Positions 1-64,000 of a stretch of 64,000 nucleotides of DNA are shown in pieces; the first letter of the stretch is position 1, and every line of letters begins with the position of its first letter. The translations under genes were made by a program, and so were the position numbers. The notes under the pieces were generated by a model that worked only from the letters and a program-made list of their open reading frames with translations, was not told the origin of the DNA and ran no database searches. The stretch is from Pseudomonadota bacterium. Lineage in GTDB: Bacteria > Pseudomonadota > Gammaproteobacteria > Steroidobacterales > Steroidobacteraceae. Location of the stretch: positions 1 to 64,000 of the forward strand of contig JABBNZ010000014.1 of assembly GCA_019352035.1 (NCBI GenBank), given 5' to 3'.

Positions 1-2
1 GC

Positions 3-95
3 GGATACACCCGCTTCAGCACCATCCGCACCGTCATATTCATGATCGCAGGCAAGCTCGACTTCTCCCGGATCAACCCCTACGTCGCGGCGTAA
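3..95 (+). CDS. C-terminal tail of an unidentified protein (partial)
   Basis: An open frame enters from the left edge and ends at a TAA at 93-95. It gives 30 residues, containing FSTIRTVIFMIAGKLDF and ending in NPYVAA. I do not recognise the family with confidence. A short hydrophobic stretch followed by a charged tail would suit a transposase-like C-terminus, but that is a guess. It ends before a non-coding zone that holds a tRNA 3'-end-like fragment. Confidence 0.35.
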   Translation, partial: GYTRFSTIRTVIFMIAGKLDFSRINPYVAA

Positions 96-424
96 CCCAC
101 TCGTTTCTCAATAGAGCCAATAAAAGCAATGACCCGGCCGCAGTCATCCTCCGAAGCGCCATCCAGCACCTCGGAAGACAATCGCAATTAGGAACTAATG
201 TATTGAAATTAAAAGAATTCTTGGTGCTCGGGAGGGGCATCGAACTGGGCCGGAAAATGCTCTAGAAACAACCGCTTGGGAGGTTGTGGCTGTCGGCTTA
301 CCTGCAAATTCACCCAGGGCGCCGGCCGATGGCTTGGTGCGCACTGGGACGTACCGGCGAGACTCCGCAGGGCCAATTCGTCGTCAGGTAGTAAAATGCG
401 AGTTCTTGGAGCGGCTCGGGAGGC
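96..424. other. Non-coding gap with tRNA 3'-end-like remnant
   Basis: There is no convincing gene here; the only open frames are short and lack coding character. The left part (about 185-220) is AT-rich compared with its surroundings. A 24-nt fragment resembling the 3' end of a leucine tRNA sits at 222-245 on the minus strand (separate entry). No promoter could be assigned. Confidence 0.5.
222..245 (-). other. tRNA 3'-end-like fragment (possible att-site remnant)
   Basis: Read on the minus strand this gives GTTCGATGCCCC followed by TCCCGAGCACCA. That matches the layout of a tRNA end: T-loop TTCGATG, the 3' strand of the T stem, a 7-nt acceptor strand CCCGAGC, discriminator A and CCA. It resembles leucine tRNAs. 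Upstream of the T-loop the pairing strand of the T stem is absent (CCCAG faces CCCCT), so there is no complete tRNA. Such 3' fragments are commonly left where islands integrate in tRNA genes. That origin is inference. Confidence 0.4.
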
Positions 425-580
425 ATGTCCCCTTTGATTGAAGACAACCTCGAGGCGATCGGCCGACTGTGCCGTCTATACGGCGTGCGCAAGCTCGAGC
501 TATTCGGTTCAGCAGGAGATTCCGAGCACGAGGAAGCTGCAGCTCCAAGCTGCAGCTCCAAGCTGCGCTACGAAAGCTGA
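425..580 (+). pseudogene. Truncated MNT-type nucleotidyltransferase domain
   Basis: This is a 51-residue frame starting at an ATG. Residues 10-31 (EAIGRLCRLYGVRKLELFGSAG) match the start of a minimal nucleotidyltransferase (MntA/KNTase fold), including the GSA-type loop. The family continues with a D-x-D metal-binding pair and about 60 more residues; here the frame instead runs into low-complexity AAAPSCSSKL and stops. The breakpoint coincides with a 13-bp tandem repeat (534-566). In family context the gene would be the antitoxin of a HEPN-MNT pair, but no HEPN partner is present. I read it as a decayed toxin-antitoxin gene. Confidence 0.55.
534..566 (+). repeat. 13-bp tandem repeat, 2.5 copies
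   Basis: AAGCTGCAGCTCC occurs at 534-546 and 547-559, followed by a partial copy AAGCTGC at 560-566. It sits exactly where the nucleotidyltransferase frame loses similarity to its family, so replication slippage or an end-joining scar is a plausible cause of the truncation. Confidence 0.85.
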
Positions 581-586
581 GGGCGC

Positions 587-859
587 ATGGTTACAGCAGT
601 CATCTTGATCAATGTCGAGCCGGAGCGCACCGCGACGATCGCCGAGACATTGAGCAACATACCCGGCATTTCCGAGGTTTACTCGGTGGCCGGAAACTTC
701 GATCTGGTGGCACTCGTTCGAGTGAAGGAGAACGACGCCCTTGCGGACCTCGTCGCAGCGCGGGTCCGGGGAATCGAGGGCATCGTTCGTACCGAAACGC
801 TGATCGCCTTTCGCGCCTACTCTCGACACGATCTGGACAGCTTATTCAGCCTCGACTGA
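587..859 (+). CDS. Stand-alone Lrp/AsnC effector-binding (RAM) domain protein
   Basis: This 90-residue protein consists only of the RAM domain that normally forms the C-terminal half of Lrp/AsnC regulators. Typical elements are the opening strand TAVILINVEP, the middle GISEVYSVAGNFDLVALVRV and the closing strand RTETLIAFRAYSR. There is no helix-turn-helix. Stand-alone RAM proteins form oligomers that bind amino acids or other small ligands and may partner with full-length Lrp proteins. It begins 6 bp after the truncated nucleotidyltransferase and lies upstream of, and convergent with, the MBL-fold gene. The ligand is unknown. Confidence 0.8.
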   Translation: MVTAVILINVEPERTATIAETLSNIPGISEVYSVAGNFDLVALVRVKENDALADLVAARVRGIEGIVRTETLIAFRAYSRHDLDSLFSLD

Positions 860-979
860 GCCGTGAGGCTGTTGAACAGGCGGCCGCAGGTCGGCGAACG
901 GACCGTGAATTGGTGACATGCCCCGGAATCCGCAGCAGGTGATCCAATGGTCCTGCATTCTGTTGGGATATTCCCTCCG

Positions 980-2014
980 TTACGACACGGCTCGATACCA
1001 GGCAATACCCTGGGCATCCATCTCCCGCACTGCTTCGCGCCGAGAGATCAGGTAGTTGAGGTGCGCGAGCGCTTCGCCCGTCGCAAACGGCAGCACATTC
1101 GAGCCGACGCGGCGGCGGAACAGGATGTCGAATAAGTCCGTCGCCCGCTTGTGTTCCCTGAGGGCTTTCCGCAATCGCCCGAGGATCTCCTCGTGCCAGA
1201 GATTGAGCTGCCGGAGGCGCATGTGCAATCCGCGAAACGGCTCGTTGTGAGAGGGTAGTACCAGAGGATCATCGGAAATCCGCAGTGCCATCGCAGCGAT
1301 TGAAGAGAGCCAATCGGCCAGCGGGTTGGCTTCGGGCTCGTCCGGATACACGGATACATTTGAGCTAATGCGCGGCAATACCTGATCGCCGGAAATCAGC
1401 AGGCCGAGTTCCGGACAATGCAGGCAAAGATGCTCGGGAGAATGACCGCGTCCAACCACGGCCCGCCAGATTCGGCCGCCGATTGCCAGTTCGTCACCAT
1501 CGCTGACGCGCCGGTAGCTGTCGGGTAGTGTGTAAATTCCGTCGCTGAAGGCGCCCAGGTTCGCCTTCCAGTCCTTGAGCGCTGCCGCGTCCCAGCCGGC
1601 AGCGCGGTAAAAGCGCATGGCATCGAGCGATACCTCTCTGGCAGCATCCGCTGAAAGCATCCTGCAGGTAAGGTATTCGAGTCGAGTGATCCATAACTGG
1701 CAGTCGAAGCGCCGCGTCAGCCAGCCCGCCATTCCGATGTGATCCGGGTGCATGTGTGTGCAGATTACCCGGCTCACCCTGCGGCCAGCGAGATCACCGG
1801 ACAAAGCGGTTTGCCATGAGGCCGCCGTTTCGGATGTTTTTATTCCCGTATCAACAAGGGTCCATCCGTCGCCATCCTCGAGAGCCCAGACGTTGACGTG
1901 GCTGACGCCCCCGGGCACGGTCTTGCGCAGCCACAGCACCCCAGGGGCAACCTGAACCGCTTGGCCAGGAGCAGGGTGGCATGCGAATGGGTAGATTAGC
2001 GCTTCTGCGTTCAC
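980..2014 (-). CDS. MBL-fold metallo-hydrolase
   Basis: This 344-residue protein starts at GTG (2014). The metallo-beta-lactamase signature HMHPDH (HxHxDH) follows a first metal-site Asp in TLVDTGIKT. A downstream VVGRGHSPEHLCLH supplies the next metal-binding histidine, and LVLPSHNEPF a later one. The family includes glyoxalase II-like thioesterases and lactonases; the C-terminal third is helical and resembles the extension of MBL proteins annotated as hydrolases in acyl-CoA degradation clusters. No signal peptide is evident. It is transcribed divergently from the Rieske dioxygenase operon across a 404-bp gap, so it may hydrolyse an intermediate of that pathway. The substrate is unknown. Confidence 0.8.
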   Translation of the reverse strand: MNAEALIYPFACHPAPGQAVQVAPGVLWLRKTVPGGVSHVNVWALEDGDGWTLVDTGIKTSETAASWQTALSGDLAGRRVSRVICTHMHPDHIGMAGWLTRRFDCQLWITRLEYLTCRMLSADAAREVSLDAMRFYRAAGWDAAALKDWKANLGAFSDGIYTLPDSYRRVSDGDELAIGGRIWRAVVGRGHSPEHLCLHCPELGLLISGDQVLPRISSNVSVYPDEPEANPLADWLSSIAAMALRISDDPLVLPSHNEPFRGLHMRLRQLNLWHEEILGRLRKALREHKRATDLFDILFRRRVGSNVLPFATGEALAHLNYLISRREAVREMDAQGIAWYRAVS

Positions 2015-2418
2015 GCGATCGAGATTGCAAGGTCGCGCGCGGAGTCATTCATTTCTGCTTTGTCCTGCGCGCAATTGCTGGCACATGGGGCGTCGACGTG
2101 GTAGTGACATTGGGGCGCACATGCGGGGCGAATCACTCGAGAAGAGGATGACGGAAATATGCTGCGGGCCTCATCCTACTATGTGATTGGCTAAAGTTGC
2201 CTTGCCCCAATGAGCTTACTTCCGCCAACCAAGTGCCGCCAATGCAGTGTGCGCAGCACATGTCCACCTTACGCACCGATTCCGGGTGCCATTGCCTGAG
2301 CCGGCCGCTCCCCTTTAGGAGAGCGGGAGCCCCAATACGGGTGCGGGTGCGGCCGCGGACCGGGGCGGCGACTCGAATACTTGACACCTAAAGTAGAGGC
2401 TTCTAGGATCGGGTCGTC
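2015..2418. other. Divergent intergenic region, MBL gene / dioxygenase operon
   Basis: No gene was found; the region must hold the promoters of two divergent units. GCACATG occurs at 2081, 2117 and about 2256, and GGGGCG at 2087, 2112 and 2125. Neither set has a regular spacing that would define an operator. TGGCTAAAGTTGC at 2188-2200 resembles a single half-site of the AraC-type tandem elements seen elsewhere in the window, but its partner 21 bp away is missing. No confident -35/-10 pair was assigned. Confidence 0.4.
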
Positions 2419-3741
2419 ATGGGGCGCTACCGCGATAACCCGCAAGCGATCCGCGCGCTCGTCCGGCCCGGGAGCGTGCACCGCGATCTGTACCTCGATC
2501 CGGAGCTCTTCGAACTCGAATTGGAGCGCCTCTGGCGCAATACCTGGGTGTACATCGGCCATGATAGCCAGGTGCCGAACGCTGGTGACTATTACACAAC
2601 GCAGATCGGTCGGGAGCCCGTCATCATGCTGCGTGGCGCCGACGGCTTGGTGCGCGTACTGCCGAACCGGTGCGCCCATAAGGGCTCGAAACTCATCAGT
2701 TCGGTACACGGCCGGTGCGCAGGCGGAGCGTTGCGCTGTCCCTATCACGGCTGGACTTACAGGCTGGACGGGACGCTGCGTACGGTTCCCTTGAAGAGCG
2801 GTTACGAGGGAACGGGATTCGAGACCAGCGAGGCCTCCCGAGGCCTGCCGCCGCTCGCATGCGAAAGCTACCGCGGCTTCGTGTTTGCGCGCGCCGCGAC
2901 AGAGGGTCCCGGCTTCGAGGAGTACTTCGGCGATTCGCTGAGCTCTATCGACAATATGGTCGAGCGCTCGCCGGCTGGACGGCTCGAGGTTGCGGGGGGC
3001 GTGCTGCGCTACCTGCATGACTGCAACTGGAAGATGTTCGTCGAGAACCTGAACGATGCCATGCATCCGATGGTGGCGCACGAGTCTTCCGCAGGCACGG
3101 CTAAGCGGCTGTGGAGCCAGAACGCGACGTCCGCCCCGCCACCCATGGTGATCGAGCAGTTCGTCCCGTTCGTCAATGACTACGACTTCTTCGAGAAGAT
3201 GGGCGTGAAGGTCTACGAGAACGGCCATAGCTATACCGGGGTCAACTTCTCGATCCATTCGAAGTACTCGAGCGTCGGGGAGTACGAGCGGCTCATGACC
3301 GAAGCGTACGGCGAGGAGCAGGCCCAACGGATCCTTGGCGAGGCCCGTCACAACACCGTCTATTATCCGAGCCTCACCATTAAGGGCGCGATCCAATCCA
3401 TCCGGGTCGCCCGGCCGCTCGCGGTGGACAAGACCTTGATCGAGAGTTGGACGTTCCGCCTGGTCGGCGCCCCCGAAGAGCTGCTCTCGCGCACGACGAC
3501 GTACACGCGCCTCATCAATTCGCCGACATCGGTGGTCGGGCATGACGACTTGCATTGCTATCGGTCGATCCAGGAAGGGCTTGCCTCCGCAAGCAACGAC
3601 TGGGTGAGCCTGTACCGCAATTACTCGCCCGTCGAGGAGGCTGGCGTGGCCGGCACCTACGGTGCGACCAACGAGGTTCCCATGCGCGGACAGTATCGTG
3701 CGTGGGCGCATTACATGACGCTCGGGATGGGTGGGGGCTGA
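2419..3741 (+). CDS. Rieske aromatic-ring-hydroxylating dioxygenase, alpha subunit
   Basis: This 440-residue catalytic subunit inserts O2 into an aromatic ring. The Rieske 2Fe-2S ligands are C85-x-H87 (NRCAHKG) and C107-x2-H110 (RCPYHGW). The mononuclear iron site is seen in NDAMHPMVAH, with H216 and H221 and the bridging D213. The length fits the family. The beta subunit gene follows after 3 bp. No ferredoxin or reductase is encoded in this operon, so electron transfer must come from elsewhere. The CoA ligase two genes downstream suggests the substrate or product is an aromatic acid. The exact substrate cannot be read from the sequence. Confidence 0.93.
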   Translation: MGRYRDNPQAIRALVRPGSVHRDLYLDPELFELELERLWRNTWVYIGHDSQVPNAGDYYTTQIGREPVIMLRGADGLVRVLPNRCAHKGSKLISSVHGRCAGGALRCPYHGWTYRLDGTLRTVPLKSGYEGTGFETSEASRGLPPLACESYRGFVFARAATEGPGFEEYFGDSLSSIDNMVERSPAGRLEVAGGVLRYLHDCNWKMFVENLNDAMHPMVAHESSAGTAKRLWSQNATSAPPPMVIEQFVPFVNDYDFFEKMGVKVYENGHSYTGVNFSIHSKYSSVGEYERLMTEAYGEEQAQRILGEARHNTVYYPSLTIKGAIQSIRVARPLAVDKTLIESWTFRLVGAPEELLSRTTTYTRLINSPTSVVGHDDLHCYRSIQEGLASASNDWVSLYRNYSPVEEAGVAGTYGATNEVPMRGQYRAWAHYMTLGMGGG

Positions 3742-3744
3742 TCC

Positions 3745-4236
3745 ATGTCCGCATCGCCTCGCCCTTCCGATGCGGCGCTGACCGACTTCGTGTACCGCGA
3801 GGCGCGACTCATCGATGAGAAGCGCCTGGATGAGTGGTATGAGCTTTTCACTGAGGACGCGCGCTACTGGATGCCGCTCACGCGGGGACAACCGGAGGGC
3901 GAGACGCACACGTCACTTTTTTATGAGGACAAGCTCTTGCTCAGGGTGCGCATCGAGCGGCTGCGCAGCCCGAACGCCTTCTCCCAGCAGTCGCCGAGCT
4001 TCTGCCAGCATGTGCTGCAGCAGCCTGCCGTGGAAGAGGCCGACGTCGCCGCGAACCGCTATGTGGTGCGCACACCGTTCATGTACGCGGAATCGCAGCT
4101 CGATCGGCAGCTGATCCTGGCGGGTGTATCTTGGCATCATCTTGTTTGCGTCCATGACGGCCTGCGGATCCGCCTGAAGAAGATCGAGCTTCTCAACTGC
4201 GACGCCGCGCTTCCTTCCATCCAGCTCTTTCTCTGA
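3745..4236 (+). CDS. Ring-hydroxylating dioxygenase, beta subunit
   Basis: This 163-residue protein has the cone-shaped SnoaL/NTF2-like fold of dioxygenase small subunits. Typical features are the N-terminal helix FVYREARLIDEKRLDEWYEL, the strand DARYWMPLTRG and a C-terminal strand RIRLKKIELLNCD. It has a structural role, forming alpha3beta3 hexamers with the preceding subunit. The start is 3 bp after the alpha stop, which implies translational coupling. It lacks metal-binding motifs, as expected. Confidence 0.9.
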   Translation: MSASPRPSDAALTDFVYREARLIDEKRLDEWYELFTEDARYWMPLTRGQPEGETHTSLFYEDKLLLRVRIERLRSPNAFSQQSPSFCQHVLQQPAVEEADVAANRYVVRTPFMYAESQLDRQLILAGVSWHHLVCVHDGLRIRLKKIELLNCDAALPSIQLFL

Positions 4237-4240
4237 GGCG

Positions 4241-5893
4241 ATGAGCTACACCTCACCGCGGGTCTTCGGAACGGTGTATGAGGCGTTCCGCCACACGGTG
4301 GAGGAGCACGCTCAAAGGGATTTTCTGTGTGTACTGCCTCGGGCCGCGGCAAGCTACGGTAGCGAGGCACGCACGGTGTCCTATCGGGATGCGATCAGCG
4401 AAATCGACATCCTGCTCGGATGTTACCTCGAGGCCGGATACGGGCACGGTCATCGCGTCGGCCTGATGTTGGAGAATCGTCCAGAGTTCTTCTTTCACTG
4501 GCTGGCGCTCAACGCCTTGGGGGTCTCGGTCGTTCCGCTCAATACCGAGTGGCGCAGCGCGGAACTCGAATACCTGGTGGGACACTCGGAGATCTGCGCA
4601 GCTGTCGTACCCGAAAGCCGTAGGGTGGAACTCGTCCGCGCTGCCCGGGCAGCGGGTCGGCCGCTCGGAGTGACGCAGGCGGATCTCGCCGACCTGCCGC
4701 CCACCGCGTTCCCTCCGCCCGAACGCACAAGCCCCGGCGCTGATACAGAGTGCGCCCTGCTTTATACCTCCGGCACGACCGGCCGGCCGAAGGGGTGTGT
4801 GCTCCCAAATGAGTATTATCTCTGGGCCGGGTGCTGGTATGCCGGGCTCGATGGCTTGTGCGGGATTCGCCCGGGCCGCGAGCGCCTGATCACACCTCTG
4901 CCGCTGAGCCATATGAACGCCATGGCGTTTTCGAGTATGGTGATGCTCCTCACGGGGGGGTGTATCGTGCAACTCGATCGCTTCCACCCGAGCACTTGGT
5001 GGGAGAGCGTGAGGGACTCCGGCGCGACGATCGTCCATTATCTCGGGGTGATGCCGCCGATGCTGCTCGGCGCGCCAGCATCGGAGCGTGACCGCGACCA
5101 CACCGTCCGCTTTGGTTTCGGGGCGGGCGTCAGTCCCCGGCTGCATGCAGCCTTCGAAAGCCGGTTCGGGTTCCCGCTGATCGAAGCGTGGGCGATGACG
5201 GAGACTGGCGCAGGCGCCGTCGTCATTGCGAACTCTGAGCCGCGCAAGGTAGGTAGCGCCTGCTTCGGTCGAGTGAGGCCTGAAATCGAGTATCGTGTGG
5301 TGGATGATAGCGGCCGCGACGCCGCAGTCGGACAGCCCGGCGAACTCCTTGTGCGGCATGCGGGAAAGGCGCCACGCTTCGGGTTCTTCCGCGAGTACCT
5401 GAAAGATGCGGTGGCTACCGAGGCGGCGTGGGAAGGCGGCTATTTTCATACAGGAGATGTGATTCAGGTCGATGCCGATGGAGATCTGCATTTCGTCGAT
5501 CGCAAGAAGAACGTCATTCGCCGCAGCGGCGAGAACATCTCCGCGGTGGAAGTCGAGGGCGTGCTGTTGCAGCATCCCGCAGTGGCTGCGGTCGGGGTCA
5601 CCGCCGTACCCGATGAGGTGCGTGGAGACGAAGTGATGGCATGTGTCGTGCCGCGCAGCCATATGAATGATGCCGAGCGAGTGGCTTTTGGGCGGCAGCT
5701 GGCGCAGTTCTGCCTCGAGAGGCTCGCCTATTTCAAGGCGCCGGGCTATGTCGGCTTCTGCGAGAGCCTCCCGCTCACGGCTACGGAGAAGATCCAGCGG
5801 GCCCGGCTCAAGGAGCTTGGCCATGCGCTCTTGGCCAGTCCGGCCTGCGTGGATCTGCGCGTAATGAAGAAGCGGACGGCGGCAGTGCCGTGA
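4241..5893 (+). CDS. AMP-forming acyl-CoA synthetase (CaiC-like)
   Basis: This 550-residue member of the adenylate-forming superfamily activates a carboxylic acid to its CoA thioester through an acyl-adenylate. The P-loop-like motif is YTSGTTGRPKG, the A5 motif is EAWAMTETG, the A7/A8 region is YFHTGDVIQVD then DRKKNVIRRSGENIS, and the C-terminal catalytic lysine lies in TATEKIQRARL. It starts 4 bp after the beta subunit, and its TGA overlaps the GTG of the next gene. It has a 550-residue paralogue at 26306-27958. The operon suggests that it activates the acid made or attacked by the dioxygenase. Confidence 0.9.
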   Translation: MSYTSPRVFGTVYEAFRHTVEEHAQRDFLCVLPRAAASYGSEARTVSYRDAISEIDILLGCYLEAGYGHGHRVGLMLENRPEFFFHWLALNALGVSVVPLNTEWRSAELEYLVGHSEICAAVVPESRRVELVRAARAAGRPLGVTQADLADLPPTAFPPPERTSPGADTECALLYTSGTTGRPKGCVLPNEYYLWAGCWYAGLDGLCGIRPGRERLITPLPLSHMNAMAFSSMVMLLTGGCIVQLDRFHPSTWWESVRDSGATIVHYLGVMPPMLLGAPASERDRDHTVRFGFGAGVSPRLHAAFESRFGFPLIEAWAMTETGAGAVVIANSEPRKVGSACFGRVRPEIEYRVVDDSGRDAAVGQPGELLVRHAGKAPRFGFFREYLKDAVATEAAWEGGYFHTGDVIQVDADGDLHFVDRKKNVIRRSGENISAVEVEGVLLQHPAVAAVGVTAVPDEVRGDEVMACVVPRSHMNDAERVAFGRQLAQFCLERLAYFKAPGYVGFCESLPLTATEKIQRARLKELGHALLASPACVDLRVMKKRTAAVP

Positions 5894-7068
5894 CGCACTT
5901 GCGGCGCGCTGGGTACGCGAACGCTGTCGTGGCTGTGCCCGTCACCGTCCCCTATGTCCGCCACTCGATTCGGGGCGCGCATTGGTTCATCGCGCGTGCG
6001 CTGCGCGACCTGCTTGAAGGCAGTGGGCTCGATAAGGCTGATATCGACGGCCTCTGTCTTTCGAGCTTCACGCTGGCGCCGGACACTGCGGTTGGGCTGA
6101 CGCAACATCTGGGGCTTTCACTCAGGTGGCTGGATCACATCCCGATGGGCGGTGCGGCAGCGATCGTTTCATTACGCCGCGCCTTACGAGCCGTCGAGTC
6201 CGGCGATGCCGCGATCGTGGCTTGTGTAGGCGCGGACACCAATCACGTCGACACGTTTCGCGCGACCCTCGGCAACTTCAGTCAGTTCGCGCGAGATGCG
6301 GTTTACCCCTACGGATCCGGTGGCCCGAACGCGAGCTTCGCGTTTCTCACGGCTTATTACATGCGCGCATTCGGCGCTCGCCGCGAGGATTTCGGCAAGC
6401 TCTGCATCTCACAGCGGGAGAATGCGCTCAGATATCCCCACGCGCTCTTCAGGAAGCCACTCGCGATGGAGGAGTATCTGAATGCCAGGCTCATCGCCGA
6501 GCCGCTGCGCCTCTTTGACTGCGTGATGCCATGCGCGGGCGCGGAAGCGTTTCTGGTCATGAGCCGCGCGCGTGCGCAGGATCTCGGTCTCCCGTTTGCC
6601 AGGGTGCTTGCGACCTCGGAGAGACACAACTCTTTCCCGGAGGATCCAATCCAGACGCGCGGTGGATGGGCGCTCGATCGGGAGGAGCTGTTCGCGCAGG
6701 CCGGCGTGAGCCACCAGGACATCGATTTCCTGCAGACTTACGACGATTATCCGGTCATCAGCGCCATGCAGATCGAGGACCTCGGCTTTTGCGGCAAGGG
6801 AGAGGCGCCCGAGTTCATCCGTGAGCACAGTCTGACGATCGACGGTACGTTTCCGATGAACACCTCGGGCGGCCAGCTCTCCGTGGGGCAGGCGGGCGCG
6901 GCCGGTGGCTATCTCGGCATGACCGAGGCGATCCGCCAGGTGACCGGCACGGCTCAGAGCACTACGGTGCCGGATGCGCGCATCGGCTTGGTGAGCGGCT
7001 TTGGAATGATCAACTACGATCGGGGGCTCTGCTGCGGAGCAGCGATCCTGGCGGAGCCGAGCGCATGA
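5890..7068 (+). CDS. Thiolase-fold lipid-transfer-protein-like enzyme (possible aldolase)
   Basis: This 392-residue protein starts at a GTG inside the ligase stop (GTGA overlap). The fold is thiolase/SCP-x like: TAVGLTQHLGLS early, the core GGAAAIVSLRRALRAVESGD, and the C-terminal NTSGGQLSVGQAGAAGGY. The usual nucleophilic cysteine is replaced (HIPMGGAAA), and the GHP histidine motif reads GQA. That excludes classical thiolysis and matches the Ltp2-type branch, which pairs with DUF35 proteins to perform retro-aldol cleavage of acyl-CoA side chains. The next gene carries a DUF35 domain and overlaps by ATGA, which supports such a complex. The aldolase role is inference. Confidence 0.8.
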   Translation: MTHLRRAGYANAVVAVPVTVPYVRHSIRGAHWFIARALRDLLEGSGLDKADIDGLCLSSFTLAPDTAVGLTQHLGLSLRWLDHIPMGGAAAIVSLRRALRAVESGDAAIVACVGADTNHVDTFRATLGNFSQFARDAVYPYGSGGPNASFAFLTAYYMRAFGARREDFGKLCISQRENALRYPHALFRKPLAMEEYLNARLIAEPLRLFDCVMPCAGAEAFLVMSRARAQDLGLPFARVLATSERHNSFPEDPIQTRGGWALDREELFAQAGVSHQDIDFLQTYDDYPVISAMQIEDLGFCGKGEAPEFIREHSLTIDGTFPMNTSGGQLSVGQAGAAGGYLGMTEAIRQVTGTAQSTTVPDARIGLVSGFGMINYDRGLCCGAAILAEPSA

Positions 7069-8327
7069 CCGAGCCAGGCCGGCGCAAGCGCAAGAACCCC
7101 ATTCTGCGCACGCGGGTGCCGCTGCTGCCTCCCTCCGGTCGCAGCCGGGTGGCGCTTGGCCTCACAGCGGCCGCGGCACTCGGCCGCTTCGAGCTGCAGG
7201 TCTGCGGCGACTGTGGGACAGTCCAGTATCCGCCGCGAGAAGCCTGTCACCGCTGCCTCTCCCTCGCGCTCACGTGGCAGCCGCAATCCGGCGCCGGCGA
7301 GCTCATTTCCGAGACCGTGCTGCACCACAGCCATGACGTCTACTTTCGGGACCATCTGCCATGGCATCTGGGAATGGTCCGCCTGGACGCTGGTCCGACC
7401 GTGATCGCGCATCTGCTTCCCGCCTCGGGAGCGGCTCCCTGCCGGGTACGGATCGTGGCGCGACTCGATAAAGCCGGGCAGGCGGCCCTCGTCGCCGTTC
7501 CCGACGCACACAACATTTCCGAAAGAGCTCCGGACATGGCGAATGACACCCATATGAGGGAATTGATTTGTGATCCCAGGCAGCGGAAGGTCCTGGTCAG
7601 CGACGGGAAGAGCCCGGTCGGTCAGGCGCTGGCGAAAGCGCTGGTCTCTGCAGGCGCGGAGATCGTATGGGTCGGCTGCGCCGAGCCGTGGAAAAGACCG
7701 CCGGGCCTTGACGAGCTGAATCGGCTCGATTCGGTGACCCTGGTACCGCTCGATGTGACGAGTTCCGACTCGGTCAAGAGCCTCGGGGCCGAGCTGGGGG
7801 CCAAAGTGGACATTCTCGTCAACACCGCGGAAGTGCATCGGCCTTACGGCATCGCCGCGCGCTACGGAGTGGAGGCCGCAAGGTCTGAGATGGACGTCAA
7901 CTATCTGGGACTCCTGCGGCTCGCCCAGGAGTTCGGTCCGGTGATGCGCTCGCGCGGCGCAGACGGACAATCAAGCGCCACCGCCTGGGTCAATATCCTG
8001 TCGGTGTATGCGCTGTCGAACTTTCCGACGCACGGCACGTATTCCGCCTCGAAGGCCGCCGCCTATTCGCTCGCCCAATGCCTTCGGGCGGAGATGCAGC
8101 CGGCCGGCGTGCGGGTGATGAACGTATTTCCGGGGCCCATCGATGACGAATGGAATCAGGAGCTGCCGCCCCCAAAGCTCACCGCCCAGGCCCTCGCGAG
8201 AGCCGTAGTCAAGGGACTGCAGGAGGGCGTCGAGGACCTCTTTCCCGGCGAGGTGGCGCAGGAGTGGCTCGCTCGCTGGCGCGAAAATCCGAAAGTACTC
8301 GAGCGAGAGCTCGCGATGAGCCGCTGA
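7065..8327 (+). CDS. DUF35 (zinc ribbon/OB-fold) - SDR-like fusion protein
   Basis: This 420-residue protein has two parts. Residues 40-150 are a DUF35 acyl-CoA-associated module with zinc ribbon cysteines C47, C50, C61 and C64, followed by an OB fold. Residues 170-420 are short-chain dehydrogenase-like, with a catalytic-type S...Y-x3-K (SVYALSNF then TYSASKAA). The nucleotide-binding glycine motif is degenerate: TGxxxGxG reads SDGKSPVG, and NNAG reads NTAE. NAD(P) binding is therefore doubtful. The gene is translationally coupled (ATGA) to the thiolase-fold gene, so the two probably form one complex as in Ltp2-ChsH2. The fusion itself is unusual. Confidence 0.8.
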   Translation: MTEPGRRKRKNPILRTRVPLLPPSGRSRVALGLTAAAALGRFELQVCGDCGTVQYPPREACHRCLSLALTWQPQSGAGELISETVLHHSHDVYFRDHLPWHLGMVRLDAGPTVIAHLLPASGAAPCRVRIVARLDKAGQAALVAVPDAHNISERAPDMANDTHMRELICDPRQRKVLVSDGKSPVGQALAKALVSAGAEIVWVGCAEPWKRPPGLDELNRLDSVTLVPLDVTSSDSVKSLGAELGAKVDILVNTAEVHRPYGIAARYGVEAARSEMDVNYLGLLRLAQEFGPVMRSRGADGQSSATAWVNILSVYALSNFPTHGTYSASKAAAYSLAQCLRAEMQPAGVRVMNVFPGPIDDEWNQELPPPKLTAQALARAVVKGLQEGVEDLFPGEVAQEWLARWRENPKVLERELAMSR

Positions 8328-8341
8328 GGAGGGTAGGACAC

Positions 8342-9070
8342 GTGAGTGACCGCTATGCACTCGTGACGGGCGCGAGCTCGGGAATCGGCTCCGCGATCGC
8401 CGAATCGTTTCTCGAGGCCGGATATGACGTAATCTGCCTCTCCCGCGGGCGCTTTGACTCCTCATCTCCCCGGATTCACAACGTCGAGGTCGACCTCACC
8501 GACGCGGCCGCGACACGGCAGGCGGCGCTCGAGGTTGCGGACCGCTTTCCGATCACCACGGTCGTTCATAACGCCGGTGCGATACGCGAAAAGCCTCTGG
8601 AGGAAGTGACGCTCGATGATCTCGAGGCACTGACCCATCTGCATGTCGCGGCGGCCATCTCTCTGGTCCAGGCCACCCTGCCGGCCATGAAGCAGCAGCG
8701 CTTCGGTCGCATCGTGCTCGTCTCGACTCGGGCGGTGCTCGGGCTCGCCAAGCGAACGGTGTATTCGGCGACCAAGGCGGGTCTTCTCGGTCTGACCCGA
8801 ACATGGGCGCTCGAGCTCGGCGTCCATGGCATCACCGTGAATGCGGTCGCGCCAGGGCCGATCGAGGCGACGCGCATGTTCCACGAGATCATCCCCCAGG
8901 ACAGCCCCAAGCTACCGCGTATCACCGAATCCATTCCGGTGAGGCGTCTCGGCCGTCCCGCGGACGTCGCGCGTGCAGTGATGTTCTTCTCGGCGCCTGA
9001 AGCCGGCTTCATCACCGGCCAGACGCTGTTCGTATGCGGTGGCACATCCGTTGGCAGCATCGTCTATTAG
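8342..9070 (+). CDS. Short-chain dehydrogenase/reductase
   Basis: This 242-residue canonical SDR starts at GTG 8342, chosen because GAGGAGG lies 8-14 bp upstream and the family motif TGASSGIG then falls at residues 10-17. Longer in-frame extensions overlap the previous gene. NAG (VVHNAGAI), the catalytic serine (LVSTRA) and YSATK are all present, and the C-terminus has the typical ITGQTLFVCGGTS. It should be an NAD(P)H-dependent oxidoreductase acting on a hydroxy- or ketoacyl intermediate. Unlike its fused neighbour, all active-site motifs are intact. Confidence 0.88.
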   Translation: MSDRYALVTGASSGIGSAIAESFLEAGYDVICLSRGRFDSSSPRIHNVEVDLTDAAATRQAALEVADRFPITTVVHNAGAIREKPLEEVTLDDLEALTHLHVAAAISLVQATLPAMKQQRFGRIVLVSTRAVLGLAKRTVYSATKAGLLGLTRTWALELGVHGITVNAVAPGPIEATRMFHEIIPQDSPKLPRITESIPVRRLGRPADVARAVMFFSAPEAGFITGQTLFVCGGTSVGSIVY

Positions 9071-9083
9071 AGAACAACCGCCC

Positions 9084-9902
9084 ATGACCTCTGCCACTCT
9101 CACCCAGCTCGTCGCGGATCTCGCCTGTGGCGCAATCCGCATCGTTGACCTGACGCAGACGCTCTCGCCCGATACTCCGCCGATCGTGCTGCCGCCCGAA
9201 GCGGGCCAGTGCTGGCCCTTCCGTCTGGAGCCGATCTCGCGCTATGACGAGCGCGGGCCCGCTTGGTACTGGAACAATTTCTCGTGCGGTGAGCACACGG
9301 GTACGCACTTCGACGCGCCGATCCACTGGATATCGGGACGGGATCTGCCGAACAACGCTACCGACACCATTCCAGTACAGCATTTGATCGGGCCGGCCTG
9401 CGTGATCGACTGCTCCCGGCAGGTCGCTGAGAACCCGGATTTTCTGCTGAGCGTTGATTTTGTCCGGAGCTGGGAGCGGTTGCACGGACGGATTGCTCCG
9501 AGGTCGTGGCTGCTGATGCGGTCCGACTGGTCGAAGCGGACCGACCCCGTCGCTTACCAGAACTTCGATGAGGAAGGCCAGCATACGCCCGGGCCCGATC
9601 CTGAAGTCGTTCGATTCCTGATCGAGGAGCGCGACATCGTCGGCTTCGGCTCAGAGTCCATCGGGACCGATGCGGGGCAGGGGGCACATCTGCGGCCGCC
9701 GTATCCCTGCCACTACTACATGCACGGCAGTGGACGCTATGGATTGCAGTGCCTGACGAATCTCGACCTGTTGCCGCCGGTCGGGTCCGTCATATTCTGT
9801 CCGCCACTGAAGATCCGCAATGGCTCGGGCAGCCCGCTGCGGGTCCTGGCCTTGGTTCCCGCGCGGAGCGATCCTGCGGGAGCGCCCGCGCGGAATCCAT
9901 GA
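9084..9902 (+). CDS. Cyclase-family metal-dependent hydrolase (kynurenine formamidase / isatin hydrolase type)
   Basis: This 272-residue protein starts at ATG 9084, 13 bp after the SDR stop. The family signature H-x3-H-x-D-x3-H is seen at residues 71-81 (HTGTHFDAPIH). The family hydrolyses cyclic or N-acyl amides (N-formylkynurenine, isatin) or related bonds using Mn or Zn. The late motif reads RYGLQCLTNL, where kynurenine formamidases have a metal-binding Glu; here it is Gln 222, which argues for a different subfamily. A second, internally deleted copy lies at 47318-47815. Isatin- or kynurenine-type activity would give anthranilate, relevant to the aminobenzoyl-CoA-like operon, but the substrate is not proven. 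Confidence 0.8.
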   Translation: MTSATLTQLVADLACGAIRIVDLTQTLSPDTPPIVLPPEAGQCWPFRLEPISRYDERGPAWYWNNFSCGEHTGTHFDAPIHWISGRDLPNNATDTIPVQHLIGPACVIDCSRQVAENPDFLLSVDFVRSWERLHGRIAPRSWLLMRSDWSKRTDPVAYQNFDEEGQHTPGPDPEVVRFLIEERDIVGFGSESIGTDAGQGAHLRPPYPCHYYMHGSGRYGLQCLTNLDLLPPVGSVIFCPPLKIRNGSGSPLRVLALVPARSDPAGAPARNP

Positions 9903-9929
9903 GGCTTGCCCTCCAACCGAGAGGCTCCT

Positions 9930-10958
9930 ATGACGACGATCTCCGCTGCTGACATCTCGTACATTCCCAATCCGCATCGCCTGGGTCAAGCCGGAACCTT
10001 GAGCGATGCCATCGCATTGGTGAGCGGCTCGGCCTGTCCTCACCGCCTGAACCCGGTCGATCGCTATAGGCGAACTTTCACCTGCACCGCATCGGCTCTC
10101 GACCTCGGCGACTGTGCGCTGATGTACGTGCAGTATGGATTCGATGTGGCCATAGAGGTTGGCTGCGTCGATGACTACTTCCTGGTGAAGTCGACCTTCG
10201 CGGGAGAAGGATATTTGCGCAGCGGACAACGATCGGTGGTCACGTCCCCCAGCTGCATCGCGATCACGTGTCCGGGTGAACAGACGGAAATCGGCATGAC
10301 GGCGGAATGCCGGCATCTGACTGCGCGGATCTCGCGGCAGGCACTCGAGAGGAATCTCGTGGAGAAGCTCGGCAGGCGTCTGAAGGATGACCTGAGGTTC
10401 GATCTGCAAATCTCGGTCGAGTCGACATTCGGGCAGGGCTGGCAGGGGCTCCTGACGCACATCTGCCAGCTGTCCGCGAGGGCTCCGGGCATACTCGAGG
10501 CACCGGACATGCGGCGGCAGTACGCGCGGACGATGATCGAGATGCTGCTGAGCCAGGCTCCGCACAACTATTCGGCCGCGCTTCGGTCCGCTCAGGATTA
10601 CGCCATTCCCTGGTACGTGAAGCGCGCGCGAGAATACATCCGGAACCATCTGCCCGCCATCCGCTCGGTCGCCGAGATCGCTGCGAGCGTAGGTACCTCG
10701 ACGCGGACGCTCCAAAGCGGCTTCCGTCAGGCCTATGGCAAGACGCCTGCGGAATATCTGCGATGCGCCCGCGTGCAAGCACTACACGATCAGCTGCTTT
10801 CGGCCCAGCCGACTGAAAGCGTGACGGGACTCATGGAGAGTCTGGGTATCGTCAACTTCGGCCGCTACGCGGCGTATTATCGGCGGATGATTGGCGAGAG
10901 GCCCTCCACCACGCGCAGGCGTGCAATGGGCGTCGATTGCAGCCGGCAGCACATTTAA
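9930..10958 (+). CDS. AraC-family regulator with AraC_binding_2-like sensor domain
   Basis: This 342-residue protein uses the ATG at 9930, with GAGAGG about 6 bp upstream; an in-frame TTG at 9906 is less likely. The N-terminal 200 residues resemble the sensor domain common in AraC regulators of aromatic degradation. The C-terminal 100 residues hold the double helix-turn-helix, with RSVAEIAASVGTSTRTLQSG then FRQAYGKTPAEYLR. It closes the dioxygenase operon and probably activates it in response to a pathway intermediate. The promoter it acts on may be the 2015-2418 gap; no site was resolved there. Confidence 0.88.
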   Translation: MTTISAADISYIPNPHRLGQAGTLSDAIALVSGSACPHRLNPVDRYRRTFTCTASALDLGDCALMYVQYGFDVAIEVGCVDDYFLVKSTFAGEGYLRSGQRSVVTSPSCIAITCPGEQTEIGMTAECRHLTARISRQALERNLVEKLGRRLKDDLRFDLQISVESTFGQGWQGLLTHICQLSARAPGILEAPDMRRQYARTMIEMLLSQAPHNYSAALRSAQDYAIPWYVKRAREYIRNHLPAIRSVAEIAASVGTSTRTLQSGFRQAYGKTPAEYLRCARVQALHDQLLSAQPTESVTGLMESLGIVNFGRYAAYYRRMIGERPSTTRRRAMGVDCSRQHI

Positions 10959-11260
10959 TCGGGGTGCGATTGCGGCAAATCAAAGGCAAGGCCGAAGGCG
11001 TCAATCTGTAGCGACCTCGGACGCGCGGCACGGCCACAATTCGGCCGCGCGTGCGGCCGGCTGCCGACTGGGACGGATCTGTGTCTGGACCGCGAGAGCC
11101 CGTTCGGCTCGGACCCATTTTCTGCAGATTGTGTACTGCCGCTTCGCATGCCGGCTCACAAGAGCGCCGGGCGGGCAATAAGATCGCTACCGAGCGGCCC
11201 GTCGGCCGAGCCTCCTATCGCGGACCGCAATTACCGTTACCACTCCTGAGGAACTCTCTC
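10959..11260. other. Intergenic region, AraC gene / ALDH operon
   Basis: An open frame runs through this gap in phase with the aldehyde dehydrogenase, but it has no family similarity and is GC-biased read-through. The region holds a perfect 7-bp inverted repeat (11042-11059) that could end the upstream transcript. The promoter of the ALDH operon should lie between that hairpin and 11248; none was assigned. Confidence 0.4.
11042..11059. terminator. GC-rich stem-loop, possible terminator
   Basis: CGGCCGC-GCGT-GCGGCCG is a perfect 7-bp stem with a 4-nt loop, 84 bp after the AraC stop codon. There is no downstream T run, so intrinsic termination is uncertain; it may instead be an incidental GC palindrome. 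Confidence 0.25.
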
Positions 11261-12673
11261 GTGAGCAGCTTCCACTTGATCATCGGCGGCAGACCGGTTA
11301 CGACGCCGAGCGCCTTCAATGTCATCAATCCCGTCGATGAGAGCGTCGTCGCGGCATGCCCCGAGGCGACTGTGGCACTGGTGGATTCTGCCGTTACGAG
11401 TGCCCGTCAGGCGTTTCCCGGCTGGTCAGTGCTGCCCGATGCCGAGCGCGTTGCCAAGCTGAATGCGATCGCGACGCTCATTGAAAAGCATCATCAGGAC
11501 CTCGCCGAGCTCGTCACTCGCGAGCAGGGCAAGACCCAGAGCGGCCCTGGCGCAAACCTCGAGGTCGGCGGTGCAGTGGGCTGGACGCGCGCGACGGCAA
11601 GCCTGCAGCTGCAGGAGGAGACGATTCAGGACGACAAGACCGGCCTCATTCTCTTGACGCGCAAGCCAGTCGGCGTCGTGGCCTCCATTACTCCTTGGAA
11701 TTGGCCGCTCCTCATCGCCGTGTGGCACATCATGCCGGCCCTTCGGGTGGGCTGCACGGTGGTCGTCAAGCCGTCGCCGTTCACGCCGCTCTCGACATTA
11801 CGCCTCGTGGAGCTGATGAATCAGGTACTGCCTCCGGGTGTCATCAACGTCGTGACGGGCGGGCCTGAGATCGGCAGTCACCTCAGCAATCATCCCGGCA
11901 TCGACAAGCTGGTCTTCACCGGCTCGATTCCCACCGGCCGCAAAGTCATGCAGAGCGCGGCGCAGACCTTGAAGCGCCTGACTCTCGAGCTCGGCGGCAA
12001 TGACGCGGGCATCATCCTGCCGGATACCCGCATCGAGCCACTCCTCGAAAAGCTCTTCTGGGGCTGCTTCATCAATGCCGGTCAGACCTGCGCGGCACTG
12101 AAGCGGCTCTATGTGCACGAGGACCAGTACGAGTCGATCGTGGCGCGCTTCGCCGAATACTGCGCGCAGATTCCGATGGGCGATGGCCTGGATCCGAAGA
12201 ATCTCATCGGACCTGTTTCCAATCGGATGCAGCTCGAGAAGGTCAGCGGGTACGTGGATGATGCGAGAGCGCGCGGCGCGCGAATCGTCACGGGCGGAGA
12301 GCGGCCCCGCGGGCCGGGATTCTTCTATCCCCTCACGGTCGTGGCCGACGCAACGGACGACATGAAGCTGGTCAAGGAGGAGCAGTTCGGGCCCGCCATT
12401 CCCATCTTGAAGTATCGAACGGTGGACGAAGCCCTGCAACGTGCCAATGCACTCGAGGTGGGGCTCGGCGGATCGGTGTGGGGGAACGATCCACAGGAAG
12501 CCGCGAAGGTGGCGCGGCGCCTCGAGTGCGGCACCGCCTGGGTCAACCAGCACGGGATGCCCCACCCCATGGCGCCATTCGGCGGGGTCAAATGCTCCGG
12601 GATCGGAGTGGAGTTCGGCGTCGACGGGCTGAAGGAGTACACCACGGTTCAGGTGCTCAATATTGCGCTCTGA
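11261..12673 (+). CDS. NAD(P)-dependent aldehyde dehydrogenase
   Basis: This 470-residue protein starts at GTG 11261, supported by TGAGG about 9 bp upstream and by the start of homology (FHLIIGGRPV). The catalytic cysteine is C277 (NAGQTCAAL), the general base E243 (LELGGND) and the oxyanion asparagine N147 (PWNW). It oxidises an aldehyde to an acid. It opens an operon with an MFS transporter, a phospho-lyase-like PLP enzyme and a kinase. The lyase reaction releases an aldehyde, so this enzyme is well placed to remove it. Confidence 0.92.
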   Translation: MSSFHLIIGGRPVTTPSAFNVINPVDESVVAACPEATVALVDSAVTSARQAFPGWSVLPDAERVAKLNAIATLIEKHHQDLAELVTREQGKTQSGPGANLEVGGAVGWTRATASLQLQEETIQDDKTGLILLTRKPVGVVASITPWNWPLLIAVWHIMPALRVGCTVVVKPSPFTPLSTLRLVELMNQVLPPGVINVVTGGPEIGSHLSNHPGIDKLVFTGSIPTGRKVMQSAAQTLKRLTLELGGNDAGIILPDTRIEPLLEKLFWGCFINAGQTCAALKRLYVHEDQYESIVARFAEYCAQIPMGDGLDPKNLIGPVSNRMQLEKVSGYVDDARARGARIVTGGERPRGPGFFYPLTVVADATDDMKLVKEEQFGPAIPILKYRTVDEALQRANALEVGLGGSVWGNDPQEAAKVARRLECGTAWVNQHGMPHPMAPFGGVKCSGIGVEFGVDGLKEYTTVQVLNIAL

Positions 12674-12697
12674 GGACGCGATCATGAATCGTGGCTC

Positions 12698-13885
12698 GTG
12701 GTCATGAGCTCGCAGGCAGTCCTCATGGGCGGCGGGGTCAGGAGCACCGGCGAGCGCCAAAAACTGCTGGCCGCGATTCTCGTCGGTGTCATCGGGCCGC
12801 AGGTCTTCATTGTGCAGCCGGGATTCGTCCAGGGACTGGTCAGCCAGCTGGGATTCGATAGCCATGGCGCCGGCTATGTGGCCTCGATCGAGGTTTGGGG
12901 GATCACCAGCACGACGGTGCTGATGACGTTCTTCGCTCACCGCTTCGACTGGAGGCGCACCATCATCGTCTCCCTGCTGGTGACGGCGATCGCGAACGCA
13001 CTGTGTATAGGAGTACACGATCACGCGTACTTCATTGCGCTGCGCTTTCTTGCCGGGGTCGGCGCTGGAAGCCTCATTTCGCTCAGCTTCACCGTGATCG
13101 GTTTGACGTCCAATCCGGATCGCAATTTTGGAGTGCTCATCAGCTGCGTGCTGCTCTATGGCGCGGTGGTGCTCTATCTCATGCCCAGTGCGTATGCGCA
13201 CACTGGCATGACGGGCATCTTGGGTTTCTTCGCGCTCTTTCCGCTCACAGCGCTGCCCTTCGTGAAAGCGCTGCCGCGCAATGGTCACGCAGACTCAGCG
13301 GCTGCCCCCGATGCCGTGAACGTGGGTGCAGCGCTCAAGTCATCGGCCGTGCTCGCCATGTTCTGCTACTTTATGTCCCAGGGAGCCGTGTGGGCCTACC
13401 TCTTCCTGATTGGCACCGCGGCCGGCCTTGGCGAGCAGCACGTCGCCACGGGCCTCATGCTCTCCCAGGTGACCGGAGTGGCTGGTGCCCTGATACCGGC
13501 CGTCATCGGGCATCGCTTCGGGCGCTGGAGGCCGCTCAGCATCGGCATCCTGGGCGGGGCTGCGTGCCTGCTGTTCCTCAGGGGCGAGATGTCATACGCC
13601 CGGTATGCGTTCTGGGTCTGTCTGTACAACCTCTTCTGGAACATGACCCATCCCTTCCTGCTCGGATCGATGGCGAGCTTCGACCGCAGTGGACGGGTGG
13701 TGGCGTACGCGGTCGCCGCGCAGATGCTCGGGCTTGCAATCGGTCCCGCCTTGGCCGCCGCGACTCTCTCGCCAGGAGGCTACACGAACGTCAACCAGAT
13801 CGGCCTGGCACTGTTCGTCGCGAGCTGGATCATGATTCTCCCGCCCGTCCTGGTGCACGCCCGCCGCCGGGTCGCAATGGTCTGA
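12698..13885 (+). CDS. MFS transporter
   Basis: This integral membrane protein of about 395 residues has roughly twelve hydrophobic segments (for example AAILVGVIGPQVFIV, ALFPLTALPFV, IGLALFVASWIMILPP) and a charged central loop around PRNGHADSAAAPDAV. Start codons GTG 12698 and ATG 12704 are both possible. It sits between the aldehyde dehydrogenase and phospho-lyase genes and probably imports the amino-alcohol-like substrate of that operon. Substrate specificity cannot be read from the sequence. Confidence 0.85.
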   Translation: MVMSSQAVLMGGGVRSTGERQKLLAAILVGVIGPQVFIVQPGFVQGLVSQLGFDSHGAGYVASIEVWGITSTTVLMTFFAHRFDWRRTIIVSLLVTAIANALCIGVHDHAYFIALRFLAGVGAGSLISLSFTVIGLTSNPDRNFGVLISCVLLYGAVVLYLMPSAYAHTGMTGILGFFALFPLTALPFVKALPRNGHADSAAAPDAVNVGAALKSSAVLAMFCYFMSQGAVWAYLFLIGTAAGLGEQHVATGLMLSQVTGVAGALIPAVIGHRFGRWRPLSIGILGGAACLLFLRGEMSYARYAFWVCLYNLFWNMTHPFLLGSMASFDRSGRVVAYAVAAQMLGLAIGPALAAATLSPGGYTNVNQIGLALFVASWIMILPPVLVHARRRVAMV

Positions 13886-13923
13886 GGATGTCCCGGCGCA
13901 GCGATTAACCCCCCGGAGAGCTC

Positions 13924-15201
13924 ATGCGCGACAATTTACTCGAGCGGCGACAGAAGGTTCTAGGACGGCATACACCGCTTTTTTACGATAAGCCGCTGCA
14001 TTTGGTACGCGGCGAGGGAGTCTGGCTCTGGGATGCCGACGGCCGGCGGTATCTGGATGCCTACAACAATGTGCCCCACGTCGGACACTGTCACCCGCGC
14101 GTGGTGCAGGCACTGTGCAAGCAAGCCTCCATTCTGAACACCCATACACGTTACCTCGACGAGCATGTGGTCGCCTACGCTGAGCGATTGCTTGCCACGT
14201 TCGATCCATCCTTATCGAACGTGCTGTTCTGCTGCACGGGTACCGAGGCCAATGAGCTTGCATTGCGCATCGCTCGGGAGACGACGGGGGGGCAAGGTAT
14301 CATCTCCACCGCCTTTGCCTACCACGGCAACTCGGCCGCCGTCAGCGCCATCAGCTCGGTATTCACTCCACCGGAGAAGCGTGGACCTTTCGTTCGCAAC
14401 ATCCCGGTTCCCGATCCATACCGCGACAGGGCGGGCCGGCCAGATGGGGAGCTTGCACAGGCTTACGCCGCCCAGGTGGGAGACGCCATAGCGGACTTCC
14501 GGCGGGAAGGCGTGCGCTTTGCCGGGATCCTGCTCTGCACCGCGTTTTCGAGCGAAGGGCTGCCGAGCCTGCCAGTGGGTTACCTGCCCGAAGTCGCGGC
14601 CGTCGTGCGCGCCGCAGGCGGAGTACTGATCGCCGATGAGGTGCAGGCGGGATTCGGTCGTTTTGGCAGCCACATGTGGGGGCACCAGCTGCACGGGGTG
14701 ATCCCGGACCTCGTCACGCTCGGCAAGCCGATGGGTAACGGCCACCCCCTCGCCGGTGTGGTTGCCCGCCCCGATCTCGTCGAGCGCTTTACTCGAGAGA
14801 GCATGTATTTCAATACGTTCGCCGGCAATCCAGTCTCGTGTGCGGTGGGCATGGCCGTTCTCGACGTATTGCGTGACGAGCAGCTGCTCGAGAACGCCCG
14901 GCGCGTCGGCGACTATGTGCTCAATGGCCTCAACAGGCTAAAGGCCAGACATCAGCTGATCGGGGATGTTCGCGGGCGGGGTCTGTTCTTCGCGGTGGAG
15001 ATGGTCCGCAACCGAGCAAGCCAGGAGCCGGCGGGAGAGGAGACGGGTCGAATCGTGAACGCCATGCGCGATCGAGGCGTGCTTTTGAGCCGCATAGGCA
15101 TTCACAACAACATCCTGAAAATCCGGCCTCCCATGTCATTCGGCATAGAGCATGCCGATCTGCTTCTGGAAACACTGGATCAAGTGCTCACCGCCAGCTG
15201 A
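13924..15201 (+). CDS. Class III PLP enzyme, ethanolamine-phosphate phospho-lyase-like
   Basis: This 425-residue fold-type I PLP protein has the Schiff-base lysine at K268 (TLGKPMGNGHP) and the pyridine-nitrogen Asp at D238 (LIADEVQAGFG). The N-terminus LFYDKPLHLVRGEG and the stretch LDAYNNVPHVGHCHPRV are characteristic of the AGXT2L/ETNPPL branch. Members of that branch do not transaminate. They eliminate phosphate and ammonia from an O-phosphorylated amino alcohol (ethanolamine phosphate, 5-phosphohydroxylysine), leaving an aldehyde. The next gene, overlapping by one base, is a small-molecule kinase, exactly the partner needed. The actual amino alcohol is unknown. Confidence 0.85.
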   Translation: MRDNLLERRQKVLGRHTPLFYDKPLHLVRGEGVWLWDADGRRYLDAYNNVPHVGHCHPRVVQALCKQASILNTHTRYLDEHVVAYAERLLATFDPSLSNVLFCCTGTEANELALRIARETTGGQGIISTAFAYHGNSAAVSAISSVFTPPEKRGPFVRNIPVPDPYRDRAGRPDGELAQAYAAQVGDAIADFRREGVRFAGILLCTAFSSEGLPSLPVGYLPEVAAVVRAAGGVLIADEVQAGFGRFGSHMWGHQLHGVIPDLVTLGKPMGNGHPLAGVVARPDLVERFTRESMYFNTFAGNPVSCAVGMAVLDVLRDEQLLENARRVGDYVLNGLNRLKARHQLIGDVRGRGLFFAVEMVRNRASQEPAGEETGRIVNAMRDRGVLLSRIGIHNNILKIRPPMSFGIEHADLLLETLDQVLTAS

Positions 15202-16229
15202 TGTCGACAGTCGTGACAGAGGTGTTCGCCGATCTTTCGCCTGAGGAGCAAGCACGCCGTCTTCTCGCCCTGGCCACCAGTGCCCTCGAGCATTGGGAAC
15301 TGGATGTCGAGCGGTTGGAGCCGCTCAAAGTGCGTGAAAACGCCGTCTATGCCGTTCATCTTCGTTGCGGGCGGCGGGTCGTACTTCGTGTGCATCGCTA
15401 CGGCTATCACACCGACGCTGCCTTGGAGTCCGAGCATCTTTGGCTCCAGGCGCTCTGCGCCTCCGGCATCGAGGTGCCGCGCTTCCGGGCTACGCGGCAC
15501 GGCCGCATGTTCGCGCGGGTCAGCGTTCCGGGGCTGTCAGGACCCCGGCAGGTGGATCTGCTGGAATGGATCGACGGACTCCCGCTGGGTGCGCTCAGCG
15601 AACTGAACGTACATGAGACGCAGATCGAGCTGATCTACGGGACGATCGGTGCGCTTGCGGCGGCCATGCATAATCACTCCTCGGGGTGGTCGCAGCCGCC
15701 GGGCTTCGTCCGTCACGCGTGGGATGCGGAGGGTCTCGTCGGCGAGCAACCGCTTTGGGGACGATTCTGGGAGCTCGACGCCCTGTCTGCTGAACAGCGG
15801 CGCCTATTTCTCACCCTACGTTCGCGTCTGCTGGCGGAGTTGCCAACATGCGGCGTCACCTCCGACCGATTCGGACTCATCCACGCTGATCTGGTCCCTG
15901 AAAACATCCTGATAACGGGCGCTGGACCGCGCATCATCGATTTCGACGATGGGGGGCACGGCTGGCACATGTTCGAGCTTGCGACGAGTCTCTACTTCAT
16001 TCGACGCGAGCGGTACTATGAGGCCGCGCGCGAGGCGCTCCTCGCCGGGTACCGCCGCCACCGGCCGCTGCCTGAAGAGCACGCGAAAATGCTACCGCTG
16101 TTTCTCGCCGCGCGCGGCACGACCTATCTGGGTTGGGCGCATACGCGACGAGGCGAGCCCACGGCCTTGGAACTGACGCCGCAACTGATCGGGCTGGCTG
16201 CAGCGGCGGCTGCGGAATATCTGGCTTGA
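15201..16229 (+). CDS. Aminoglycoside-phosphotransferase-fold kinase (hydroxylysine-kinase-like)
   Basis: This 342-residue protein has the APH/choline-kinase fold. The catalytic loop is LIHADLVPENIL (HxDx4N) and the metal-binding motif is IIDFDDGG. The start ATG overlaps the phospho-lyase stop (TGATG), showing translational coupling. In animals hydroxylysine kinase works with the related phospho-lyase PHYKPL, so this gene probably phosphorylates the hydroxyl group of an amino alcohol before elimination. Homoserine kinase-like activity is the main alternative. Confidence 0.83.
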   Translation: MSTVVTEVFADLSPEEQARRLLALATSALEHWELDVERLEPLKVRENAVYAVHLRCGRRVVLRVHRYGYHTDAALESEHLWLQALCASGIEVPRFRATRHGRMFARVSVPGLSGPRQVDLLEWIDGLPLGALSELNVHETQIELIYGTIGALAAAMHNHSSGWSQPPGFVRHAWDAEGLVGEQPLWGRFWELDALSAEQRRLFLTLRSRLLAELPTCGVTSDRFGLIHADLVPENILITGAGPRIIDFDDGGHGWHMFELATSLYFIRRERYYEAAREALLAGYRRHRPLPEEHAKMLPLFLAARGTTYLGWAHTRRGEPTALELTPQLIGLAAAAAAEYLA

Positions 16230-16725
16230 ATGGTGAATGGAACGTTCTTGTACAGCGCTTCCGAAAGCGTACTGAGGCCTCGCGCTGCGAATCACGGGCC
16301 CAGCCGGTGACGCTTAGCATGATCGTGGGGTCGCGTTGCCGTCGGACAGGGCACACGTAGTCGCCGGACGCGCGGGGGGAACGATCATGTGACTCATTGG
16401 CTCAGGCCTCGAAGGCTCGAGCCGAGTGGCCGATATTGCAAACAGAATGGCTGAAGATGCGATCTACATTCGGCGGGGGGGGAAGCAAGCTGGGACGCCA
16501 TGGGATTCTGCTGGTCGATCATACGGCCACGAAGCAGAAATTGCCTGCCGGCTCGGATGCTAAGAATTTGGGGTGCTGGCGGATCGCCTAGCGATGATCG
16601 GCGCCCGGTCTACATGAGTCTCAACACGGGGTGGAACTGGTTGTGCAACACACGAAACTTACTTCAAGTCGCGTGATCGCTGGACGATCGGAATCTTACT
16701 CCCCAGTCGCGTCGGAGTCATAATC
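16230..16725. other. Promoter region of the first TonB receptor
   Basis: No gene was accepted in these 496 bp; a 64-codon frame at 16397-16591 has no recognisable features and overlaps a regulatory element. The region contains the tandem AraC-type element at 16427-16464, 261 bp before the receptor start. The segment 16465-16725 would then be a long leader or hold the core promoter. GGAG 9 bp before the receptor ATG is a good ribosome binding site. Confidence 0.5.
16427..16464 (+). promoter_or_regulatory. AraC-type tandem operator, site A
   Basis: Two direct repeats lie 21 bp apart: TGGCCGATATTGCAAAC (16427-16443) and TGGCTGAAGATGCGATC (16448-16464), with AGAA between. The arrangement equals three other sites in the window (27998, 32248 and 22757 on the minus strand). 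Two half-sites on the same face of the helix are typical for AraC/XylS activators. It faces the TonB receptor gene 261 bp downstream. Confidence 0.75.
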
Positions 16726-19245
16726 ATGCTGCGCAAGAGCCAAGTCTTATTCGCGGTGGCGGCGGCTCTCGGGGCTGTTGGCGGAAACGCCGCATTCGCT
16801 GCTGATTCCCCCGTAAATCCCGCCACTGGTGCCAGCGCGGTGAGTGCGCCGTCCGATCAGCTCGGCGAGGTCGTAGTCACGGCAACTAGGCGAAGCACCA
16901 CGGTTCAGAATACCCCCATCAGCATTCAAGCCTTCACCGGCGCTCAGATGTCGTCCCGCGGCATCACCGATGTGGACAGCCTGATCAGCTCCGTTCCGGA
17001 TATTGCCGTGCGTAACACCGGTGGTCCCGGGGAGGAGGAGTTCGAGATCCGCGGACTGAATTCTCAGGGCGGCAATTCATCGATGGTCGGCCTGTACTTT
17101 GGCGAGATACCGCTTTCCACCGCCATGGGCGCTCAGGTCGGCAAGAACTCCATGAACCCGGGTCTTTATGACCTGGAACGCGTGGAGGTGTTGAGCGGAC
17201 CGCAAGGGACACTCTACGGGTCGAGCTCCATGGGCGGAACGATACGGCTGATTCCCACTCCTCCGCAGCTTAACAAGTATGCGGCGAGCACGGAGGCGGT
17301 CATCTCGGCGACGACATCCGGCGGGGGAATCAACCACCAGGAAAACGGCATGGTGAATCTGCCGCTCGGCAGCAGGGCGGCCGTGCGCGTCGTAAGCTCC
17401 TTCACGGCCGACAGCGGCTGGGTCAAGCGCTTGGTGATTGCCGACGGCGCGGTTCCGGTCGACCCGGGCGCCTTCCCCAATGTCACTCGGCCGAGCGGCT
17501 TCTACTCGGCCCCTCTGCAGGAATCCTTGAGCGGCGTAAACACCGCCCGATTGGAATCGGTCCGTGCTGAGATCCTCTGGAAGCCGGTGGATAATCTCAC
17601 GATCAGACCCTTGGCCATGTACGAGGCCACCGTGCAAGGCGGGCCGCCCTCGGTGGACGTCAACGGAAGCCCGACGCACCCCCAGCTCCCGTCCGTCTGG
17701 GGTCACTATGAGATCTACGATTCGCCTGAGCCGCAAGAGGACCGCCTCAGCTTCGGCAGCTTGACCACGACTTATGATCTGCCTGCGTTCTCTCTCACCT
17801 CGGCGACGGGATTCTGGCACAGAAACTTCATCGATCTGCAGGATGACACGGAGCAGGTCGCGTCCGCGGTCGGCATTCCGGTTTACGATGCGGCTGCGGG
17901 TGGGCTAGGGTATCAGATGTCCGTGAAGGGGCCCGGCAACGCCGAGCAAGATTATTCCCGACAGCTTTCCGAGGAGTTTCGCATCACCTCGAGCGGTTCT
18001 GGCCCGCTTCACTACGTGGCCGGCTACTTCTATCAGGATCTGTACTCGGAGAGCAATATCTCGGCGTTTGCGCCGCAGGCCGCGCCGATCTTCGGGGGTA
18101 CGGCGGAATCCGTCAATTCCGTGCCCGAGGTCATGATCCAGAATGCGGTGTACGCGAACGTTTCGTGGCGGTTCTCATCCCATTGGGAGGTGTCGGCCGG
18201 AGCTCGGCGCTACCACTACAGCTTGAACGAGCCGTCTACTCAGTACGGCGCATTTACCGTTCTCGGCTCGCAAGGAACCAATGTTCCCTTCAAGAAAGAT
18301 ATCGCGATTGCGGCCAGCGGAACGGTACCGAGTTTCACCGCGACCTACAATATCGACGCCGATCACATGATATACGTGAGGGTCGGGAAGGGATTCCGTC
18401 TTGGCGGAGCGAGTGGTGATGTCGGTCCCCTGGCCGTGACTCCGGCGAGCAATACGAACCCCATATTCGCCGCGGAGGTCGCCAACGAATGCGGACTGCA
18501 GTACAAGATACTGCTTACAACGACGTGTAATCCAAACGTATTCATTCCGGCGCCTACGACATACGGTTCGGATTCGTTGTGGAGCTACGAGCTCGGCGAA
18601 AAATCTTCATTCTTCCAGCACCGGATGATCGCCAATCTGGACGCTTACCTGGAAGACTGGTACCACCCGCAGTTTGCCACGAATCTGGCCGGTTACGGCT
18701 TGAACGTCAACGGCGGCGACGCCCGCATCAAGGGGATCGATGGTCAGCTGGAGGCGCTGCTGCCAGCAGGCTTCGACGTGTCTTTGAACGCCAGCTACAT
18801 CGATGCGAAGTTCGTGCAAAGCAGCGCCATCACGGGATTTCCGTCCGGGATGAGCATCCCGGATACTCCAAGGTTCTCCGGGTCGCTGGTGCTCGGCTGG
18901 AATCACGATCTGTCGGACAGCGCCGCCCTGTTCGGATCGATTGAGGAGGACTACACGGGCGCCAGGACCGACCTGCCGTTTGGGGTGGCTGCCACGCTCC
19001 TCAACGTCAATCAGGTTCTCGTGCATCTGCCGGCCTACGCCCTCGGCAACATTCGCTTCGGGATAAAGGGAGAGCGAACTGACGGCAGTCGGTGGAGTGC
19101 GGCGATGTTTGTGAACAATTTTACAAACAACATCGTGCTCATCGACCCGCAGCCGCAGATATCCCTGCAGACGCAGGCGTTCGCTCGATATGTGATCAAT
19201 CAGCCTCTGACGGCGGGAATCGACGTAAGTTACTCGTTCCAGTGA
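16726..19245 (+). CDS. TonB-dependent outer-membrane receptor (paralogue 1)
   Basis: This 839-residue protein has a signal peptide (VLFAVAAALGAVGGNAAFA, cleavage after AFA) and a plug domain beginning LGEVVVTATRR and reaching VLSGPQGTLYGSSSMGGTIR. A 22-strand barrel follows, ending in an aromatic residue (VSYSFQ). It imports a substrate across the outer membrane with TonB energy. It is strongly similar along its whole length to the receptor at 32349-34931, sharing long near-identical blocks. Given the neighbours, the ligand is more likely a catabolic substrate than a siderophore. The upstream tandem element suggests AraC control. Confidence 0.93.
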   Translation: MLRKSQVLFAVAAALGAVGGNAAFAADSPVNPATGASAVSAPSDQLGEVVVTATRRSTTVQNTPISIQAFTGAQMSSRGITDVDSLISSVPDIAVRNTGGPGEEEFEIRGLNSQGGNSSMVGLYFGEIPLSTAMGAQVGKNSMNPGLYDLERVEVLSGPQGTLYGSSSMGGTIRLIPTPPQLNKYAASTEAVISATTSGGGINHQENGMVNLPLGSRAAVRVVSSFTADSGWVKRLVIADGAVPVDPGAFPNVTRPSGFYSAPLQESLSGVNTARLESVRAEILWKPVDNLTIRPLAMYEATVQGGPPSVDVNGSPTHPQLPSVWGHYEIYDSPEPQEDRLSFGSLTTTYDLPAFSLTSATGFWHRNFIDLQDDTEQVASAVGIPVYDAAAGGLGYQMSVKGPGNAEQDYSRQLSEEFRITSSGSGPLHYVAGYFYQDLYSESNISAFAPQAAPIFGGTAESVNSVPEVMIQNAVYANVSWRFSSHWEVSAGARRYHYSLNEPSTQYGAFTVLGSQGTNVPFKKDIAIAASGTVPSFTATYNIDADHMIYVRVGKGFRLGGASGDVGPLAVTPASNTNPIFAAEVANECGLQYKILLTTTCNPNVFIPAPTTYGSDSLWSYELGEKSSFFQHRMIANLDAYLEDWYHPQFATNLAGYGLNVNGGDARIKGIDGQLEALLPAGFDVSLNASYIDAKFVQSSAITGFPSGMSIPDTPRFSGSLVLGWNHDLSDSAALFGSIEEDYTGARTDLPFGVAATLLNVNQVLVHLPAYALGNIRFGIKGERTDGSRWSAAMFVNNFTNNIVLIDPQPQISLQTQAFARYVINQPLTAGIDVSYSFQ

Positions 19246-19285
19246 CGGGTGCACGCGCGATAGGCGGCGGGGCGAGGTGGTGTCG

Positions 19286-20059
19286 ATGCGAATCTGGTAC
19301 CAGAGCTTCGTAGACTACGAGAACGGCCGGACCTACTGGGACCGGCTCCGTGCGCATCTGGCGGCGATATCCGACCCCGGTACCGTGATCGATGTGCACG
19401 GCATAACGCCGCACGATTCTTATGCTCATAGCATCGTGGAATTTCGCTGTGCGCGTGAGGTGATCTGCAACGCGATCGCCGCGCAAGAAAATGGATACGA
19501 CGCGTTCATCATCGGGCACTTTCAGGACGCCGGTCTTTACGAGGCGCGTTCGGTTGTCGACATCCCGGTGCTCGCTTTGGGCGAGGCGTCAATGCTGTAC
19601 GGTTGCACCCTGGGGCAGCATCTCGGGGTAGTCACCATCAACCGACGCTACATTCCCTGGTTCGGACACCAGATCCGCAAATATGGGCTCGAGCACCGGG
19701 TGAATGGTGTGCATGCCATGACCTTTGAGCCTGGCCAGATTCTGCGGGCGTACGAGCGCGCCGACCTCGCCGAGGAGGTCGTGCGGCTGTTTGCCGAGCA
19801 GGCGGAGCCGCTGGTGGCGCAGGGAGTAGATGTTCTCCTGCCGGGAGGAGGCATTCCGATGCTCTTGTTCTCGTCCATTCGGGGTCACAACGTCGGCGGT
19901 GCGCCCGTGATCAATGGAATCCCGATTGTGGTCAAGCTCGCTGAGGCGGCCGTCAAGCTGCGCCGCCTTACGGGTCTCGGGGTAAGTCGTGCCTCGGATT
20001 ACGTCAAGCCGCCTCGCGAAATCATCGAGGAGTTTCGCTCGCATCCGAAGGGCCTTTGA
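19286..20059 (+). CDS. Asp/Glu/hydantoin racemase-fold protein lacking both catalytic cysteines
   Basis: This 257-residue protein starts at ATG 19286 (GGCGAGG 8 bp upstream); in-frame GTGs at 19277 and 19280 are alternatives. The start MRIWYQSFVDYENG and the middle VVDIPVLALGEASM fit the Asp/Glu racemase superfamily, near hydantoin racemases. In those enzymes catalysis uses two cysteines. Here the first position reads IIGHFQDAGL (His 78) and the second LLPGGGIP (Gly 188). Racemisation by the two-cysteine mechanism is therefore unlikely; a decarboxylase-, isomerase- or hydrolase-like role is possible. It follows the TonB receptor by 40 bp and probably shares its transcript. Confidence 0.78.
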   Translation: MRIWYQSFVDYENGRTYWDRLRAHLAAISDPGTVIDVHGITPHDSYAHSIVEFRCAREVICNAIAAQENGYDAFIIGHFQDAGLYEARSVVDIPVLALGEASMLYGCTLGQHLGVVTINRRYIPWFGHQIRKYGLEHRVNGVHAMTFEPGQILRAYERADLAEEVVRLFAEQAEPLVAQGVDVLLPGGGIPMLLFSSIRGHNVGGAPVINGIPIVVKLAEAAVKLRRLTGLGVSRASDYVKPPREIIEEFRSHPKGL

Positions 20060-20078
20060 CGGGGTCTTAGCAGGAGCG

Positions 20079-21146
20079 TCACTGCGACTTGATGAAGGCC
20101 AGTATGTCCTTGAGCTCCCGTGGGCGCAGGGGCTTGACGGCAGCTGCCATCTGCTTCCCCTCGGTGTCGGCAGCGTTGGATCCGCGGATGCCGGATCTGA
20201 AATGTGTCAACTGGGTCCACATGTAGACCTCATCCTGCTGGCGTAACGGTGGTGCGCCGAGCGAGGGATTACCCTCGGCATGGGCGCCGTGACATGCGGC
20301 GCAGTGTGTGGCGTACAGTCCGCGTCCGTGCTCGGGATTGCCCAGCGGAGAAGGGGGAGATTGGTGGAGGGGTAAGCTGGCTATATACGCTGCGACGTCA
20401 CGTAGGCCACGGTCACCCGGTAGCGCGCGTGCGCGCCCAATCATCATGAAGCCATAGGTGTCCGAGGCGTTTCCACGAATCCCGGCTCTGAACTTGCGCA
20501 GCTCTCTGAGAAGATACGCGCTGCCGAGGCCGGTCAGATTTGGAGCATGCATGGCAGGGCGGCCTTGAGCGCTGTCGCCGTGGCAGCCTGCGCATGTGGT
20601 GAAGAGAGCCTCCCCTCGTGCAACGCTCGCCGGCTTGAAGGCCGCGGCAATATCCGCATTATCGATATACTCTTCGAATCGCGTGATCTTGCCGTTCACT
20701 ACCGTGAAGATATGTACATTGTTCACATGGTAGTGCCCTCCCGTGCTGCGAACCACGCTGTCCTCCCAGCCGGGGACGATCACTCGATTGCCGGAGACGA
20801 TATACTCACGTTGGCCGGCGTGAACGTCCTTGAGATTCTGATCCACCAACTTGAAAAAGTAAGCCACACCGGAGCGGCCGTGAAATACGCCCGCGAAAGG
20901 CAGGAGGCGGCTCGGTCCGTATTGAATCCAGACGACGTTCTTGGCAACCAGGCTGACGACCGTTTTCAGATCGCCCCGATCGAAGGCGGCATACAGCGCT
21001 TTAACCACCGATATCGGACGCGGGGTCGATGGGCGGGGCGATCCGGCCGCCGCGCCACAGAGAGACAGCGCGACGAGGAGGGTGGCTGTCACGCGTCGGG
21101 CGGTGAGGCTGGCGCAGCGCAAAGGGGCGGTTCTAGAGGCGGTCAT
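20079..21146 (-). CDS. SnoaL domain fused to two c-type cytochrome domains, exported
   Basis: This 355-residue protein starts at ATG 21146, which overlaps the upstream stop by ATGA; a longer start at 21188 is less likely. A signal peptide spans about residues 17-36 (RRVTATLLVALSLCGAAAG). Residues 44-165 are a SnoaL/NTF2-like domain, and two haem c domains follow with C185AGCH189 and C282AACH286. It would be periplasmic and receive electrons from the translationally coupled Tat-exported flavoprotein. The SnoaL domain may bind the substrate or dock the flavoprotein. The fusion of an NTF2-like fold to a dihaem cytochrome is unusual. Confidence 0.88.
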   Translation of the reverse strand: MTASRTAPLRCASLTARRVTATLLVALSLCGAAAGSPRPSTPRPISVVKALYAAFDRGDLKTVVSLVAKNVVWIQYGPSRLLPFAGVFHGRSGVAYFFKLVDQNLKDVHAGQREYIVSGNRVIVPGWEDSVVRSTGGHYHVNNVHIFTVVNGKITRFEEYIDNADIAAAFKPASVARGEALFTTCAGCHGDSAQGRPAMHAPNLTGLGSAYLLRELRKFRAGIRGNASDTYGFMMIGRARALPGDRGLRDVAAYIASLPLHQSPPSPLGNPEHGRGLYATHCAACHGAHAEGNPSLGAPPLRQQDEVYMWTQLTHFRSGIRGSNAADTEGKQMAAAVKPLRPRELKDILAFIKSQ

Positions 21147-22654
21147 GTGATCCCGTAGAAATTCTGAAACACGCCATGGGGGTCCCATTTCTCACGCAGA
21201 GATTTCAGCCGCTGCCATGCCTCGGGGGAGTAACAGGTATTGATCTGATCAGGACGTCCTTCCTGGTCCATCTCGTTGATGTTGCTCCCGGTTCCGAGGG
21301 GAACGATTTCCTTGTAGAGATCGCGCAGGTAGCCCAGCATTACGGGATCCTCCGTGGGATTGTCCCAGATCACGTAATACGAAGCGTAAAAGTCCCCCAT
21401 GGTCGAGCAGGCTGCAGCCGGAAGCTTCGGGCTCCCCTTGTACAGGAACACGGCTTGCGCATCGACCGAGGGACAGCTCGTCATGCGGTCGCGGAGGATG
21501 GTTGCCACATCTCGCGCGCGGTTGGTAAAAACGTTGTCCGCAACCCAGCGCCTCTGCGAGAAGCCCAGTTCTTCATCGAAATAGAGGGCCTCGATGGTTG
21601 TCGTGCTGCCGAGTTCCTTGCCGATGGCCCGTTTCATGATGGGGTGCTCTGTGAGGACCCTGAGTTTCCGCGCAGAGTCGGCCACATTGGTAGTGTACGC
21701 GTTCGCATCGACGCTGACGGCGCGCCGGCAATCCGCATTCGCGCAATGCGCAGTGAGTTCCGCGGGTGCCGGGCCGACGTACCCCAGAAGCTCCACATCG
21801 GAGTCCATCTTTGGTCCGATTTCTGCCAACGCCCCGATAACGTCGGGAAGATCCTGGAAGCCAAACGTGATCGTGTTGTGTACTATCGCACGGGGGAGCT
21901 CGTAGGTCTTCAGGAATAGCTTGGTGACGACACCATAGAGTCCCGGGCCGCCGCCGCGAAGCGACCAGAAGAGGTCAGGATTCTCGGTGGCACTCGCATG
22001 GCGGATGCGACCGTCGGCGGTGACTACTTGCGCCGCAAGAATGTTGAAGGTGCTCATCAGGCCCCAGGCATTGCCATTCAGCCCGAGCCCGCCGCCGAGC
22101 AGAAACCCGCCCAAGGGAACCATCCCACAATGCGCCGTGGGGAATGCCAGACCGAACTGCCTCAGGCGTGCATTGACCTCGCGCGCAATGGCGCCGGGAC
22201 CGGCGTTGAATAGAGGCGCCCGTGTATCGATTTCAATGCTGTTCAGTCGACTCACGTCGATCAGCATGCCGCCGTCGCGCAGAAAGCATGCGCTCGCGCT
22301 GTGGCCGCCGCATCGTGTGGTGACGCGCAGGCGGTGCTTTCGGGCATACATCACAGCCTCGGCGACGTCCTCTGCCGAGTCGACCTGAACGATGAGACCC
22401 GGATAGCGAGGCGACTTGCGCCGCTGCCAGATCATGCTCTCCCGCCAGAGCTCGTAATTGGGTGCGCCGCGATCGACTGAGGCTCTAAGATGCTCGAGTT
22501 CCATCGGGGAGCGGTGCTGTGGAGTGGCGCAAGCACCACCAGAGGCGGGCTTGCCGGCGGCGAGGACCCCCGTGCTGAAGGCAGCCGCGCCGATGCCACC
22601 AATGAATTTGCGACGGTGCATGCGAGCCATTCCCTTCGATGTAGGATGCTTCAC
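21143..22654 (-). CDS. Tat-exported FAD-linked oxidoreductase (PCMH/berberine-bridge type)
   Basis: This 503-residue protein has a twin-arginine signal MHRRKFIGGIGAAAF (R14, R15). The PCMH-type FAD domain shows GGHSASACF (H118, the usual histidyl-FAD position) and, at C176, AHCGMVPLGGFLLGGGLG, where bicovalent family members carry the cysteinyl-FAD. The C-terminal BBE motif is WDPHGVFQNF. It likely dehydrogenates an amine, alcohol or alkaloid in the periplasm. Electrons would go to the overlapping cytochrome fusion rather than oxygen. A tandem AraC-type operator lies 65 bp upstream (site D). Confidence 0.88.
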   Translation of the reverse strand: MKHPTSKGMARMHRRKFIGGIGAAAFSTGVLAAGKPASGGACATPQHRSPMELEHLRASVDRGAPNYELWRESMIWQRRKSPRYPGLIVQVDSAEDVAEAVMYARKHRLRVTTRCGGHSASACFLRDGGMLIDVSRLNSIEIDTRAPLFNAGPGAIAREVNARLRQFGLAFPTAHCGMVPLGGFLLGGGLGLNGNAWGLMSTFNILAAQVVTADGRIRHASATENPDLFWSLRGGGPGLYGVVTKLFLKTYELPRAIVHNTITFGFQDLPDVIGALAEIGPKMDSDVELLGYVGPAPAELTAHCANADCRRAVSVDANAYTTNVADSARKLRVLTEHPIMKRAIGKELGSTTTIEALYFDEELGFSQRRWVADNVFTNRARDVATILRDRMTSCPSVDAQAVFLYKGSPKLPAAACSTMGDFYASYYVIWDNPTEDPVMLGYLRDLYKEIVPLGTGSNINEMDQEGRPDQINTCYSPEAWQRLKSLREKWDPHGVFQNFYGIT

Positions 22655-22719
22655 GGTGCTCTAGGGTGAAGATTCGAGCCTTCTTGATTCCGATGGTAGC
22701 TCCGGCTGAGTCGCTACAT

Positions 22720-22757
22720 AATTGCAAATACAGCCAATTACTTGGCAATAGGGGCCA
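22720..22757 (-). promoter_or_regulatory. AraC-type tandem operator, site D
   Basis: Read on the minus strand: TGGCCCCTATTGCCAAG (22757-22741), TAAT, then TGGCTGTATTTGCAATT (22736-22720). The 21-bp period and orientation towards the downstream gene match sites A, B and C. It ends 65 bp before the flavoprotein start. It also lies 150 bp upstream of the divergent esterase gene and could serve both. Confidence 0.65.
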
Positions 22758-22907
22758 TTCGGGTTCTCCGGCCGATTCGGCAAAGAACCTGGCCTTCACT
22801 GCTATCGCGCCCCGTGCCGACCGCCCCGATACTCAGCCCGATCCATGTATCACATTGCGTGATTTCTGGCGAAGTACAACGCCGGGAGTACCTGGAGGGG
22901 TAACACC

Positions 22908-24446
22908 GTGAACCCGAAAATCGATATTCAGATCGCAGAGACTCCGTCCGGCCGACTGCTCGGAGAGAAGGTCCGCGGTGTGATGGTCTTCCGGGGCGTA
23001 CGTTATGCACTCCCGCCGGTTGGAACGAGGAGATTCCGCGCGCCGGTACCGCCTCCCTCGTGGCATGGAACTCGCGAGGCTCTTGAGTTCGCACCGGTTC
23101 CCCACCAGCTCCGTATCTCCAAGGGGCTATTGATTCCGGAATCTGCGATCGAGCTGAACGCGCGGGAGGATGAGGATTGCCTGCATTTGAATGTGTATAC
23201 ACCGGGCCTGACCGGCCGCCGGCCGGTTCTCGTGTACATACACGGGGGTAATTTCGTCGAAGGCGCAGGTTCGCAGTCCTGGACGGAGCCTGCGGCGTTG
23301 GTTCGACGCGGCGACGTTGTGGTGGTGACTGTGAACTACCGGCTGGGCCCCCTGGGCTGGCTGTTTCTGGAGGACGTCGGCGCACACGAGACGGCGTCGG
23401 CCGACAGCAATCTGGGACTCCTCGATCAGATCGCCGCATTGAGGTGGATTACAGATAACATCGCCTCATTCGGCGGCGATCCGCATAACGTCACGCTGTT
23501 TGGATATTCGGCCGGTGCCTGGAGCATCTCTGCCTTGCTGGCCTGCCACCGAGAAGTGCGTCTGTTTCACAAAGCGATCGTCATGAGCGGTGGTGTGCGC
23601 TGTCACTCGCGCAGAGAGGCCACGGCGTTGGCCACTCAGATCCTCCGCGAATTGGGCCTCCGCCCAGGGCCAGCTGAAACCACCAAATTATGGGATCTGC
23701 CGGCGGAAGCCTTTTCCGAAGCGTTGGAACGAGTATGGAATCGGAACGGTCATCCATTTCCTCCTATCCGGCCGGTAGCGGGGGCTGGGCCGATCCCCGC
23801 CGATCCGCTTGCAGCGATCAGGGGCGGAGCGGCTGCGCACGTGCCTCTCATCGTCGGCAGCACTCTCGAGGAGTTCAAACTCGTAGCGACCGTGGATCCC
23901 GATGCGGCACGCCTCGATCCAGCAGGATTGGTCGCCCGGCTCGCCGAGGATCTGGGGGAGCAGGGCGCGCGTAGGATCATCGATGCATACCGTGAAGGGC
24001 GGCAGGTCAGGGGAGAGCCGATCACGCCGACGGATCTCTACTGGGCGATTCGCTCCGACCACGTATTCAGTGTGCCCGGGATAAGAGTTGCCGAGGCTCA
24101 GTTCGGAGCTGGATCTCCGGTGTACATGTATCAGGTATGCTGGGCCGGCGGGGATCCTCGTCTGGGTGCGTGCCATGCCGTCGATCTCGCCCTCATTTTC
24201 GGCACGCTGGAACTCGAAGGAATGCACGTCCTATCGGGCGCCGGCCCCCAAGCGCAGATGCTTTCGCATCGTATCCAGGACGCCTGGGCGGCATTTGCGC
24301 GGACCGGCAATCCTGGGCATGCTGGACTGCCGCCCTGGCCGAAATACGACCTTCGGCATCGTGCGACCATGATTCTCGATCACTCGTGCCGCGTTTTGGA
24401 GGGACCGTCGGCCCAGGAACGCGCTTCCTGGTCCGGGATTCTCTGA
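22908..24446 (+). CDS. Type B carboxylesterase
   Basis: This 512-residue alpha/beta hydrolase has the nucleophile S201 in FGYSAGAW, the oxyanion hole YIHGGNFVEGA and the family signature EDCLHLNVYTPG. The catalytic His is probably in GACHAVDLALIFG. There is no clear signal peptide, so it is probably cytoplasmic. Relatives hydrolyse bulky carboxylic esters, carbamates and aryl esters (para-nitrobenzyl esterase, cocaine-esterase-like activities). It is divergent from the flavoprotein operon and convergent with the APC permease. In this context it could release an acid and an amino alcohol from an imported ester. Confidence 0.9.
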   Translation: MNPKIDIQIAETPSGRLLGEKVRGVMVFRGVRYALPPVGTRRFRAPVPPPSWHGTREALEFAPVPHQLRISKGLLIPESAIELNAREDEDCLHLNVYTPGLTGRRPVLVYIHGGNFVEGAGSQSWTEPAALVRRGDVVVVTVNYRLGPLGWLFLEDVGAHETASADSNLGLLDQIAALRWITDNIASFGGDPHNVTLFGYSAGAWSISALLACHREVRLFHKAIVMSGGVRCHSRREATALATQILRELGLRPGPAETTKLWDLPAEAFSEALERVWNRNGHPFPPIRPVAGAGPIPADPLAAIRGGAAAHVPLIVGSTLEEFKLVATVDPDAARLDPAGLVARLAEDLGEQGARRIIDAYREGRQVRGEPITPTDLYWAIRSDHVFSVPGIRVAEAQFGAGSPVYMYQVCWAGGDPRLGACHAVDLALIFGTLELEGMHVLSGAGPQAQMLSHRIQDAWAAFARTGNPGHAGLPPWPKYDLRHRATMILDHSCRVLEGPSAQERASWSGIL

Positions 24447-24454
24447 AGGGGCTG

Positions 24455-24473
24455 CGAGCTTTGCCGTAGCTCG
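24455..24473. terminator. Stem-loop between convergent genes
   Basis: CGAGCT-TTGCCGT-AGCTCG is a perfect 6-bp stem with a 7-nt loop, starting 9 bp after the esterase stop, in the gap shared with the convergent permease gene. There is no T run, so its role as a bidirectional terminator is only suggested by position. Confidence 0.3.
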
Positions 24474-24575
24474 TCGAGCTAAACGGCGGGATGGTGGTGG
24501 GCAGTGAGTCCGAGAGCGGGTGTTGTCCTGAGCTCCCGAAAGAGCAGTTTGACGCTCATCATAGCCGCACTGCCG

Positions 24576-26078
24576 TCAGCCGACCGCCGAGGTCCGCGGC
24601 TGTCCCGTCGAGTCCCTCGTATCTGTCGGCTCCCCCGGTGCTTCCTCCACCCGATTCTGACCAATCTGCAGGTATACCGCAGGCCGAAAGCGCCGCAGCC
24701 ATTCCGCCTGTGCGAGTCCGGCGGCCGCGATGACCAAAAGAAGATACGGGAGATGGTTGATTACAGTCGAGCTGACGCCCGTCACCAGGGAATAGTTGGT
24801 GAACGCGAGATACACGGCTCCGGCGATGATCAGTCCGCCGAGGAAAGGCGCGAGCGTATTGCTCAAGGTGGGCGAGTGCCGGCGCAGGAAGAAGACCGGT
24901 ATCCCAAGAGAAGTCACCGCCATCAACGTCATGAGACCGACGGAACCGAGCCCTACGAGCGCCGTAGTCACGTTGACCAGAGGGTCTAGTCCCAACACTT
25001 GAGCGGCGGCCACGACCGCTACGAGTCCCACGGTCAGTACCGCGCCAGCGACATGGGGAGACTTGTGTCGGCGGTGGGTCGAAGCGAGCACCGCGGGGAT
25101 GACCCCGTCCCTTGCTAACGCGTAGAGATACCTGGCCGAATTGTTAAACAGTGCGAGCACGGCTGCCAATGAGCTGGTGAGGACCAGCACGCTGACCCCG
25201 AGAGCGCCCCAGGCACCGAGATAGGTGCTGGCGCGATCTACGACGAAATTTCCGGGATTGCCCTTGGCAATGCCTGAGACGGCGCCAGCGGGCACGGACG
25301 AGCTCAGGCACCAGGCTGTGAACACGTAGAACAGGCCCACCAGAATGATCGAGATGTAGGTGGCTCGGGGTACCGTCACGCGACGGTTGCGGGTCTCCTC
25401 CTGATAAATGGCCGTCCCTTCGATGCCGATGATGCTGTCGAACGCGTAAATTGCGCCGATCCCGAGGCCTGGCGCGTAGACCAATTTAGGGGAGAAATTC
25501 GACAGGTGCATCCCGCTTGGTCCCACGTGAGCGACGATCGCGAAATCCAGGACCAGGATCAGCAAGACTTCGGCGCCCAATGCCAGTGCGAGAGCCTTCG
25601 CGGCCAACGTGATCCGGTGATACGCCAGAAATGCGATGAGGATGATGCTGAGGTACGCCCAGAGGTACCACGGGGCATGCAGTCCCATCGTAGTTCGGAC
25701 AAACTGCTCGCAGAAGAATGCGAAGGCGGAGAGTGTCGATGCCGATAATGCGAAGTAACACACCGCCGCGACGTACGCGGCCGCCAAGCCGGCAGTCCGG
25801 CCAATGCTGGCGCCGATATAGGCATAGAAGGCCCCGGCATTCGAGACATACGGGATGATGCGCACGTAGCCGACCGCGAACAGGAGCATGGCCGCTATGG
25901 CGTTCAGATACGTTCCGGGCATTCCTTCCCCGTTCCCGAAGGCGAAGGCCAGCGGCATGAGGGCCACGACCACCGACATGGGGGCGGCGGCCGCCATGAC
26001 CATGAACACAACGTCCGCAGTGCCGAGCACGCCGCGGCTGAGTCGTCCCTGATCTGCCTCACTCTGGGGAGATCTCAC
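24576..26078 (-). CDS. APC-family amino acid/amine permease
   Basis: This protein of about 500 residues has some twelve transmembrane segments. The first block GVLGTADVVFMVMAAAAPMSVV and the following GEGMPGTYLNAIAA are typical of the APC superfamily, and the segment YAFDSIIGIEGTAIYQEET matches its conserved FDS-x6-E motif. GTG 26078 is preferred (GAGG 12 bp upstream); an in-frame TTG at 26090 directly abuts that GAGG. The permease probably imports an amino acid or amine used by the neighbouring aminotransferase and CoA ligase genes. Confidence 0.9.
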   Translation of the reverse strand: MRSPQSEADQGRLSRGVLGTADVVFMVMAAAAPMSVVVALMPLAFAFGNGEGMPGTYLNAIAAMLLFAVGYVRIIPYVSNAGAFYAYIGASIGRTAGLAAAYVAAVCYFALSASTLSAFAFFCEQFVRTTMGLHAPWYLWAYLSIILIAFLAYHRITLAAKALALALGAEVLLILVLDFAIVAHVGPSGMHLSNFSPKLVYAPGLGIGAIYAFDSIIGIEGTAIYQEETRNRRVTVPRATYISIILVGLFYVFTAWCLSSSVPAGAVSGIAKGNPGNFVVDRASTYLGAWGALGVSVLVLTSSLAAVLALFNNSARYLYALARDGVIPAVLASTHRRHKSPHVAGAVLTVGLVAVVAAAQVLGLDPLVNVTTALVGLGSVGLMTLMAVTSLGIPVFFLRRHSPTLSNTLAPFLGGLIIAGAVYLAFTNYSLVTGVSSTVINHLPYLLLVIAAAGLAQAEWLRRFRPAVYLQIGQNRVEEAPGEPTDTRDSTGQPRTSAVG

Positions 26079-26305
26079 AGCGAATACCAACCTCGATTAG
26101 TGACGACCATGCTGCTTGGTACGATTCCGCGCCTGGCGACCGATGGCCGGCACAGCCAACGGGCCGTGCGTATTGCGTACCGAGTTCGTTGCGTATACCG
26201 TGTCCCACAAGATAGTTCAAGTATAAAGTAATTGGTGATGCGGGAGCCCATGCTTCTGAGCACGTGCGATAAGCGCTTTCCAGCGAGCCCGATCTTGAAT
26301 CTCCT

Positions 26306-27958
26306 ATGAACAGCATTTTTGGTTCATCCGAGGATTATGTGGTTGGGTCCATCCATGCCGCCTTCGAGCGCACGCGGCGACAATACGCGACGAGCCCGTT
26401 CCTGCACCTGCCCGCCGGGCTCTCCGGCGGCCCCTTGAGCCTCACCTATCAGCAGGCGGCATTGAAGGTGGAGCAGCTTGCGGATGTCTATCGCCGTGCG
26501 GGCTATGGCCCCGGTCATCACATCGCTCTGCTTCTCGAATCGCGCGCTGAGTTCTACCTGCACTGGCTTGCTGTAAACGCCATTGGCGCCACATTGCTGC
26601 CCATCGCGGCAGAGTTGGTCGACGACGAAATGGCATGGCTACTGAAGCATGGTGAAGCCGACCTCGTCGTTTGCCTGCCGAGGCATCTCGCTGCGGTGCG
26701 GCGCGCCTCGCAGCAAGGCTCTGCTGCGCAAATCGCGTGCGCGGAATCGGAGCAGTCGACATTGCCTCCTGCGCGCGAGCCCCGCTCGGGCGGTGCGGCA
26801 GGCGGTGCCGCAGCCATCGTCTTCACCTCCGGGAGCACGGGTGCGCCGAAGGGCTGCCTGCTCTCGAACGCCTATTTTCTCGCATTCGGCGGCTGGTACC
26901 GGGATTTGGGCGGACGATGCCACCTGCGCCCCGGGCACGAGCGGATCATCACGCCACTGCCCCCAAATCACGTGAACGCCCTGGCGTTCTCCAGCATGGG
27001 GGCGATCATGACCGGCGGCTGCATCATACAGATCGACCGGTTCCGGCCAGCCCAATGGTGGGCGCTGGCGAAGGAGACTGGCGCCACGGTGATGCACTAC
27101 CTGGGCGTGATGCCTGGCATGCTGCTGAAGCTCCCGGAGGAACAGCTCGAGCGGCAGCACTCGTTGCGCTTTGGGATTGGCGGTGGCGTTCGCGCGGCCG
27201 ATCATGAGCGGTTCGAAAAGCGCTTCGGCGTACCGCTCATCGAGGCCTGGGCCATGACCGAGACCGGAGGCACGGGAACCCTCGCGACCCAGTCGGGCCC
27301 GCGACACGTGGGAACCGGCTGCATCGGTCGGCCATCCCCGAGGTATTCGGAGGCCAGGGTCGTCGACGAGCGGAATCAACCCGTGCAGCCAGGCGAAACG
27401 GGGGAGTTGGTGGTCCGTGCGACCGGTCCCGATCCAAGGCGGGGCTTCTTTTCGGGCTATTACCGCAATCCGGAGGCGACCGAGGCTGCCTGGCGTGGCG
27501 ACTGGCTCCATTCGGGCGACCTGGTGCGGCAAGACGAGGAGGGATGTTTCTTTTTCGTCGGGCGCCGCAAGCAAATCATCCGCCGCAGCGGCGAGAACAT
27601 CTCCGCCGCCGAAGTCGAATCCGTACTGGCTTCCTGCAGGAAAGTGCTCCAGGCAGCCGTGGTGCCCGTACCGGATGAGGTCCGCGAAGAGGAGGTGTTC
27701 GCATGCCTCGTGCCGGATGAGGGGCTCGCGCCGACTCAGGAGAGCGCGGAAGGTCTTCTGCAGCAGATGGCAGCGCATCTATCCTACTTCAAGCTCCCCG
27801 GTTACATTGCTTTCGTCCGCGAGTTGCCAACGACCGCCACCCAGAAGTTGCGCTACGGTGCGATCATCGAGCTGGCCCGCTCCATGCTCGCAGTTGGCGA
27901 GTCGGGCGTTTTCGATCTCAGAAAGGCCAAGAGCGCCTATCGGACGCGAAGCGCCTAG
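26306..27958 (+). CDS. AMP-forming acyl-CoA synthetase (paralogue of the 4241 gene)
   Basis: This 550-residue protein has the same length as the ligase at 4241-5893 and collinear motifs: FTSGSTGAPKGCLLSN, EAWAMTETGG, LHSGDLVRQDEEG, RRKQIIRRSGENIS and a C-terminal lysine in TTATQKLRYG. The conserved RERLITPLPLSHMNA/HERIITPLPPNHVNA block shows recent common descent. It activates an acid to the CoA ester. It precedes the aminotransferase-ALDH pair, so it may activate the acid produced by them. No AraC-type element was found directly upstream. Confidence 0.9.
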   Translation: MNSIFGSSEDYVVGSIHAAFERTRRQYATSPFLHLPAGLSGGPLSLTYQQAALKVEQLADVYRRAGYGPGHHIALLLESRAEFYLHWLAVNAIGATLLPIAAELVDDEMAWLLKHGEADLVVCLPRHLAAVRRASQQGSAAQIACAESEQSTLPPAREPRSGGAAGGAAAIVFTSGSTGAPKGCLLSNAYFLAFGGWYRDLGGRCHLRPGHERIITPLPPNHVNALAFSSMGAIMTGGCIIQIDRFRPAQWWALAKETGATVMHYLGVMPGMLLKLPEEQLERQHSLRFGIGGGVRAADHERFEKRFGVPLIEAWAMTETGGTGTLATQSGPRHVGTGCIGRPSPRYSEARVVDERNQPVQPGETGELVVRATGPDPRRGFFSGYYRNPEATEAAWRGDWLHSGDLVRQDEEGCFFFVGRRKQIIRRSGENISAAEVESVLASCRKVLQAAVVPVPDEVREEEVFACLVPDEGLAPTQESAEGLLQQMAAHLSYFKLPGYIAFVRELPTTATQKLRYGAIIELARSMLAVGESGVFDLRKAKSAYRTRSA

Positions 27959-27997
27959 GCTTCATCCAGGCCGACAGTGATCGCGCCGCCCGGCACG

Positions 27998-28035
27998 TGG
28001 CCGATAGGATCAAGCATTTGGCCGAATTTGCAATC
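27998..28035 (+). promoter_or_regulatory. AraC-type tandem operator, site C
   Basis: TGGCCGATAGGATCAAG (27998-28014) and TGGCCGAATTTGCAATC (28019-28035) are direct repeats with a 21-bp period. The first half is weaker, the second close to consensus. The site lies in the 219-bp gap after the CoA ligase, 142 bp before the aminotransferase start, and points towards it. Confidence 0.7.
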
Positions 28036-28177
28036 CACAATCCTGGGGCGCGGTGACAACATTCGCGCAGACCTCGGGCCTGGCACCGGGGCTCGGCGAC
28101 CGAGGCTCCCTTGCCGGCCCGAGCGGTGTCGCGGACAGGTCACAACAATCAGCGTGAGCCGCTCTGGAGAACGACGG

Positions 28178-29593
28178 ATGTCAGCCGTAAATTGGGATCA
28201 GATCCGCGAATGGGACGAGAAATACGTCTTCCACGTGCTTGCCACCAAGGACGAGTACCATTCGCTGCCCGTCGAGAGCGCGGAGGGCTGCTATGTAACG
28301 CTGGCGGACGGGCGCCGAATCTTCGATTTCGCGAACCAGCTCGTTTGCGTGAACATGGGGCATCGCCACCCCCGCATCCAAAAGGCCATTCGCGAAGCGC
28401 TCGACAAGTTCGGCTATGTCTGGGAAGGCATGACGACCGAGTATCGCTCGCGGGCCGCGAAGCTGATCATGGAGGACATGGGAGTGGGGAGCTGGGCGGG
28501 TCGAATCCGCTTCCTCGCCACGGGCACCGAGGCTGTGGAGACCATGGTCCTCATGGCGAAGCTGTTCACCGGGCGACGCAATATCGTCACGCGCAGCTAC
28601 GACTATCATGGTTGGACGAACGCTCTCTCCGGCGCCAATGGCGTTCGCGGGTACCGCTCCAGTCTCGCCTCAGGCGGTGGGAGGCCCAGCATCCGTGACG
28701 TACCTGATGCCCCTTCGCCCAACTATCATTACGCGCCAGCGCCACAATGTTACCGCTGCCCGATCGGGCACACCTATCCCAACTGCAAGGACAAGTCGGG
28801 GACCCTGGCCTGCGTGAAAGCGACCGAGCACCTGATTCAGGTGATCGGAATCGAGACCGTCGCCGGCTTTCTCACCGAGCCTGCCCAGGGAGCGGGCATG
28901 ATTCACCCCCCGAAGGAATATTTCCCGCAGATTCGCGAGATGACCCGACGGCTCGGGATCCTATGGCTCGACGACGAGGTGATGACCGGATTCGGCCGCC
29001 TCGGTGAGTGGTTCGGGTACGAAGTCTATGACGTCACGCCCGACATCATGTCGGTTGCAAAGGGGCTCGTGTCCTCTGCCGTTCCTGCCTCGGGTGTGGT
29101 GCTGTCGAAGGAAGTCGCGGCATTTTTTGATCACTGGCGGTTCTCCACCATGAGCACCTTCGGTTCTCACCCGCTCGCGATGGCCGCGGTCGCCGCCAAT
29201 CTGCAGGCGATGCTTGAGGAGAACATCCTCGAGCGGGTGCGCAAGCTCGGTGCCCATCTCGGCACCCGCCTGCAGGAGCTCGAGGCACGGCATCCTTCGG
29301 TCGGGCTCGTGTCGGGGCGTGGTCTCATGTGGGCCGTGGAGCTCGTGAAGAACAAGCAGACGCGAGAGCCGTTCGTCACCGTCGATCGATATTCGATCTA
29401 CGCCAAGACCGAGGCCGTGCCCGCGAGTCAGGTCGTGGGTCGGATCGCTTTCGAGGAGGGCGTCGCCGTCGGTGCATTCCTGCCGAACAGCATTCGTCTG
29501 GCTACCGCGTTCATCGCCACCGAGGCGGATATCGATTTCGGCATTCGCGCCATGGACAAGGGACTCACGGAACTCGACAAGCAGTGTGAGTGA
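28178..29593 (+). CDS. Class III aminotransferase (omega-transaminase type)
   Basis: This 471-residue protein starts at ATG 28178, supported by TGGAG 8-12 bp upstream and the start of family similarity (WDEKYVFHVLATKDEY); longer in-frame starts run into site C. The PLP features are the ATGTEAVETMV phosphate-binding stretch, the Asp in LWLDDEVMTGFG and the Schiff-base lysine in SVAKGLVSSAVPASG. It likely moves the amino group of an amine or omega-amino acid to pyruvate or oxoglutarate, giving an aldehyde that the next gene can oxidise. A cysteine-rich insert (CYRCPIGHTYPNC) is seen around residues 190-205, unusual for the family core. Confidence 0.88.
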   Translation: MSAVNWDQIREWDEKYVFHVLATKDEYHSLPVESAEGCYVTLADGRRIFDFANQLVCVNMGHRHPRIQKAIREALDKFGYVWEGMTTEYRSRAAKLIMEDMGVGSWAGRIRFLATGTEAVETMVLMAKLFTGRRNIVTRSYDYHGWTNALSGANGVRGYRSSLASGGGRPSIRDVPDAPSPNYHYAPAPQCYRCPIGHTYPNCKDKSGTLACVKATEHLIQVIGIETVAGFLTEPAQGAGMIHPPKEYFPQIREMTRRLGILWLDDEVMTGFGRLGEWFGYEVYDVTPDIMSVAKGLVSSAVPASGVVLSKEVAAFFDHWRFSTMSTFGSHPLAMAAVAANLQAMLEENILERVRKLGAHLGTRLQELEARHPSVGLVSGRGLMWAVELVKNKQTREPFVTVDRYSIYAKTEAVPASQVVGRIAFEEGVAVGAFLPNSIRLATAFIATEADIDFGIRAMDKGLTELDKQCE

Positions 29594-29626
29594 GCGCCTC
29601 AGATCCATCCGACCGGAGAAGCCCCG

Positions 29627-31147
29627 ATGAGCTCCCTCGCCAATGATTTATCACTCCTGAGTGAGTCCAGCCGACGCTATTTCGGCGCGCCTCATCGACA
29701 CTTCATCGGCGGACAGTTCGTCGATTCGATCTCTCAAGAGGAAATTCCGGTCATTGATCCCACCAGCGGGGAACTCGTGGCGAGGGTCCCAGCAGGAGGA
29801 GCCGGCGATATCGACCGCGCCGTAAGGGCGGCCCGGAAGGCGTTCGATACGGGACCCTGGACCCGAATGACGGGTCCGCAGCGCGAGCGAATCATGTTGC
29901 GCCTCGCCGATCTCCTCGAGGCGAACGCGACGGAGATGTCGGAAATCGAGAGCGTCAATAGCGGGCGGACCCTGTTGTCGACAAAGGCGTTCGACGTCGA
30001 CCTCTCCGTGGACTATCTCCGGTATATGGCCGGCTGGGCGACCAAGATCCACGGCCAGACACTGAATCCATCCGTCCCTTACGTGCCTGGCGGAAAATTC
30101 TTCGCCATGACTGTCCGGGAGCCGGTGGGGGTCGTGGGTGCTATCACGCCATGGAACGTACCGCTCGGTCAGGCCATCTGGAAGATAGCGCCGGCGCTGG
30201 CTGCAGGATGCACAATTGTCCTGAAACCGGCCGAGCAGACGCCTTTGACAGCGTTGCGATTCGCGCAATTGGTTGCGGAGGCGGGTGTTCCTGAGGGCGT
30301 TGTCAACGTTGTCACAGGATATGGAGAATCAGCGGGAGCGGCGCTCGTGGCGCACCCCGGGGTCGACAAGATCAGCTTCACCGGCTCGACACAGGTAGGC
30401 CGGCTGATTGGCGAGGCGGCAGCGCGCCAAATGAAGAGAGTCACCCTCGAGTTAGGTGGTAAATCTCCCATGGTGGTGATGGGAGATGCCGATCTCGACG
30501 TCGCGATTCCCGGCGCGGCGATGGGCATCTTTGCCAATCATGGACAGAACTGTTGCGCGGGCTCTCGGCTGTTCGTTCACAGCAGCATTTACGAGCGGGT
30601 GATCGATGGAATCGCGCGGATCGCGCGCACCTTGAAGCTGGGTCCCGCGTTGTCGCCGGACACCCAGATGGGGCCGCTGATCTCGAAAGCGCAGCAGGAG
30701 CGTGTGATCGGGTACATCCGCTCCGGCGTGACTGATGGCGCGAAGGTGATCGTCGGCGGCAAGGCGCTCCCGGGACCGGGCGCTTACGTGGAACCCACAA
30801 TCCTGACAGAAGTGGGCCCCGCGATGAAGTGCGTTCGCGAGGAAATCTTCGGTCCCGTGCTCGCCGCTACTCGATTCGACGAGGTGGGCGAGGTGATCTC
30901 GCGCGCGAACGATACAACGTTCGGGCTGGGAGCCAGCGTCTGGACCGAGAGCCTGAATACCGCTCACTGGTTCGTCCGACAATTCAAATCCGGAACGGTC
31001 TGGATCAATACCCATGGCGTGCTCGATCTGGCGGTCCCCTTTGGTGGCATCAAACAGTCCGGCATGGGTCACGAGCTCGGCGAAGAAGCGGTCAACCACC
31101 ATACAAATCTGAAATCTGTTCTTGCATCCTTGAAAGACCCGAGCTGA
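29627..31147 (+). CDS. NAD(P)-dependent aldehyde dehydrogenase (betaine-aldehyde-DH type)
   Basis: This 506-residue protein has ITPWNVPLGQ (oxyanion Asn), LELGGKSPMVV (base Glu) and the nucleophile in NHGQNCCAGSRLFV. It starts at ATG 29627 with GGAG 12 bp upstream, 33 bp after the aminotransferase. The pair forms a transaminase-dehydrogenase module converting an amine to a carboxylate. It ends 13 bp before the convergent AraC gene. It is only distantly similar to the ALDH at 11261. Confidence 0.92.
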   Translation: MSSLANDLSLLSESSRRYFGAPHRHFIGGQFVDSISQEEIPVIDPTSGELVARVPAGGAGDIDRAVRAARKAFDTGPWTRMTGPQRERIMLRLADLLEANATEMSEIESVNSGRTLLSTKAFDVDLSVDYLRYMAGWATKIHGQTLNPSVPYVPGGKFFAMTVREPVGVVGAITPWNVPLGQAIWKIAPALAAGCTIVLKPAEQTPLTALRFAQLVAEAGVPEGVVNVVTGYGESAGAALVAHPGVDKISFTGSTQVGRLIGEAAARQMKRVTLELGGKSPMVVMGDADLDVAIPGAAMGIFANHGQNCCAGSRLFVHSSIYERVIDGIARIARTLKLGPALSPDTQMGPLISKAQQERVIGYIRSGVTDGAKVIVGGKALPGPGAYVEPTILTEVGPAMKCVREEIFGPVLAATRFDEVGEVISRANDTTFGLGASVWTESLNTAHWFVRQFKSGTVWINTHGVLDLAVPFGGIKQSGMGHELGEEAVNHHTNLKSVLASLKDPS

Positions 31148-31160
31148 TTCCGCTGATTCG

Positions 31161-32243
31161 TTAGCGACCTTTCCGTCGTCGCTGTGTGAGCGTCTTCCCT
31201 GTCCAGCTCTTGAATGCGCGTGACAGGACAGACGGATCGGAGTAGTTCAGTCGGAAGGCGAGCGCCGCCAGGGGTCTCGGGCCGGAGGTCATAATACCTT
31301 CCAGCTTGGCAAGCCGTTGGCCTTGCAGGATGGAACGGAACGATGTGTCTTCGGCAGCCAGCCTTCGGCGGAGTGTTCGGACAGAGAGATTGAGATCCTT
31401 CGCGATGGCCTCGATCGTCACCGGTGTGCGGCCAAGGCGCCGCGCGACCTGAATTGCGGCACTCTCGGCGCACGAGCGGTTGGGCGCGCTTTCCTCGTGA
31501 AGCAGATTGAGCAGGTGCCGCTCGAGCACCGGTATGGTGGTCGCATCCAGCGGTCCCATGCGCCAGGGGAGCGGCTGTCGCAGGTCGTGATTCGCGATCA
31601 CGATGGCGTTGGAGACGCCCCCCCCGGTGACGCGTGCACCAAAATAGCGCGATAGGCGATTCCGGCGCACGCTGACGTCGTGCTCGAATTCCACCTCGAC
31701 GGGTCTCCAACGTGGATCGAGCAATTGGCGCACCATGGCCCCCATGGAGGCGATCGCATACTCCGCATCCTGCGTGCGAGGCCAGATGCTCGGGTCCTGG
31801 ATACAGTACCGATAGATGGTCGTCGTCGATCCGGGTACGATCTCCAGGCTCGTATGGGTCTGCCAGGCCCACTGAAAGCGCGCGAATCGCTCGAGCGCCG
31901 CGCCGAGGTCGGGAGCGAGAGCGAACAGCGCATAAAAGGGGCCAAAGTCCGCCAGTCGGAACTGTTGTCCGAGCTCGAGCCCGAGGTAAGGCCGCTCGAG
32001 ACGTTGAGCCAGGTCCTCGGTGAGCGCGATGTACTGGCGCAGCGGGACGTGCTCGTAAAGCGTCGCGGTGAGGGAGGCGGAAAAGCCGAACTCGCGTAGG
32101 TATTCCTCGACGTCCAGTTTCGACCGCTCGATCTCCTGCACGAAAGGCGCGAGGAACATCGCACGAACGGTGGCCGGATCCGCATCGAATCCGGTGCCTT
32201 GCCGCAACGCGGGGGATGGTCTGCTCTTGGGGCGACGTTTCAT
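31161..32243 (-). CDS. AraC-family regulator with arabinose-binding-like N-terminal domain
   Basis: This protein of about 360 residues starts at ATG 32243; an in-frame ATG at 32330 would place operator site B inside the gene, and 32159 is a shorter option. The N-terminal domain resembles the AraC N-terminal type found in OruR-like regulators (LREFGFSASLTATLYEHVPL). The C-terminal double helix-turn-helix reads VTIEAIAKDLNLSVRTLRRR and LNYSDPSVLSRAFKSWTGKT. It is divergent from the second TonB receptor with site B between them, and is the best candidate for the protein that binds sites A-D, including its own promoter. Confidence 0.87.
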   Translation of the reverse strand: MKRRPKSRPSPALRQGTGFDADPATVRAMFLAPFVQEIERSKLDVEEYLREFGFSASLTATLYEHVPLRQYIALTEDLAQRLERPYLGLELGQQFRLADFGPFYALFALAPDLGAALERFARFQWAWQTHTSLEIVPGSTTTIYRYCIQDPSIWPRTQDAEYAIASMGAMVRQLLDPRWRPVEVEFEHDVSVRRNRLSRYFGARVTGGGVSNAIVIANHDLRQPLPWRMGPLDATTIPVLERHLLNLLHEESAPNRSCAESAAIQVARRLGRTPVTIEAIAKDLNLSVRTLRRRLAAEDTSFRSILQGQRLAKLEGIMTSGPRPLAALAFRLNYSDPSVLSRAFKSWTGKTLTQRRRKGR

Positions 32244-32247
32244 GGGC

Positions 32248-32285
32248 TGGCTGATTTTGCACACAAAATGGCCGAACTCGCAATC
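32248..32285 (+). promoter_or_regulatory. AraC-type tandem operator, site B
   Basis: TGGCTGATTTTGCACAC (32248-32264), AAAA, TGGCCGAACTCGCAATC (32269-32285). It has a 21-bp period and faces the TonB receptor, ending 63 bp before its start. It also abuts the start of the divergent AraC gene, so it could mediate activation of the receptor and autorepression together. Confidence 0.75.
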
Positions 32286-32348
32286 TACGTCGGGCACCGC
32301 TCGGGGCAATCTACCTACGGTCGAAAACAAAGCCTATGCCGGGGGTTT

Positions 32349-34931
32349 ATGCATCCGATTCATCTCGAGTCAAAGCGTTCGCTGGTTGATTCCGTGTCGG
32401 GACGCTGGCCAGCCGCGGCCCATCCGAGGAATCAACTCGTCCTGGCCGTGGTGGCGGCTCTCGCAGCAGCCGCTAGCAACGCGGCATACGCGACGGAGGC
32501 CGGTGGTGGCGCCGTCTCAGCCGCCAGTGCTCTCGCACCGGGGCAGCTTGCCCCGATCGTGGTGACGGCCACCCGGCGCCGCACCACGGTTCAGACCACC
32601 CCGATCAGCATTACGGCGGTCACCTCCTCGCAGATCGCGGCCCGGGGGATCGTCGACTCGGATAGCCTGCTTAGCACGGTCCCCGGCATCGCGGTCCGCG
32701 ACACTGGTGGCCCGGGCGAGATGGAACTCGAGGTTCGAGGTCTGAACTCCCAGGGCGGGAACTCCTCGATGGTGGGCATGTATTTCGGCGAGATTCCGCT
32801 GTCGACCGCGGCGGGCTCGCAGCTCGGCAAGAACCTCATGAATGTCGGCCTGTATGATGTCGAGCGTGTCGAGGTGCTGCGCGGCCCGCAGGGGACGCTC
32901 TACGGCTCGAGTTCCATGGGTGGAACCATTCGGGTGCTTCCCAAAGCTCCGCAGCTGAACACCTTCGCGGCGAGTACAGAGGAGGTCCTCTCGGGCACTG
33001 CCTCTGGCGGTGGCCTGAATCACCAGGAAAACGGGATGTTGAACATCCCGTTGGGCAAGACCGCCGCGCTGCGCGTCGTAGGCTCGTTCACTGACAACAG
33101 CGGGTGGGTCAAACGTTTGGTGCTGGCTGATGGCGCTGTTGCGGTGGACGCCGGCACTTTCCCCAATGTGAGCCGCCCGGGCAATTTCTACTCGGCGCCT
33201 TTGCAGGAAACGTTCAACGGGGTGAATACGACCAAGGTGGACTCGGTCCGTGCTGAGCTTCTCTGGAAGCCCTTCGACAAGCTCACGATCGAGCCGGTGG
33301 CGCTGTACCAGTTGGTGCAGCAAGGCGCGCCGCCGGCTGTCGACGTGAACGGCAATCCGACGCACCCGACGACGCCGGCGGTCTTGGCTCATTACGAGGT
33401 TTACGATGCGCCGGAGCCGCAGACGGACAGCCTGAGCTTCGGCAGCCTGACGATGACGTATCAGTTTCCCTTATTCTCCCTGACGTCAGCGACTGGCTTC
33501 TGGCATCGCAACTTTCTTGATCAACAGGACGAGACGGAACAGGTCGATTCCGCGATCGGCATTCCGGTGTACGACCCGGCAGCGGGCGGCATTGGGCCCA
33601 ATTATTCCTCCAGGGGCCCCGGCATGCTCGAGCAGGACTATTCGCGGCAGCTCTCCCAGGAAGTTCGGGTCACCTCCACGGCCCCAGGGCCGCTGCAATG
33701 GGTGGCCGGCTATTTCTACCAGGACATGTATTCCGAGATCGCCACCTCCGTCATTGCTCCGCAGGCCGCGCCGGTTCTGGGCGGCACCGCTCTGTCCGTC
33801 AACTCAGTGCCGGAGAATCTCCTGCAAAACGCCGTCTATGGGCACATATCCTGGAGATTCTCGCGCCATTTCGAGGCGGCAGTGGGGCTGCGGCATTATC
33901 ACTACAGCCTAAGTGAGACGTCCACGGAGTATGGTTTGTTTACCCCGTTGGGCGCGGAAGGCCCCAATGTTCCGTTCAATGCCGCGACTTCGGATTCGGC
34001 CAGTGGAACCGTCCCGGACTTCACTCTGACATTCAATATCGACTCGGACCATATGGTGTACGCTCGGGTGGGCAAAGGCTTTCGTCTGGGTGGCGTCAGC
34101 ACGCTCACCGGGCCGATTCCCGTGGCTGCCGCCAGCAATACCAATCCGTTGCTGGCCTCCGACGTGGCTAACGAATGCGGCTTGCAGGCCAAGATTCTCC
34201 TGACGACGACATGCAATCCGAACTTGCTGCTCGCCGCGCCGACAACCTTCAAGCCGGACTCCATCTGGAGCTACGAGCTGGGCGAGAAGTCCTCGTTCTT
34301 CGATCACCGGCTGCTCGCAGACCTCAGCGCCTATCTGGAAGACTGGTACAACCCGCAGGTGGCCACCAATCTTGCCGGGTACGGCTTGACGGTCAACGGC
34401 GGTAACGCCCGCATCAAGGGACTCGAAGCTCAGCTCGAAGCCCTGCTGCCTGCGGGGTTCGATCTCTCGCTGAATGCCAGTTATACCGACGCGAAGTTCA
34501 TAGAGGCCAGCGCCGTCTCTGGATATCCGGCTGGCACTCAGATCCCGGATACCCCGAAGGTGTCGGGGTCCTTGGTGCTGCAATGGGAGCATGACTTCAC
34601 GAGTGGGGCATCGCTCTTTGGGTCTCTCGAGGAGGACTATACGGGTGCCCGCACCGATATGCCCTTTGGAGTGACCGCCACGCTGCTTACGGCGAATCAG
34701 CTCATGGTGCACCTGCCGGCCTACAGCCTGGTGAACTTCCGCTTCGGAGTACGGGGTGAGGACAGCGGTGGTGGTCGTTGGAGCGTGGCGGCGTTCGTCA
34801 ACAATCTCACGAACAATCTGGTGTTGCTAGACCCGCAACCGCAGATCGCACTTCAGACGGCGGCCTACGAGCGTTACGTGATCAGTCAGCCGCGCACGGT
34901 GGGAGTCGATTTGAGCTACGCGTTCAGATGA
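32349..34931 (+). CDS. TonB-dependent outer-membrane receptor (paralogue 2)
   Basis: This 860-residue protein uses ATG 32349; an in-frame GTG at 32394 would give a shorter leader. The signal peptide has a long n-region and the core LVLAVVAALAAAASNAAYA. The plug runs from LAPIVVTATRRRTTVQ to VLRGPQGTLYGSSSMGGTIR, and the barrel ends LSYAFR. It is highly similar to the receptor at 16726 across plug and barrel, including FSLTSATGFWHRNF and GKGFRLGG. The receptors differ most in the signal region and some loops, which suggests duplication followed by divergence in ligand range. Likely controlled by the divergent AraC protein. Confidence 0.93.
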   Translation: MHPIHLESKRSLVDSVSGRWPAAAHPRNQLVLAVVAALAAAASNAAYATEAGGGAVSAASALAPGQLAPIVVTATRRRTTVQTTPISITAVTSSQIAARGIVDSDSLLSTVPGIAVRDTGGPGEMELEVRGLNSQGGNSSMVGMYFGEIPLSTAAGSQLGKNLMNVGLYDVERVEVLRGPQGTLYGSSSMGGTIRVLPKAPQLNTFAASTEEVLSGTASGGGLNHQENGMLNIPLGKTAALRVVGSFTDNSGWVKRLVLADGAVAVDAGTFPNVSRPGNFYSAPLQETFNGVNTTKVDSVRAELLWKPFDKLTIEPVALYQLVQQGAPPAVDVNGNPTHPTTPAVLAHYEVYDAPEPQTDSLSFGSLTMTYQFPLFSLTSATGFWHRNFLDQQDETEQVDSAIGIPVYDPAAGGIGPNYSSRGPGMLEQDYSRQLSQEVRVTSTAPGPLQWVAGYFYQDMYSEIATSVIAPQAAPVLGGTALSVNSVPENLLQNAVYGHISWRFSRHFEAAVGLRHYHYSLSETSTEYGLFTPLGAEGPNVPFNAATSDSASGTVPDFTLTFNIDSDHMVYARVGKGFRLGGVSTLTGPIPVAAASNTNPLLASDVANECGLQAKILLTTTCNPNLLLAAPTTFKPDSIWSYELGEKSSFFDHRLLADLSAYLEDWYNPQVATNLAGYGLTVNGGNARIKGLEAQLEALLPAGFDLSLNASYTDAKFIEASAVSGYPAGTQIPDTPKVSGSLVLQWEHDFTSGASLFGSLEEDYTGARTDMPFGVTATLLTANQLMVHLPAYSLVNFRFGVRGEDSGGGRWSVAAFVNNLTNNLVLLDPQPQIALQTAAYERYVISQPRTVGVDLSYAFR

Positions 34932-34940
34932 TGGCGCACG

Positions 34941-35399
34941 TCACTGAGCGACGGGCACACGTCGTCGTGCCTCCGATAGAAGCCGTCGGCGGACCGCGGC
35001 GACCTCAACCAGCGGGGTCTTTCGGTAAGCGCCCACTTCTTCGGCCGTGAACGGTATGAAGTGCTGTGACCGGGTGGCCCCCCCCTGATCGCGCACCAGC
35101 CAGTTCAAGAGCTCTGCCAGCTCGGCGTTCGAGAGCGGCGCCTGAGCGACTCCCGGCACCTCTATGAGATAGCGTCGCCCGGCTGCTGTACGAGAGAACG
35201 GTCCGAGGGTCAAGCGCATATCGGGCACTTTGCCCGGCACGCCGGAGCCGTCGGCCTGGTGGCACCCCATGCAATCCAGCATGTACTCCGTGTGGGAATT
35301 CGAGGCCAGGCCTGGAGCGGGCGCCAGAAGAGGGCCCAAGACAGAGAGTGCCGCCAGCGGCAAGGCCATTCGGCGTTTGCCGCTGGCGCAAATGCTCAT
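34941..35399 (-). CDS. Exported monohaem cytochrome c of the amine dehydrogenase operon
   Basis: This 152-residue protein starts at ATG 35399, overlapping the light-chain stop by ATGA. A signal peptide (RRMALPLAALSVLGPLLAPAPGLA) precedes a single haem motif C43MGCH47 (LDCMGCHQADGSGVPGKVPD). A later methionine ligand is likely in VPDMRLTLG. In classical systems amicyanin or azurin accepts electrons from TTQ dehydrogenases; none is encoded here, so this cytochrome is the probable acceptor. It ends the operon, 9 bp from the convergent TonB receptor. Confidence 0.87.
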   Translation of the reverse strand: MSICASGKRRMALPLAALSVLGPLLAPAPGLASNSHTEYMLDCMGCHQADGSGVPGKVPDMRLTLGPFSRTAAGRRYLIEVPGVAQAPLSNAELAELLNWLVRDQGGATRSQHFIPFTAEEVGAYRKTPLVEVAAVRRRLLSEARRRVPVAQ

Positions 35400-35917
35400 T
35401 TGGCGACGCCAATGATGCGCGAGATGGAGCAATTGTAGGGGATGCCTGACTGCGAACCGGCGCACCAATCGTAATCATTGGAGCGGAACGGAACGTAGAG
35501 CGGCTTGTCGCCCTCGTTTCGGTTGCAGAGGCATCGCCCACAGGTGCTTTTTCCGCAGCAGTCATTGTAGGAGACGATGTAGTCTCGATTGTCGGCCGGA
35601 TTGTGGCAGGTTCCGATCCAGGTCGTCGGGGACGGTTGGGTGCCCGGCGGGCAGCTGTGCTGCGAGCCGCCGCAGCAGCTGCAGAGGAATCCGTCGATCG
35701 CACAATACCGCCAGTAGTCGCACTGCGTTGGGTCTCCGGGATCGGCTTTGACTTGCGCCTCGGCCCCGTGCGCGCGCGCACCTCTGGCAACAGGCAGCAG
35801 GGGCAGCACCGATGTGCCCAGGAGAGCTGCGCCGAGATCGCCGAGCATGCTCCGCCGGGATACGCGCCGCGCCAGCTGGCGTGCAGACCGCTCGCACATT
35901 GAATCGAGCCAGCTCAT
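35396..35917 (-). CDS. mauA: Methylamine/aromatic amine dehydrogenase light chain (TTQ subunit)
   Basis: This 173-residue precursor starts at ATG 35917 with GAGGAGG 10 bp upstream. A Tat-type leader (RRVSRRSMLGDLGAALLG) is followed by the very cysteine-rich mature domain. The two tryptophans that become tryptophan tryptophylquinone are W100 (SPTTWIGTC) and W151 (YDWCAG), exactly 51 residues apart as in Paracoccus MauA. The aspartates needed for TTQ formation and catalysis correspond to D75 (CAIDG) and D119 (YNDCCG). It is the catalytic subunit, oxidising a primary amine to aldehyde and ammonia in the periplasm. The B-E-D-A gene order favours the aromatic amine (aau) type over methylamine. Confidence 0.93.
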   Translation of the reverse strand: MSWLDSMCERSARQLARRVSRRSMLGDLGAALLGTSVLPLLPVARGARAHGAEAQVKADPGDPTQCDYWRYCAIDGFLCSCCGGSQHSCPPGTQPSPTTWIGTCHNPADNRDYIVSYNDCCGKSTCGRCLCNRNEGDKPLYVPFRSNDYDWCAGSQSGIPYNCSISRIIGVAK

Positions 35918-35930
35918 GTTTCTCGCCTCC

Positions 35931-36542
35931 TCAGGCAGCGCGCGAGTCCGCGCGGCTCTCAAAGTACTGCTGCAGCGAGGCGACTCCCCGACGCTGCGCC
36001 TCGAACAGGCTCTCCAGATGCTCGCGGGAATTGATGAGCCCTCGCGCGCGCAGGATGCCTGCAGAATCGATGAGGGCGGCGAAAGGCAGCCGTCCCACTT
36101 GGTAAGTCATCCCGAGCGGAGCGGACAGCACGTATGGAATCCCGCTCAACCCGTGTGCGGCAATGAACGCGCGGTGCTCCTCTTCCGAGCCATCGCTTGC
36201 CAGTACCACATCCAGCCACTGCCGTTCGCTGCGCCTGCTCGCCTTCACGACTGGCAGCAGCGCTTTGCAGACTGGACAGGTGGGCGAGACGAATATGAGA
36301 AGCGTACTGCGTCCGTCCGGTGAAGCTGAGCCGATCGAGCGGGTATGTCCATCAAGGTCCGCCACGGGTACCTCGGGAGGGGTCTCCCCGACCTTCAATC
36401 CGCGTTCGAGGAGCAGGGCGCCGGCAGGCGCAATCCGCTCGTGCAGAATGCCGAGCTGGCGCACCAAGGCGAGAACGACCAGCGCCAGGGCGAGGACGGC
36501 CGCCCAGAGCACAATAGTGGAGATCAGCAACGCATGGATCAT
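35931..36542 (-). CDS. mauD: Amine dehydrogenase accessory protein MauD (thioredoxin-like)
   Basis: This 203-residue protein starts at ATG 36542. A single N-terminal membrane helix (LLISTIVLWAAVLALALVVLALV) is followed by a thioredoxin fold with C89PVC92 (SPTCPVCK). MauD is required for disulphide formation in the light chain, which carries six disulphides in known enzymes. It is separated from mauE by 7 bp and from mauA by 13 bp. Confidence 0.92.
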   Translation of the reverse strand: MIHALLISTIVLWAAVLALALVVLALVRQLGILHERIAPAGALLLERGLKVGETPPEVPVADLDGHTRSIGSASPDGRSTLLIFVSPTCPVCKALLPVVKASRRSERQWLDVVLASDGSEEEHRAFIAAHGLSGIPYVLSAPLGMTYQVGRLPFAALIDSAGILRARGLINSREHLESLFEAQRRGVASLQQYFESRADSRAA

Positions 36543-36549
36543 CGAAGGT

Positions 36550-37092
36550 CTAGCCTCTGTGAGGCGGGTAGCGGCCCGCCGGCGCCAATAGCTCGTTTGC
36601 CGCCAGATAAAGGAGCGCAAACACGGCAACCCCAAAGAGCGCCGTACCGACATCCAACCAGCCTACAGGTCGCCCGGTCCACGGGACTGCCCCCGCCAGG
36701 GCGATGACGAGCGCCATCAGTACGTTCCGTGAGACCAGAGACGCAGAGACGACTCCACCACCGCGCGGGCCGAAGCAGCCGCACTGGAGCTGGCGCCGGC
36801 CCCTTGACAGATTCAGTCCCATCGCGATCGCGTACGCGAGGAGTAGCGCCGCGCCCAGCAGGCTCGCCGGTTCCCGTACAGCGCTGATCAGGAGTCCCAC
36901 CGCCGCCAGACCCTCGAGAACCGGCAAGAAGAGCGAGGCGGGGCGTACGAGGCCGTCACCGAGCAGGCGATAATGCGTCAACGTCGCGCCGAATCCCGAG
37001 AGGTCACGCAGCTTGTGCGCGCATGCAACCCCGAACAGCACCGCAAAGCTGCCGCAGATGATCTCGCCGACGACGGGGTCAAGCGGATACAC
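36550..37092 (-). CDS. mauE: Amine dehydrogenase accessory membrane protein MauE
   Basis: This 180-residue protein has four or five hydrophobic segments (IICGSFAVLFGVACA, LFLPVLEGLAAVGLLIS, ALLLAYAIAMGLNL, NVLMALVIALAGAV). It has the family motif LQCGCFG (C104, C106), related to DoxX/VKOR-like redox membrane proteins. With MauD it is needed for stable, correctly disulphide-bonded light chain. It starts 9 bp after the heavy chain stop. Confidence 0.9.
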   Translation of the reverse strand: MYPLDPVVGEIICGSFAVLFGVACAHKLRDLSGFGATLTHYRLLGDGLVRPASLFLPVLEGLAAVGLLISAVREPASLLGAALLLAYAIAMGLNLSRGRRQLQCGCFGPRGGGVVSASLVSRNVLMALVIALAGAVPWTGRPVGWLDVGTALFGVAVFALLYLAANELLAPAGRYPPHRG

Positions 37093-37101
37093 CCGAATTC
37101 C

Positions 37102-38277
37102 TCAGGGAGAAACCATGATCGTTGGCGTTTCGGCGATGCTGTGAATCGTTCTCAGATACTGGCCGGTGCGTGCGTCATAGACGTCCAGGTTGCCGCTGCC
37201 CATGAAACAGGTGAAGAGGAGCGGCTTCGGATCCTGCGTCACCAGGATCGAGCTCGCCATGTGGCGCAAGGCTATGCGCTGTACCCGGCGGCCCGTGGCG
37301 AGATCGTATACCCATATTTCCTTCCCCGGCTCCTTGTGGCTCGCAAGATCTCCCTGGTGCACGATCACGTAGAGCCGCCCGGTGCGCCGGTAGAGTGCCA
37401 GATATTGCAACCCGCCGGTGCGCCAGTGCTCCCGACGCTCGCCCCGGGAGAATAGCGACCAGCGCCGACCGACGCCCATGCCGCGCGTCGCGCGCTCGAT
37501 AGGATAGACCCAGCCGTGGAAGGAAGTGAACCACCAGGTATCGCCGGAGCGCACTCCGTTCTCACCGAGTGGATCTTTCTCCGGATCGAAGAGCGGCGCG
37601 GTGCGGGTCAGCCCCGCCGCGTGCCCGGCGTCATCGAGCCTCACTTCGAGCAGCGCTCCGTCGGAGCAGATCGAGAAGAAACTGCGCGCTCCAGTCGGGT
37701 AGATGAGCCCGCACCCTGGCGTATCGATCTCCCCGACGAACCGCCGCGTGCGGGTGTCCACCACGGTGACCGATTGAGCCGGGGTGTAGTCATAGATGAG
37801 AAGGAAGCGGCCATCGTCCGTCAGGCGCTCCGCACTCATCTGCGGAACAATCGCGGCGCGCTTCGCGGGAATCGGGATCTCGCCGATGGGCGTCAGATGC
37901 CGTGAGTCGTACAGGGTAACGACATCGGTCCGGACGCCCCGAGTGCCACGTGAGTAGTACGACTCGGGCGAGTATATGATGTGCCCACGGGGGGGAATCA
38001 CCAGATGATCGAACGCATACCCCGTGCTAAGCATGCCGAGCATCTTGCCCGTGTCGCCATCCACGAGCGTCGCTCTACCGTCCGGCATGTTGAAGAATGC
38101 GATATCGTTCACCCAGACCCAGTGCTTTCCGACGGGCGAAGGCAGAGTCTCGACGCTGAGCGGCTCATCCGGCAGCGGTGGCGTCGCGATCGCGACATTG
38201 CACACGAGCATCGCGCATGCGAGCGCCATCAAGCGCCAGGCGGACAAACCCCTCAGCTTGTTCTGCAGCATCGACAT
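37102..38277 (-). CDS. mauB: Methylamine/aromatic amine dehydrogenase heavy chain
   Basis: This 391-residue protein has a signal peptide (LSAWRLMALACAMLVCNVAIA) and a seven-bladed beta-propeller body. Repeated blade ends such as TATLVDGDTG-like RATLVDGDTGKMLG, VTVVDTRTRRFVGEI and LDVYDARTGQYLRTI are visible. It forms the alpha subunit of the alpha2beta2 periplasmic dehydrogenase and cradles the TTQ light chain. It is the first gene of the operon; its promoter should lie in 38278-38449. In aromatic amine dehydrogenase loci the order is also B-E-D-A. No mauG, mauC or mauN homologue was seen. Confidence 0.9.
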   Translation of the reverse strand: MSMLQNKLRGLSAWRLMALACAMLVCNVAIATPPLPDEPLSVETLPSPVGKHWVWVNDIAFFNMPDGRATLVDGDTGKMLGMLSTGYAFDHLVIPPRGHIIYSPESYYSRGTRGVRTDVVTLYDSRHLTPIGEIPIPAKRAAIVPQMSAERLTDDGRFLLIYDYTPAQSVTVVDTRTRRFVGEIDTPGCGLIYPTGARSFFSICSDGALLEVRLDDAGHAAGLTRTAPLFDPEKDPLGENGVRSGDTWWFTSFHGWVYPIERATRGMGVGRRWSLFSRGERREHWRTGGLQYLALYRRTGRLYVIVHQGDLASHKEPGKEIWVYDLATGRRVQRIALRHMASSILVTQDPKPLLFTCFMGSGNLDVYDARTGQYLRTIHSIAETPTIMVSP

Positions 38278-38449
38278 TGCGAACTCCGATCACACTTCGA
38301 GATGTCACGCTGCCGGGTGAGCTCGAACCGCCAAGTCTCGAGTGAGAAAGCCGATCCTATTGAATCCCATGGCGCTCGCGCGAGCCGGCGTGCGAAACGC
38401 CAGTACGAATTCCGCAAGAATCTGAACCGAGGCCTCCACAGAGCGTCCC

Positions 38450-39610
38450 TTAAAATGCACTGAGCCCGGTCAGTTCCCGCCCCAAGGTCAGTTGGTGAAT
38501 GGTCTCCGTGCCCTCGTAGGTGATTACGCTTTCGAGATTGAGCATGTGGCGGATGGGGACGTACTCGGCACTGATGCCGGAGCCCCCCAGCATGTCGCGG
38601 CAGTCCCGCGCGACATCGAGCGCCATGCGGCAGTTATTCCACTTGGCGAGAGAGACCTGTGCGGGCTGCATCACCCCTTGGTCCTTCAGGCGCCCGAGTT
38701 GGAGCGCGAGGAGCTGCGAGGTTGTGATACGCCGCGCCATATCGGCGAGGCGAATCTGAATGGCTTGATTCTGAGCCAAGGGCCTTCCAAAGAGGACACG
38801 CGTCTTTGCATACTCCAGAAGCTGCGAGAAGCACGCTTGTGCTGCTCCGGTGACGCCCCAGGCGATCCCATAGCGTGCCTGAGTCAGGCAGGAGAGGGGG
38901 CCTTTGAGTCCCACCACGCCCGGCAACACGTTCTCTTCAGGCACGAGCACGTTGTCGAAGAACAGCGCCGAAGTCACGGAGGCGCGAAGCGAAAACTTCC
39001 TCTCGATCTCCGGAGCGCTGAACCCGGCCATTCCCTTCTCGACGATGAAACCACGGATGCCTTCCGGCGTCATGGCCCACACGACAGCGAGATCGGCAAT
39101 CGCCCCGTTCGTAATCCACATCTTCGACCCGTTCAATACCCAGTCTTTGCCGCGCGGCTTCGCGTGCGTCTTCATGTGGGCCGGATCCGAGCCGCCGTGG
39201 GGCTCGGTGAGTCCGAAGCAACCGATGAGCTTTCCCTGTGCCATTCGGGGCAAGTACTTGCGCTTCTGGTCCTCCGACCCGTAGGTGTAGATGGGGTACA
39301 TGCAAAGGGAGGACTGCACGGACACGAAGCTGCGGATACCGGAGTCTCCGCGTTCCAGCTCCTGGCAGATCAGGCCGTAGCAGACGGCGTTGAGCCCCGC
39401 GCAGTCGTATCCCTTGAGCGTCGAGCCGAGCAAGCCGAGCGCAGCGAGCTCGGGGACGAGCTCGCGAGGAAACCGATGCTCCTCGAAGCATTTCTGGATG
39501 TTGGGCAGCACCTGCTCGCTCACCCATCGTGCGACAGAGTTCTGCACCATGCGCTCCTCTTCCGTCAGCGCAGTGGAGATGTCATAGAGATCGAGCGGAT
39601 TCAGGGGCAT
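38450..39610 (-). CDS. Acyl-CoA dehydrogenase, glutaryl-CoA dehydrogenase-like
   Basis: This 386-residue flavoprotein has the active-site glutamate E366 in TYEGTETIHQL, the position used by glutaryl-CoA dehydrogenases. Supporting motifs are CFGLTEPHGGSDP and WITNGAIADLAVV. It dehydrogenates, and perhaps decarboxylates, a dicarboxylyl-CoA such as glutaryl-CoA to crotonyl-CoA. It is the last gene of the minus-strand aminobenzoyl-CoA-like operon and fits ring-opened dicarboxylic acids passing through beta-oxidation. Confidence 0.9.
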   Translation of the reverse strand: MPLNPLDLYDISTALTEEERMVQNSVARWVSEQVLPNIQKCFEEHRFPRELVPELAALGLLGSTLKGYDCAGLNAVCYGLICQELERGDSGIRSFVSVQSSLCMYPIYTYGSEDQKRKYLPRMAQGKLIGCFGLTEPHGGSDPAHMKTHAKPRGKDWVLNGSKMWITNGAIADLAVVWAMTPEGIRGFIVEKGMAGFSAPEIERKFSLRASVTSALFFDNVLVPEENVLPGVVGLKGPLSCLTQARYGIAWGVTGAAQACFSQLLEYAKTRVLFGRPLAQNQAIQIRLADMARRITTSQLLALQLGRLKDQGVMQPAQVSLAKWNNCRMALDVARDCRDMLGGSGISAEYVPIRHMLNLESVITYEGTETIHQLTLGRELTGLSAF

Positions 39611-39666
39611 GGGGGTGGCACTTACCTTGGGATTGAACTATCTGTCGAAATGGAGCGGGACGCCGC

Positions 39667-41124
39667 TCATTCGGCGCGCTCCCATGAGGGAGCCGTCAGT
39701 CTCCGCTTCCCGTCGGCGGCGAGCCTGACGCCCGAGTCATCGAGCCGCTCGCGATCCCACAGCTCGCAGGTCACCTGCCTGTGTCTTTGGTCGTGCGCCT
39801 CGCAATAATTGGTATAGAGACAGAGCCGCACTTCATCACCTCTGCCACGGGCGACCTTCGTGAACCAGTCGGGGTCGGCAAGGGCCTGGCGGGCGAAACC
39901 AACGATATCGGCGGTGCCGCCCGCCAGGATGGCTTCCGCCTGGTGAAATCCATGGATGCCGCCAGCCGCTACGATCGGTGTATTCAGCTGCTGATCTAAA
40001 AGCGCTGCCCGGATTCGCGCCGTCACCTCCAGGTTTCGGCCGAAGGGGCCACGCTCGTCCGAGTAGTACGAGGGCATGCATTCGTACCCGCTTTTCCCGG
40101 TGTAAGGGTACGCTGCCTCGCCGACCTTCGGCTGACGTGCGTCCTCGAACTTCCCGCCACGCGATAGCGACAGAAAATCCATACCCGCACGCGCGAATTC
40201 GCAGGCGAAGTAAGTACTGTCCTCCATGGTCGAGCCGCCATCGATACACTCCTCCGCGAGGAGGCGGCAGCCCACAGGGTAATCACTTCCGACCATGCTG
40301 CGGACGTGCGCGAAGACCTCCAGCGGCAGACGAGCCCGATGGCTGGCGTCGCCGCCGAAGCCGTCCGCGCGCACATTGTGCCGGGACAGGAACGAAGCCA
40401 TGGTATAGGCATGTGCGTAGTGAAGCTCCACGCCATCGAAGCCGCATTCCCGCGCTCGGCGGGCCGCATGTGCGAACAGCATGGGAAGCTGTGTGGGCAA
40501 TGTCCTGATCTGCTCCAATTCCACGTCCGTGACCCGCTGCCGGTAACCGTAGTCCAGCGCTTCGAGCTCGCGCGGATCCAGAATCCTCATGAGCTCATCG
40601 CGGGATCGGCTTGCCAACCACGCCCGCACCTCGCCTTCTGAAGCATCCGAACGGCCATAGGCGCGCCGATGCGGCGCCCGGATTGCCAGAAACTCGGAAA
40701 AGTACCTGGTAGGGTCGGGCCTTCGCCTGATCGTCAGGAAGTCGATAATCTGGATGAGCAGCCGCGTCTCTCCGGCACTCGCCTCGCGCACCACCCGTAC
40801 CAGCTCGCGAAGACCCGGCAGGAAACGATCGTGCCCAATGCGCAACAGAGGTCCGCTCGGTACATCGCGTATGCCGGTTGCTTCAACCACGAGCGCTCCC
40901 GGGCGGCCACGCCCGAAGCGCTCGTACCAATCGAGCACGTCCTGAGTCACAAAGCCTTCCGGGCTCGCTCGCCAGGGAACCATGGCGGGCACCCAGGTCC
41001 GGTGGCGGAGCCTGACGGGCCCGATCTGCACCGGCGAGAACAGCTGGGAAGCGGCCGCCTCGGCCACGGTGGGCCAGCGGCCTGGCGTGGGCACGTACCG
41101 GATTCGCTCAGGAGGGCGCCACAT
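39667..41124 (-). CDS. Old-yellow-enzyme-family NAD(P)H:flavin oxidoreductase
   Basis: This 485-residue TIM-barrel flavoprotein has FSPVQIGPVRLRHRTWVPAM at the start and the substrate-binding GVELHYAHAYTMASFLSRH with RADGFGG. The C-terminal FMN phosphate site includes PIVAAGGIHGFHQAEAILAGG and ADIVGFARQALADPD. A cysteine-containing tail (LCLYTNYCEA) recalls 2,4-dienoyl-CoA reductase-type iron-sulphur sites but lacks the full cysteine set. It could reduce a conjugated double bond of a ring-derived CoA ester, and resembles the C-terminal half of the fused hydroxylase at 44900. Confidence 0.82.
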   Translation of the reverse strand: MWRPPERIRYVPTPGRWPTVAEAAASQLFSPVQIGPVRLRHRTWVPAMVPWRASPEGFVTQDVLDWYERFGRGRPGALVVEATGIRDVPSGPLLRIGHDRFLPGLRELVRVVREASAGETRLLIQIIDFLTIRRRPDPTRYFSEFLAIRAPHRRAYGRSDASEGEVRAWLASRSRDELMRILDPRELEALDYGYRQRVTDVELEQIRTLPTQLPMLFAHAARRARECGFDGVELHYAHAYTMASFLSRHNVRADGFGGDASHRARLPLEVFAHVRSMVGSDYPVGCRLLAEECIDGGSTMEDSTYFACEFARAGMDFLSLSRGGKFEDARQPKVGEAAYPYTGKSGYECMPSYYSDERGPFGRNLEVTARIRAALLDQQLNTPIVAAGGIHGFHQAEAILAGGTADIVGFARQALADPDWFTKVARGRGDEVRLCLYTNYCEAHDQRHRQVTCELWDRERLDDSGVRLAADGKRRLTAPSWERAE

Positions 41125-41147
41125 GAGATCTCGACTGCCTTCGCGCT

Positions 41148-41549
41148 CTAGGGAATGACAGCTGTCGCCTCGATCTCGACCTTCGCCTGTGGCTCGACGA
41201 GGGCCGTCACTTCCACGGCTGTCATTGCGGGGAAGTGCTTACCCATGATTTCGCGGTAGGCCGCGCCGATCTGCTTTAACTGCGCCAGATACTCAGCGCG
41301 GCTCGTGAGATACCAGGTCATGCGGACGATGTGCTCGGGCCGACCTTGCGCCTCTGCGAGCACGGACAGGACGTTCCTGAGCGCTTGAGTCACTTGCTCG
41401 GGAAGGCTCGAGTTCGTGAAGCGGCCATCGCACGGATCCCAGCCGACCTGGCCCGCGATGAATACCTGGCGGCCCTGGGCGAGCACGCCATTGCTGTACC
41501 CCAAGGGGCGCTTCCAGTTGGGCGGCTGGAGGAATCGCGACAAGCTCAA
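41148..41549 (-). CDS. RidA-family imine/enamine deaminase
   Basis: This 133-residue protein starts at TTG 41549 (TTGA overlap with the upstream stop) or TTG 41543. RidA proteins are trimers that hydrolyse reactive enamines and imines. [12 protein letters not shown] and the closing strand [10 protein letters not shown] are typical. In the family the arginine that binds the carboxylate lies near the [10 protein letters not shown] segment. In an aminobenzoyl-CoA pathway, the amino-cyclohexenyl product is an enamine, so a RidA here may catalyse deamination. Confidence 0.85.
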
Positions 41550-42772
41550 GGGCCTCTCTCCGCGGCGCGCTGGATGAGGTTGCGGCCGATGATCAACTTT
41601 TGCACTTCGGTGGCTCCTTCGTAGATGCGCAGCGCGCGAATGTCGCGATAGAGGCGCTCGACCGTCTCCCCATGGGATACGCCGCGGCCGCCGAACATTT
41701 GCACGGCGCGATCGATGACCTGCTGCGCGGCCTCGGTAGCGGTCATCTTGGCCATGGCGACTTCCATCGAGGCCCGCTCGCCCCGGTCTCGCAGCCAGGC
41801 TGCCCGATAGGTCAGGAGACGTGCCGCATCGATGCCGCTGGCCATGTCGGCGAGCGCCGCCTGGGTGAGCTGAAAGTCCGCGAGCGTACGGCCGAACATG
41901 CGTCGCTGGACCGAATGAGCGAGCGCTTCATCGAGCGCCCGCTGCGCAAAGCCGACCGCCGCTGCAGCCACCGAGGTTCTGAAGACATCGAGCGTACGCA
42001 TCGCAAGCTTGAATCCATGGCCTTCGGGACCGAGGCGCTGACTGGCGGGTATGTGGCAATCGTCAAAACGGAGCGTGGCGAGCGGATGGGGCGAGATGGT
42101 ATCGATTCGCTTTGAGATCGAAAGGCCTGCCGTTCCGGCGTCGATCACGAAGGCGCTGATCCCCTCCGCGGAGGCGGTACCGTCGGCGCGCTGCGCAGCT
42201 GGCTGGGTGCGCGCGAATACGCAGTAAAAGTCGGCAATTCCGCCATTGGAGATCCATGTCTTCTCACCCTCGAGTCTGTACCCGCCGTTGGTGCGCGTCG
42301 CGCGGCATTGCAGTGCCGCGACGTCCGAGCCGGCACCCGGCTCCGAGAGGGCGAATGCCGATATGGCCTCTCCCGTCGCCACCTTCGGCAGGTAGCGATC
42401 CTTGAGATCCCGCGAGCCGCCGAGCGCGATGGCCCCGCTCCCCAGCCCCTGCATGGCAAAGGCGAAATCCGCCAGCGCATCGTGCCGTGCAAGTGTTTCC
42501 CGGATCAACGCCAGCGCGCGCACGTCGAAGGCGCTCTCCCCAGTGTGTGCCGATCCCTGGTCGGCCTCCCAATTCGCCGGTACGCAATGGCGGGTCCAAC
42601 CTGCCTTACCGAGCTCGCGCACGAGCTGCCGGCAAGCGGCGTCGACCGATTCGCGGCCCTCCGAAATCGTACCCTGCAGCAGATGGGTTGCCGCCCATGT
42701 GCTGACGGCTGCGGCAAGCTCACGATGCCCATCCGTGAAGAACGGCCAATCGAGGAAGCTATCAGTTACCAC
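41546..42772 (-). CDS. Acyl-CoA dehydrogenase
   Basis: This protein of about 408 residues uses GTG 42772; the open frame continues upstream without similarity through the previous gene. The flavin signatures are [15 protein letters not shown] and [15 protein letters not shown]. The C-terminal [17 protein letters not shown] marks the family, with Glu in YEGA as candidate base. It should introduce an alpha-beta double bond in a ring-derived acyl-CoA. Translationally coupled to ridA downstream and 5 bp after the enoyl-CoA hydratase stop. Confidence 0.88.
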
Positions 42773-42777
42773 GGAAG

Positions 42778-43605
42778 TCAGTTCCCCTCGAAGCGCGGCC
42801 GTTCTTTGGCGACAAATGCGCGATAGGCACGACGGAAATCCTCCGTCTGCATGCAGATTGCCTGTGCTTCGGCCTCCGCGTCGATCGCCGCATCGACTGG
42901 CAGGTGCCACTCGGCATGCAGCATCTTCTTTGTCATCGCATGGGCAAAAGTAGGGCCTTCGGCGATCTGCTCGGCCAACCGAATAGCCTCCTCAAGCACC
43001 AATTCCGGCTCCACCAGCCGATTGAAGAAACCCCATTCCAGTGCTTCCTCGGACGACATGGTGCCTCCTGTGTAGAGGAGCTCCGCCGCTCGCCCCTGGC
43101 CGATGATACGCGGCAGGATTGAGCATGCGCCCATGTCGCATCCGGCGAGACCAACCCGGGTGAAGAGAAAAGCCGTCCTGGCCCTCGGCGTCCCCAGACG
43201 GAAGTCCGAGGCCATCGCGAGAATCGCGCCCGCACCGGCACATGCGCCATCGACTGCTGCGACAATGGGCTGTGGACAGGACCGCATCGACTTCACGAGG
43301 TCTCCGGTCATTCGCGTGAACTCCAGAAGTCCTTCCGCGGATTTCTGGGTGAGCGGCCCGATGATCTCGTGCACATCGCCCCCGGAGCAGAAATTGCCGC
43401 CGGCGCCTGCGATCACGACCGCGCGGACGAGATTCGTGGAGCTTAGCGCGCGAAAGAGATCCCGCAGCTCCGCGTAGGATTCAAAGGTGAGAGGGTTCTT
43501 GCGCTCCGGCCGATTGAGCACTATGACCCCTACGCGTCCCTCCAGCCACCACTGAAAGTGCCGCGGACAGTAAGCCTTTGGGTCGAATTCAATTGCCGCG
43601 CTCAC
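42778..43605 (-). CDS. Enoyl-CoA hydratase/isomerase
   Basis: This protein of about 275 residues uses GTG 43605, with AAGGGGAG about 8 bp upstream. The longer open frame overlaps the MarR gene. The crotonase core includes [13 protein letters not shown] (oxyanion hole) and [25 protein letters not shown]. One catalytic position reads [15 protein letters not shown], where many hydratases have a glutamate. Related enzymes in aminobenzoyl- and salicylyl-CoA clusters are thought to hydrate or open the ring product. Confidence 0.87.
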
Positions 43606-43609
43606 GAGG

Positions 43610-44122
43610 TCACTCCCCTTTGATGCCGATGACATGCGCTTTGAGCTCTCCCAGGAGCTGCATGAGCTGACTCTTCTGCTTGGGCGCGAGCGCACTGAAG
43701 AGATCGACGATCCACTGCTCATGTTCACTTGCCATCTGCCGGAATTGCCTCTCGCCTTCCGGGGTGAGCTTCACGCGACACACCCGCCGGTCAGCGGAGT
43801 CCACCTCGCGCGCGACGAGCCCTTCCTTCTCCAGCCCATCGGTGATGCCGGTGATGTTGCCGCCGGTCACCATGAGACGTTGCGATAGCTCGCTCATCTT
43901 GAGCCCGTCCGGGGCGCGCTCGAGCTGCGCCATCAGATCAAAGCGCGGCAGTGTCGTGTTGAAGGTCGCCTGCAATCGCTGACGAATGCGGCTCTCGATC
44001 TGGCCTGCGCAGGAGAGGAGGCGCAGCCAGAGGCGAAGGGACGCATGATGGTCGTCATGGGCACGTGTTTCCGCATCGAACGCAGTTTCGACGGGCTTCA
44101 GGGTGGGTTTGGTTCTAGGCAT
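43610..44122 (-). CDS. MarR-family transcriptional regulator
   Basis: This 170-residue winged helix-turn-helix protein has the core [40 protein letters not shown] and the wing [13 protein letters not shown]. MarR regulators in aromatic CoA pathways usually repress until an aryl-CoA ligand binds. It is embedded in the operon it probably controls, overlapping the SDR stop by one base (TGATG). A plausible operator is the AT-rich inverted repeat at 47245-47263 between the two divergent operons. Confidence 0.88.
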
Positions 44123-44910
44123 CAGGTGACCTCTCCGCCGGCAATCACAATGCTCTGGCCGGTCACGCTCTCAGTACCGGGACGGCAGAGCCAGAGCACT
44201 GCATTGGCGATTTCGCTCGGGTGGATCAGGCGGTGCTGCGGGTTCGTGGCGAGCAGGGCCTGGAGCGCTTCGCGCTCGCTACGCCCGGTCTTGGCTCTGA
44301 TGTTGTCGAGCGCTTCTTTCACGATGTCTGTGTCTGTGTACCCGGGACAAATGGCGTTCACTGTGATATTGCGGGTTGCGAATTCCAAAGCCAGTGCGCG
44401 CGTGAGCCCGATAACAGCGTGCTTCGATGCGGCGTACGCGGAGATATAAGCCGCGCCGCGTAGGCCGGCGGTGCTCGCAATATTGACGATCCGGCCCAAG
44501 CCGCCCATCAGCATGTCGGATATCGCCTCCCGCGTGCAGAGGTAAGTCCCGGTGAGATTCACCCCGAGGACCCGATTCCACAAGGCCTCATCGGTATCGG
44601 CGAATTTGGCCGCCGCCGCCTGGCCTGCATTGTTGATGAGAATCTGCACCGGACCGAATCGACGGCGGGCCACCGTAAAGGCGTCTCGCACGGACTGGGA
44701 ATCGGTAATGTCCGCAGCGATAGGGATTGCGCGATCGGCTCCGCCGACGGAGTTCGATACCTCTGCGAGACGCGCCGCATCACGTCCAAGTAGCGACACG
44801 TATGCCCCATCTGCGGCGAGAGCTGCGGCTATGGCGGCGCCTATCCCCCGGCTGGCGCCGGTGATGAGCGCATGTCGAGCTGTCAAACCGGCCGTGCTCT
44901 CACTCATGGG
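44122..44910 (-). CDS. Short-chain dehydrogenase/reductase
   Basis: This protein of about 262 residues uses ATG 44910, which overlaps the upstream gene by 11 bp. Longer in-frame starts lack similarity. It has [16 protein letters not shown], the catalytic serine region [12 protein letters not shown] and YAASK, and a C-terminal [15 protein letters not shown]. It is an NAD(P)-dependent oxidoreductase, likely for a 3-hydroxyacyl-CoA intermediate of the operon. Confidence 0.88.
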
Positions 44911-47212
44911 AGTCGCGCACCCGCGCCTGCGATCCGATGCTGCCGGGCTGCGCCGCCCGCGCGTAGTTTCGCTCGAGCTGCTGCTTGCCGGAGAGGTACT
45001 GCTGGGGCCACCACTGATCCGTATAGCCCTCTTGTGCGGCAGCTTGCAGCGTCCAGGCAGGGTTCGCAAGGTGGGGTCGAGCCAAAGCGCAGAGGTCTGC
45101 GCGGCCTGATGCGATGATCGAGTTGACGTGATCAGGCTCGTAGATGTTGCCTACCGCCATGGTCGCGATGCCGATCTCGTTGCGCACCTGGTCGGCAAGC
45201 GGTGTTTGCCACATGCGACCATAGACAGGTTTCTGCCAGGGCACGGTCTGACCGCTCGATACGTCGATCAGATCCACGCCGGCATCGCGCAACGCGCGCG
45301 CAATGACCAGAAGATCCTCCTCCGAGAGGCCTCCGTCGGCCCAGTCGGTCGCCGACACGCGCACTGACAGCGGCTTCTCTTGCGGCCATTCGGCCCTTAC
45401 GGCGGTGAGCACCTCGAGGGGAAAGCGCAAGCGGGCTTGGACTTCACCCCCGAACTCGTCGCCGCGGTGATTCGTGAGCGGCGAGAGGAAGGAGGCGAGC
45501 AGGTAGCCGTGGGCCATGTGCAGCTCGAGCATGTCGAACCCGGCCTGCCGACCGAGATGCGCCGCGCGAACGAACTGCGCCTTCACCTCATTCATCAGCG
45601 CCCGCGTCATCTCGATCGGCGTTTGACTCACTCCGGGGAGGTAGGGAAGTGACGAAGGGGCGAGGATCGGCCAGTTGCCCGCAGGCAGCGGCCGATCCAT
45701 CTCCTCCCAGCCGAGCTGCGTCGAGCCCTTGCGTCCGGAGTGTCCGAGCTGCAGACAGATCTTGGCGGGCGAGCGCTCATGCACGAAATCCACGATCCTG
45801 CGCCAGGCATCGCGCTGTGTCTCGTTCCAAAGGCCCGTGCAACCGGGCGTGATACGGCCCTCTGGCGAGACGCAGGTCATTTCCGTATAGAGGAGTCCTG
45901 CGCCCCCGAGGGCGCGATGGCCCAAATGCACCAGATGCCAGTCGTCGGGAACTCCGTCCTTAGCGCAGTACTGAGCCATCGGGGACACCACGACGCGGTT
46001 GGCGAGAGTGAGGCCCCGCAACTTCAGAGGCAGAAACATCGGTGGACGGGCGGCGCTCACGCCGTACTGATGAGCAAACCAGCTCTCGTAACCCCGAACG
46101 AACAACGGATCGCGAATCCTGAGATTCTCGTGTCCGATCCGCTGACTGCCAGTGAGCAAGCTGTAGGCAAACTGCTCCGGCGGAAGGCGGGCGTAGCGCT
46201 CGACATTCTCGAACCATTCGGTGCGGTTGCGGGCCGCACTCTGCAGCTTCAGAACCTCGAGGCTTCGCTCGGCAAAATAGGCATCCAGGGCCTGGTCGAG
46301 ATTGGTGCCGGCGGCTGCGTGCCGGCTCAGCGAGATGGCATCCTCCATGGCGAGCTTCGTGCCCGAGCCGATGGAGAAGTGCGCCGTGTGTGCCGCGTCC
46401 CCAATCAAGACCAACTTTCCATCATGCCATCGCTTGCATTGCACGCGAAGGAAATTGAGCCAGGCCGAACCCCGCAGATGGTTTGCATTGCTCTGCAGAC
46501 GGTGTCCATCGAGATAGCGTTCGAAGAGCCGCTCGCAGAATGCAATCGACTGCTCGGTGTTTGAGCCATCCAGCCCATGGGCCTTCCAGGTCTCCTCACG
46601 CGTCTCGACGATCACGGTCGAGAGATCGCGGCTGAACTGGTAGGCGTGCATCTGGAACCAGCCATGCTCGGTTCGTTCGAACGCGAAGGTGAAGGCGCTG
46701 AACTTCTGGGTGGTTCCCAGCCAAATGTAGCGGCACTTGCGCCGATCCAGGTCGGGCTCGAATACCGCGGCATGGCGTTCGCGGCTCATGCTGTTAACGC
46801 CGTCTGCCGCGATGATGAGATCCGCATCCTGGAATTGCGCTTCCGTTTCCACCTCGCGCTGAAAGTGCAGCCGCACGCCGAGTTCCGTGGCGCGCTCCTG
46901 CAGCAGCCATAGCAGCTGCTTGCGGCTGATTCCGCAGAAGCCGTGTCCGCCGCTCACGAACCGCCGGCCGGCGAAGTGGATCTCGATGTCGTCCCAGTGG
47001 TGGAAATTCGAGAGGATTGCCGTATGCGAGCGGGCGTCTGCCGTGCGGAAGTTGTCCATCGTCTGATCGGAGAAGACCACGCCCCAGCCGAAGGTGTCGT
47101 CCGGGCGGTTACGCTCGTAGACCTCGATGCTGGTTGTGGGCAGTGCCTTGCGCAGCAGAATGGCGGCGTATAGACCGGCGGGTCCGCCGCCCAAGCAGAC
47201 GACTCGTTTCAT
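44900..47212 (-). CDS. Fused FAD monooxygenase - OYE reductase (2-aminobenzoyl-CoA monooxygenase/reductase or salicylyl-CoA 5-hydroxylase type)
   Basis: This 770-residue bifunctional enzyme has two halves. Residues 1-390 are a class A flavin monooxygenase with [17 protein letters not shown] (FAD), [11 protein letters not shown] and [20 protein letters not shown]. Residues 395-760 are an old-yellow-enzyme TIM barrel ([43 protein letters not shown]). The fusion is known from aerobic CoA-dependent anthranilate degradation (hydroxylation plus ring reduction of 2-aminobenzoyl-CoA) and from salicylyl-CoA 5-hydroxylases. It is the first gene of the minus-strand operon. The RidA and acyl-CoA dehydrogenases behind it favour the aminobenzoyl-CoA reading. 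No dedicated benzoate-type CoA ligase lies in the operon. Confidence 0.88.
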
Positions 47213-47244
47213 CGCGGGCTGCTTCCCCTCTTATCGCATATCGC

Positions 47245-47263
47245 TTGCATATTAGGTATGTTA
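47245..47263. promoter_or_regulatory. AT-rich imperfect inverted repeat, candidate MarR operator
   Basis: TTGCATA-TTAGG-TATGTTA is a 7-5-7 inverted repeat with two mismatches, in the 105-bp gap between the divergent hydroxylase and cyclase/IorAB operons. It is markedly AT-rich for this genome, and GCATAT is also repeated directly at 47237 and 47247. The position would let the MarR protein control both directions. The assignment is by position and symmetry only. Confidence 0.35.
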
Positions 47264-47317
47264 TAGTCGGAGATACTTGAGGTGTCAAGCAACTCGTGAA
47301 GTTCCGGAGGGCGGACA

Positions 47318-47815
47318 ATGCAAAGAGAGACCAAGACTTCCGAGGTCCAGATCCTCGCGCAACTCGCCGCCGGGATCGTCTCGGGCGGGATCCGAGTCGT
47401 CGATCTTACGGTACCGCTCGAGCCCGCGACGCCCACCATCCGGCTACCGCCTCAGTTCGCGCCCTCCAAGCCTTTCGCGCTCCAGGAGATTTCCCGGTAC
47501 GATGAGCGCGGACCCGCTTGGTATTGGAACAACTTCGAGTGCGGCGAGCACACCGGAACCCATTTCGATGCTCCGGTGCATTGGGTGACGGGTAAGGACC
47601 ACCCTGAGAACGCAACCCATAGCATTCCGGCCGATCGCTTCATCGGTCCTGCTTGCGTCATCGATGTATCGGAGGAGGTCGCCAAGAACGGTCTGGCCAG
47701 CCTCACCAATCTCGATCAGCTGCCGGCCGTGGGGGCGATGGTGATTGCTCCGCCGCTCAAGATCGTGAATGGCTCGGGCAGTCCGCTGCGGGTGCTTGCT
47801 CTCGTTCCCGGCTGA
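47318..47815 (+). CDS. Internally deleted cyclase-family protein
   Basis: This 165-residue paralogue of the 272-residue cyclase at 9084 lacks an internal segment. Residues 1-124 and 125-165 align to residues up to 117 and from 220 of the full copy, so 102 residues (306 bp) are missing in frame. The first metal-binding motif HTGTHFDAPVH is kept, and the C-terminal PPLKIVNGSGSPLRVLALVPG is nearly identical to the paralogue. The lost part contains the second half of the active site. A good ribosome binding site (GGAGGGCG) precedes the ATG. It may encode an inactive or repurposed protein, or be a decaying gene; the pathway function may be supplied by the 9084 copy. Confidence 0.75.
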   Translation: MQRETKTSEVQILAQLAAGIVSGGIRVVDLTVPLEPATPTIRLPPQFAPSKPFALQEISRYDERGPAWYWNNFECGEHTGTHFDAPVHWVTGKDHPENATHSIPADRFIGPACVIDVSEEVAKNGLASLTNLDQLPAVGAMVIAPPLKIVNGSGSPLRVLALVPG

Positions 47816-47844
47816 TTGTGACTTCGCTGGAAGGGTAGACCACC

Positions 47845-49992
47845 ATGGCTGAGCGATCGTTTGCGAAAGAAGTGAAGTCCCTGCGGCTCGGTGCCGGTGC
47901 GGAGTTCCGCGGCGAGGGGATTCTGGCCGTCACCAAGGCGCTGCTGCAATCCGGAGTGGCTTACGTCGGCGGCTACCAGGGGGCGCCCATTTCCCACCTG
48001 ATGGACGTCTTGGCGGATGCAGAGGACATTCTGAGCGAACTCGGAGTCCACTTCGAGGCGAGTGCCTCGGAAGCCACTGCCGCCGCAATGCTGGCGGCAT
48101 CCATCAACTATCCGCTCCGGGGCGCGGTCACCTGGAAGTCCACGGTTGGCACCAATGTGGCCTCCGACGCGCTCGCCAACCTCGCCTCCGCCGGTGTAAA
48201 GGGAGGCGCGCTGATCATTCTTGGGGAGGACTACGGCGAGGGTGCGAGCATCATGCAGGAGCGCACGCACGCCTTTGCCATGAAGTCGCAGATGTGGCTG
48301 CTCGATCCTCGCCCTCATCTACCCGAGATCGTCCGGGCAGTGGAGCAGGGATTCGCGCTGTCCGAGGCCAGCCACACTCCTGTCATGCTCATGCTGCGAA
48401 TTCGCGCATGCCATGTCTACGGCCGGTTCATGGCCAAGGACAACCGGAGTCCGCAATTTTCCGTGGCGGATGCGCTGAAAGCCCCTTCGAGGGACTACGG
48501 ACGGATCATTCTCCCGCCTTCCACTTATCTGCAAGAGCGGGAGAAGATCGAACAGCGCTTTCCCGCCGCACTGCGCTTCATTACCGAGCGCCAGATGAAT
48601 GAATTGAGCCCCGGTGACGTCGGTGACATCGGGATCGTGCTGCAGGGTGGGCTCTACAACAACGTTCTGCGAGCCCTCGAGCTGCTCGAGTGCGCCGATG
48701 CCTTCGGGACGAGCCGGATCCCACTCTATGTGCTCAACGTTACCTATCCCCTCGTGCCGGAGGAGTGGGTGAAGTTCAGCGCCGGAAAGCGCGCCATCCT
48801 CGTCATAGAGGAAGGCCAACCTGAGTTTATCGAGCAGGGCGCAAGCCAGATACTGCGCAAACACGAAGTCTCAGCGCATCTTCTCGGTAAGGGTATCCTG
48901 CCGATGAACGGCGAGTACACTGTCGATGCGCTTCGCAAAGGTATCGGCGAGTTCATCGAGCGCTTCTCACCAGGGCTCCGTTCGGGCAAGGCGGCTGTCC
49001 GCAGCGTCAAGGAGGTGCCGCTCGTGTCTGCCGAGCGCCTTGCCGCGCTCATCCCGATGCGACCCCCCGGACTCTGTACCGGCTGCCCCGAGCGCCCGTT
49101 CTTCTCTGCCATGAAGCTCCTGCAGCGGGAGATGGGTCCGCTGCACATCAGCGCGGACATCGGCTGCCATTCGTTTGCGACGCTGCCGCCCTTCAATATG
49201 GGCAACAGCATCATGGGCTACGGCTTGGGGGCCGCCGGCGCTTCGGCGTTTCATACCGATGGAGGCCAGCGGGCCGTCGCCGTGATGGGAGACGGCGGGT
49301 TCTGGCATAACGGACTCACCAGCGGCATCGGCAATGCTGTATTCAACCGCCACGATGACGTGACCATCATTGTCGACAACAACTATGCAGCCGCGACCGG
49401 CGGCCAGGACATCCCGTCCTCGCGCGCTGCCAACCCACATCGCCAGGGGAACAACTCGATCATCGACGCGGTTCGCGGTGTCGGCGTGAAGTGGGTTCGC
49501 CACACTCGGACCTACGACATGCGAGCGACCCTCAAGGTGCTGCGCGATGCGCTGACCACCGATTTCCGCGGCCCGAAGGTGATCGTCGCCGAGGGGGAGT
49601 GCCAGCTGAACCGGCAAAGGCGAGTGCGCCCGCTGATGAAGAGGGCCATTCAGGAGGGAAAACGTGTCGTGCGCGAGCGATTTGGAGTCGATCCGGACAC
49701 GTGCTCGGGCGATCATTCCTGCATCCGGCTCTCCGGATGCCCCTCGCTCACCATTCAAAAGAGTTCCGATCCGTTGCGAACCGATCCTGTGGCCTACGTG
49801 GACAACAGCTGCGTCGGTTGTGGGGTCTGCGGCGAGGTCGCTCACGCGGCCGTGCTTTGCCCTTCGTTTTATCGCGCCGAGCTCCTGTACAACCCGTCCC
49901 GCTGGGATCGGTTGGTCGCGCGGGTACGTGCCATTGTGATCGCGGCGTTGCAGCGTCGCGGCGAGCGCAGACGCTTGAGATACGCACTATGA
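47845..49992 (+). CDS. Indolepyruvate:ferredoxin oxidoreductase-like alpha subunit (IorA)
   Basis: This 715-residue thiamin-diphosphate 2-oxoacid oxidoreductase alpha chain has an N-terminal pyrimidine-binding half (GGYQGAPISHLMDVLADAE). The ThDP-Mg motif is GDGGFWHNG...NNYAAATGGQ. The C-terminal ferredoxin-like region has CSGDHSCIRLSGCPS and CVGCGVCGEVAHAAVLCPS, binding 4Fe-4S clusters. It oxidatively decarboxylates an aryl-2-oxoacid to the acyl-CoA and reduces ferredoxin. It starts 29 bp after the deleted cyclase and overlaps iorB by ATGA. The substrate (indolepyruvate or another aryl pyruvate) is not fixed by sequence. Confidence 0.87.
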   Translation: MAERSFAKEVKSLRLGAGAEFRGEGILAVTKALLQSGVAYVGGYQGAPISHLMDVLADAEDILSELGVHFEASASEATAAAMLAASINYPLRGAVTWKSTVGTNVASDALANLASAGVKGGALIILGEDYGEGASIMQERTHAFAMKSQMWLLDPRPHLPEIVRAVEQGFALSEASHTPVMLMLRIRACHVYGRFMAKDNRSPQFSVADALKAPSRDYGRIILPPSTYLQEREKIEQRFPAALRFITERQMNELSPGDVGDIGIVLQGGLYNNVLRALELLECADAFGTSRIPLYVLNVTYPLVPEEWVKFSAGKRAILVIEEGQPEFIEQGASQILRKHEVSAHLLGKGILPMNGEYTVDALRKGIGEFIERFSPGLRSGKAAVRSVKEVPLVSAERLAALIPMRPPGLCTGCPERPFFSAMKLLQREMGPLHISADIGCHSFATLPPFNMGNSIMGYGLGAAGASAFHTDGGQRAVAVMGDGGFWHNGLTSGIGNAVFNRHDDVTIIVDNNYAAATGGQDIPSSRAANPHRQGNNSIIDAVRGVGVKWVRHTRTYDMRATLKVLRDALTTDFRGPKVIVAEGECQLNRQRRVRPLMKRAIQEGKRVVRERFGVDPDTCSGDHSCIRLSGCPSLTIQKSSDPLRTDPVAYVDNSCVGCGVCGEVAHAAVLCPSFYRAELLYNPSRWDRLVARVRAIVIAALQRRGERRRLRYAL

Positions 49993-51542
49993 TTCAGCGG
50001 CCCATCAAGCTGTGCATTGCCGCGCTGGGGGGGCAGGGTGGCGGTGTGCTGGCTGACTGGCTGGTGGAGATCGCCGAGGCCGAGGGGTACCTCGTACAAG
50101 CGACGTCCGTGCCCGGCGTCGCGCAGCGTACGGGTGCGACGATCTACTACCTCGAGTTCTTTCCATCCACGGAAGCGGAAGCAGCGGGACACGAGCCCGT
50201 CATGGCGTTGATGCCCGTTCCGGGAGACGTGGATTGCGTGGTTGCGTCTGAACTCGTGGAAGCTGGGAGGGCGGTTCAGCGTGGACTCGTAACGCCGCAG
50301 GTGACCACACTCATCGCCTCATCCCACCGCTCCTACGTGATCTCGGAGAAGAGCGCGCTGGGACAGGGTATGGCCGATGACGGGGAAATTACGACCCTAC
50401 TGCGAGCCCAGGCCGGAAGGCTCGTCCTCTTCGATATGAATGCCGTCGCAGAGGAGCATCACAGTGTCATCAGCTCGGTTCTACTCGGGGCAATCTGCGG
50501 CAGCGCAGTGCTGCCGTTCCGCAAAGAGGTGTTCGAGGCCGCGATCAGGAAAAGCGGAATCGCCGTAGCCACCAATCTCGCGGCGTTCGCTGAAGCGTGT
50601 CGGCGGGCGGAACGGGGCGAAGAGTCATCTCCGGCTGCATCTACGTCTGTAGACATTCCCCGGCGTGCACGCTCGCCCGAGCTGCAGCCACTGCTCGACC
50701 GGTTGCATCGACTGCCGGCAGCCTCGCAGGCATTGGCACTCGAGGGACTGCGTCGCACGATCGACTATCAGGATCCCGAGTATGCCGCGCTTTACCTCGC
50801 GCGCCTGGAGCGAATCTCATCGCTGGATCGAGGGCAGTCGCCGGCTGGCTCAGGCGATGGCGAGCTGGCGCAGGCCGTGGCACGCTGGCTCGCTCTCTGG
50901 ATGACCTTCGAGGATACCATTCGGGTGGCCGACCTGAAGACCCGGCCGGCGCGGTTTGCACGGGTTCGCAAGGAAATCCGCGCCGAGGCAGGGCAGCTCT
51001 TCGGCATCACGGAATTCATGAAGCCTCGCGTTGTGGAGATCGCCGGCACGCTTCCCGCGGGTGTTGGCGAATGGGTGCTGCGCTCGCCCCGCATTTCCCG
51101 ATGGCTTGGCCACTGGACCGGTGGCAAGCGGATACAGACCAATACTGTCTTCGGCTTCCTGTGCCTCCATGCACTCGGCGGATTGAAGCGGTGGCGGCGA
51201 GGCACTCTGCGTTTCAAGGAGGAGAACGGACGCATTGAGAACTGGCTGACTCGCATTGAGCAGCTTGCCCCGGCGCACTATGAGCTCGCGGTGGAGCTCG
51301 CTCGTGCCCAGCGGCTCATCAAAGGCTACGGAGAGACGCACGAGCGGGGATGGCGAAGCTTTTCGAGTTTGTTGTCGCATTTGGATGTCCTGGCGTCCCG
51401 CGCCGACGGTGCTGCGGTTCTCGCGCGGCTACAGGAAGCTGCGCTGGCGGACGAAGAAGGCATAGCGCTGGCAAAGGAGCTGACTGCATTGAATGGAGTA
51501 CCCTGCGAGGCTCCAGAGCCTGCGGCAGGTGCCGGCGTCTGA
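49989..51542 (+). CDS. IorB-like beta subunit with C-terminal extension
   Basis: This 517-residue protein uses ATG 49989, inside the ATGA overlap with iorA; longer frames have no similarity. Residues 1-200 are the pyruvate/2-oxoacid oxidoreductase gamma-type domain with LCIAALGGQGGGVLADWLVE and TSVPGVAQRTGATIYY. Residues 210-500 are a long helical extension (HRLPAASQALALEGLRRTID, TRPARFARVRKEIRAEAGQL) known from fused IorB proteins in proteobacteria. It completes the oxidoreductase with the preceding subunit. Confidence 0.85.
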   Translation: MIQRPIKLCIAALGGQGGGVLADWLVEIAEAEGYLVQATSVPGVAQRTGATIYYLEFFPSTEAEAAGHEPVMALMPVPGDVDCVVASELVEAGRAVQRGLVTPQVTTLIASSHRSYVISEKSALGQGMADDGEITTLLRAQAGRLVLFDMNAVAEEHHSVISSVLLGAICGSAVLPFRKEVFEAAIRKSGIAVATNLAAFAEACRRAERGEESSPAASTSVDIPRRARSPELQPLLDRLHRLPAASQALALEGLRRTIDYQDPEYAALYLARLERISSLDRGQSPAGSGDGELAQAVARWLALWMTFEDTIRVADLKTRPARFARVRKEIRAEAGQLFGITEFMKPRVVEIAGTLPAGVGEWVLRSPRISRWLGHWTGGKRIQTNTVFGFLCLHALGGLKRWRRGTLRFKEENGRIENWLTRIEQLAPAHYELAVELARAQRLIKGYGETHERGWRSFSSLLSHLDVLASRADGAAVLARLQEAALADEEGIALAKELTALNGVPCEAPEPAAGAGV

Positions 51543-51597
51543 TGGAGATGCGGTGTGCATCTCGTGCCCCCGTGCGAGTGCGTGGGGGGACGCCTGA

Positions 51598-52804
51598 ATG
51601 ATCGACGCATTCATTTGTGATGCCATTCGCACGCCATTCGGGCGCTATGGAGGCGTACTCTCGAATGTCCGAACGGACGATCTGGCGGCGATTCCGATGC
51701 GCGCGTTGCTCGGGCGCTACCCAAACCTCGACTGGACGTGCGTTGATGATATTTACTACGGCTGCGCAAACCAGGCGGGAGAGGACAACCGCAATGTCGC
51801 TCGTATGGCGGCACTGTTGGCCGGGCTTCCCGAGAGCGTACCGGCATCGACCATCAATCGATTGTGTGGGTCGAGTCTCGATGCGATCGGCATCGCTGCC
51901 CGGGCCATTCGCAGCGCAGAGGCGGAACTCGTGATTGCCGGCGGGGTGGAGAGCATGACCCGCGCACCGTTCGTGATGGGCAAGTCGGAGGCGGCTTTCT
52001 CGCGAGCTGCCCGACTTGAGGACACCACCATCGGCTGGCGCTTCGTAAATCCTGCATTTCAGGCGCGCTTCGGCATCGATAGCATGCCGGAGACGGCGGA
52101 ACACCTTGTGGCCGAGCTTGGTATCTCGCGGGAGGACCAGGATGGCTTCGCATTGCGCAGCCAAGAGCGTTATGCCGCTGCCAATGCAGGTGGCTTTTTC
52201 CTACGTGAGATCGTGCCGGTGTCCGTCACCTATTCGTGCAAATTCCCCTTCTTGGTCAAGGCGGATGAGCATCCACGCCCCGAAACGACGCTCGAGACCC
52301 TCGGGAAGCTCAAGGGCGTTGTGCGACTCGAAGGGTCGATCACCCCTGGAAATGCCTCGGGAATCAAGGATGGCTCGGCTGCAGTATTGCTCGCGAGCGA
52401 GGCGGCGGCCCGGCGCTACGGCCCTTATGCCTCGCGCTCGGGTGGTGGCGTGTGCAGTCGCGGGCGTGTCGCCACGCATTATGGGTATGGGCCCCGTACC
52501 TGCCACTCGCAAGCTCCTCGCTCGCACTGGATTGAAGTTGTCGGAGATCGACGTCATCGAGCTCAACGAGGCCTTCGAGGCCCAAGCGCTCGCTGTGCTG
52601 CGTGAGCTCGGCCTTCCGGACGATGCCGAGCACGTCAATCCAAATGGAGGAGCCATTGCCATTGGACATCCATTGGGTGCGAGTGGGGCTCGCCTCGTGG
52701 TGACGGCGCTGAACCAGCTGGAGACAAGCGGCCGCCGCCGCGCCCTCTGCACAATGTGCATCGGAGTGGGCCAGGGGATCGCGCTTCTCCTCGAACGCAT
52801 TTGA
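51598..52804 (+). pseudogene. Beta-ketothiolase (PcaF-like) with a single-base frameshift
   Basis: Two frames together encode one thiolase of about 401 residues. The first runs from ATG 51598 with NRLCGSSLDAIG (nucleophile Cys) and VESMTRAPFVMGK. Similarity switches to the next frame in the GCCC run at 52421-52424, where removing one C restores [23 protein letters not shown]. The second part keeps [21 protein letters not shown] and the second catalytic Cys in [10 protein letters not shown]. All catalytic residues survive, so this is either a very recent mutation or a sequencing error. Function when intact: thiolysis of 3-oxoadipyl-CoA or similar to acetyl-CoA plus a shorter acyl-CoA. Confidence 0.85.
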
Positions 52805-52816
52805 GGCAATGCTCGA

Positions 52817-54895
52817 ATGACTACTCCAGTGCGCATCGAAAGGGACCAGGACGTGGGGATCGTCGTCATCGACAATCCGCCGGTCAATGCTCTTGCACAG
52901 CCCGTGCGCCAAGGGCTGCTCAACGCCATGGAAGCGCTCGAGGCAGACGCGTCCGTGCGTGCGATCGTGCTGCATGGGACAGGGCGGAACTTCATCGCCG
53001 GGGCGGATGTTCGCGAGTTCGAGCAGCTCCCGCAGCCCCCACTGCTCAATTCGGTATTGCTCAGGTTGGAAAGCTGCACGAAGCCCGTCGTCGCGGCTCT
53101 TCATGGCGCCACATTGGGTGGAGGGGCGGAACTGGCTCTCGCGAGTCACTTCAGGTGCGCCGCCTCTGATCTACAGTTTGGCCTTCCCGAAGTGAAGCTC
53201 GGCTTGATACCGGGCGCCGGTGGCACAGCGAGGTTGCCGCGCATCGCAGGTGTGAAGGCGTCTCTGGATTTGATGACGAGGGGAGAGCCGATCGGGGTCG
53301 AGCGGGCACGCGCGATCGGAGTGATCGATCGTGTAATCGAGGGCGACCTTATGGCGGGCGCATGCGCTTACGCTCGGGAGGTCATCAATTCCGGAGCGCG
53401 CATAACGCGGGTGAGCGAGCGATCGCTCCCGGAATGCCCGCCGAAGGCGTTCTTCCAAGACTATCTTGCTGCCTTGCCGCGAGTCGTCCGGCAAATTCCT
53501 GCCGCAGGCCATATCGTGGCCTGTGTGGAGGCGGCTACGACGGAGTCTTTCGAAGCGGCACTGGGGAGGGCCCGCACCGCGTTCGAGATCTGTCGCGTCT
53601 CGAGCGAATCAGCGGCGTTGAGGCATTTGTTCTTTGCCGAGCGCGCCCGGGCGCCGACGACCGCGATTGGACACGATGTGAAGATCATCGGCGTGATCGG
53701 CGCGGGGACCATGGGGACCGGAATAGTGGTCAGCTGCGCGCAGGCTGGATTCGACGTTGTGTGGGTGGACAGTAGCGGCGCAGCACTTGATCGTGGACGG
53801 GAACGCGCTGGCGCGACCATCGACTCGGCAGCTGCTAAAGGGCGGGTTAGCGTCGAAGCGGCTTCACAGTCGAAAGCGAGAGTGCGCACGAGCAATGACT
53901 TGGCAGCGATCGCCGAGGCCGACCTCGTCATCGAGGCGGCCTTCGAGGACCTGGGCGTCAAGCAGGGTATTTTTGAGCAGCTCGGGAGACTCTGTAAGCC
54001 GGGTACCGTCCTCGCGACCAATACCTCAACGCTCGATGTGGATGTCATCGCGGGAGCGAGCGGTCGATCCGCCGATGTCATCGGAATGCATTTCTTCAGC
54101 CCTGCCCACGTGATGCGATTAATCGAGATTGTGCTGGGGCGGGAAAGCTCGGCTGAATCGCTTGCGACCGCTTGGGCCGCGAGCAGGCGCATGGGAAAGA
54201 TCGCCGTGATGTGCGGCAATGCGTTCGGCTTCGTGGGCAATCGCTTGCTGCATGCCTACGGACGAGAGAAGGAATTGATGCTCCTGCAAGGCGCCACCCC
54301 CGAGAGCATCGACCGAGCCCTCGAGACATTCGGCATGGCGATGGGCCCCAATGCGGTCGGGGATCTCGCTGGACTCGATATTGGCGCGAGCGCGCGGCGA
54401 CAGTGGAAGGGGCGGCCGGACGATCCTCGCTACTATCGCGTGGCCGATATGCTTGCCGATCGAGGCTGGCTCGGCCAGAAGAGCGGACGCGGATTCTATC
54501 GATACGAAGGCAGTGAGAAGCGTCGGACGCCGGATCCCGAGTTGCTGGCGCTGATCCGCAGCGAGGGGCAACGACTCGGGATCACTCAACGGGAGATTAG
54601 CGACGAAGAGATCGTGGAGCGCTGCATACTGGCACTGGTCAATGAAGGGGCCAGGGTTCTAGAGGAAGGGATAGCGCACTCGGCGGCGGATATCGATACC
54701 ATCTGGTGCAATGGATATGGGTTTCCCCGAACCCGTGGCGGGCCGATGTTCCACGCCGATACGGTGGGGCTCCCGCGCGTGCTTGCGATCATGGAGAAGT
54801 ATCGCGCACAGGAGGGCGCGCGGTATTGGACGCCAGCGCCACTTCTGGAGAGCCTGGCGAGTGCAGGGCGCCGGATCGCCGACTGGCGTTCATGA
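52817..54895 (+). CDS. Bifunctional enoyl-CoA hydratase / 3-hydroxyacyl-CoA dehydrogenase (FadB-like)
   Basis: This 692-residue protein has an N-terminal crotonase domain (residues 1-190) with [14 protein letters not shown] and [17 protein letters not shown]. From about residue 290 a Rossmann domain begins with [20 protein letters not shown], followed by [21 protein letters not shown] and the C-terminal dehydrogenase repeats. It would hydrate and oxidise enoyl-CoA to 3-oxoacyl-CoA for the thiolase 12 bp upstream. It ends the plus-strand operon that began with the deleted cyclase. Confidence 0.92.
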
Positions 54896-54922
54896 CTCAG
54901 CCGTCGTTCCTTAGCCGAGCGG

Positions 54923-55327
54923 CTACTCGACGACCGCCGTAGCTTCGATCTCCACCAGAAACTCTGGCAATGCAAGCGCATTTACGCCGATGAAGGTGTT
55001 GGGAGCGGGCAGCGCCGTGCCGTAAAACTGAGCGATCTCGGCGAGCACGGGGCCGAGCTTCTCGGGGGAGTGATTGACTACATAGGTCCTTAGCCTCAAG
55101 ACGTCCGCGGGCGAGGCACCTGCAGCGGCGAGCACCGAGCGGATATTGGCGAGCGCCTGCCGCGTTTGAACGGCAAGGTCACCGGATCCGACGAGCTTGC
55201 CGCTTTTGTCCCACGCCACTTGTCCCGCGAGATGAAGCAGGGAGCCACCGCGTTGTCGTGCTGCGTGAGAGAAGCCGTATGTCACGCTGTCGTAAAGATC
55301 AGGAGGATTGATTTTCTCTGCGCGCAT
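54923..55327 (-). CDS. RidA-family imine/enamine deaminase (second copy)
   Basis: This 134-residue protein uses ATG 55327, with GAGAGG 11 bp upstream; ATG 55360 lacks a ribosome binding site. Family features are LLHLAGQVAWDKSGK, the segment VLRLRTYVVN (substrate-binding arginines) and the end [13 protein letters not shown]. Only distantly similar to the RidA at 41148. It would remove the imine released by the amino-acid dehydrogenase encoded at 57432-60444. A LysR-type palindrome lies 81 bp upstream. Confidence 0.87.
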   Translation of the reverse strand: MRAEKINPPDLYDSVTYGFSHAARQRGGSLLHLAGQVAWDKSGKLVGSGDLAVQTRQALANIRSVLAAAGASPADVLRLRTYVVNHSPEKLGPVLAEIAQFYGTALPAPNTFIGVNALALPEFLVEIEATAVVE

Positions 55328-55407
55328 CGCTTTATATTCCTCTCGGGCTGGCGTGATCATGCTCGTGGGGCGCGCGTTTCAAATCAATGACGGATCGGAC
55401 CGACTTC

Positions 55408-55424
55408 GTTGCGCCAGACGCAAC
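55408..55424. promoter_or_regulatory. LysR-type palindrome, box 1
   Basis: GTTGCG-CCAGA-CGCAAC is a perfect 6-5-6 inverted repeat containing a T-N11-A LysR core (TGC-N7-GCA). It lies between the DapA-family gene and the RidA gene, upstream of the latter. The same element recurs at 56452 and 60436. Confidence 0.7.
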
Positions 55425-55443
55425 ATTCGAGACCGCCAGACCA

Positions 55444-56367
55444 TCAACTGATGACCCGGCCGAGACGGCGCAGTGTGTCCCTGACCCGCGCTGCCGCCTC
55501 GGAGTTGAGCTCAAGGATGGGAGGACGGGGATAGCCTCCGGGCAGTCCCTGCGCGTTGAGCGCTTCCTTGAGGATGGCTTGGGCGGAACCGAAGCGGCCG
55601 GTGAGCCTTTCCGTGAACCACTCCCGCATGATCGCCCGGTCGCGCGCTCCGCAGCGCAGCGCCGCTTCAACGTCGCCACCCCAGAGATGATTGTAGAAAT
55701 TCGGGTGATCGCGTCCGAGCACCGCGCCGGCGCCCATCGTACCATCGCCACCATGGTGGCGAATGAGCGTGGCGCCGAGCTCATCCATGGCGAATCCGAA
55801 CACCCGCAATCGGTCCTTCAACGCAAAGAATGTCTCGACGAAGTGATCGAGCCGACCCGTGGAGTTCTTCAGGGCGACGACCTTGTCGAGATCGGCCAGC
55901 CGCTCGAGCAGCACGCGCGACATATCGACATTCGTCCCCGGTGGCCAGTTGTAGACGCAGATCGGCAACGGAACGTGCTTGGCGACGTGACTGTAGAAGG
56001 CGAATATTTCTTCCTCCGTTGGAACCACATAGGGAGGAGGTGTGAGCAGAATTCCATCGAAGCCGCAGTCATGGGCCATCCGGGCGTGTTCGATGGCATG
56101 ATCGGCGCAGTAGGCGTTGCAGCCGGCGATGAGAGTCCGCTTGCCACGCAGATGCTCTCCTGCGATGCGCAGCACGGCCAGGCGCTCGGCCGCCGTCAGG
56201 CTGAACCACTCTCCTGTCGTTCCGGCGACGACGATGCCGTGCATCCCCTCGGCGTCGAGCCATTCAATCAGGCGGCGCAGACCGAGCTCATCGAGCTGCC
56301 GGTCCTTGGTGAACGGCGTCGTGATGGCCGGGATGTAGCCGCGCCAGTCTATCGAGTCTCTGTCCAT
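55444..56367 (-). CDS. DapA/NAL-superfamily aldolase, lyase or deaminase
   Basis: This 307-residue TIM-barrel lyase has the Schiff-base lysine in KVVALKNSTG, the catalytic tyrosine in ICVYNWPPG and the pyruvate-binding GTTGEWFSLTAAER. The family includes dihydrodipicolinate synthase, N-acetylneuraminate lyase and the pyrroline-4-hydroxy-2-carboxylate deaminase of hydroxyproline catabolism. The neighbouring three-subunit dehydrogenase makes the last a good candidate. It is divergent from the LysR gene, with a palindrome between them. Confidence 0.87.
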   Translation of the reverse strand: MDRDSIDWRGYIPAITTPFTKDRQLDELGLRRLIEWLDAEGMHGIVVAGTTGEWFSLTAAERLAVLRIAGEHLRGKRTLIAGCNAYCADHAIEHARMAHDCGFDGILLTPPPYVVPTEEEIFAFYSHVAKHVPLPICVYNWPPGTNVDMSRVLLERLADLDKVVALKNSTGRLDHFVETFFALKDRLRVFGFAMDELGATLIRHHGGDGTMGAGAVLGRDHPNFYNHLWGGDVEAALRCGARDRAIMREWFTERLTGRFGSAQAILKEALNAQGLPGGYPRPPILELNSEAAARVRDTLRRLGRVIS

Positions 56368-56451
56368 TGCGTTCCGCTCTTGATGATGATCGGCGCCGGC
56401 ATTCTAGGTGGGGGTTCCAATTTGTCACAATGACGGCAGCTGATTATGATC

Positions 56452-56468
56452 GTTGCGTGAAAGGCAAC
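56452..56468. promoter_or_regulatory. LysR-type palindrome, box 2
   Basis: GTTGCG-TGAAA-GGCAAC is the same palindrome with one mismatch, and keeps the TGC-N7-GCA core. It lies in the gap between the divergent DapA-family and LysR genes, 18 bp before the chosen LysR start. This is the classic position for autoregulation and divergent activation by a LysR protein. Confidence 0.72.
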
Positions 56469-56486
56469 GAAGTCCATCAGCGAACC

Positions 56487-57425
56487 ATGTCGAATCCCAT
56501 TCTTACGGATGCGAAACTGCGCTACCTGGCGGAAGCGGCGGCGCTCGGCTCGATGCATGCGGCCGGTGAGAAGCTCGATGTTGCGGTCTCCTCGATCAGT
56601 CGACAGATCGCCCAGCTCGAGTCGCAACTCGGGCTACCGCTCATCGAGCGTGGACGACGCGCGATCAAACTGACGCACGCCGGGGAGATGGCGGTGCGGT
56701 ATTACCGCGAAAGCATCACGCAGCGCGAGACGCTGGTGTCGAGCATCCAGGCCTTGAGGGGCCTGCATGCCGGCCAGGTCGAGCTTTCCGTCGGGGAGGG
56801 TTTCGTCAATGTCCTCTCGGGACTGCTGCAGAGCTTCGCGGCACATCATCCGGGCCTTCGCATCTCGGTCAAGGTGGCCGGAACGCTCGAGGTCATGAGG
56901 CAAATACGTGATGACGAAGCGCACATCGGGCTGGCGTTTCATTCTCCGCCCGACCCGAAAATCAACGTGCGCGCAACCTTTGCGCAGCCGATACGGCTCA
57001 TTGCGCACCCGCGCCATCCGCTCTCGAACAAGTCGTCCATCACGCTGCGGGAGGTCGTGCAGCATCGGTTATGCCTGCCCGAATCGAGCTTTCGGATCGG
57101 CCAGATGATCAATCTCGCCGGCGAGCACGAGCGGGTATCACTCGATGCGCACATGAGTACTAACTCGCTGCACCTGCTGCGGGAGATGGTGAAGTCGGGT
57201 ATGTACGCGACTTTGCTCCCGGAGATCGCCGCGGTCACGGAGCTTAGTCGAGGTGAATTGACGGCCGTGCCCATCGAGAGCGCGGCGCTGCAGGACACCG
57301 CCCTGACCGTGATCTGCCGCTTGGGGCGGACTCTGCCCTCGGCGCCCGCGGCATTCCTACCGGTGCTCGAGGGAGGCCTGCGTACTTGGCTTAAGAAGTC
57401 GCGCATGACGGGTAAGGAGAGATAG
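56487..57425 (+). CDS. LysR-family transcriptional regulator
   Basis: This protein of about 312 residues uses ATG 56487, where the helix-turn-helix similarity begins (LRYLAEAAALGSMHAAGEKL, then VAVSSISRQIAQLESQLG). The longer in-frame start at 56367 would place box 2 inside the gene. The C-terminal substrate domain starts near LRGLHAGQVELSVGEG. It probably controls ridA, the DapA-family gene, the downstream dehydrogenase (6 bp away, same strand) and the VOC-TonB-MFS unit through the three palindromes. Confidence 0.88.
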   Translation: MSNPILTDAKLRYLAEAAALGSMHAAGEKLDVAVSSISRQIAQLESQLGLPLIERGRRAIKLTHAGEMAVRYYRESITQRETLVSSIQALRGLHAGQVELSVGEGFVNVLSGLLQSFAAHHPGLRISVKVAGTLEVMRQIRDDEAHIGLAFHSPPDPKINVRATFAQPIRLIAHPRHPLSNKSSITLREVVQHRLCLPESSFRIGQMINLAGEHERVSLDAHMSTNSLHLLREMVKSGMYATLLPEIAAVTELSRGELTAVPIESAALQDTALTVICRLGRTLPSAPAAFLPVLEGGLRTWLKKSRMTGKER

Positions 57426-57431
57426 GCCTCC

Positions 57432-58634
57432 GTGAGCGCGCGTTATGATGTGGCCATCATCGGAGCGGGGCTCGTCGGGTGTGCGGCTGCCTTTGAGCTC
57501 GGACTGCGCGGCCGGCGTGTCGCGGTGCTCGATCAGGGGGAAGTCAATCGTGGCGCTTCGGGGCGCAACGCCGGTTCGCTGCATTTCCAGATTGAGCCGC
57601 GCATGCTCGAGGGAGGGGCCGATCCGCAACGGCTCGCGCAGCTGATTCCGGTCAATTTGCGTGCGATCGAGGATTGGCGAGAACTGCCGGGTCGGCTGCG
57701 CAGGGAGATCGAGCTCGTGATGCACGGTGGTCTCATGGTGGCCGAGACCGCCGGCGAGCGCGAACTGCTCGTGAGGAAGTCGGAGGTCGAGACGCGCGGC
57801 GGTCTCCCTGTGAGGCTGGTCGAAGGTGAGGAGCTGTCCCGCGTGGCGCCCTATCTGGCAGAACGGGTTCGCTGCGCCAGCTATTGCACGGCCGAGGGTC
57901 ATGCAAACCCGCGTCTCGTTACCCCGGCCTTTGCGGCCGCGGCGCGCCATCTCGGAGGCGAGATCATGACCGGGGCCCGTGTGGGCGGGCTTGAGGGCCG
58001 GCCGGAGGGCTGGCGCATCCATATTGAGTGGCTGAGGCAGCAGAGCGGCACTGCGGCGGCATCTTCGCTCGATGCGGAGGCGGTGCTCGTGGCGGCCGGG
58101 GCTTGGTCACCTGAGATTCTGGCGCCGTACGGGGTGCGTGTGCCACTCGTGCCGGTCGCACTAAGCATGAATGTGACGGAGCGGTGCGCCCCCGTAGTGC
58201 ATCATTTGGTGCAGCACGTCGGCCGGCGCCTGTCGGTCAAGCAGGTCGAGGCAGGGAACGTGCTCATCGGCGGCGGCTGGCCGGCGTCGTTGTTCGGGAG
58301 CGAGACCCTCGGCCCCAATCCTGAGGTCTGGCTGCGGGAGGACTCGATGATTGGCAATGCCGCGATGGCCATTCACGTGGTGCCGGTCCTCGCTGGACTC
58401 AACCTCATCCGGACCTGGAGCGGTATCGCTTCTGTATCCGTGGATCATCTGCCGGTGCTGGGGGCCATTGCTTCCATGCCCGGCGTTTTTATCGCGGCCG
58501 GGGAGTCCTCCTTCACGCTAGGTCCAACATACGCACGGCTGGTGAGCGAGCTCATCTGTCTCGGTCAGGCCTCGATGCCGATTGGCCTGTACCGTCCAGA
58601 CCGCTTCGAGCCGGCGGCCGATCGGAGCGCTTGA
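57432..58634 (+). CDS. DAAO-family FAD oxidoreductase, beta-type subunit of a heterotrimeric dehydrogenase
   Basis: This 400-residue protein starts at GTG 57432, 6 bp after the LysR stop. The FAD-binding motif VAIIGAGLVGCAAAFELGLRG and RGASGRNAGSL mark the glycine/D-amino-acid oxidase family; the C-terminus has GVFIAAGESSFTLGPTYA. With the two following genes it matches the architecture of HcnABC, octopine/nopaline oxidases and cis-4-hydroxy-D-proline dehydrogenase. It oxidises a secondary or primary amino acid to an imine, passing electrons to the partner flavin and iron-sulphur subunits. Confidence 0.87.
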   Translation: MSARYDVAIIGAGLVGCAAAFELGLRGRRVAVLDQGEVNRGASGRNAGSLHFQIEPRMLEGGADPQRLAQLIPVNLRAIEDWRELPGRLRREIELVMHGGLMVAETAGERELLVRKSEVETRGGLPVRLVEGEELSRVAPYLAERVRCASYCTAEGHANPRLVTPAFAAAARHLGGEIMTGARVGGLEGRPEGWRIHIEWLRQQSGTAAASSLDAEAVLVAAGAWSPEILAPYGVRVPLVPVALSMNVTERCAPVVHHLVQHVGRRLSVKQVEAGNVLIGGGWPASLFGSETLGPNPEVWLREDSMIGNAAMAIHVVPVLAGLNLIRTWSGIASVSVDHLPVLGAIASMPGVFIAAGESSFTLGPTYARLVSELICLGQASMPIGLYRPDRFEPAADRSA

Positions 58635-58984
58635 TGGGCTTTCGCGTCACCTCGGGTACGTTCCGCCCGGACCAGGTCTCCTTCACCTTCGATGGCGTTG
58701 CGATCGAGGCCTACCCCGCCGAAACCGTCGCGGCCGCTCTGATTGCGAACGACGTGCGGGGGTTTCGTCGGGACCGGAGCGGTCGCCTACGAGGCCCCTA
58801 TTGCAACATGGGCACCTGTTTTGAATGCGTGGTTGAGGTTCGCGCGCCGGCTCGCGCGAGCGGGGTGCCTTTCTGTGATCCCCATGTTCCCTGGCGCACC
58901 GTGCGTGCGTGCCTGTTGCGTGTCGAGGCTGGACTCGAAGTGCGCTCCCGGAAGGCTCCCGGTATCAAGGACCTGAGCGCTTGA
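58634..58984 (+). CDS. Small 2Fe-2S subunit of the heterotrimeric dehydrogenase
   Basis: This 116-residue protein starts at ATG 58634, overlapping the previous stop (TGATG). The ferredoxin-like cysteines are in PYCNMGTCFECVVEV with a fourth in TVRACLLRVE, which is the HcnA/OoxC pattern. It transfers electrons between the two flavin subunits. The stop overlaps the TTG start of the next gene. Confidence 0.88.
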   Translation: MGFRVTSGTFRPDQVSFTFDGVAIEAYPAETVAAALIANDVRGFRRDRSGRLRGPYCNMGTCFECVVEVRAPARASGVPFCDPHVPWRTVRACLLRVEAGLEVRSRKAPGIKDLSA

Positions 58985-60444
58985 TCGCGAGTGAGAGGTG
59001 CGATCTTGCGATTGTCGGCGCAGGCCCCGGGGGGCTTGCCGCGGCCCTGGTTGCGACCGAGTGCGGTCTCGATGTGTGTCTCCTCGACGAACAGCCGCGC
59101 CTCGGGGGGCAGATCTACCGCCAACCTCCGCTTGGCTTCCGGGTCGATTCGTGGCTCGCGGGCAGGGTGTACCGGCGAGGCAGGGCACTGCTGAAGCGCG
59201 CCGAGACCCTGCGGGGTCTGCGCCATATTCCCGAAGCGACCGTGTGGGGTCTCTTTTCCCCGGAGCCGGCGGCGGGGGAGTCTCGGCATCGAGTCTGCTT
59301 TGAGCGGGCCGGTGAGCTAAGCGCTCTCGATGCACGCTACGTGCTGCTTGCGAGCGGCTGCTACGAGATGCCCGTTCCCTTTCCCGGCTGGCACCTGCCC
59401 GGGGTAATGAGCGTAGGAGCGATTCAAACCCTGCTCAAGAGCCAACGCGTGGCTGCGGGTCGCAATGTGATCCTCGCTGGCAGCCATCCGCTACTGCTCA
59501 TCGCGGCGGACCAGTTGCTTGAAGCGGGAGTCCGCGTGTCCGCCGTCATCTTCAGTCAATCCCCGGGCGCAATGATCCGGATGCTGGCTTCCCCGGTGCC
59601 ACTCATTAGCGCCTTGCCACAATTGCTGCACGGGGCGCGCTGCGTAAGGCGTATCCGCCGCGCCGGAGTTCCGCTGCTGTCCGGTCATGTGGTCACGGAA
59701 GCCCTCGGCTCGGACACCGTCGAGGCCGTGCGGGTCTGCCCCAGCGGGCATCACGGTGAGTCACGGGTAATTGCCTGCGACACGGTGGGCCTTTGCTATG
59801 GATTTCTCGCCTCAACGGAGCTCGCGAGGCAGGCAGGTGCTCGGTGCGCCTGGGAGACAGGCAGCGGGTGGGTCGTGAGGACCGACGAGTTCATGCGCTC
59901 GAGCGTGCCCAATATCCGCGTCGCCGGCGAGCTCATCGGGGTCGCCGGTGCGGAGGCGGCGGCGCTGTCAGGGGAAATAGCGGCTCTCGGAATCGTCAGC
60001 GACGCAGGATATCTCACTGCAGGCGCCGCATCGATCCGCAGTCGGCAGCTGCGCCGCCGGCTGGGGAGGTTACGCACCTTCGCCGCGAGGCTCGCCGAGG
60101 TCGCGGCCCCCTCACCAGAGCTTCTTCGTCGTCTCGCACCGCCGGAAACGCTTTTGTGCCGTTGCGAAGAAGTCACAGTCGGTACCCTCGGTGATGCTTT
60201 GCGTGCCGACCCAGCCGTTGAAAGTGCAAGCACGGCCAAACTGCTGACGCGCGTAGGAATGGGAATGTGTCAGGGGCGCATGTGTGAGCACGCCGTGCGG
60301 CGCCTGCTCGGAGAATTCAGGGGCCGGGCGCTCGAGGAAATTCCTGGCTTTGTGCCGCGGCCGCCTGTGAAGCCCATTCCGCTCGCCGCCCTCGCCGCGC
60401 GGGCGACGCTCCCCCCGCTCGATCCGAAGGACCGCGTTGCGTAA
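58981..60444 (+). CDS. NAD(P)-like FAD oxidoreductase, alpha-type subunit with BFD-type cluster domain
   Basis: This protein of about 487 residues uses TTG 58981, which overlaps the preceding stop (TTGA). Upstream frame sequence has no similarity. It has CDLAIVGAGPGGLAAALVAT (FAD), GGQIYRQPPLGF and a second dinucleotide fold (NVILAGSHPLLLIAADQLLE). The C-terminal bacterioferredoxin-ferredoxin-like cluster has CRCEEVTVGTLGDAL and GMCQGRMCEHAV. This is the HcnB/OoxA/LhpE-type subunit. Confidence 0.88.
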   Translation: MIASERCDLAIVGAGPGGLAAALVATECGLDVCLLDEQPRLGGQIYRQPPLGFRVDSWLAGRVYRRGRALLKRAETLRGLRHIPEATVWGLFSPEPAAGESRHRVCFERAGELSALDARYVLLASGCYEMPVPFPGWHLPGVMSVGAIQTLLKSQRVAAGRNVILAGSHPLLLIAADQLLEAGVRVSAVIFSQSPGAMIRMLASPVPLISALPQLLHGARCVRRIRRAGVPLLSGHVVTEALGSDTVEAVRVCPSGHHGESRVIACDTVGLCYGFLASTELARQAGARCAWETGSGWVVRTDEFMRSSVPNIRVAGELIGVAGAEAAALSGEIAALGIVSDAGYLTAGAASIRSRQLRRRLGRLRTFAARLAEVAAPSPELLRRLAPPETLLCRCEEVTVGTLGDALRADPAVESASTAKLLTRVGMGMCQGRMCEHAVRRLLGEFRGRALEEIPGFVPRPPVKPIPLAALAARATLPPLDPKDRVA

Positions 60445-60452
60445 AACGCAAC
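60436..60452. promoter_or_regulatory. LysR-type palindrome, box 3
   Basis: GTTGCG-TAAAA-CGCAAC is a perfect 6-5-6 inverted repeat that includes the stop codon of the preceding gene. It lies 84 bp before the GTG start of the VOC gene and matches boxes 1 and 2. It could let the LysR protein drive the VOC-TonB-MFS unit. Confidence 0.7.
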
Positions 60453-60536
60453 GATCCTGTTCCACCCAGTCATTGAGCGATTCCACGGGCCGTGCAACAT
60501 TCGCGCTGAAGGTTGGCAAAATCGGGGGTATAACTC

Positions 60537-61085
60537 GTGCAAGCTGCTCGATCGGAAATCCGCTTCCGCGGCGTGGACCACATTGGCATCACCGTACCCA
60601 ATCTCGAGGAGGCCATCGCCTTCTATCTAGGCGCGTTAGGTGGACAGGTTCTCTACCGCATGGGGCCGCTCGACTCACGTGACATGCCGCAGGCGGACGG
60701 GGGGGACTGGACCGCGGACTTCATCGATGTGCCCGACGCACGCGTGACGTTCGCAGGGGTCCAGGTCGCCGGAACACTGCTCTTGGAGATCTATCAGTAT
60801 GAGCGTCCCTTGAGCAACGTCCGCCCCCCGCGCAACTCGGATCCCGGTGGACACCACATCGCGCTCAGAGTCGATGACGTGGAAGCGGCCGCCGAACACC
60901 TCCGCTCGGTGGGCTGCCGACTGATGCGTGGGCCGATCGTGGTTCCCGGCGGACCGTTGCTCGGTTCACGCTCCTGGTACTTCGCTGATCCATGGGGCAA
61001 CTACTTCGAGCTGATGGAATACGAGCGCATGGCGTTTATGAGTGATGGCGAGGGGGGCGCAGAGGCCGGCGCCACCGGGAATTGA
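60537..61085 (+). CDS. VOC-superfamily (glyoxalase/dioxygenase fold) protein
   Basis: This 182-residue protein starts at GTG 60537 with GGGGG 10 bp upstream. It carries two VOC repeats, with GVDHIGITVPNLEEAIAFYL (metal-binding His) and GGHHIALRVDDVEAAAEHL. The C-terminal WYFADPWGNYFELMEYE provides the metal-binding Glu. The fold covers glyoxalase I, epimerases and extradiol dioxygenases. It is the first gene after LysR box 3 and overlaps an alternative TTG start of the TonB receptor. Confidence 0.85.
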   Translation: MQAARSEIRFRGVDHIGITVPNLEEAIAFYLGALGGQVLYRMGPLDSRDMPQADGGDWTADFIDVPDARVTFAGVQVAGTLLLEIYQYERPLSNVRPPRNSDPGGHHIALRVDDVEAAAEHLRSVGCRLMRGPIVVPGGPLLGSRSWYFADPWGNYFELMEYERMAFMSDGEGGAEAGATGN

Positions 61086-61141
61086 CGAAACTCACAACGA
61101 TGATCCGCCTCCGCTTGAGGCACTTATCCCCGGGGGGAACC

Positions 61142-63538
61142 ATGTCGGCTGTACAAACAGAAATTCGCGCCTGCCCGCAGCCTGTGCCAGCGCGGCGGCA
61201 GAGCGGCATTCGCGCGGTCATGCTTGGAGTGTGTGGCATCGCAGCGCTGGGATCGGCATTCGCTCAGAGCAGCAGTCCCGCGGCGGACCGTGGCGGCGCA
61301 CAACATGTAACGGAGCAACTGAAGGAGGTGGTCGTTACGGCAGAAAGGCGCGAAACGACCGTGCAAAGAACGCCGATGAGCATCACCGCGGTGACAGGCC
61401 GCTCGCTCGAGCGGCAGGGCCTCTCGGACATGCTCAGCCTCGCCCAGCGGGTCCCCGGCATTTCCTTTAAGACGGCCGGTCCCGGCCAGACCGAGTACGA
61501 AATGCGCGGCCTCACCTCGAGCGGAGGCGAATCGCCGACGGTGGGCGTTTACCTCGATGATGTCGCGCTGACTCCCGCGGCATTCGCACTGAACGGCAAG
61601 ACAGTTGTCGATCCGAACACGTACGACTTGAATCGTATCGAGGTGCTGCGAGGCCCTCAGGGCACGCTCTACGGCGCCGGTTCGATGGGCGGGACGATCC
61701 GATTCGAGACCAACGAGCCGGATCCGAAGGCGTTTGCCGGATCCGCGGAGGCGATTCTCTCGGGGACCGCGGGCGGAGGCGGATTCAATCACACCGAGAA
61801 CGCGATGCTGAACCTTCCACTGGGAGGCGGACGCGCCGCGCTGCGGTTGGTCGGAACCGAGAAGACCGTCGAGGGATGGATAGACCGCATAGTCGAGAAT
61901 CCGCTTCCACCGGAAGTCAATAACAGCACGGCGCGCGGCGACGTCGCGCATGCCGCGGCCGCGCTCGTCATACCCCATTCGAACACGCAGAGGCTGCGCG
62001 GAGGGCGCGCGGAGCTGCTTCTGCGGCCGACCGATCGATTCACCATCCATGGCCTGCTGATGCACCAGAGCATTACCCAGGACGGGTCCAGCACGATCGA
62101 CAGTCCTCCGCTCAACGAGGCGCACTATCAGCCATTCAATGTCGCGGAGCCATTCGCCGATACATTCGATCTCTACGCCCTGTCGGGACAGTACGACTTC
62201 GACTCGTTCCAGGTGAAGTCAATCACCGGATACTGGAGTCGCGCGCAGAACCAGACCCAGGACATCTCCGAAGCGATGCAGTACTACATCGGAGGATTTT
62301 TCGGCCCACCGGCGAACTTCCCGTTCTCGAGCACTCAGACGGTCACCGAGGGCGGGGCCACGTTCTACGGACTCGGCGCCGGCTCGATCAGCGAGAACGA
62401 GAGTACGCATCAGTTCAGCGAGGAGTTGCGTCTGGCCTCGACGGGAAACGGTTCGCTGCACTGGGTCGCCGGCGCTTACTACAGTCACTACGGCGTCGTC
62501 GATCACGTATTCTCGTTCTACCCGATCTCGACGACGGGCTTCGATGCGAACTTCGGGACGAACAATCTGGCCGACAACCATCGCGCGCTCGGCCTCGATC
62601 AATACGCGCTCTATGGTCAGATGTCCTATGATCTTCCGCATCACCTTCAGGCGACGGCGGGCGCGCGTTACTACAATTATCACGGCGACTCGGCGACCAG
62701 CGTGAGCGGCGTTTCCGCGAGCGGCCCCACTTCCACGCTGTACGGACGTGCGCAGAACTCCGGGGTGACGCCGAAGTTCACTCTCGCATACATTCACAAC
62801 GACTCCACGACTGTGTATGGGACCATCTCGAAGGGATTCCGTCCCGGAGGGCCGAACTCCCCGATTCCCGTGCCACCTTGCCAGGCCGCCGCGCCGGCAC
62901 AGTTCGGGCCCGATGGCGTCTGGAACTACGAGCTCGGCGCCAAGCAGCGGGCGCTCGGCAACCGCCTGAGTGTCTCGGGCGACGTCTATTACGAGAACTG
63001 GACGGGGGTCCAGCAGGAAGTCTCGCCGGCCTGCGGCTTCACTTATACCGCCAACGCCGGTACGGCGCACGTCAGCGGCGCCGAGGTGCAGATGCGCTGG
63101 ATCGTCGCGCCGGGCCTGATGGTTACGCAGAACGCCGGCTATACTCACGCCTACAATGCCCAGACCGTTCCGGCCGCCAATGTCGTGGCGGGCGAGGAAC
63201 TGCTCAACGTGCCGCGGTGGACGGCCGACAGCAGTGTCACCTATCGGGTCCCGGTGGGCGCGGATCTGGATATCATGACCAGCATCAACAACAGTTACAC
63301 GAGCTCGATGCAGGACATCACCTTTTATCGCAATACGCTGCCGTCCTACGACATCATCACGTTTCGCGGCGGCCTGGAAGGGAATCGCTGGTCGGCGTAC
63401 CTGTTTGTCGACAATCTGGGAAATTCCAAGGCGCTGCTCGGCAATACGACGGCGCTCTCCGCGAACATCTCGATTCTCAATCGCGTCGCGACCAATCTGC
63501 CCAGGACCGTTGGTGTGGATCTCAACTATCGGTTCTGA
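61142..63538 (+). CDS. TonB-dependent outer-membrane receptor (third)
   Basis: This 798-residue protein uses ATG 61142 (GGGGGGAA just upstream). A TTG at 61082 overlapping the VOC stop would add 20 residues. A long n-region precedes the signal core AVMLGVCGIAALGSAFA. The plug runs from LKEVVVTAERRETT to VLRGPQGTLYGAGSMGGTIR, and the barrel ends VDLNYRF. It is clearly related to, but more distant from, the two paralogues at 16726 and 32349. With the VOC and MFS genes it forms an uptake unit, likely under LysR control. Confidence 0.92.
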   Translation: MSAVQTEIRACPQPVPARRQSGIRAVMLGVCGIAALGSAFAQSSSPAADRGGAQHVTEQLKEVVVTAERRETTVQRTPMSITAVTGRSLERQGLSDMLSLAQRVPGISFKTAGPGQTEYEMRGLTSSGGESPTVGVYLDDVALTPAAFALNGKTVVDPNTYDLNRIEVLRGPQGTLYGAGSMGGTIRFETNEPDPKAFAGSAEAILSGTAGGGGFNHTENAMLNLPLGGGRAALRLVGTEKTVEGWIDRIVENPLPPEVNNSTARGDVAHAAAALVIPHSNTQRLRGGRAELLLRPTDRFTIHGLLMHQSITQDGSSTIDSPPLNEAHYQPFNVAEPFADTFDLYALSGQYDFDSFQVKSITGYWSRAQNQTQDISEAMQYYIGGFFGPPANFPFSSTQTVTEGGATFYGLGAGSISENESTHQFSEELRLASTGNGSLHWVAGAYYSHYGVVDHVFSFYPISTTGFDANFGTNNLADNHRALGLDQYALYGQMSYDLPHHLQATAGARYYNYHGDSATSVSGVSASGPTSTLYGRAQNSGVTPKFTLAYIHNDSTTVYGTISKGFRPGGPNSPIPVPPCQAAAPAQFGPDGVWNYELGAKQRALGNRLSVSGDVYYENWTGVQQEVSPACGFTYTANAGTAHVSGAEVQMRWIVAPGLMVTQNAGYTHAYNAQTVPAANVVAGEELLNVPRWTADSSVTYRVPVGADLDIMTSINNSYTSSMQDITFYRNTLPSYDIITFRGGLEGNRWSAYLFVDNLGNSKALLGNTTALSANISILNRVATNLPRTVGVDLNYRF

Positions 63539-63544
63539 GGTAAC

Positions 63545-64000
63545 GTGGCGAAGGGAGCGCCGGCTGGCGATATGACCTACGGCGTCGCGCGCGGCGTGGC
63601 GGAGGAGGAGCAGGGCTATCCCAGCCGCCCGTACGCGTGGGCCGTGGTGGCGATTCTCGTCACCACGGCCGTGCTTTCCTATACGGACCGGCAGGTGCTC
63701 AGCCTCCTGGTCGATCCCATCCGCCGCGACCTCGGCATCAGCGACGTGCAGGTGAGCCTGCTGCTCGGCTCGGCCTTCGCGCTGATCTACGGGGTCGCGG
63801 GCATCCCGTTCGGGTGGCTGGCCGACCGGGTTTCGCGGCGCAATCTCATCTTCGCAGGGATCCTCATATGGGGCATGGGCACGCTCGGTTGCGGCTACGC
63901 GGGCAGCTTCGCGGAGCTCTTTGCCGCCCGGGTCGTCGTCGGGCTGGGGGAATCAGCGCTCGCTCCGGCGGCGATTTCGCTCATCAGCGATTACTTCCCA
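63545..64000 (+). CDS. MFS transporter (partial, runs off the window)
   Basis: The first 152 residues of a major facilitator protein are present. GTG 63545 is favoured (TGAGG overlapping the receptor stop); ATG 63572 is possible. After a soluble N-terminus, TM1 is AWAVVAILVTTAVLSYTDRQ, and TM2 is followed by the MFS signature GWLADRVSRRN. The start SYTDRQVLSLLVDPIRRDLG fits the anion:cation symporter/spinster-like group often paired with TonB receptors in catabolic loci. It would move the substrate across the inner membrane. Confidence 0.87.
   Translation, partial: MAKGAPAGDMTYGVARGVAEEEQGYPSRPYAWAVVAILVTTAVLSYTDRQVLSLLVDPIRRDLGISDVQVSLLLGSAFALIYGVAGIPFGWLADRVSRRNLIFAGILIWGMGTLGCGYAGSFAELFAARVVVGLGESALAPAAISLISDYFP

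Follow-up and report, generated by a model that had tools for sequence, protein, structure and literature searches.

A putative AraC-family regulon marked by four tandem operators of 21-bp period in a Steroidobacteraceae genome

A stretch of 64,000 nucleotides from a Steroidobacteraceae genome (contig JABBNZ010000014.1, positions 1 to 64,000; hereafter the window) raises the question of whether two TonB receptor genes, an aminotransferase-aldehyde dehydrogenase pair and a flavoprotein-cytochrome c unit answer to one regulator. The initial annotation of this DNA had proposed an AraC regulon on the strength of four elements (A-D) with an exact 21-bp period. Inspection of the sequence confirmed their coordinates, strands and period (Table 1). 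The four sites span 16 kb and are intergenic, each being oriented to its named gene as had been described, with the caveat that the AraC reading frame is open 5' through site B (open frames of 390 and 416 aa). The earlier gene assignments agree with Pfam, the Tat signal being judged by eye.

Table 1. Sites, promoter elements and genes of the putative regulon, in window coordinates
Feature	Coordinates	Strand	Description
Second AraC, AndR-like	9906-10958		PF14525; AndR 125 bits of 350
Site A	16427..16463	+	Tandem operator (predicted) 5' of TonB receptor 1
-10-like CAAGCT of site A	16486..16491	+	17-bp spacer from -35-like TCTACA, 16463-16468
TonB receptor 1	16726..19245	+	PF07715, PF00593; downstream of A
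Asp/Glu/hydantoin racemase-family protein	19277..20059	+	Possibly co-transcribed with receptor 1, judging from spacing
SnoaL-like domain and two cytochrome c stretches	20079..21188	-	Pfam; site D unit
FAD_binding_4 oxidoreductase, Tat-like signal	21143..22654	-	Pfam; signal by eye; site D unit
-10-like TACCAT of site D	22693..22698	-	
Site D	22721..22757	-	Tandem operator (predicted) 5' of flavoprotein and SnoaL-cytochrome c genes
Candidate site E	22769..22805	+	Weak tandem, back to back with D, facing carboxylesterase 22908
Carboxylesterase	22908..24446	+	PF00135; downstream of candidate E
Site C	27998..28034	+	Tandem operator (predicted) 5' of aminotransferase-ALDH; distal half degenerate; kept in G003
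-10-like CAACAT of site C	28057..28062	+	
Class III aminotransferase	28178..29593	+	Start set by G003 orthologue; site C unit
Aldehyde dehydrogenase (ALDH)	29627..31147	+	Best NCBIfam match StyD, 642.7 bits, cut-off 850; site C unit
AraC-family regulator	31161..32243	-	PF12625 Arabinose_bd and PF12833 HTH_18; QhpR-like
Site B	32248..32284	+	Tandem operator (predicted), AraC start codon (32243) to TonB receptor 2; kept in G003
-10-like CAATCT of site B	32307..32312	+	
TonB receptor 2	32349..34931	+	Downstream of B

The four sites are built from direct repeats of TGGCYGAWNNTGCNA with a period of exactly 21 bp in every case. The two-part repeat described earlier thus stands, whereas its 17-bp unit is better written in this form, of which 16 columns were used. 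Aligned on the first base, the distal and proximal halves read TGGCCGATATTGCAAACAGAA-TGGCTGAAGATGCGATCTACA in site A, TGGCTGATTTTGCACACAAAA-TGGCCGAACTCGCAATCTACG in site B, TGGCCGATAGGATCAAGCATT-TGGCCGAATTTGCAATCCACA in site C and, on the minus strand, TGGCCCCTATTGCCAAGTAAT-TGGCTGTATTTGCAATTATGT in site D, and TGGC is invariant in all eight halves. When a site is left out of the matrix, its better half is the distal one in A (24.0 bits, proximal 10.9) and B (18.6 and 15.5) and the proximal one in C (24.4 bits, distal 3.7) and D (19.2 and 12.7).

We used pattern and matrix searches to assess how specific these elements are. A 38-bp IUPAC pattern with up to three mismatches has four matches in the 4,499,376 bases of the genome, namely A-D, and its reversed control has none; since the 38-mer was drawn from these very sites, the informative part of this result is the absence of further matches. 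In a leave-one-out scan of 127,928 window positions, with the half-site matrix trained on three sites at a time, each of A-D ranked fourth, directly after the three training sites, at 28.2-34.9 bits, and the runner-up, always 22769+, reached 14.5-17.4 bits. With all four sites in training, the window scan gave 42.8, 41.7, 40.2 and 38.3, followed by 15.1. A half-site matrix scan had been proposed in the initial annotation; run on the window and on one contig of a same-genus genome (G003, described below), it placed A-D and two G003 promoters far above all other positions. The genome scan for 21-bp pairs that had been proposed with it came out differently for the two forms of the pattern. The strong 38-mer occurs only at A-D, whereas a loose half-site pattern, allowing 3 mismatches among its 16 specified bases, is no commoner than its reversed control, with 198 genome matches against 200, so the specificity is confined to the strong form. 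As a finder of weak sites the loose pattern was useless, the counts in two further genomes being 223 against 235 and 114 against 127.

Across 99 genomes (this one included), the 38-base pattern has a match in 16. In the 97 genomes besides this one and G003, 14 have one matching place each, against two places for the control, and the pattern by itself is no proof of an operator. Nine of these 14 places fall in one coding sequence (AKNxIL[L/F]VDFAI by hand translation) and are hardly operators. The commonness of the loose pattern is what a chance resemblance picked out by eye would predict, but such an origin of A-D has a negligible probability in view of the genome-wide 38-mer search, the leave-one-out ranks, the G003 scan, to which that genome contributed no training, and the fixed -10 spacing described next.

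Six sites, A-D and the two from G003, were compared in columns counted from the first base of each site. In columns 39-109, just three bases are invariant in all six, namely G at 55, A at 60 and T at 64. Columns 60 and 64 correspond to the second and sixth bases of a -10 hexamer that occupies columns 59-64 (CAAGCT, CAATCT, CAACAT, TACCAT, CAACCT and GAGGAT). A 17-bp spacer before xAxxxT leads, again in all six, to a poor -35 hexamer at columns 36-41, of which the first base is always T (TCTACA, TCTACG, TCCACA, TTATGT, TCTATG and TATGCG); otherwise both hexamers are weak. The A60...T64 pair is absent from all other downstream columns (38-104), and of 200,000 random quartets drawn 5' of 21 window genes, site-bearing genes included, 3 had xAxxxT in every member with a spacer anywhere in the range 15-19 bp. 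With the -10 element at this fixed spacing, the tandem would span about -71 to -35, as in XylS and CphR, which points to activation. Direct half-sites about 21 bp apart, a proximal half-site at the -35 and a -10 at normal spacing are the arrangement of XylS-type class II activator promoters, and all three features are seen here. The same geometry would explain why a conserved AT and mostly C follow the proximal half and not the distal one. The predicted leader downstream of site A is long (about 228 nt).

The position of the sites at the standard activator distance before a -10-like element supports the earlier AraC-regulon reading, and it is well supported, at the level of sequence, that A-D are operators of AraC type, laid out as is standard for an activator. 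We consider it quite unlikely that the regulator represses its targets instead: site B, at the AraC start, could indeed block AraC transcription, but each of the six tandems terminates at a poor -35, as expected for an activator-dependent promoter.

Genome G003 offered an independent view of the sites, as its contig C54 (47.6 kb) was kept out of matrix training. Among the 95,102 positions scored there with the matrix from A-D, the two best were 43050- (42.0) and 38705- (35.9), followed by 11.6. The former lies 5' of the aminotransferase orthologue (91% over 471 aa) and the latter between the AraC orthologue and a TonB receptor, so the comparison of orthologous AraC/TonB upstream regions that had been put forward as a check finds the sites kept beside the regulator. 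The 38-base pattern has one match in G003, and the reversed pattern none. With gap columns left out, site B and its counterpart B3 are identical in 33 of 38 site columns against 34 of 67 in the flank; for C and its counterpart C3, the excess of site over flank is modest (29 of 38 against 99 of 181, or 76 against 55%). The B and C units are also kept in G003, with an amino-acid permease and an AMP ligase adjoining. The G003 contig has one receptor of this kind, against two in the window, and no match at 1e-10 to the flavoprotein, the cytochrome or the esterase. Conservation of sites with the regulator was thus seen in G003 only and concerns a single species pair and two sites out of four; like the sites themselves, their specificity and the -10 spacing, it is read directly from the DNA. 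On the comparison of two genomes, promoters A and D may have been either gained in the lineage of the window or lost in that of G003.

Part of this likeness could stem from shared ancestry, site A being a copy of B that was carried along with a receptor duplication, and B and B3 being kept by the AraC reading frame, which runs open through the site. The two receptors are paralogous (the single G003 receptor is the best match of both, at 66.5 and 73.9%), and their flanks at A and B are identical in 32 of 67 aligned columns, about as many as for B and B3, so that a common origin of these two flanks is possible. However, the agreement between A and B is 29 of 38 columns within the site, C and D stand before unrelated genes, and a search of 59 other genomes found no relative (E<=1e-40) for the flavoprotein of the D unit. 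The distance from the site to the AraC start, 4 bases in the window and 25 in G003, also speaks against upkeep by the frame, yet the difference is a multiple of three. Taken together, we hold descent from a common copy to be a very improbable explanation of the four sites.

Which protein, then, binds the sites? The AraC-family protein adjoining site B, named as the likely regulator in the initial annotation, matches PF12625 at 109.7 bits (cut-off 27.6) and PF12833 at 47.8 bits (cut-off 33.6). Its best NCBIfam match is QhpR (NF049968), at 209.5 bits over residues 67-351; as this is below the cut-off of 250 bits, which no protein passed in 369 genomes of the class, we call it QhpR-like and not QhpR. 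The G003 orthologue is identical in 292 of 353 residues (82-83%), with a nearly identical HTH region, and adjoins the G003 sites. Among 40 genomes (own included), G003 is the one other with an orthologue (82%). At 1e-30, 396 genomes of the order contain five matches, including those of this genome and G003, the other three being at 30-34%, and a wider scan of genome contigs confirmed 19 loci, one at 83% (G003) and 18 at 44% or less. Within these searches, a close orthologue is confined to this genome and G003, and the comparative evidence amounts to one species pair. Within that pair, site and regulator are kept together, which supports the earlier proposal, and the adjoining AraC is most likely the regulator of A-D.

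The initial annotation was silent on a second, AndR-like AraC in the window, as it was on the weaker site at 22769+. It is improbable, in our judgment, that this protein or an AraC encoded elsewhere binds A-D. The 21-bp tandem layout is common to several AraC/XylS proteins, and a distance of 5.5 kb separates site A from the end of the AndR-like gene. Nevertheless, this gene has a pair of Rieske dioxygenase genes nearby, and its neighbours are preceded by none of the window's five best positions. Its seven matches in G003 are at 25-32%, the best (E 1.7e-10, 26%) being on contig C59, and the site-bearing contig C54 has none better than E 0.18, whereas the sites there stand beside the orthologue of the AraC next to site B. 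Since the AndR-like protein has no close G003 counterpart, it is the PF12625 protein that the sites accompany, within one species pair.

QhpR is the regulator tied to the quinohemoprotein amine dehydrogenase operon. The likeness of our AraC to it consists in the NCBIfam match and in the adjoining aminotransferase and aldehyde dehydrogenase genes; the difference lies in the score under the cut-off and in that a Pfam scan of 39 window ORFs (not all of the small ones) named no qhp gene. No strong site precedes the gene for a MADH heavy-chain-like protein (37102-38277). The oxidoreductase of the D unit more likely starts at 22630 or 22621, as judged by eye. The presence of an aminotransferase and an ALDH along with a QhpR-like regulator suggests an amine or amino-acid-like substrate.

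Altogether, a single AraC-family activator, most likely the one encoded beside site B, very probably has A-D as its operators and would induce the four units together as an uptake-and-oxidation gene set. In the model that we infer for the binding protein, its activating role, its inducer and its autoregulation, an AraC dimer would occupy two direct half-sites 21 bp apart, that is, two helical turns. The proximal half abuts the poor -35, for which contact of AraC with RNA polymerase would compensate, and transcription would proceed from the -10 located 17 bp further on, with predicted starts at 16498 (A), 32319 (B), 28069 (C) and 22686 (D), each some 71 bp downstream of where the site begins. 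The bound inducer, perhaps an amine or its aldehyde (a guess that follows from the QhpR-like sequence and the aminotransferase and ALDH genes), would turn on both TonB receptors, the aminotransferase-ALDH pair and the flavoprotein-cytochrome c unit together. Because site B lies just before the AraC start codon and covers this region as well, bound AraC may limit its own expression.

A fifth element, candidate site E, is separated by 12 bp from the outer edge of D and has GATACT at 22828-22833 at the same -10 spacing, with a predicted start at 22840. Its pair score is 15.1 (next 10.5), and it took fifth place among window positions whichever matrix was used; its full 65-column score is -5.5, the tenth. 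It has two mismatches in the loose pattern, as do at least ten other places in the genome. Site E may drive the carboxylesterase gene and was left uncounted among the sites.

We also surveyed the upstream regions of other AraC relatives. We used 51 of the 56 loci found, leaving out the own copy (L128), the G003 orthologue (L010), two loci with short upstream DNA (L014 and L129) and L011 (N). The commonest best spacing was 21 (nine of 51 loci, all nine pointing away from the gene), followed by 24 (seven loci), and the away strand scored higher than the same strand in 37 of 51. In 40 held-out relatives, the away strand was ahead in only 19, and self-similarity had no peak at 21; strong away sites (score of at least 9) numbered six at a spacing of 21 against 0-3 at other spacings, with at most four on the same strand. 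As the held-out relatives yield no general rule, a family-wide operator is a lead and not a result.

Only in single cases are similar candidate operators near other PF12625 regulators strong. Tandems of 21 bp are present at L022 (a second AraC of G003), L137, L154 and L054. The last, one of 24 loci scanned, comes from a Rhodospirillales moss genome and encodes a PF12625/HTH_18 AraC; it has two sites at 31.1 and 21.0, followed by 7.9, and the largest score in 200 single-strand shuffles was 15.7. In the matrix scan of loci, L013 (16.8) outscores L022 (16.0), and scores near 16 alone are thus no proof. It is possible, though rather doubtful, that the half-site TGnC-n2-A-n2-TTGnCAA, repeated with a 21-bp period and directed away from the gene of the regulator, represents an ancient operator code in one branch of the PF12625 AraC proteins, a code that has spread here to five promoters, with D and E back to back.

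The N-terminal domain of XylS belongs to another family than that of this AraC. As far as the published descriptions extend, the Pm promoter of the TOL plasmid has two direct repeats for XylS, with a two-base overlap between the second repeat and the -35 (PMC4225500), and the repeats for CphR of Rhodococcus span -69 to -35 (PMC6205950). These systems and A-D appear alike in having direct repeats for an AraC/XylS dimer that end at or overlap the -35; they differ in the half-site, given as TGCA-N6-GGNTA for XylS and CphR, and in that the A-D operator is common to four promoters. For ArgR of Pseudomonas, also an AraC/XylS protein, the source describes 16-bp TGTCGCN6GNAA boxes that stand in tandem, separated by 5 bp (PMC10963909), which share with A-D the 21-bp period and a related TGnC...AA form, whereas by the same account the regulon is that of arginine, the half-site letters are others and the spacing is variable in P. 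alloputida (PMC10963909). A limited literature search found no published operator for a QhpR-like or PF12625 regulator, and the P. aeruginosa binding atlas, in the part available to us, offers no motif for comparison (PMC8041468). Within the literature searched the regulon is new, and its mechanism would be of an ordinary, well-known kind.

The analysis provides a putative regulon to which four promoters, and perhaps a fifth, belong, along with a promoter model 65 bp long, a named candidate regulator and a proposed operator for a QhpR-like/PF12625 protein. If an old operator code of a PF12625 branch is true, the AraC regulons concerned could be read directly from genomes. If the regulon holds, the receptors, aminotransferase, ALDH and flavoprotein would belong to one physiological response, and the search for the substrate would be narrower.

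The reading frame of the AraC gene that is the likely regulator of the four predicted tandem operators A-D stays open upstream across site B, both in the window genome and in the same-genus genome G003. No clear ribosome-binding site was found for this gene on inspection by eye, and its start codon is provisional. A weak fifth tandem lies back to back with site D and is oriented toward the carboxylesterase gene.

Similar tandems were observed beside other AraC relatives. A Rhodospirillales locus (L054) that encodes a PF12625 AraC protein carries two strong tandems that resemble A-D in form and have the 21-bp period; the second is located about 100 bp upstream of an ORF without a Pfam match. 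At locus L022, a diverged tandem (2564, plus strand; score 16.0, or 19.9 with a softer matrix) adjoins the start of another AraC gene of G003 (34% identical).

No strong tandem site was found upstream of the methylamine dehydrogenase heavy-chain-like and thioredoxin-like genes (35931-38277), and the third TonB-dependent receptor of the window is likewise without one. The heavy-chain-like protein scores 194 of 454 bits against the TTQ methylamine dehydrogenase equivalog. The second AraC-family gene, which has a Rieske dioxygenase pair in its neighbourhood, has no counterpart on the G003 contig by sequence comparison. The TPP enzyme and POR/DUF6537 proteins, of the 2-oxoacid oxidoreductase type, show 73-86% conservation on that contig.

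Coordinates of the features in the window and at locus L054
Feature	Position	Strand	Pfam
Rieske dioxygenase pair	2419-4236		
Second AraC-family gene	9906-10958		PF14525, AndR-like, score under cut-off
Weak fifth tandem	22769-22805	+	
AraC gene	31161-32243	-	
AraC open frame	31161-32330	-	
Thioredoxin-like	35931-36653		matches under cut-off
Heavy-chain-like	37102-38277		PF06433
TPP enzyme, POR/DUF6537	47845-51542		
Third TonB-dependent receptor	61082-63538		
L054 strong site 1	144	-	
L054 strong site 2	4281	-	
L054 ORF	3394-4146	-	
L054 AraC	9275-10360		PF12625
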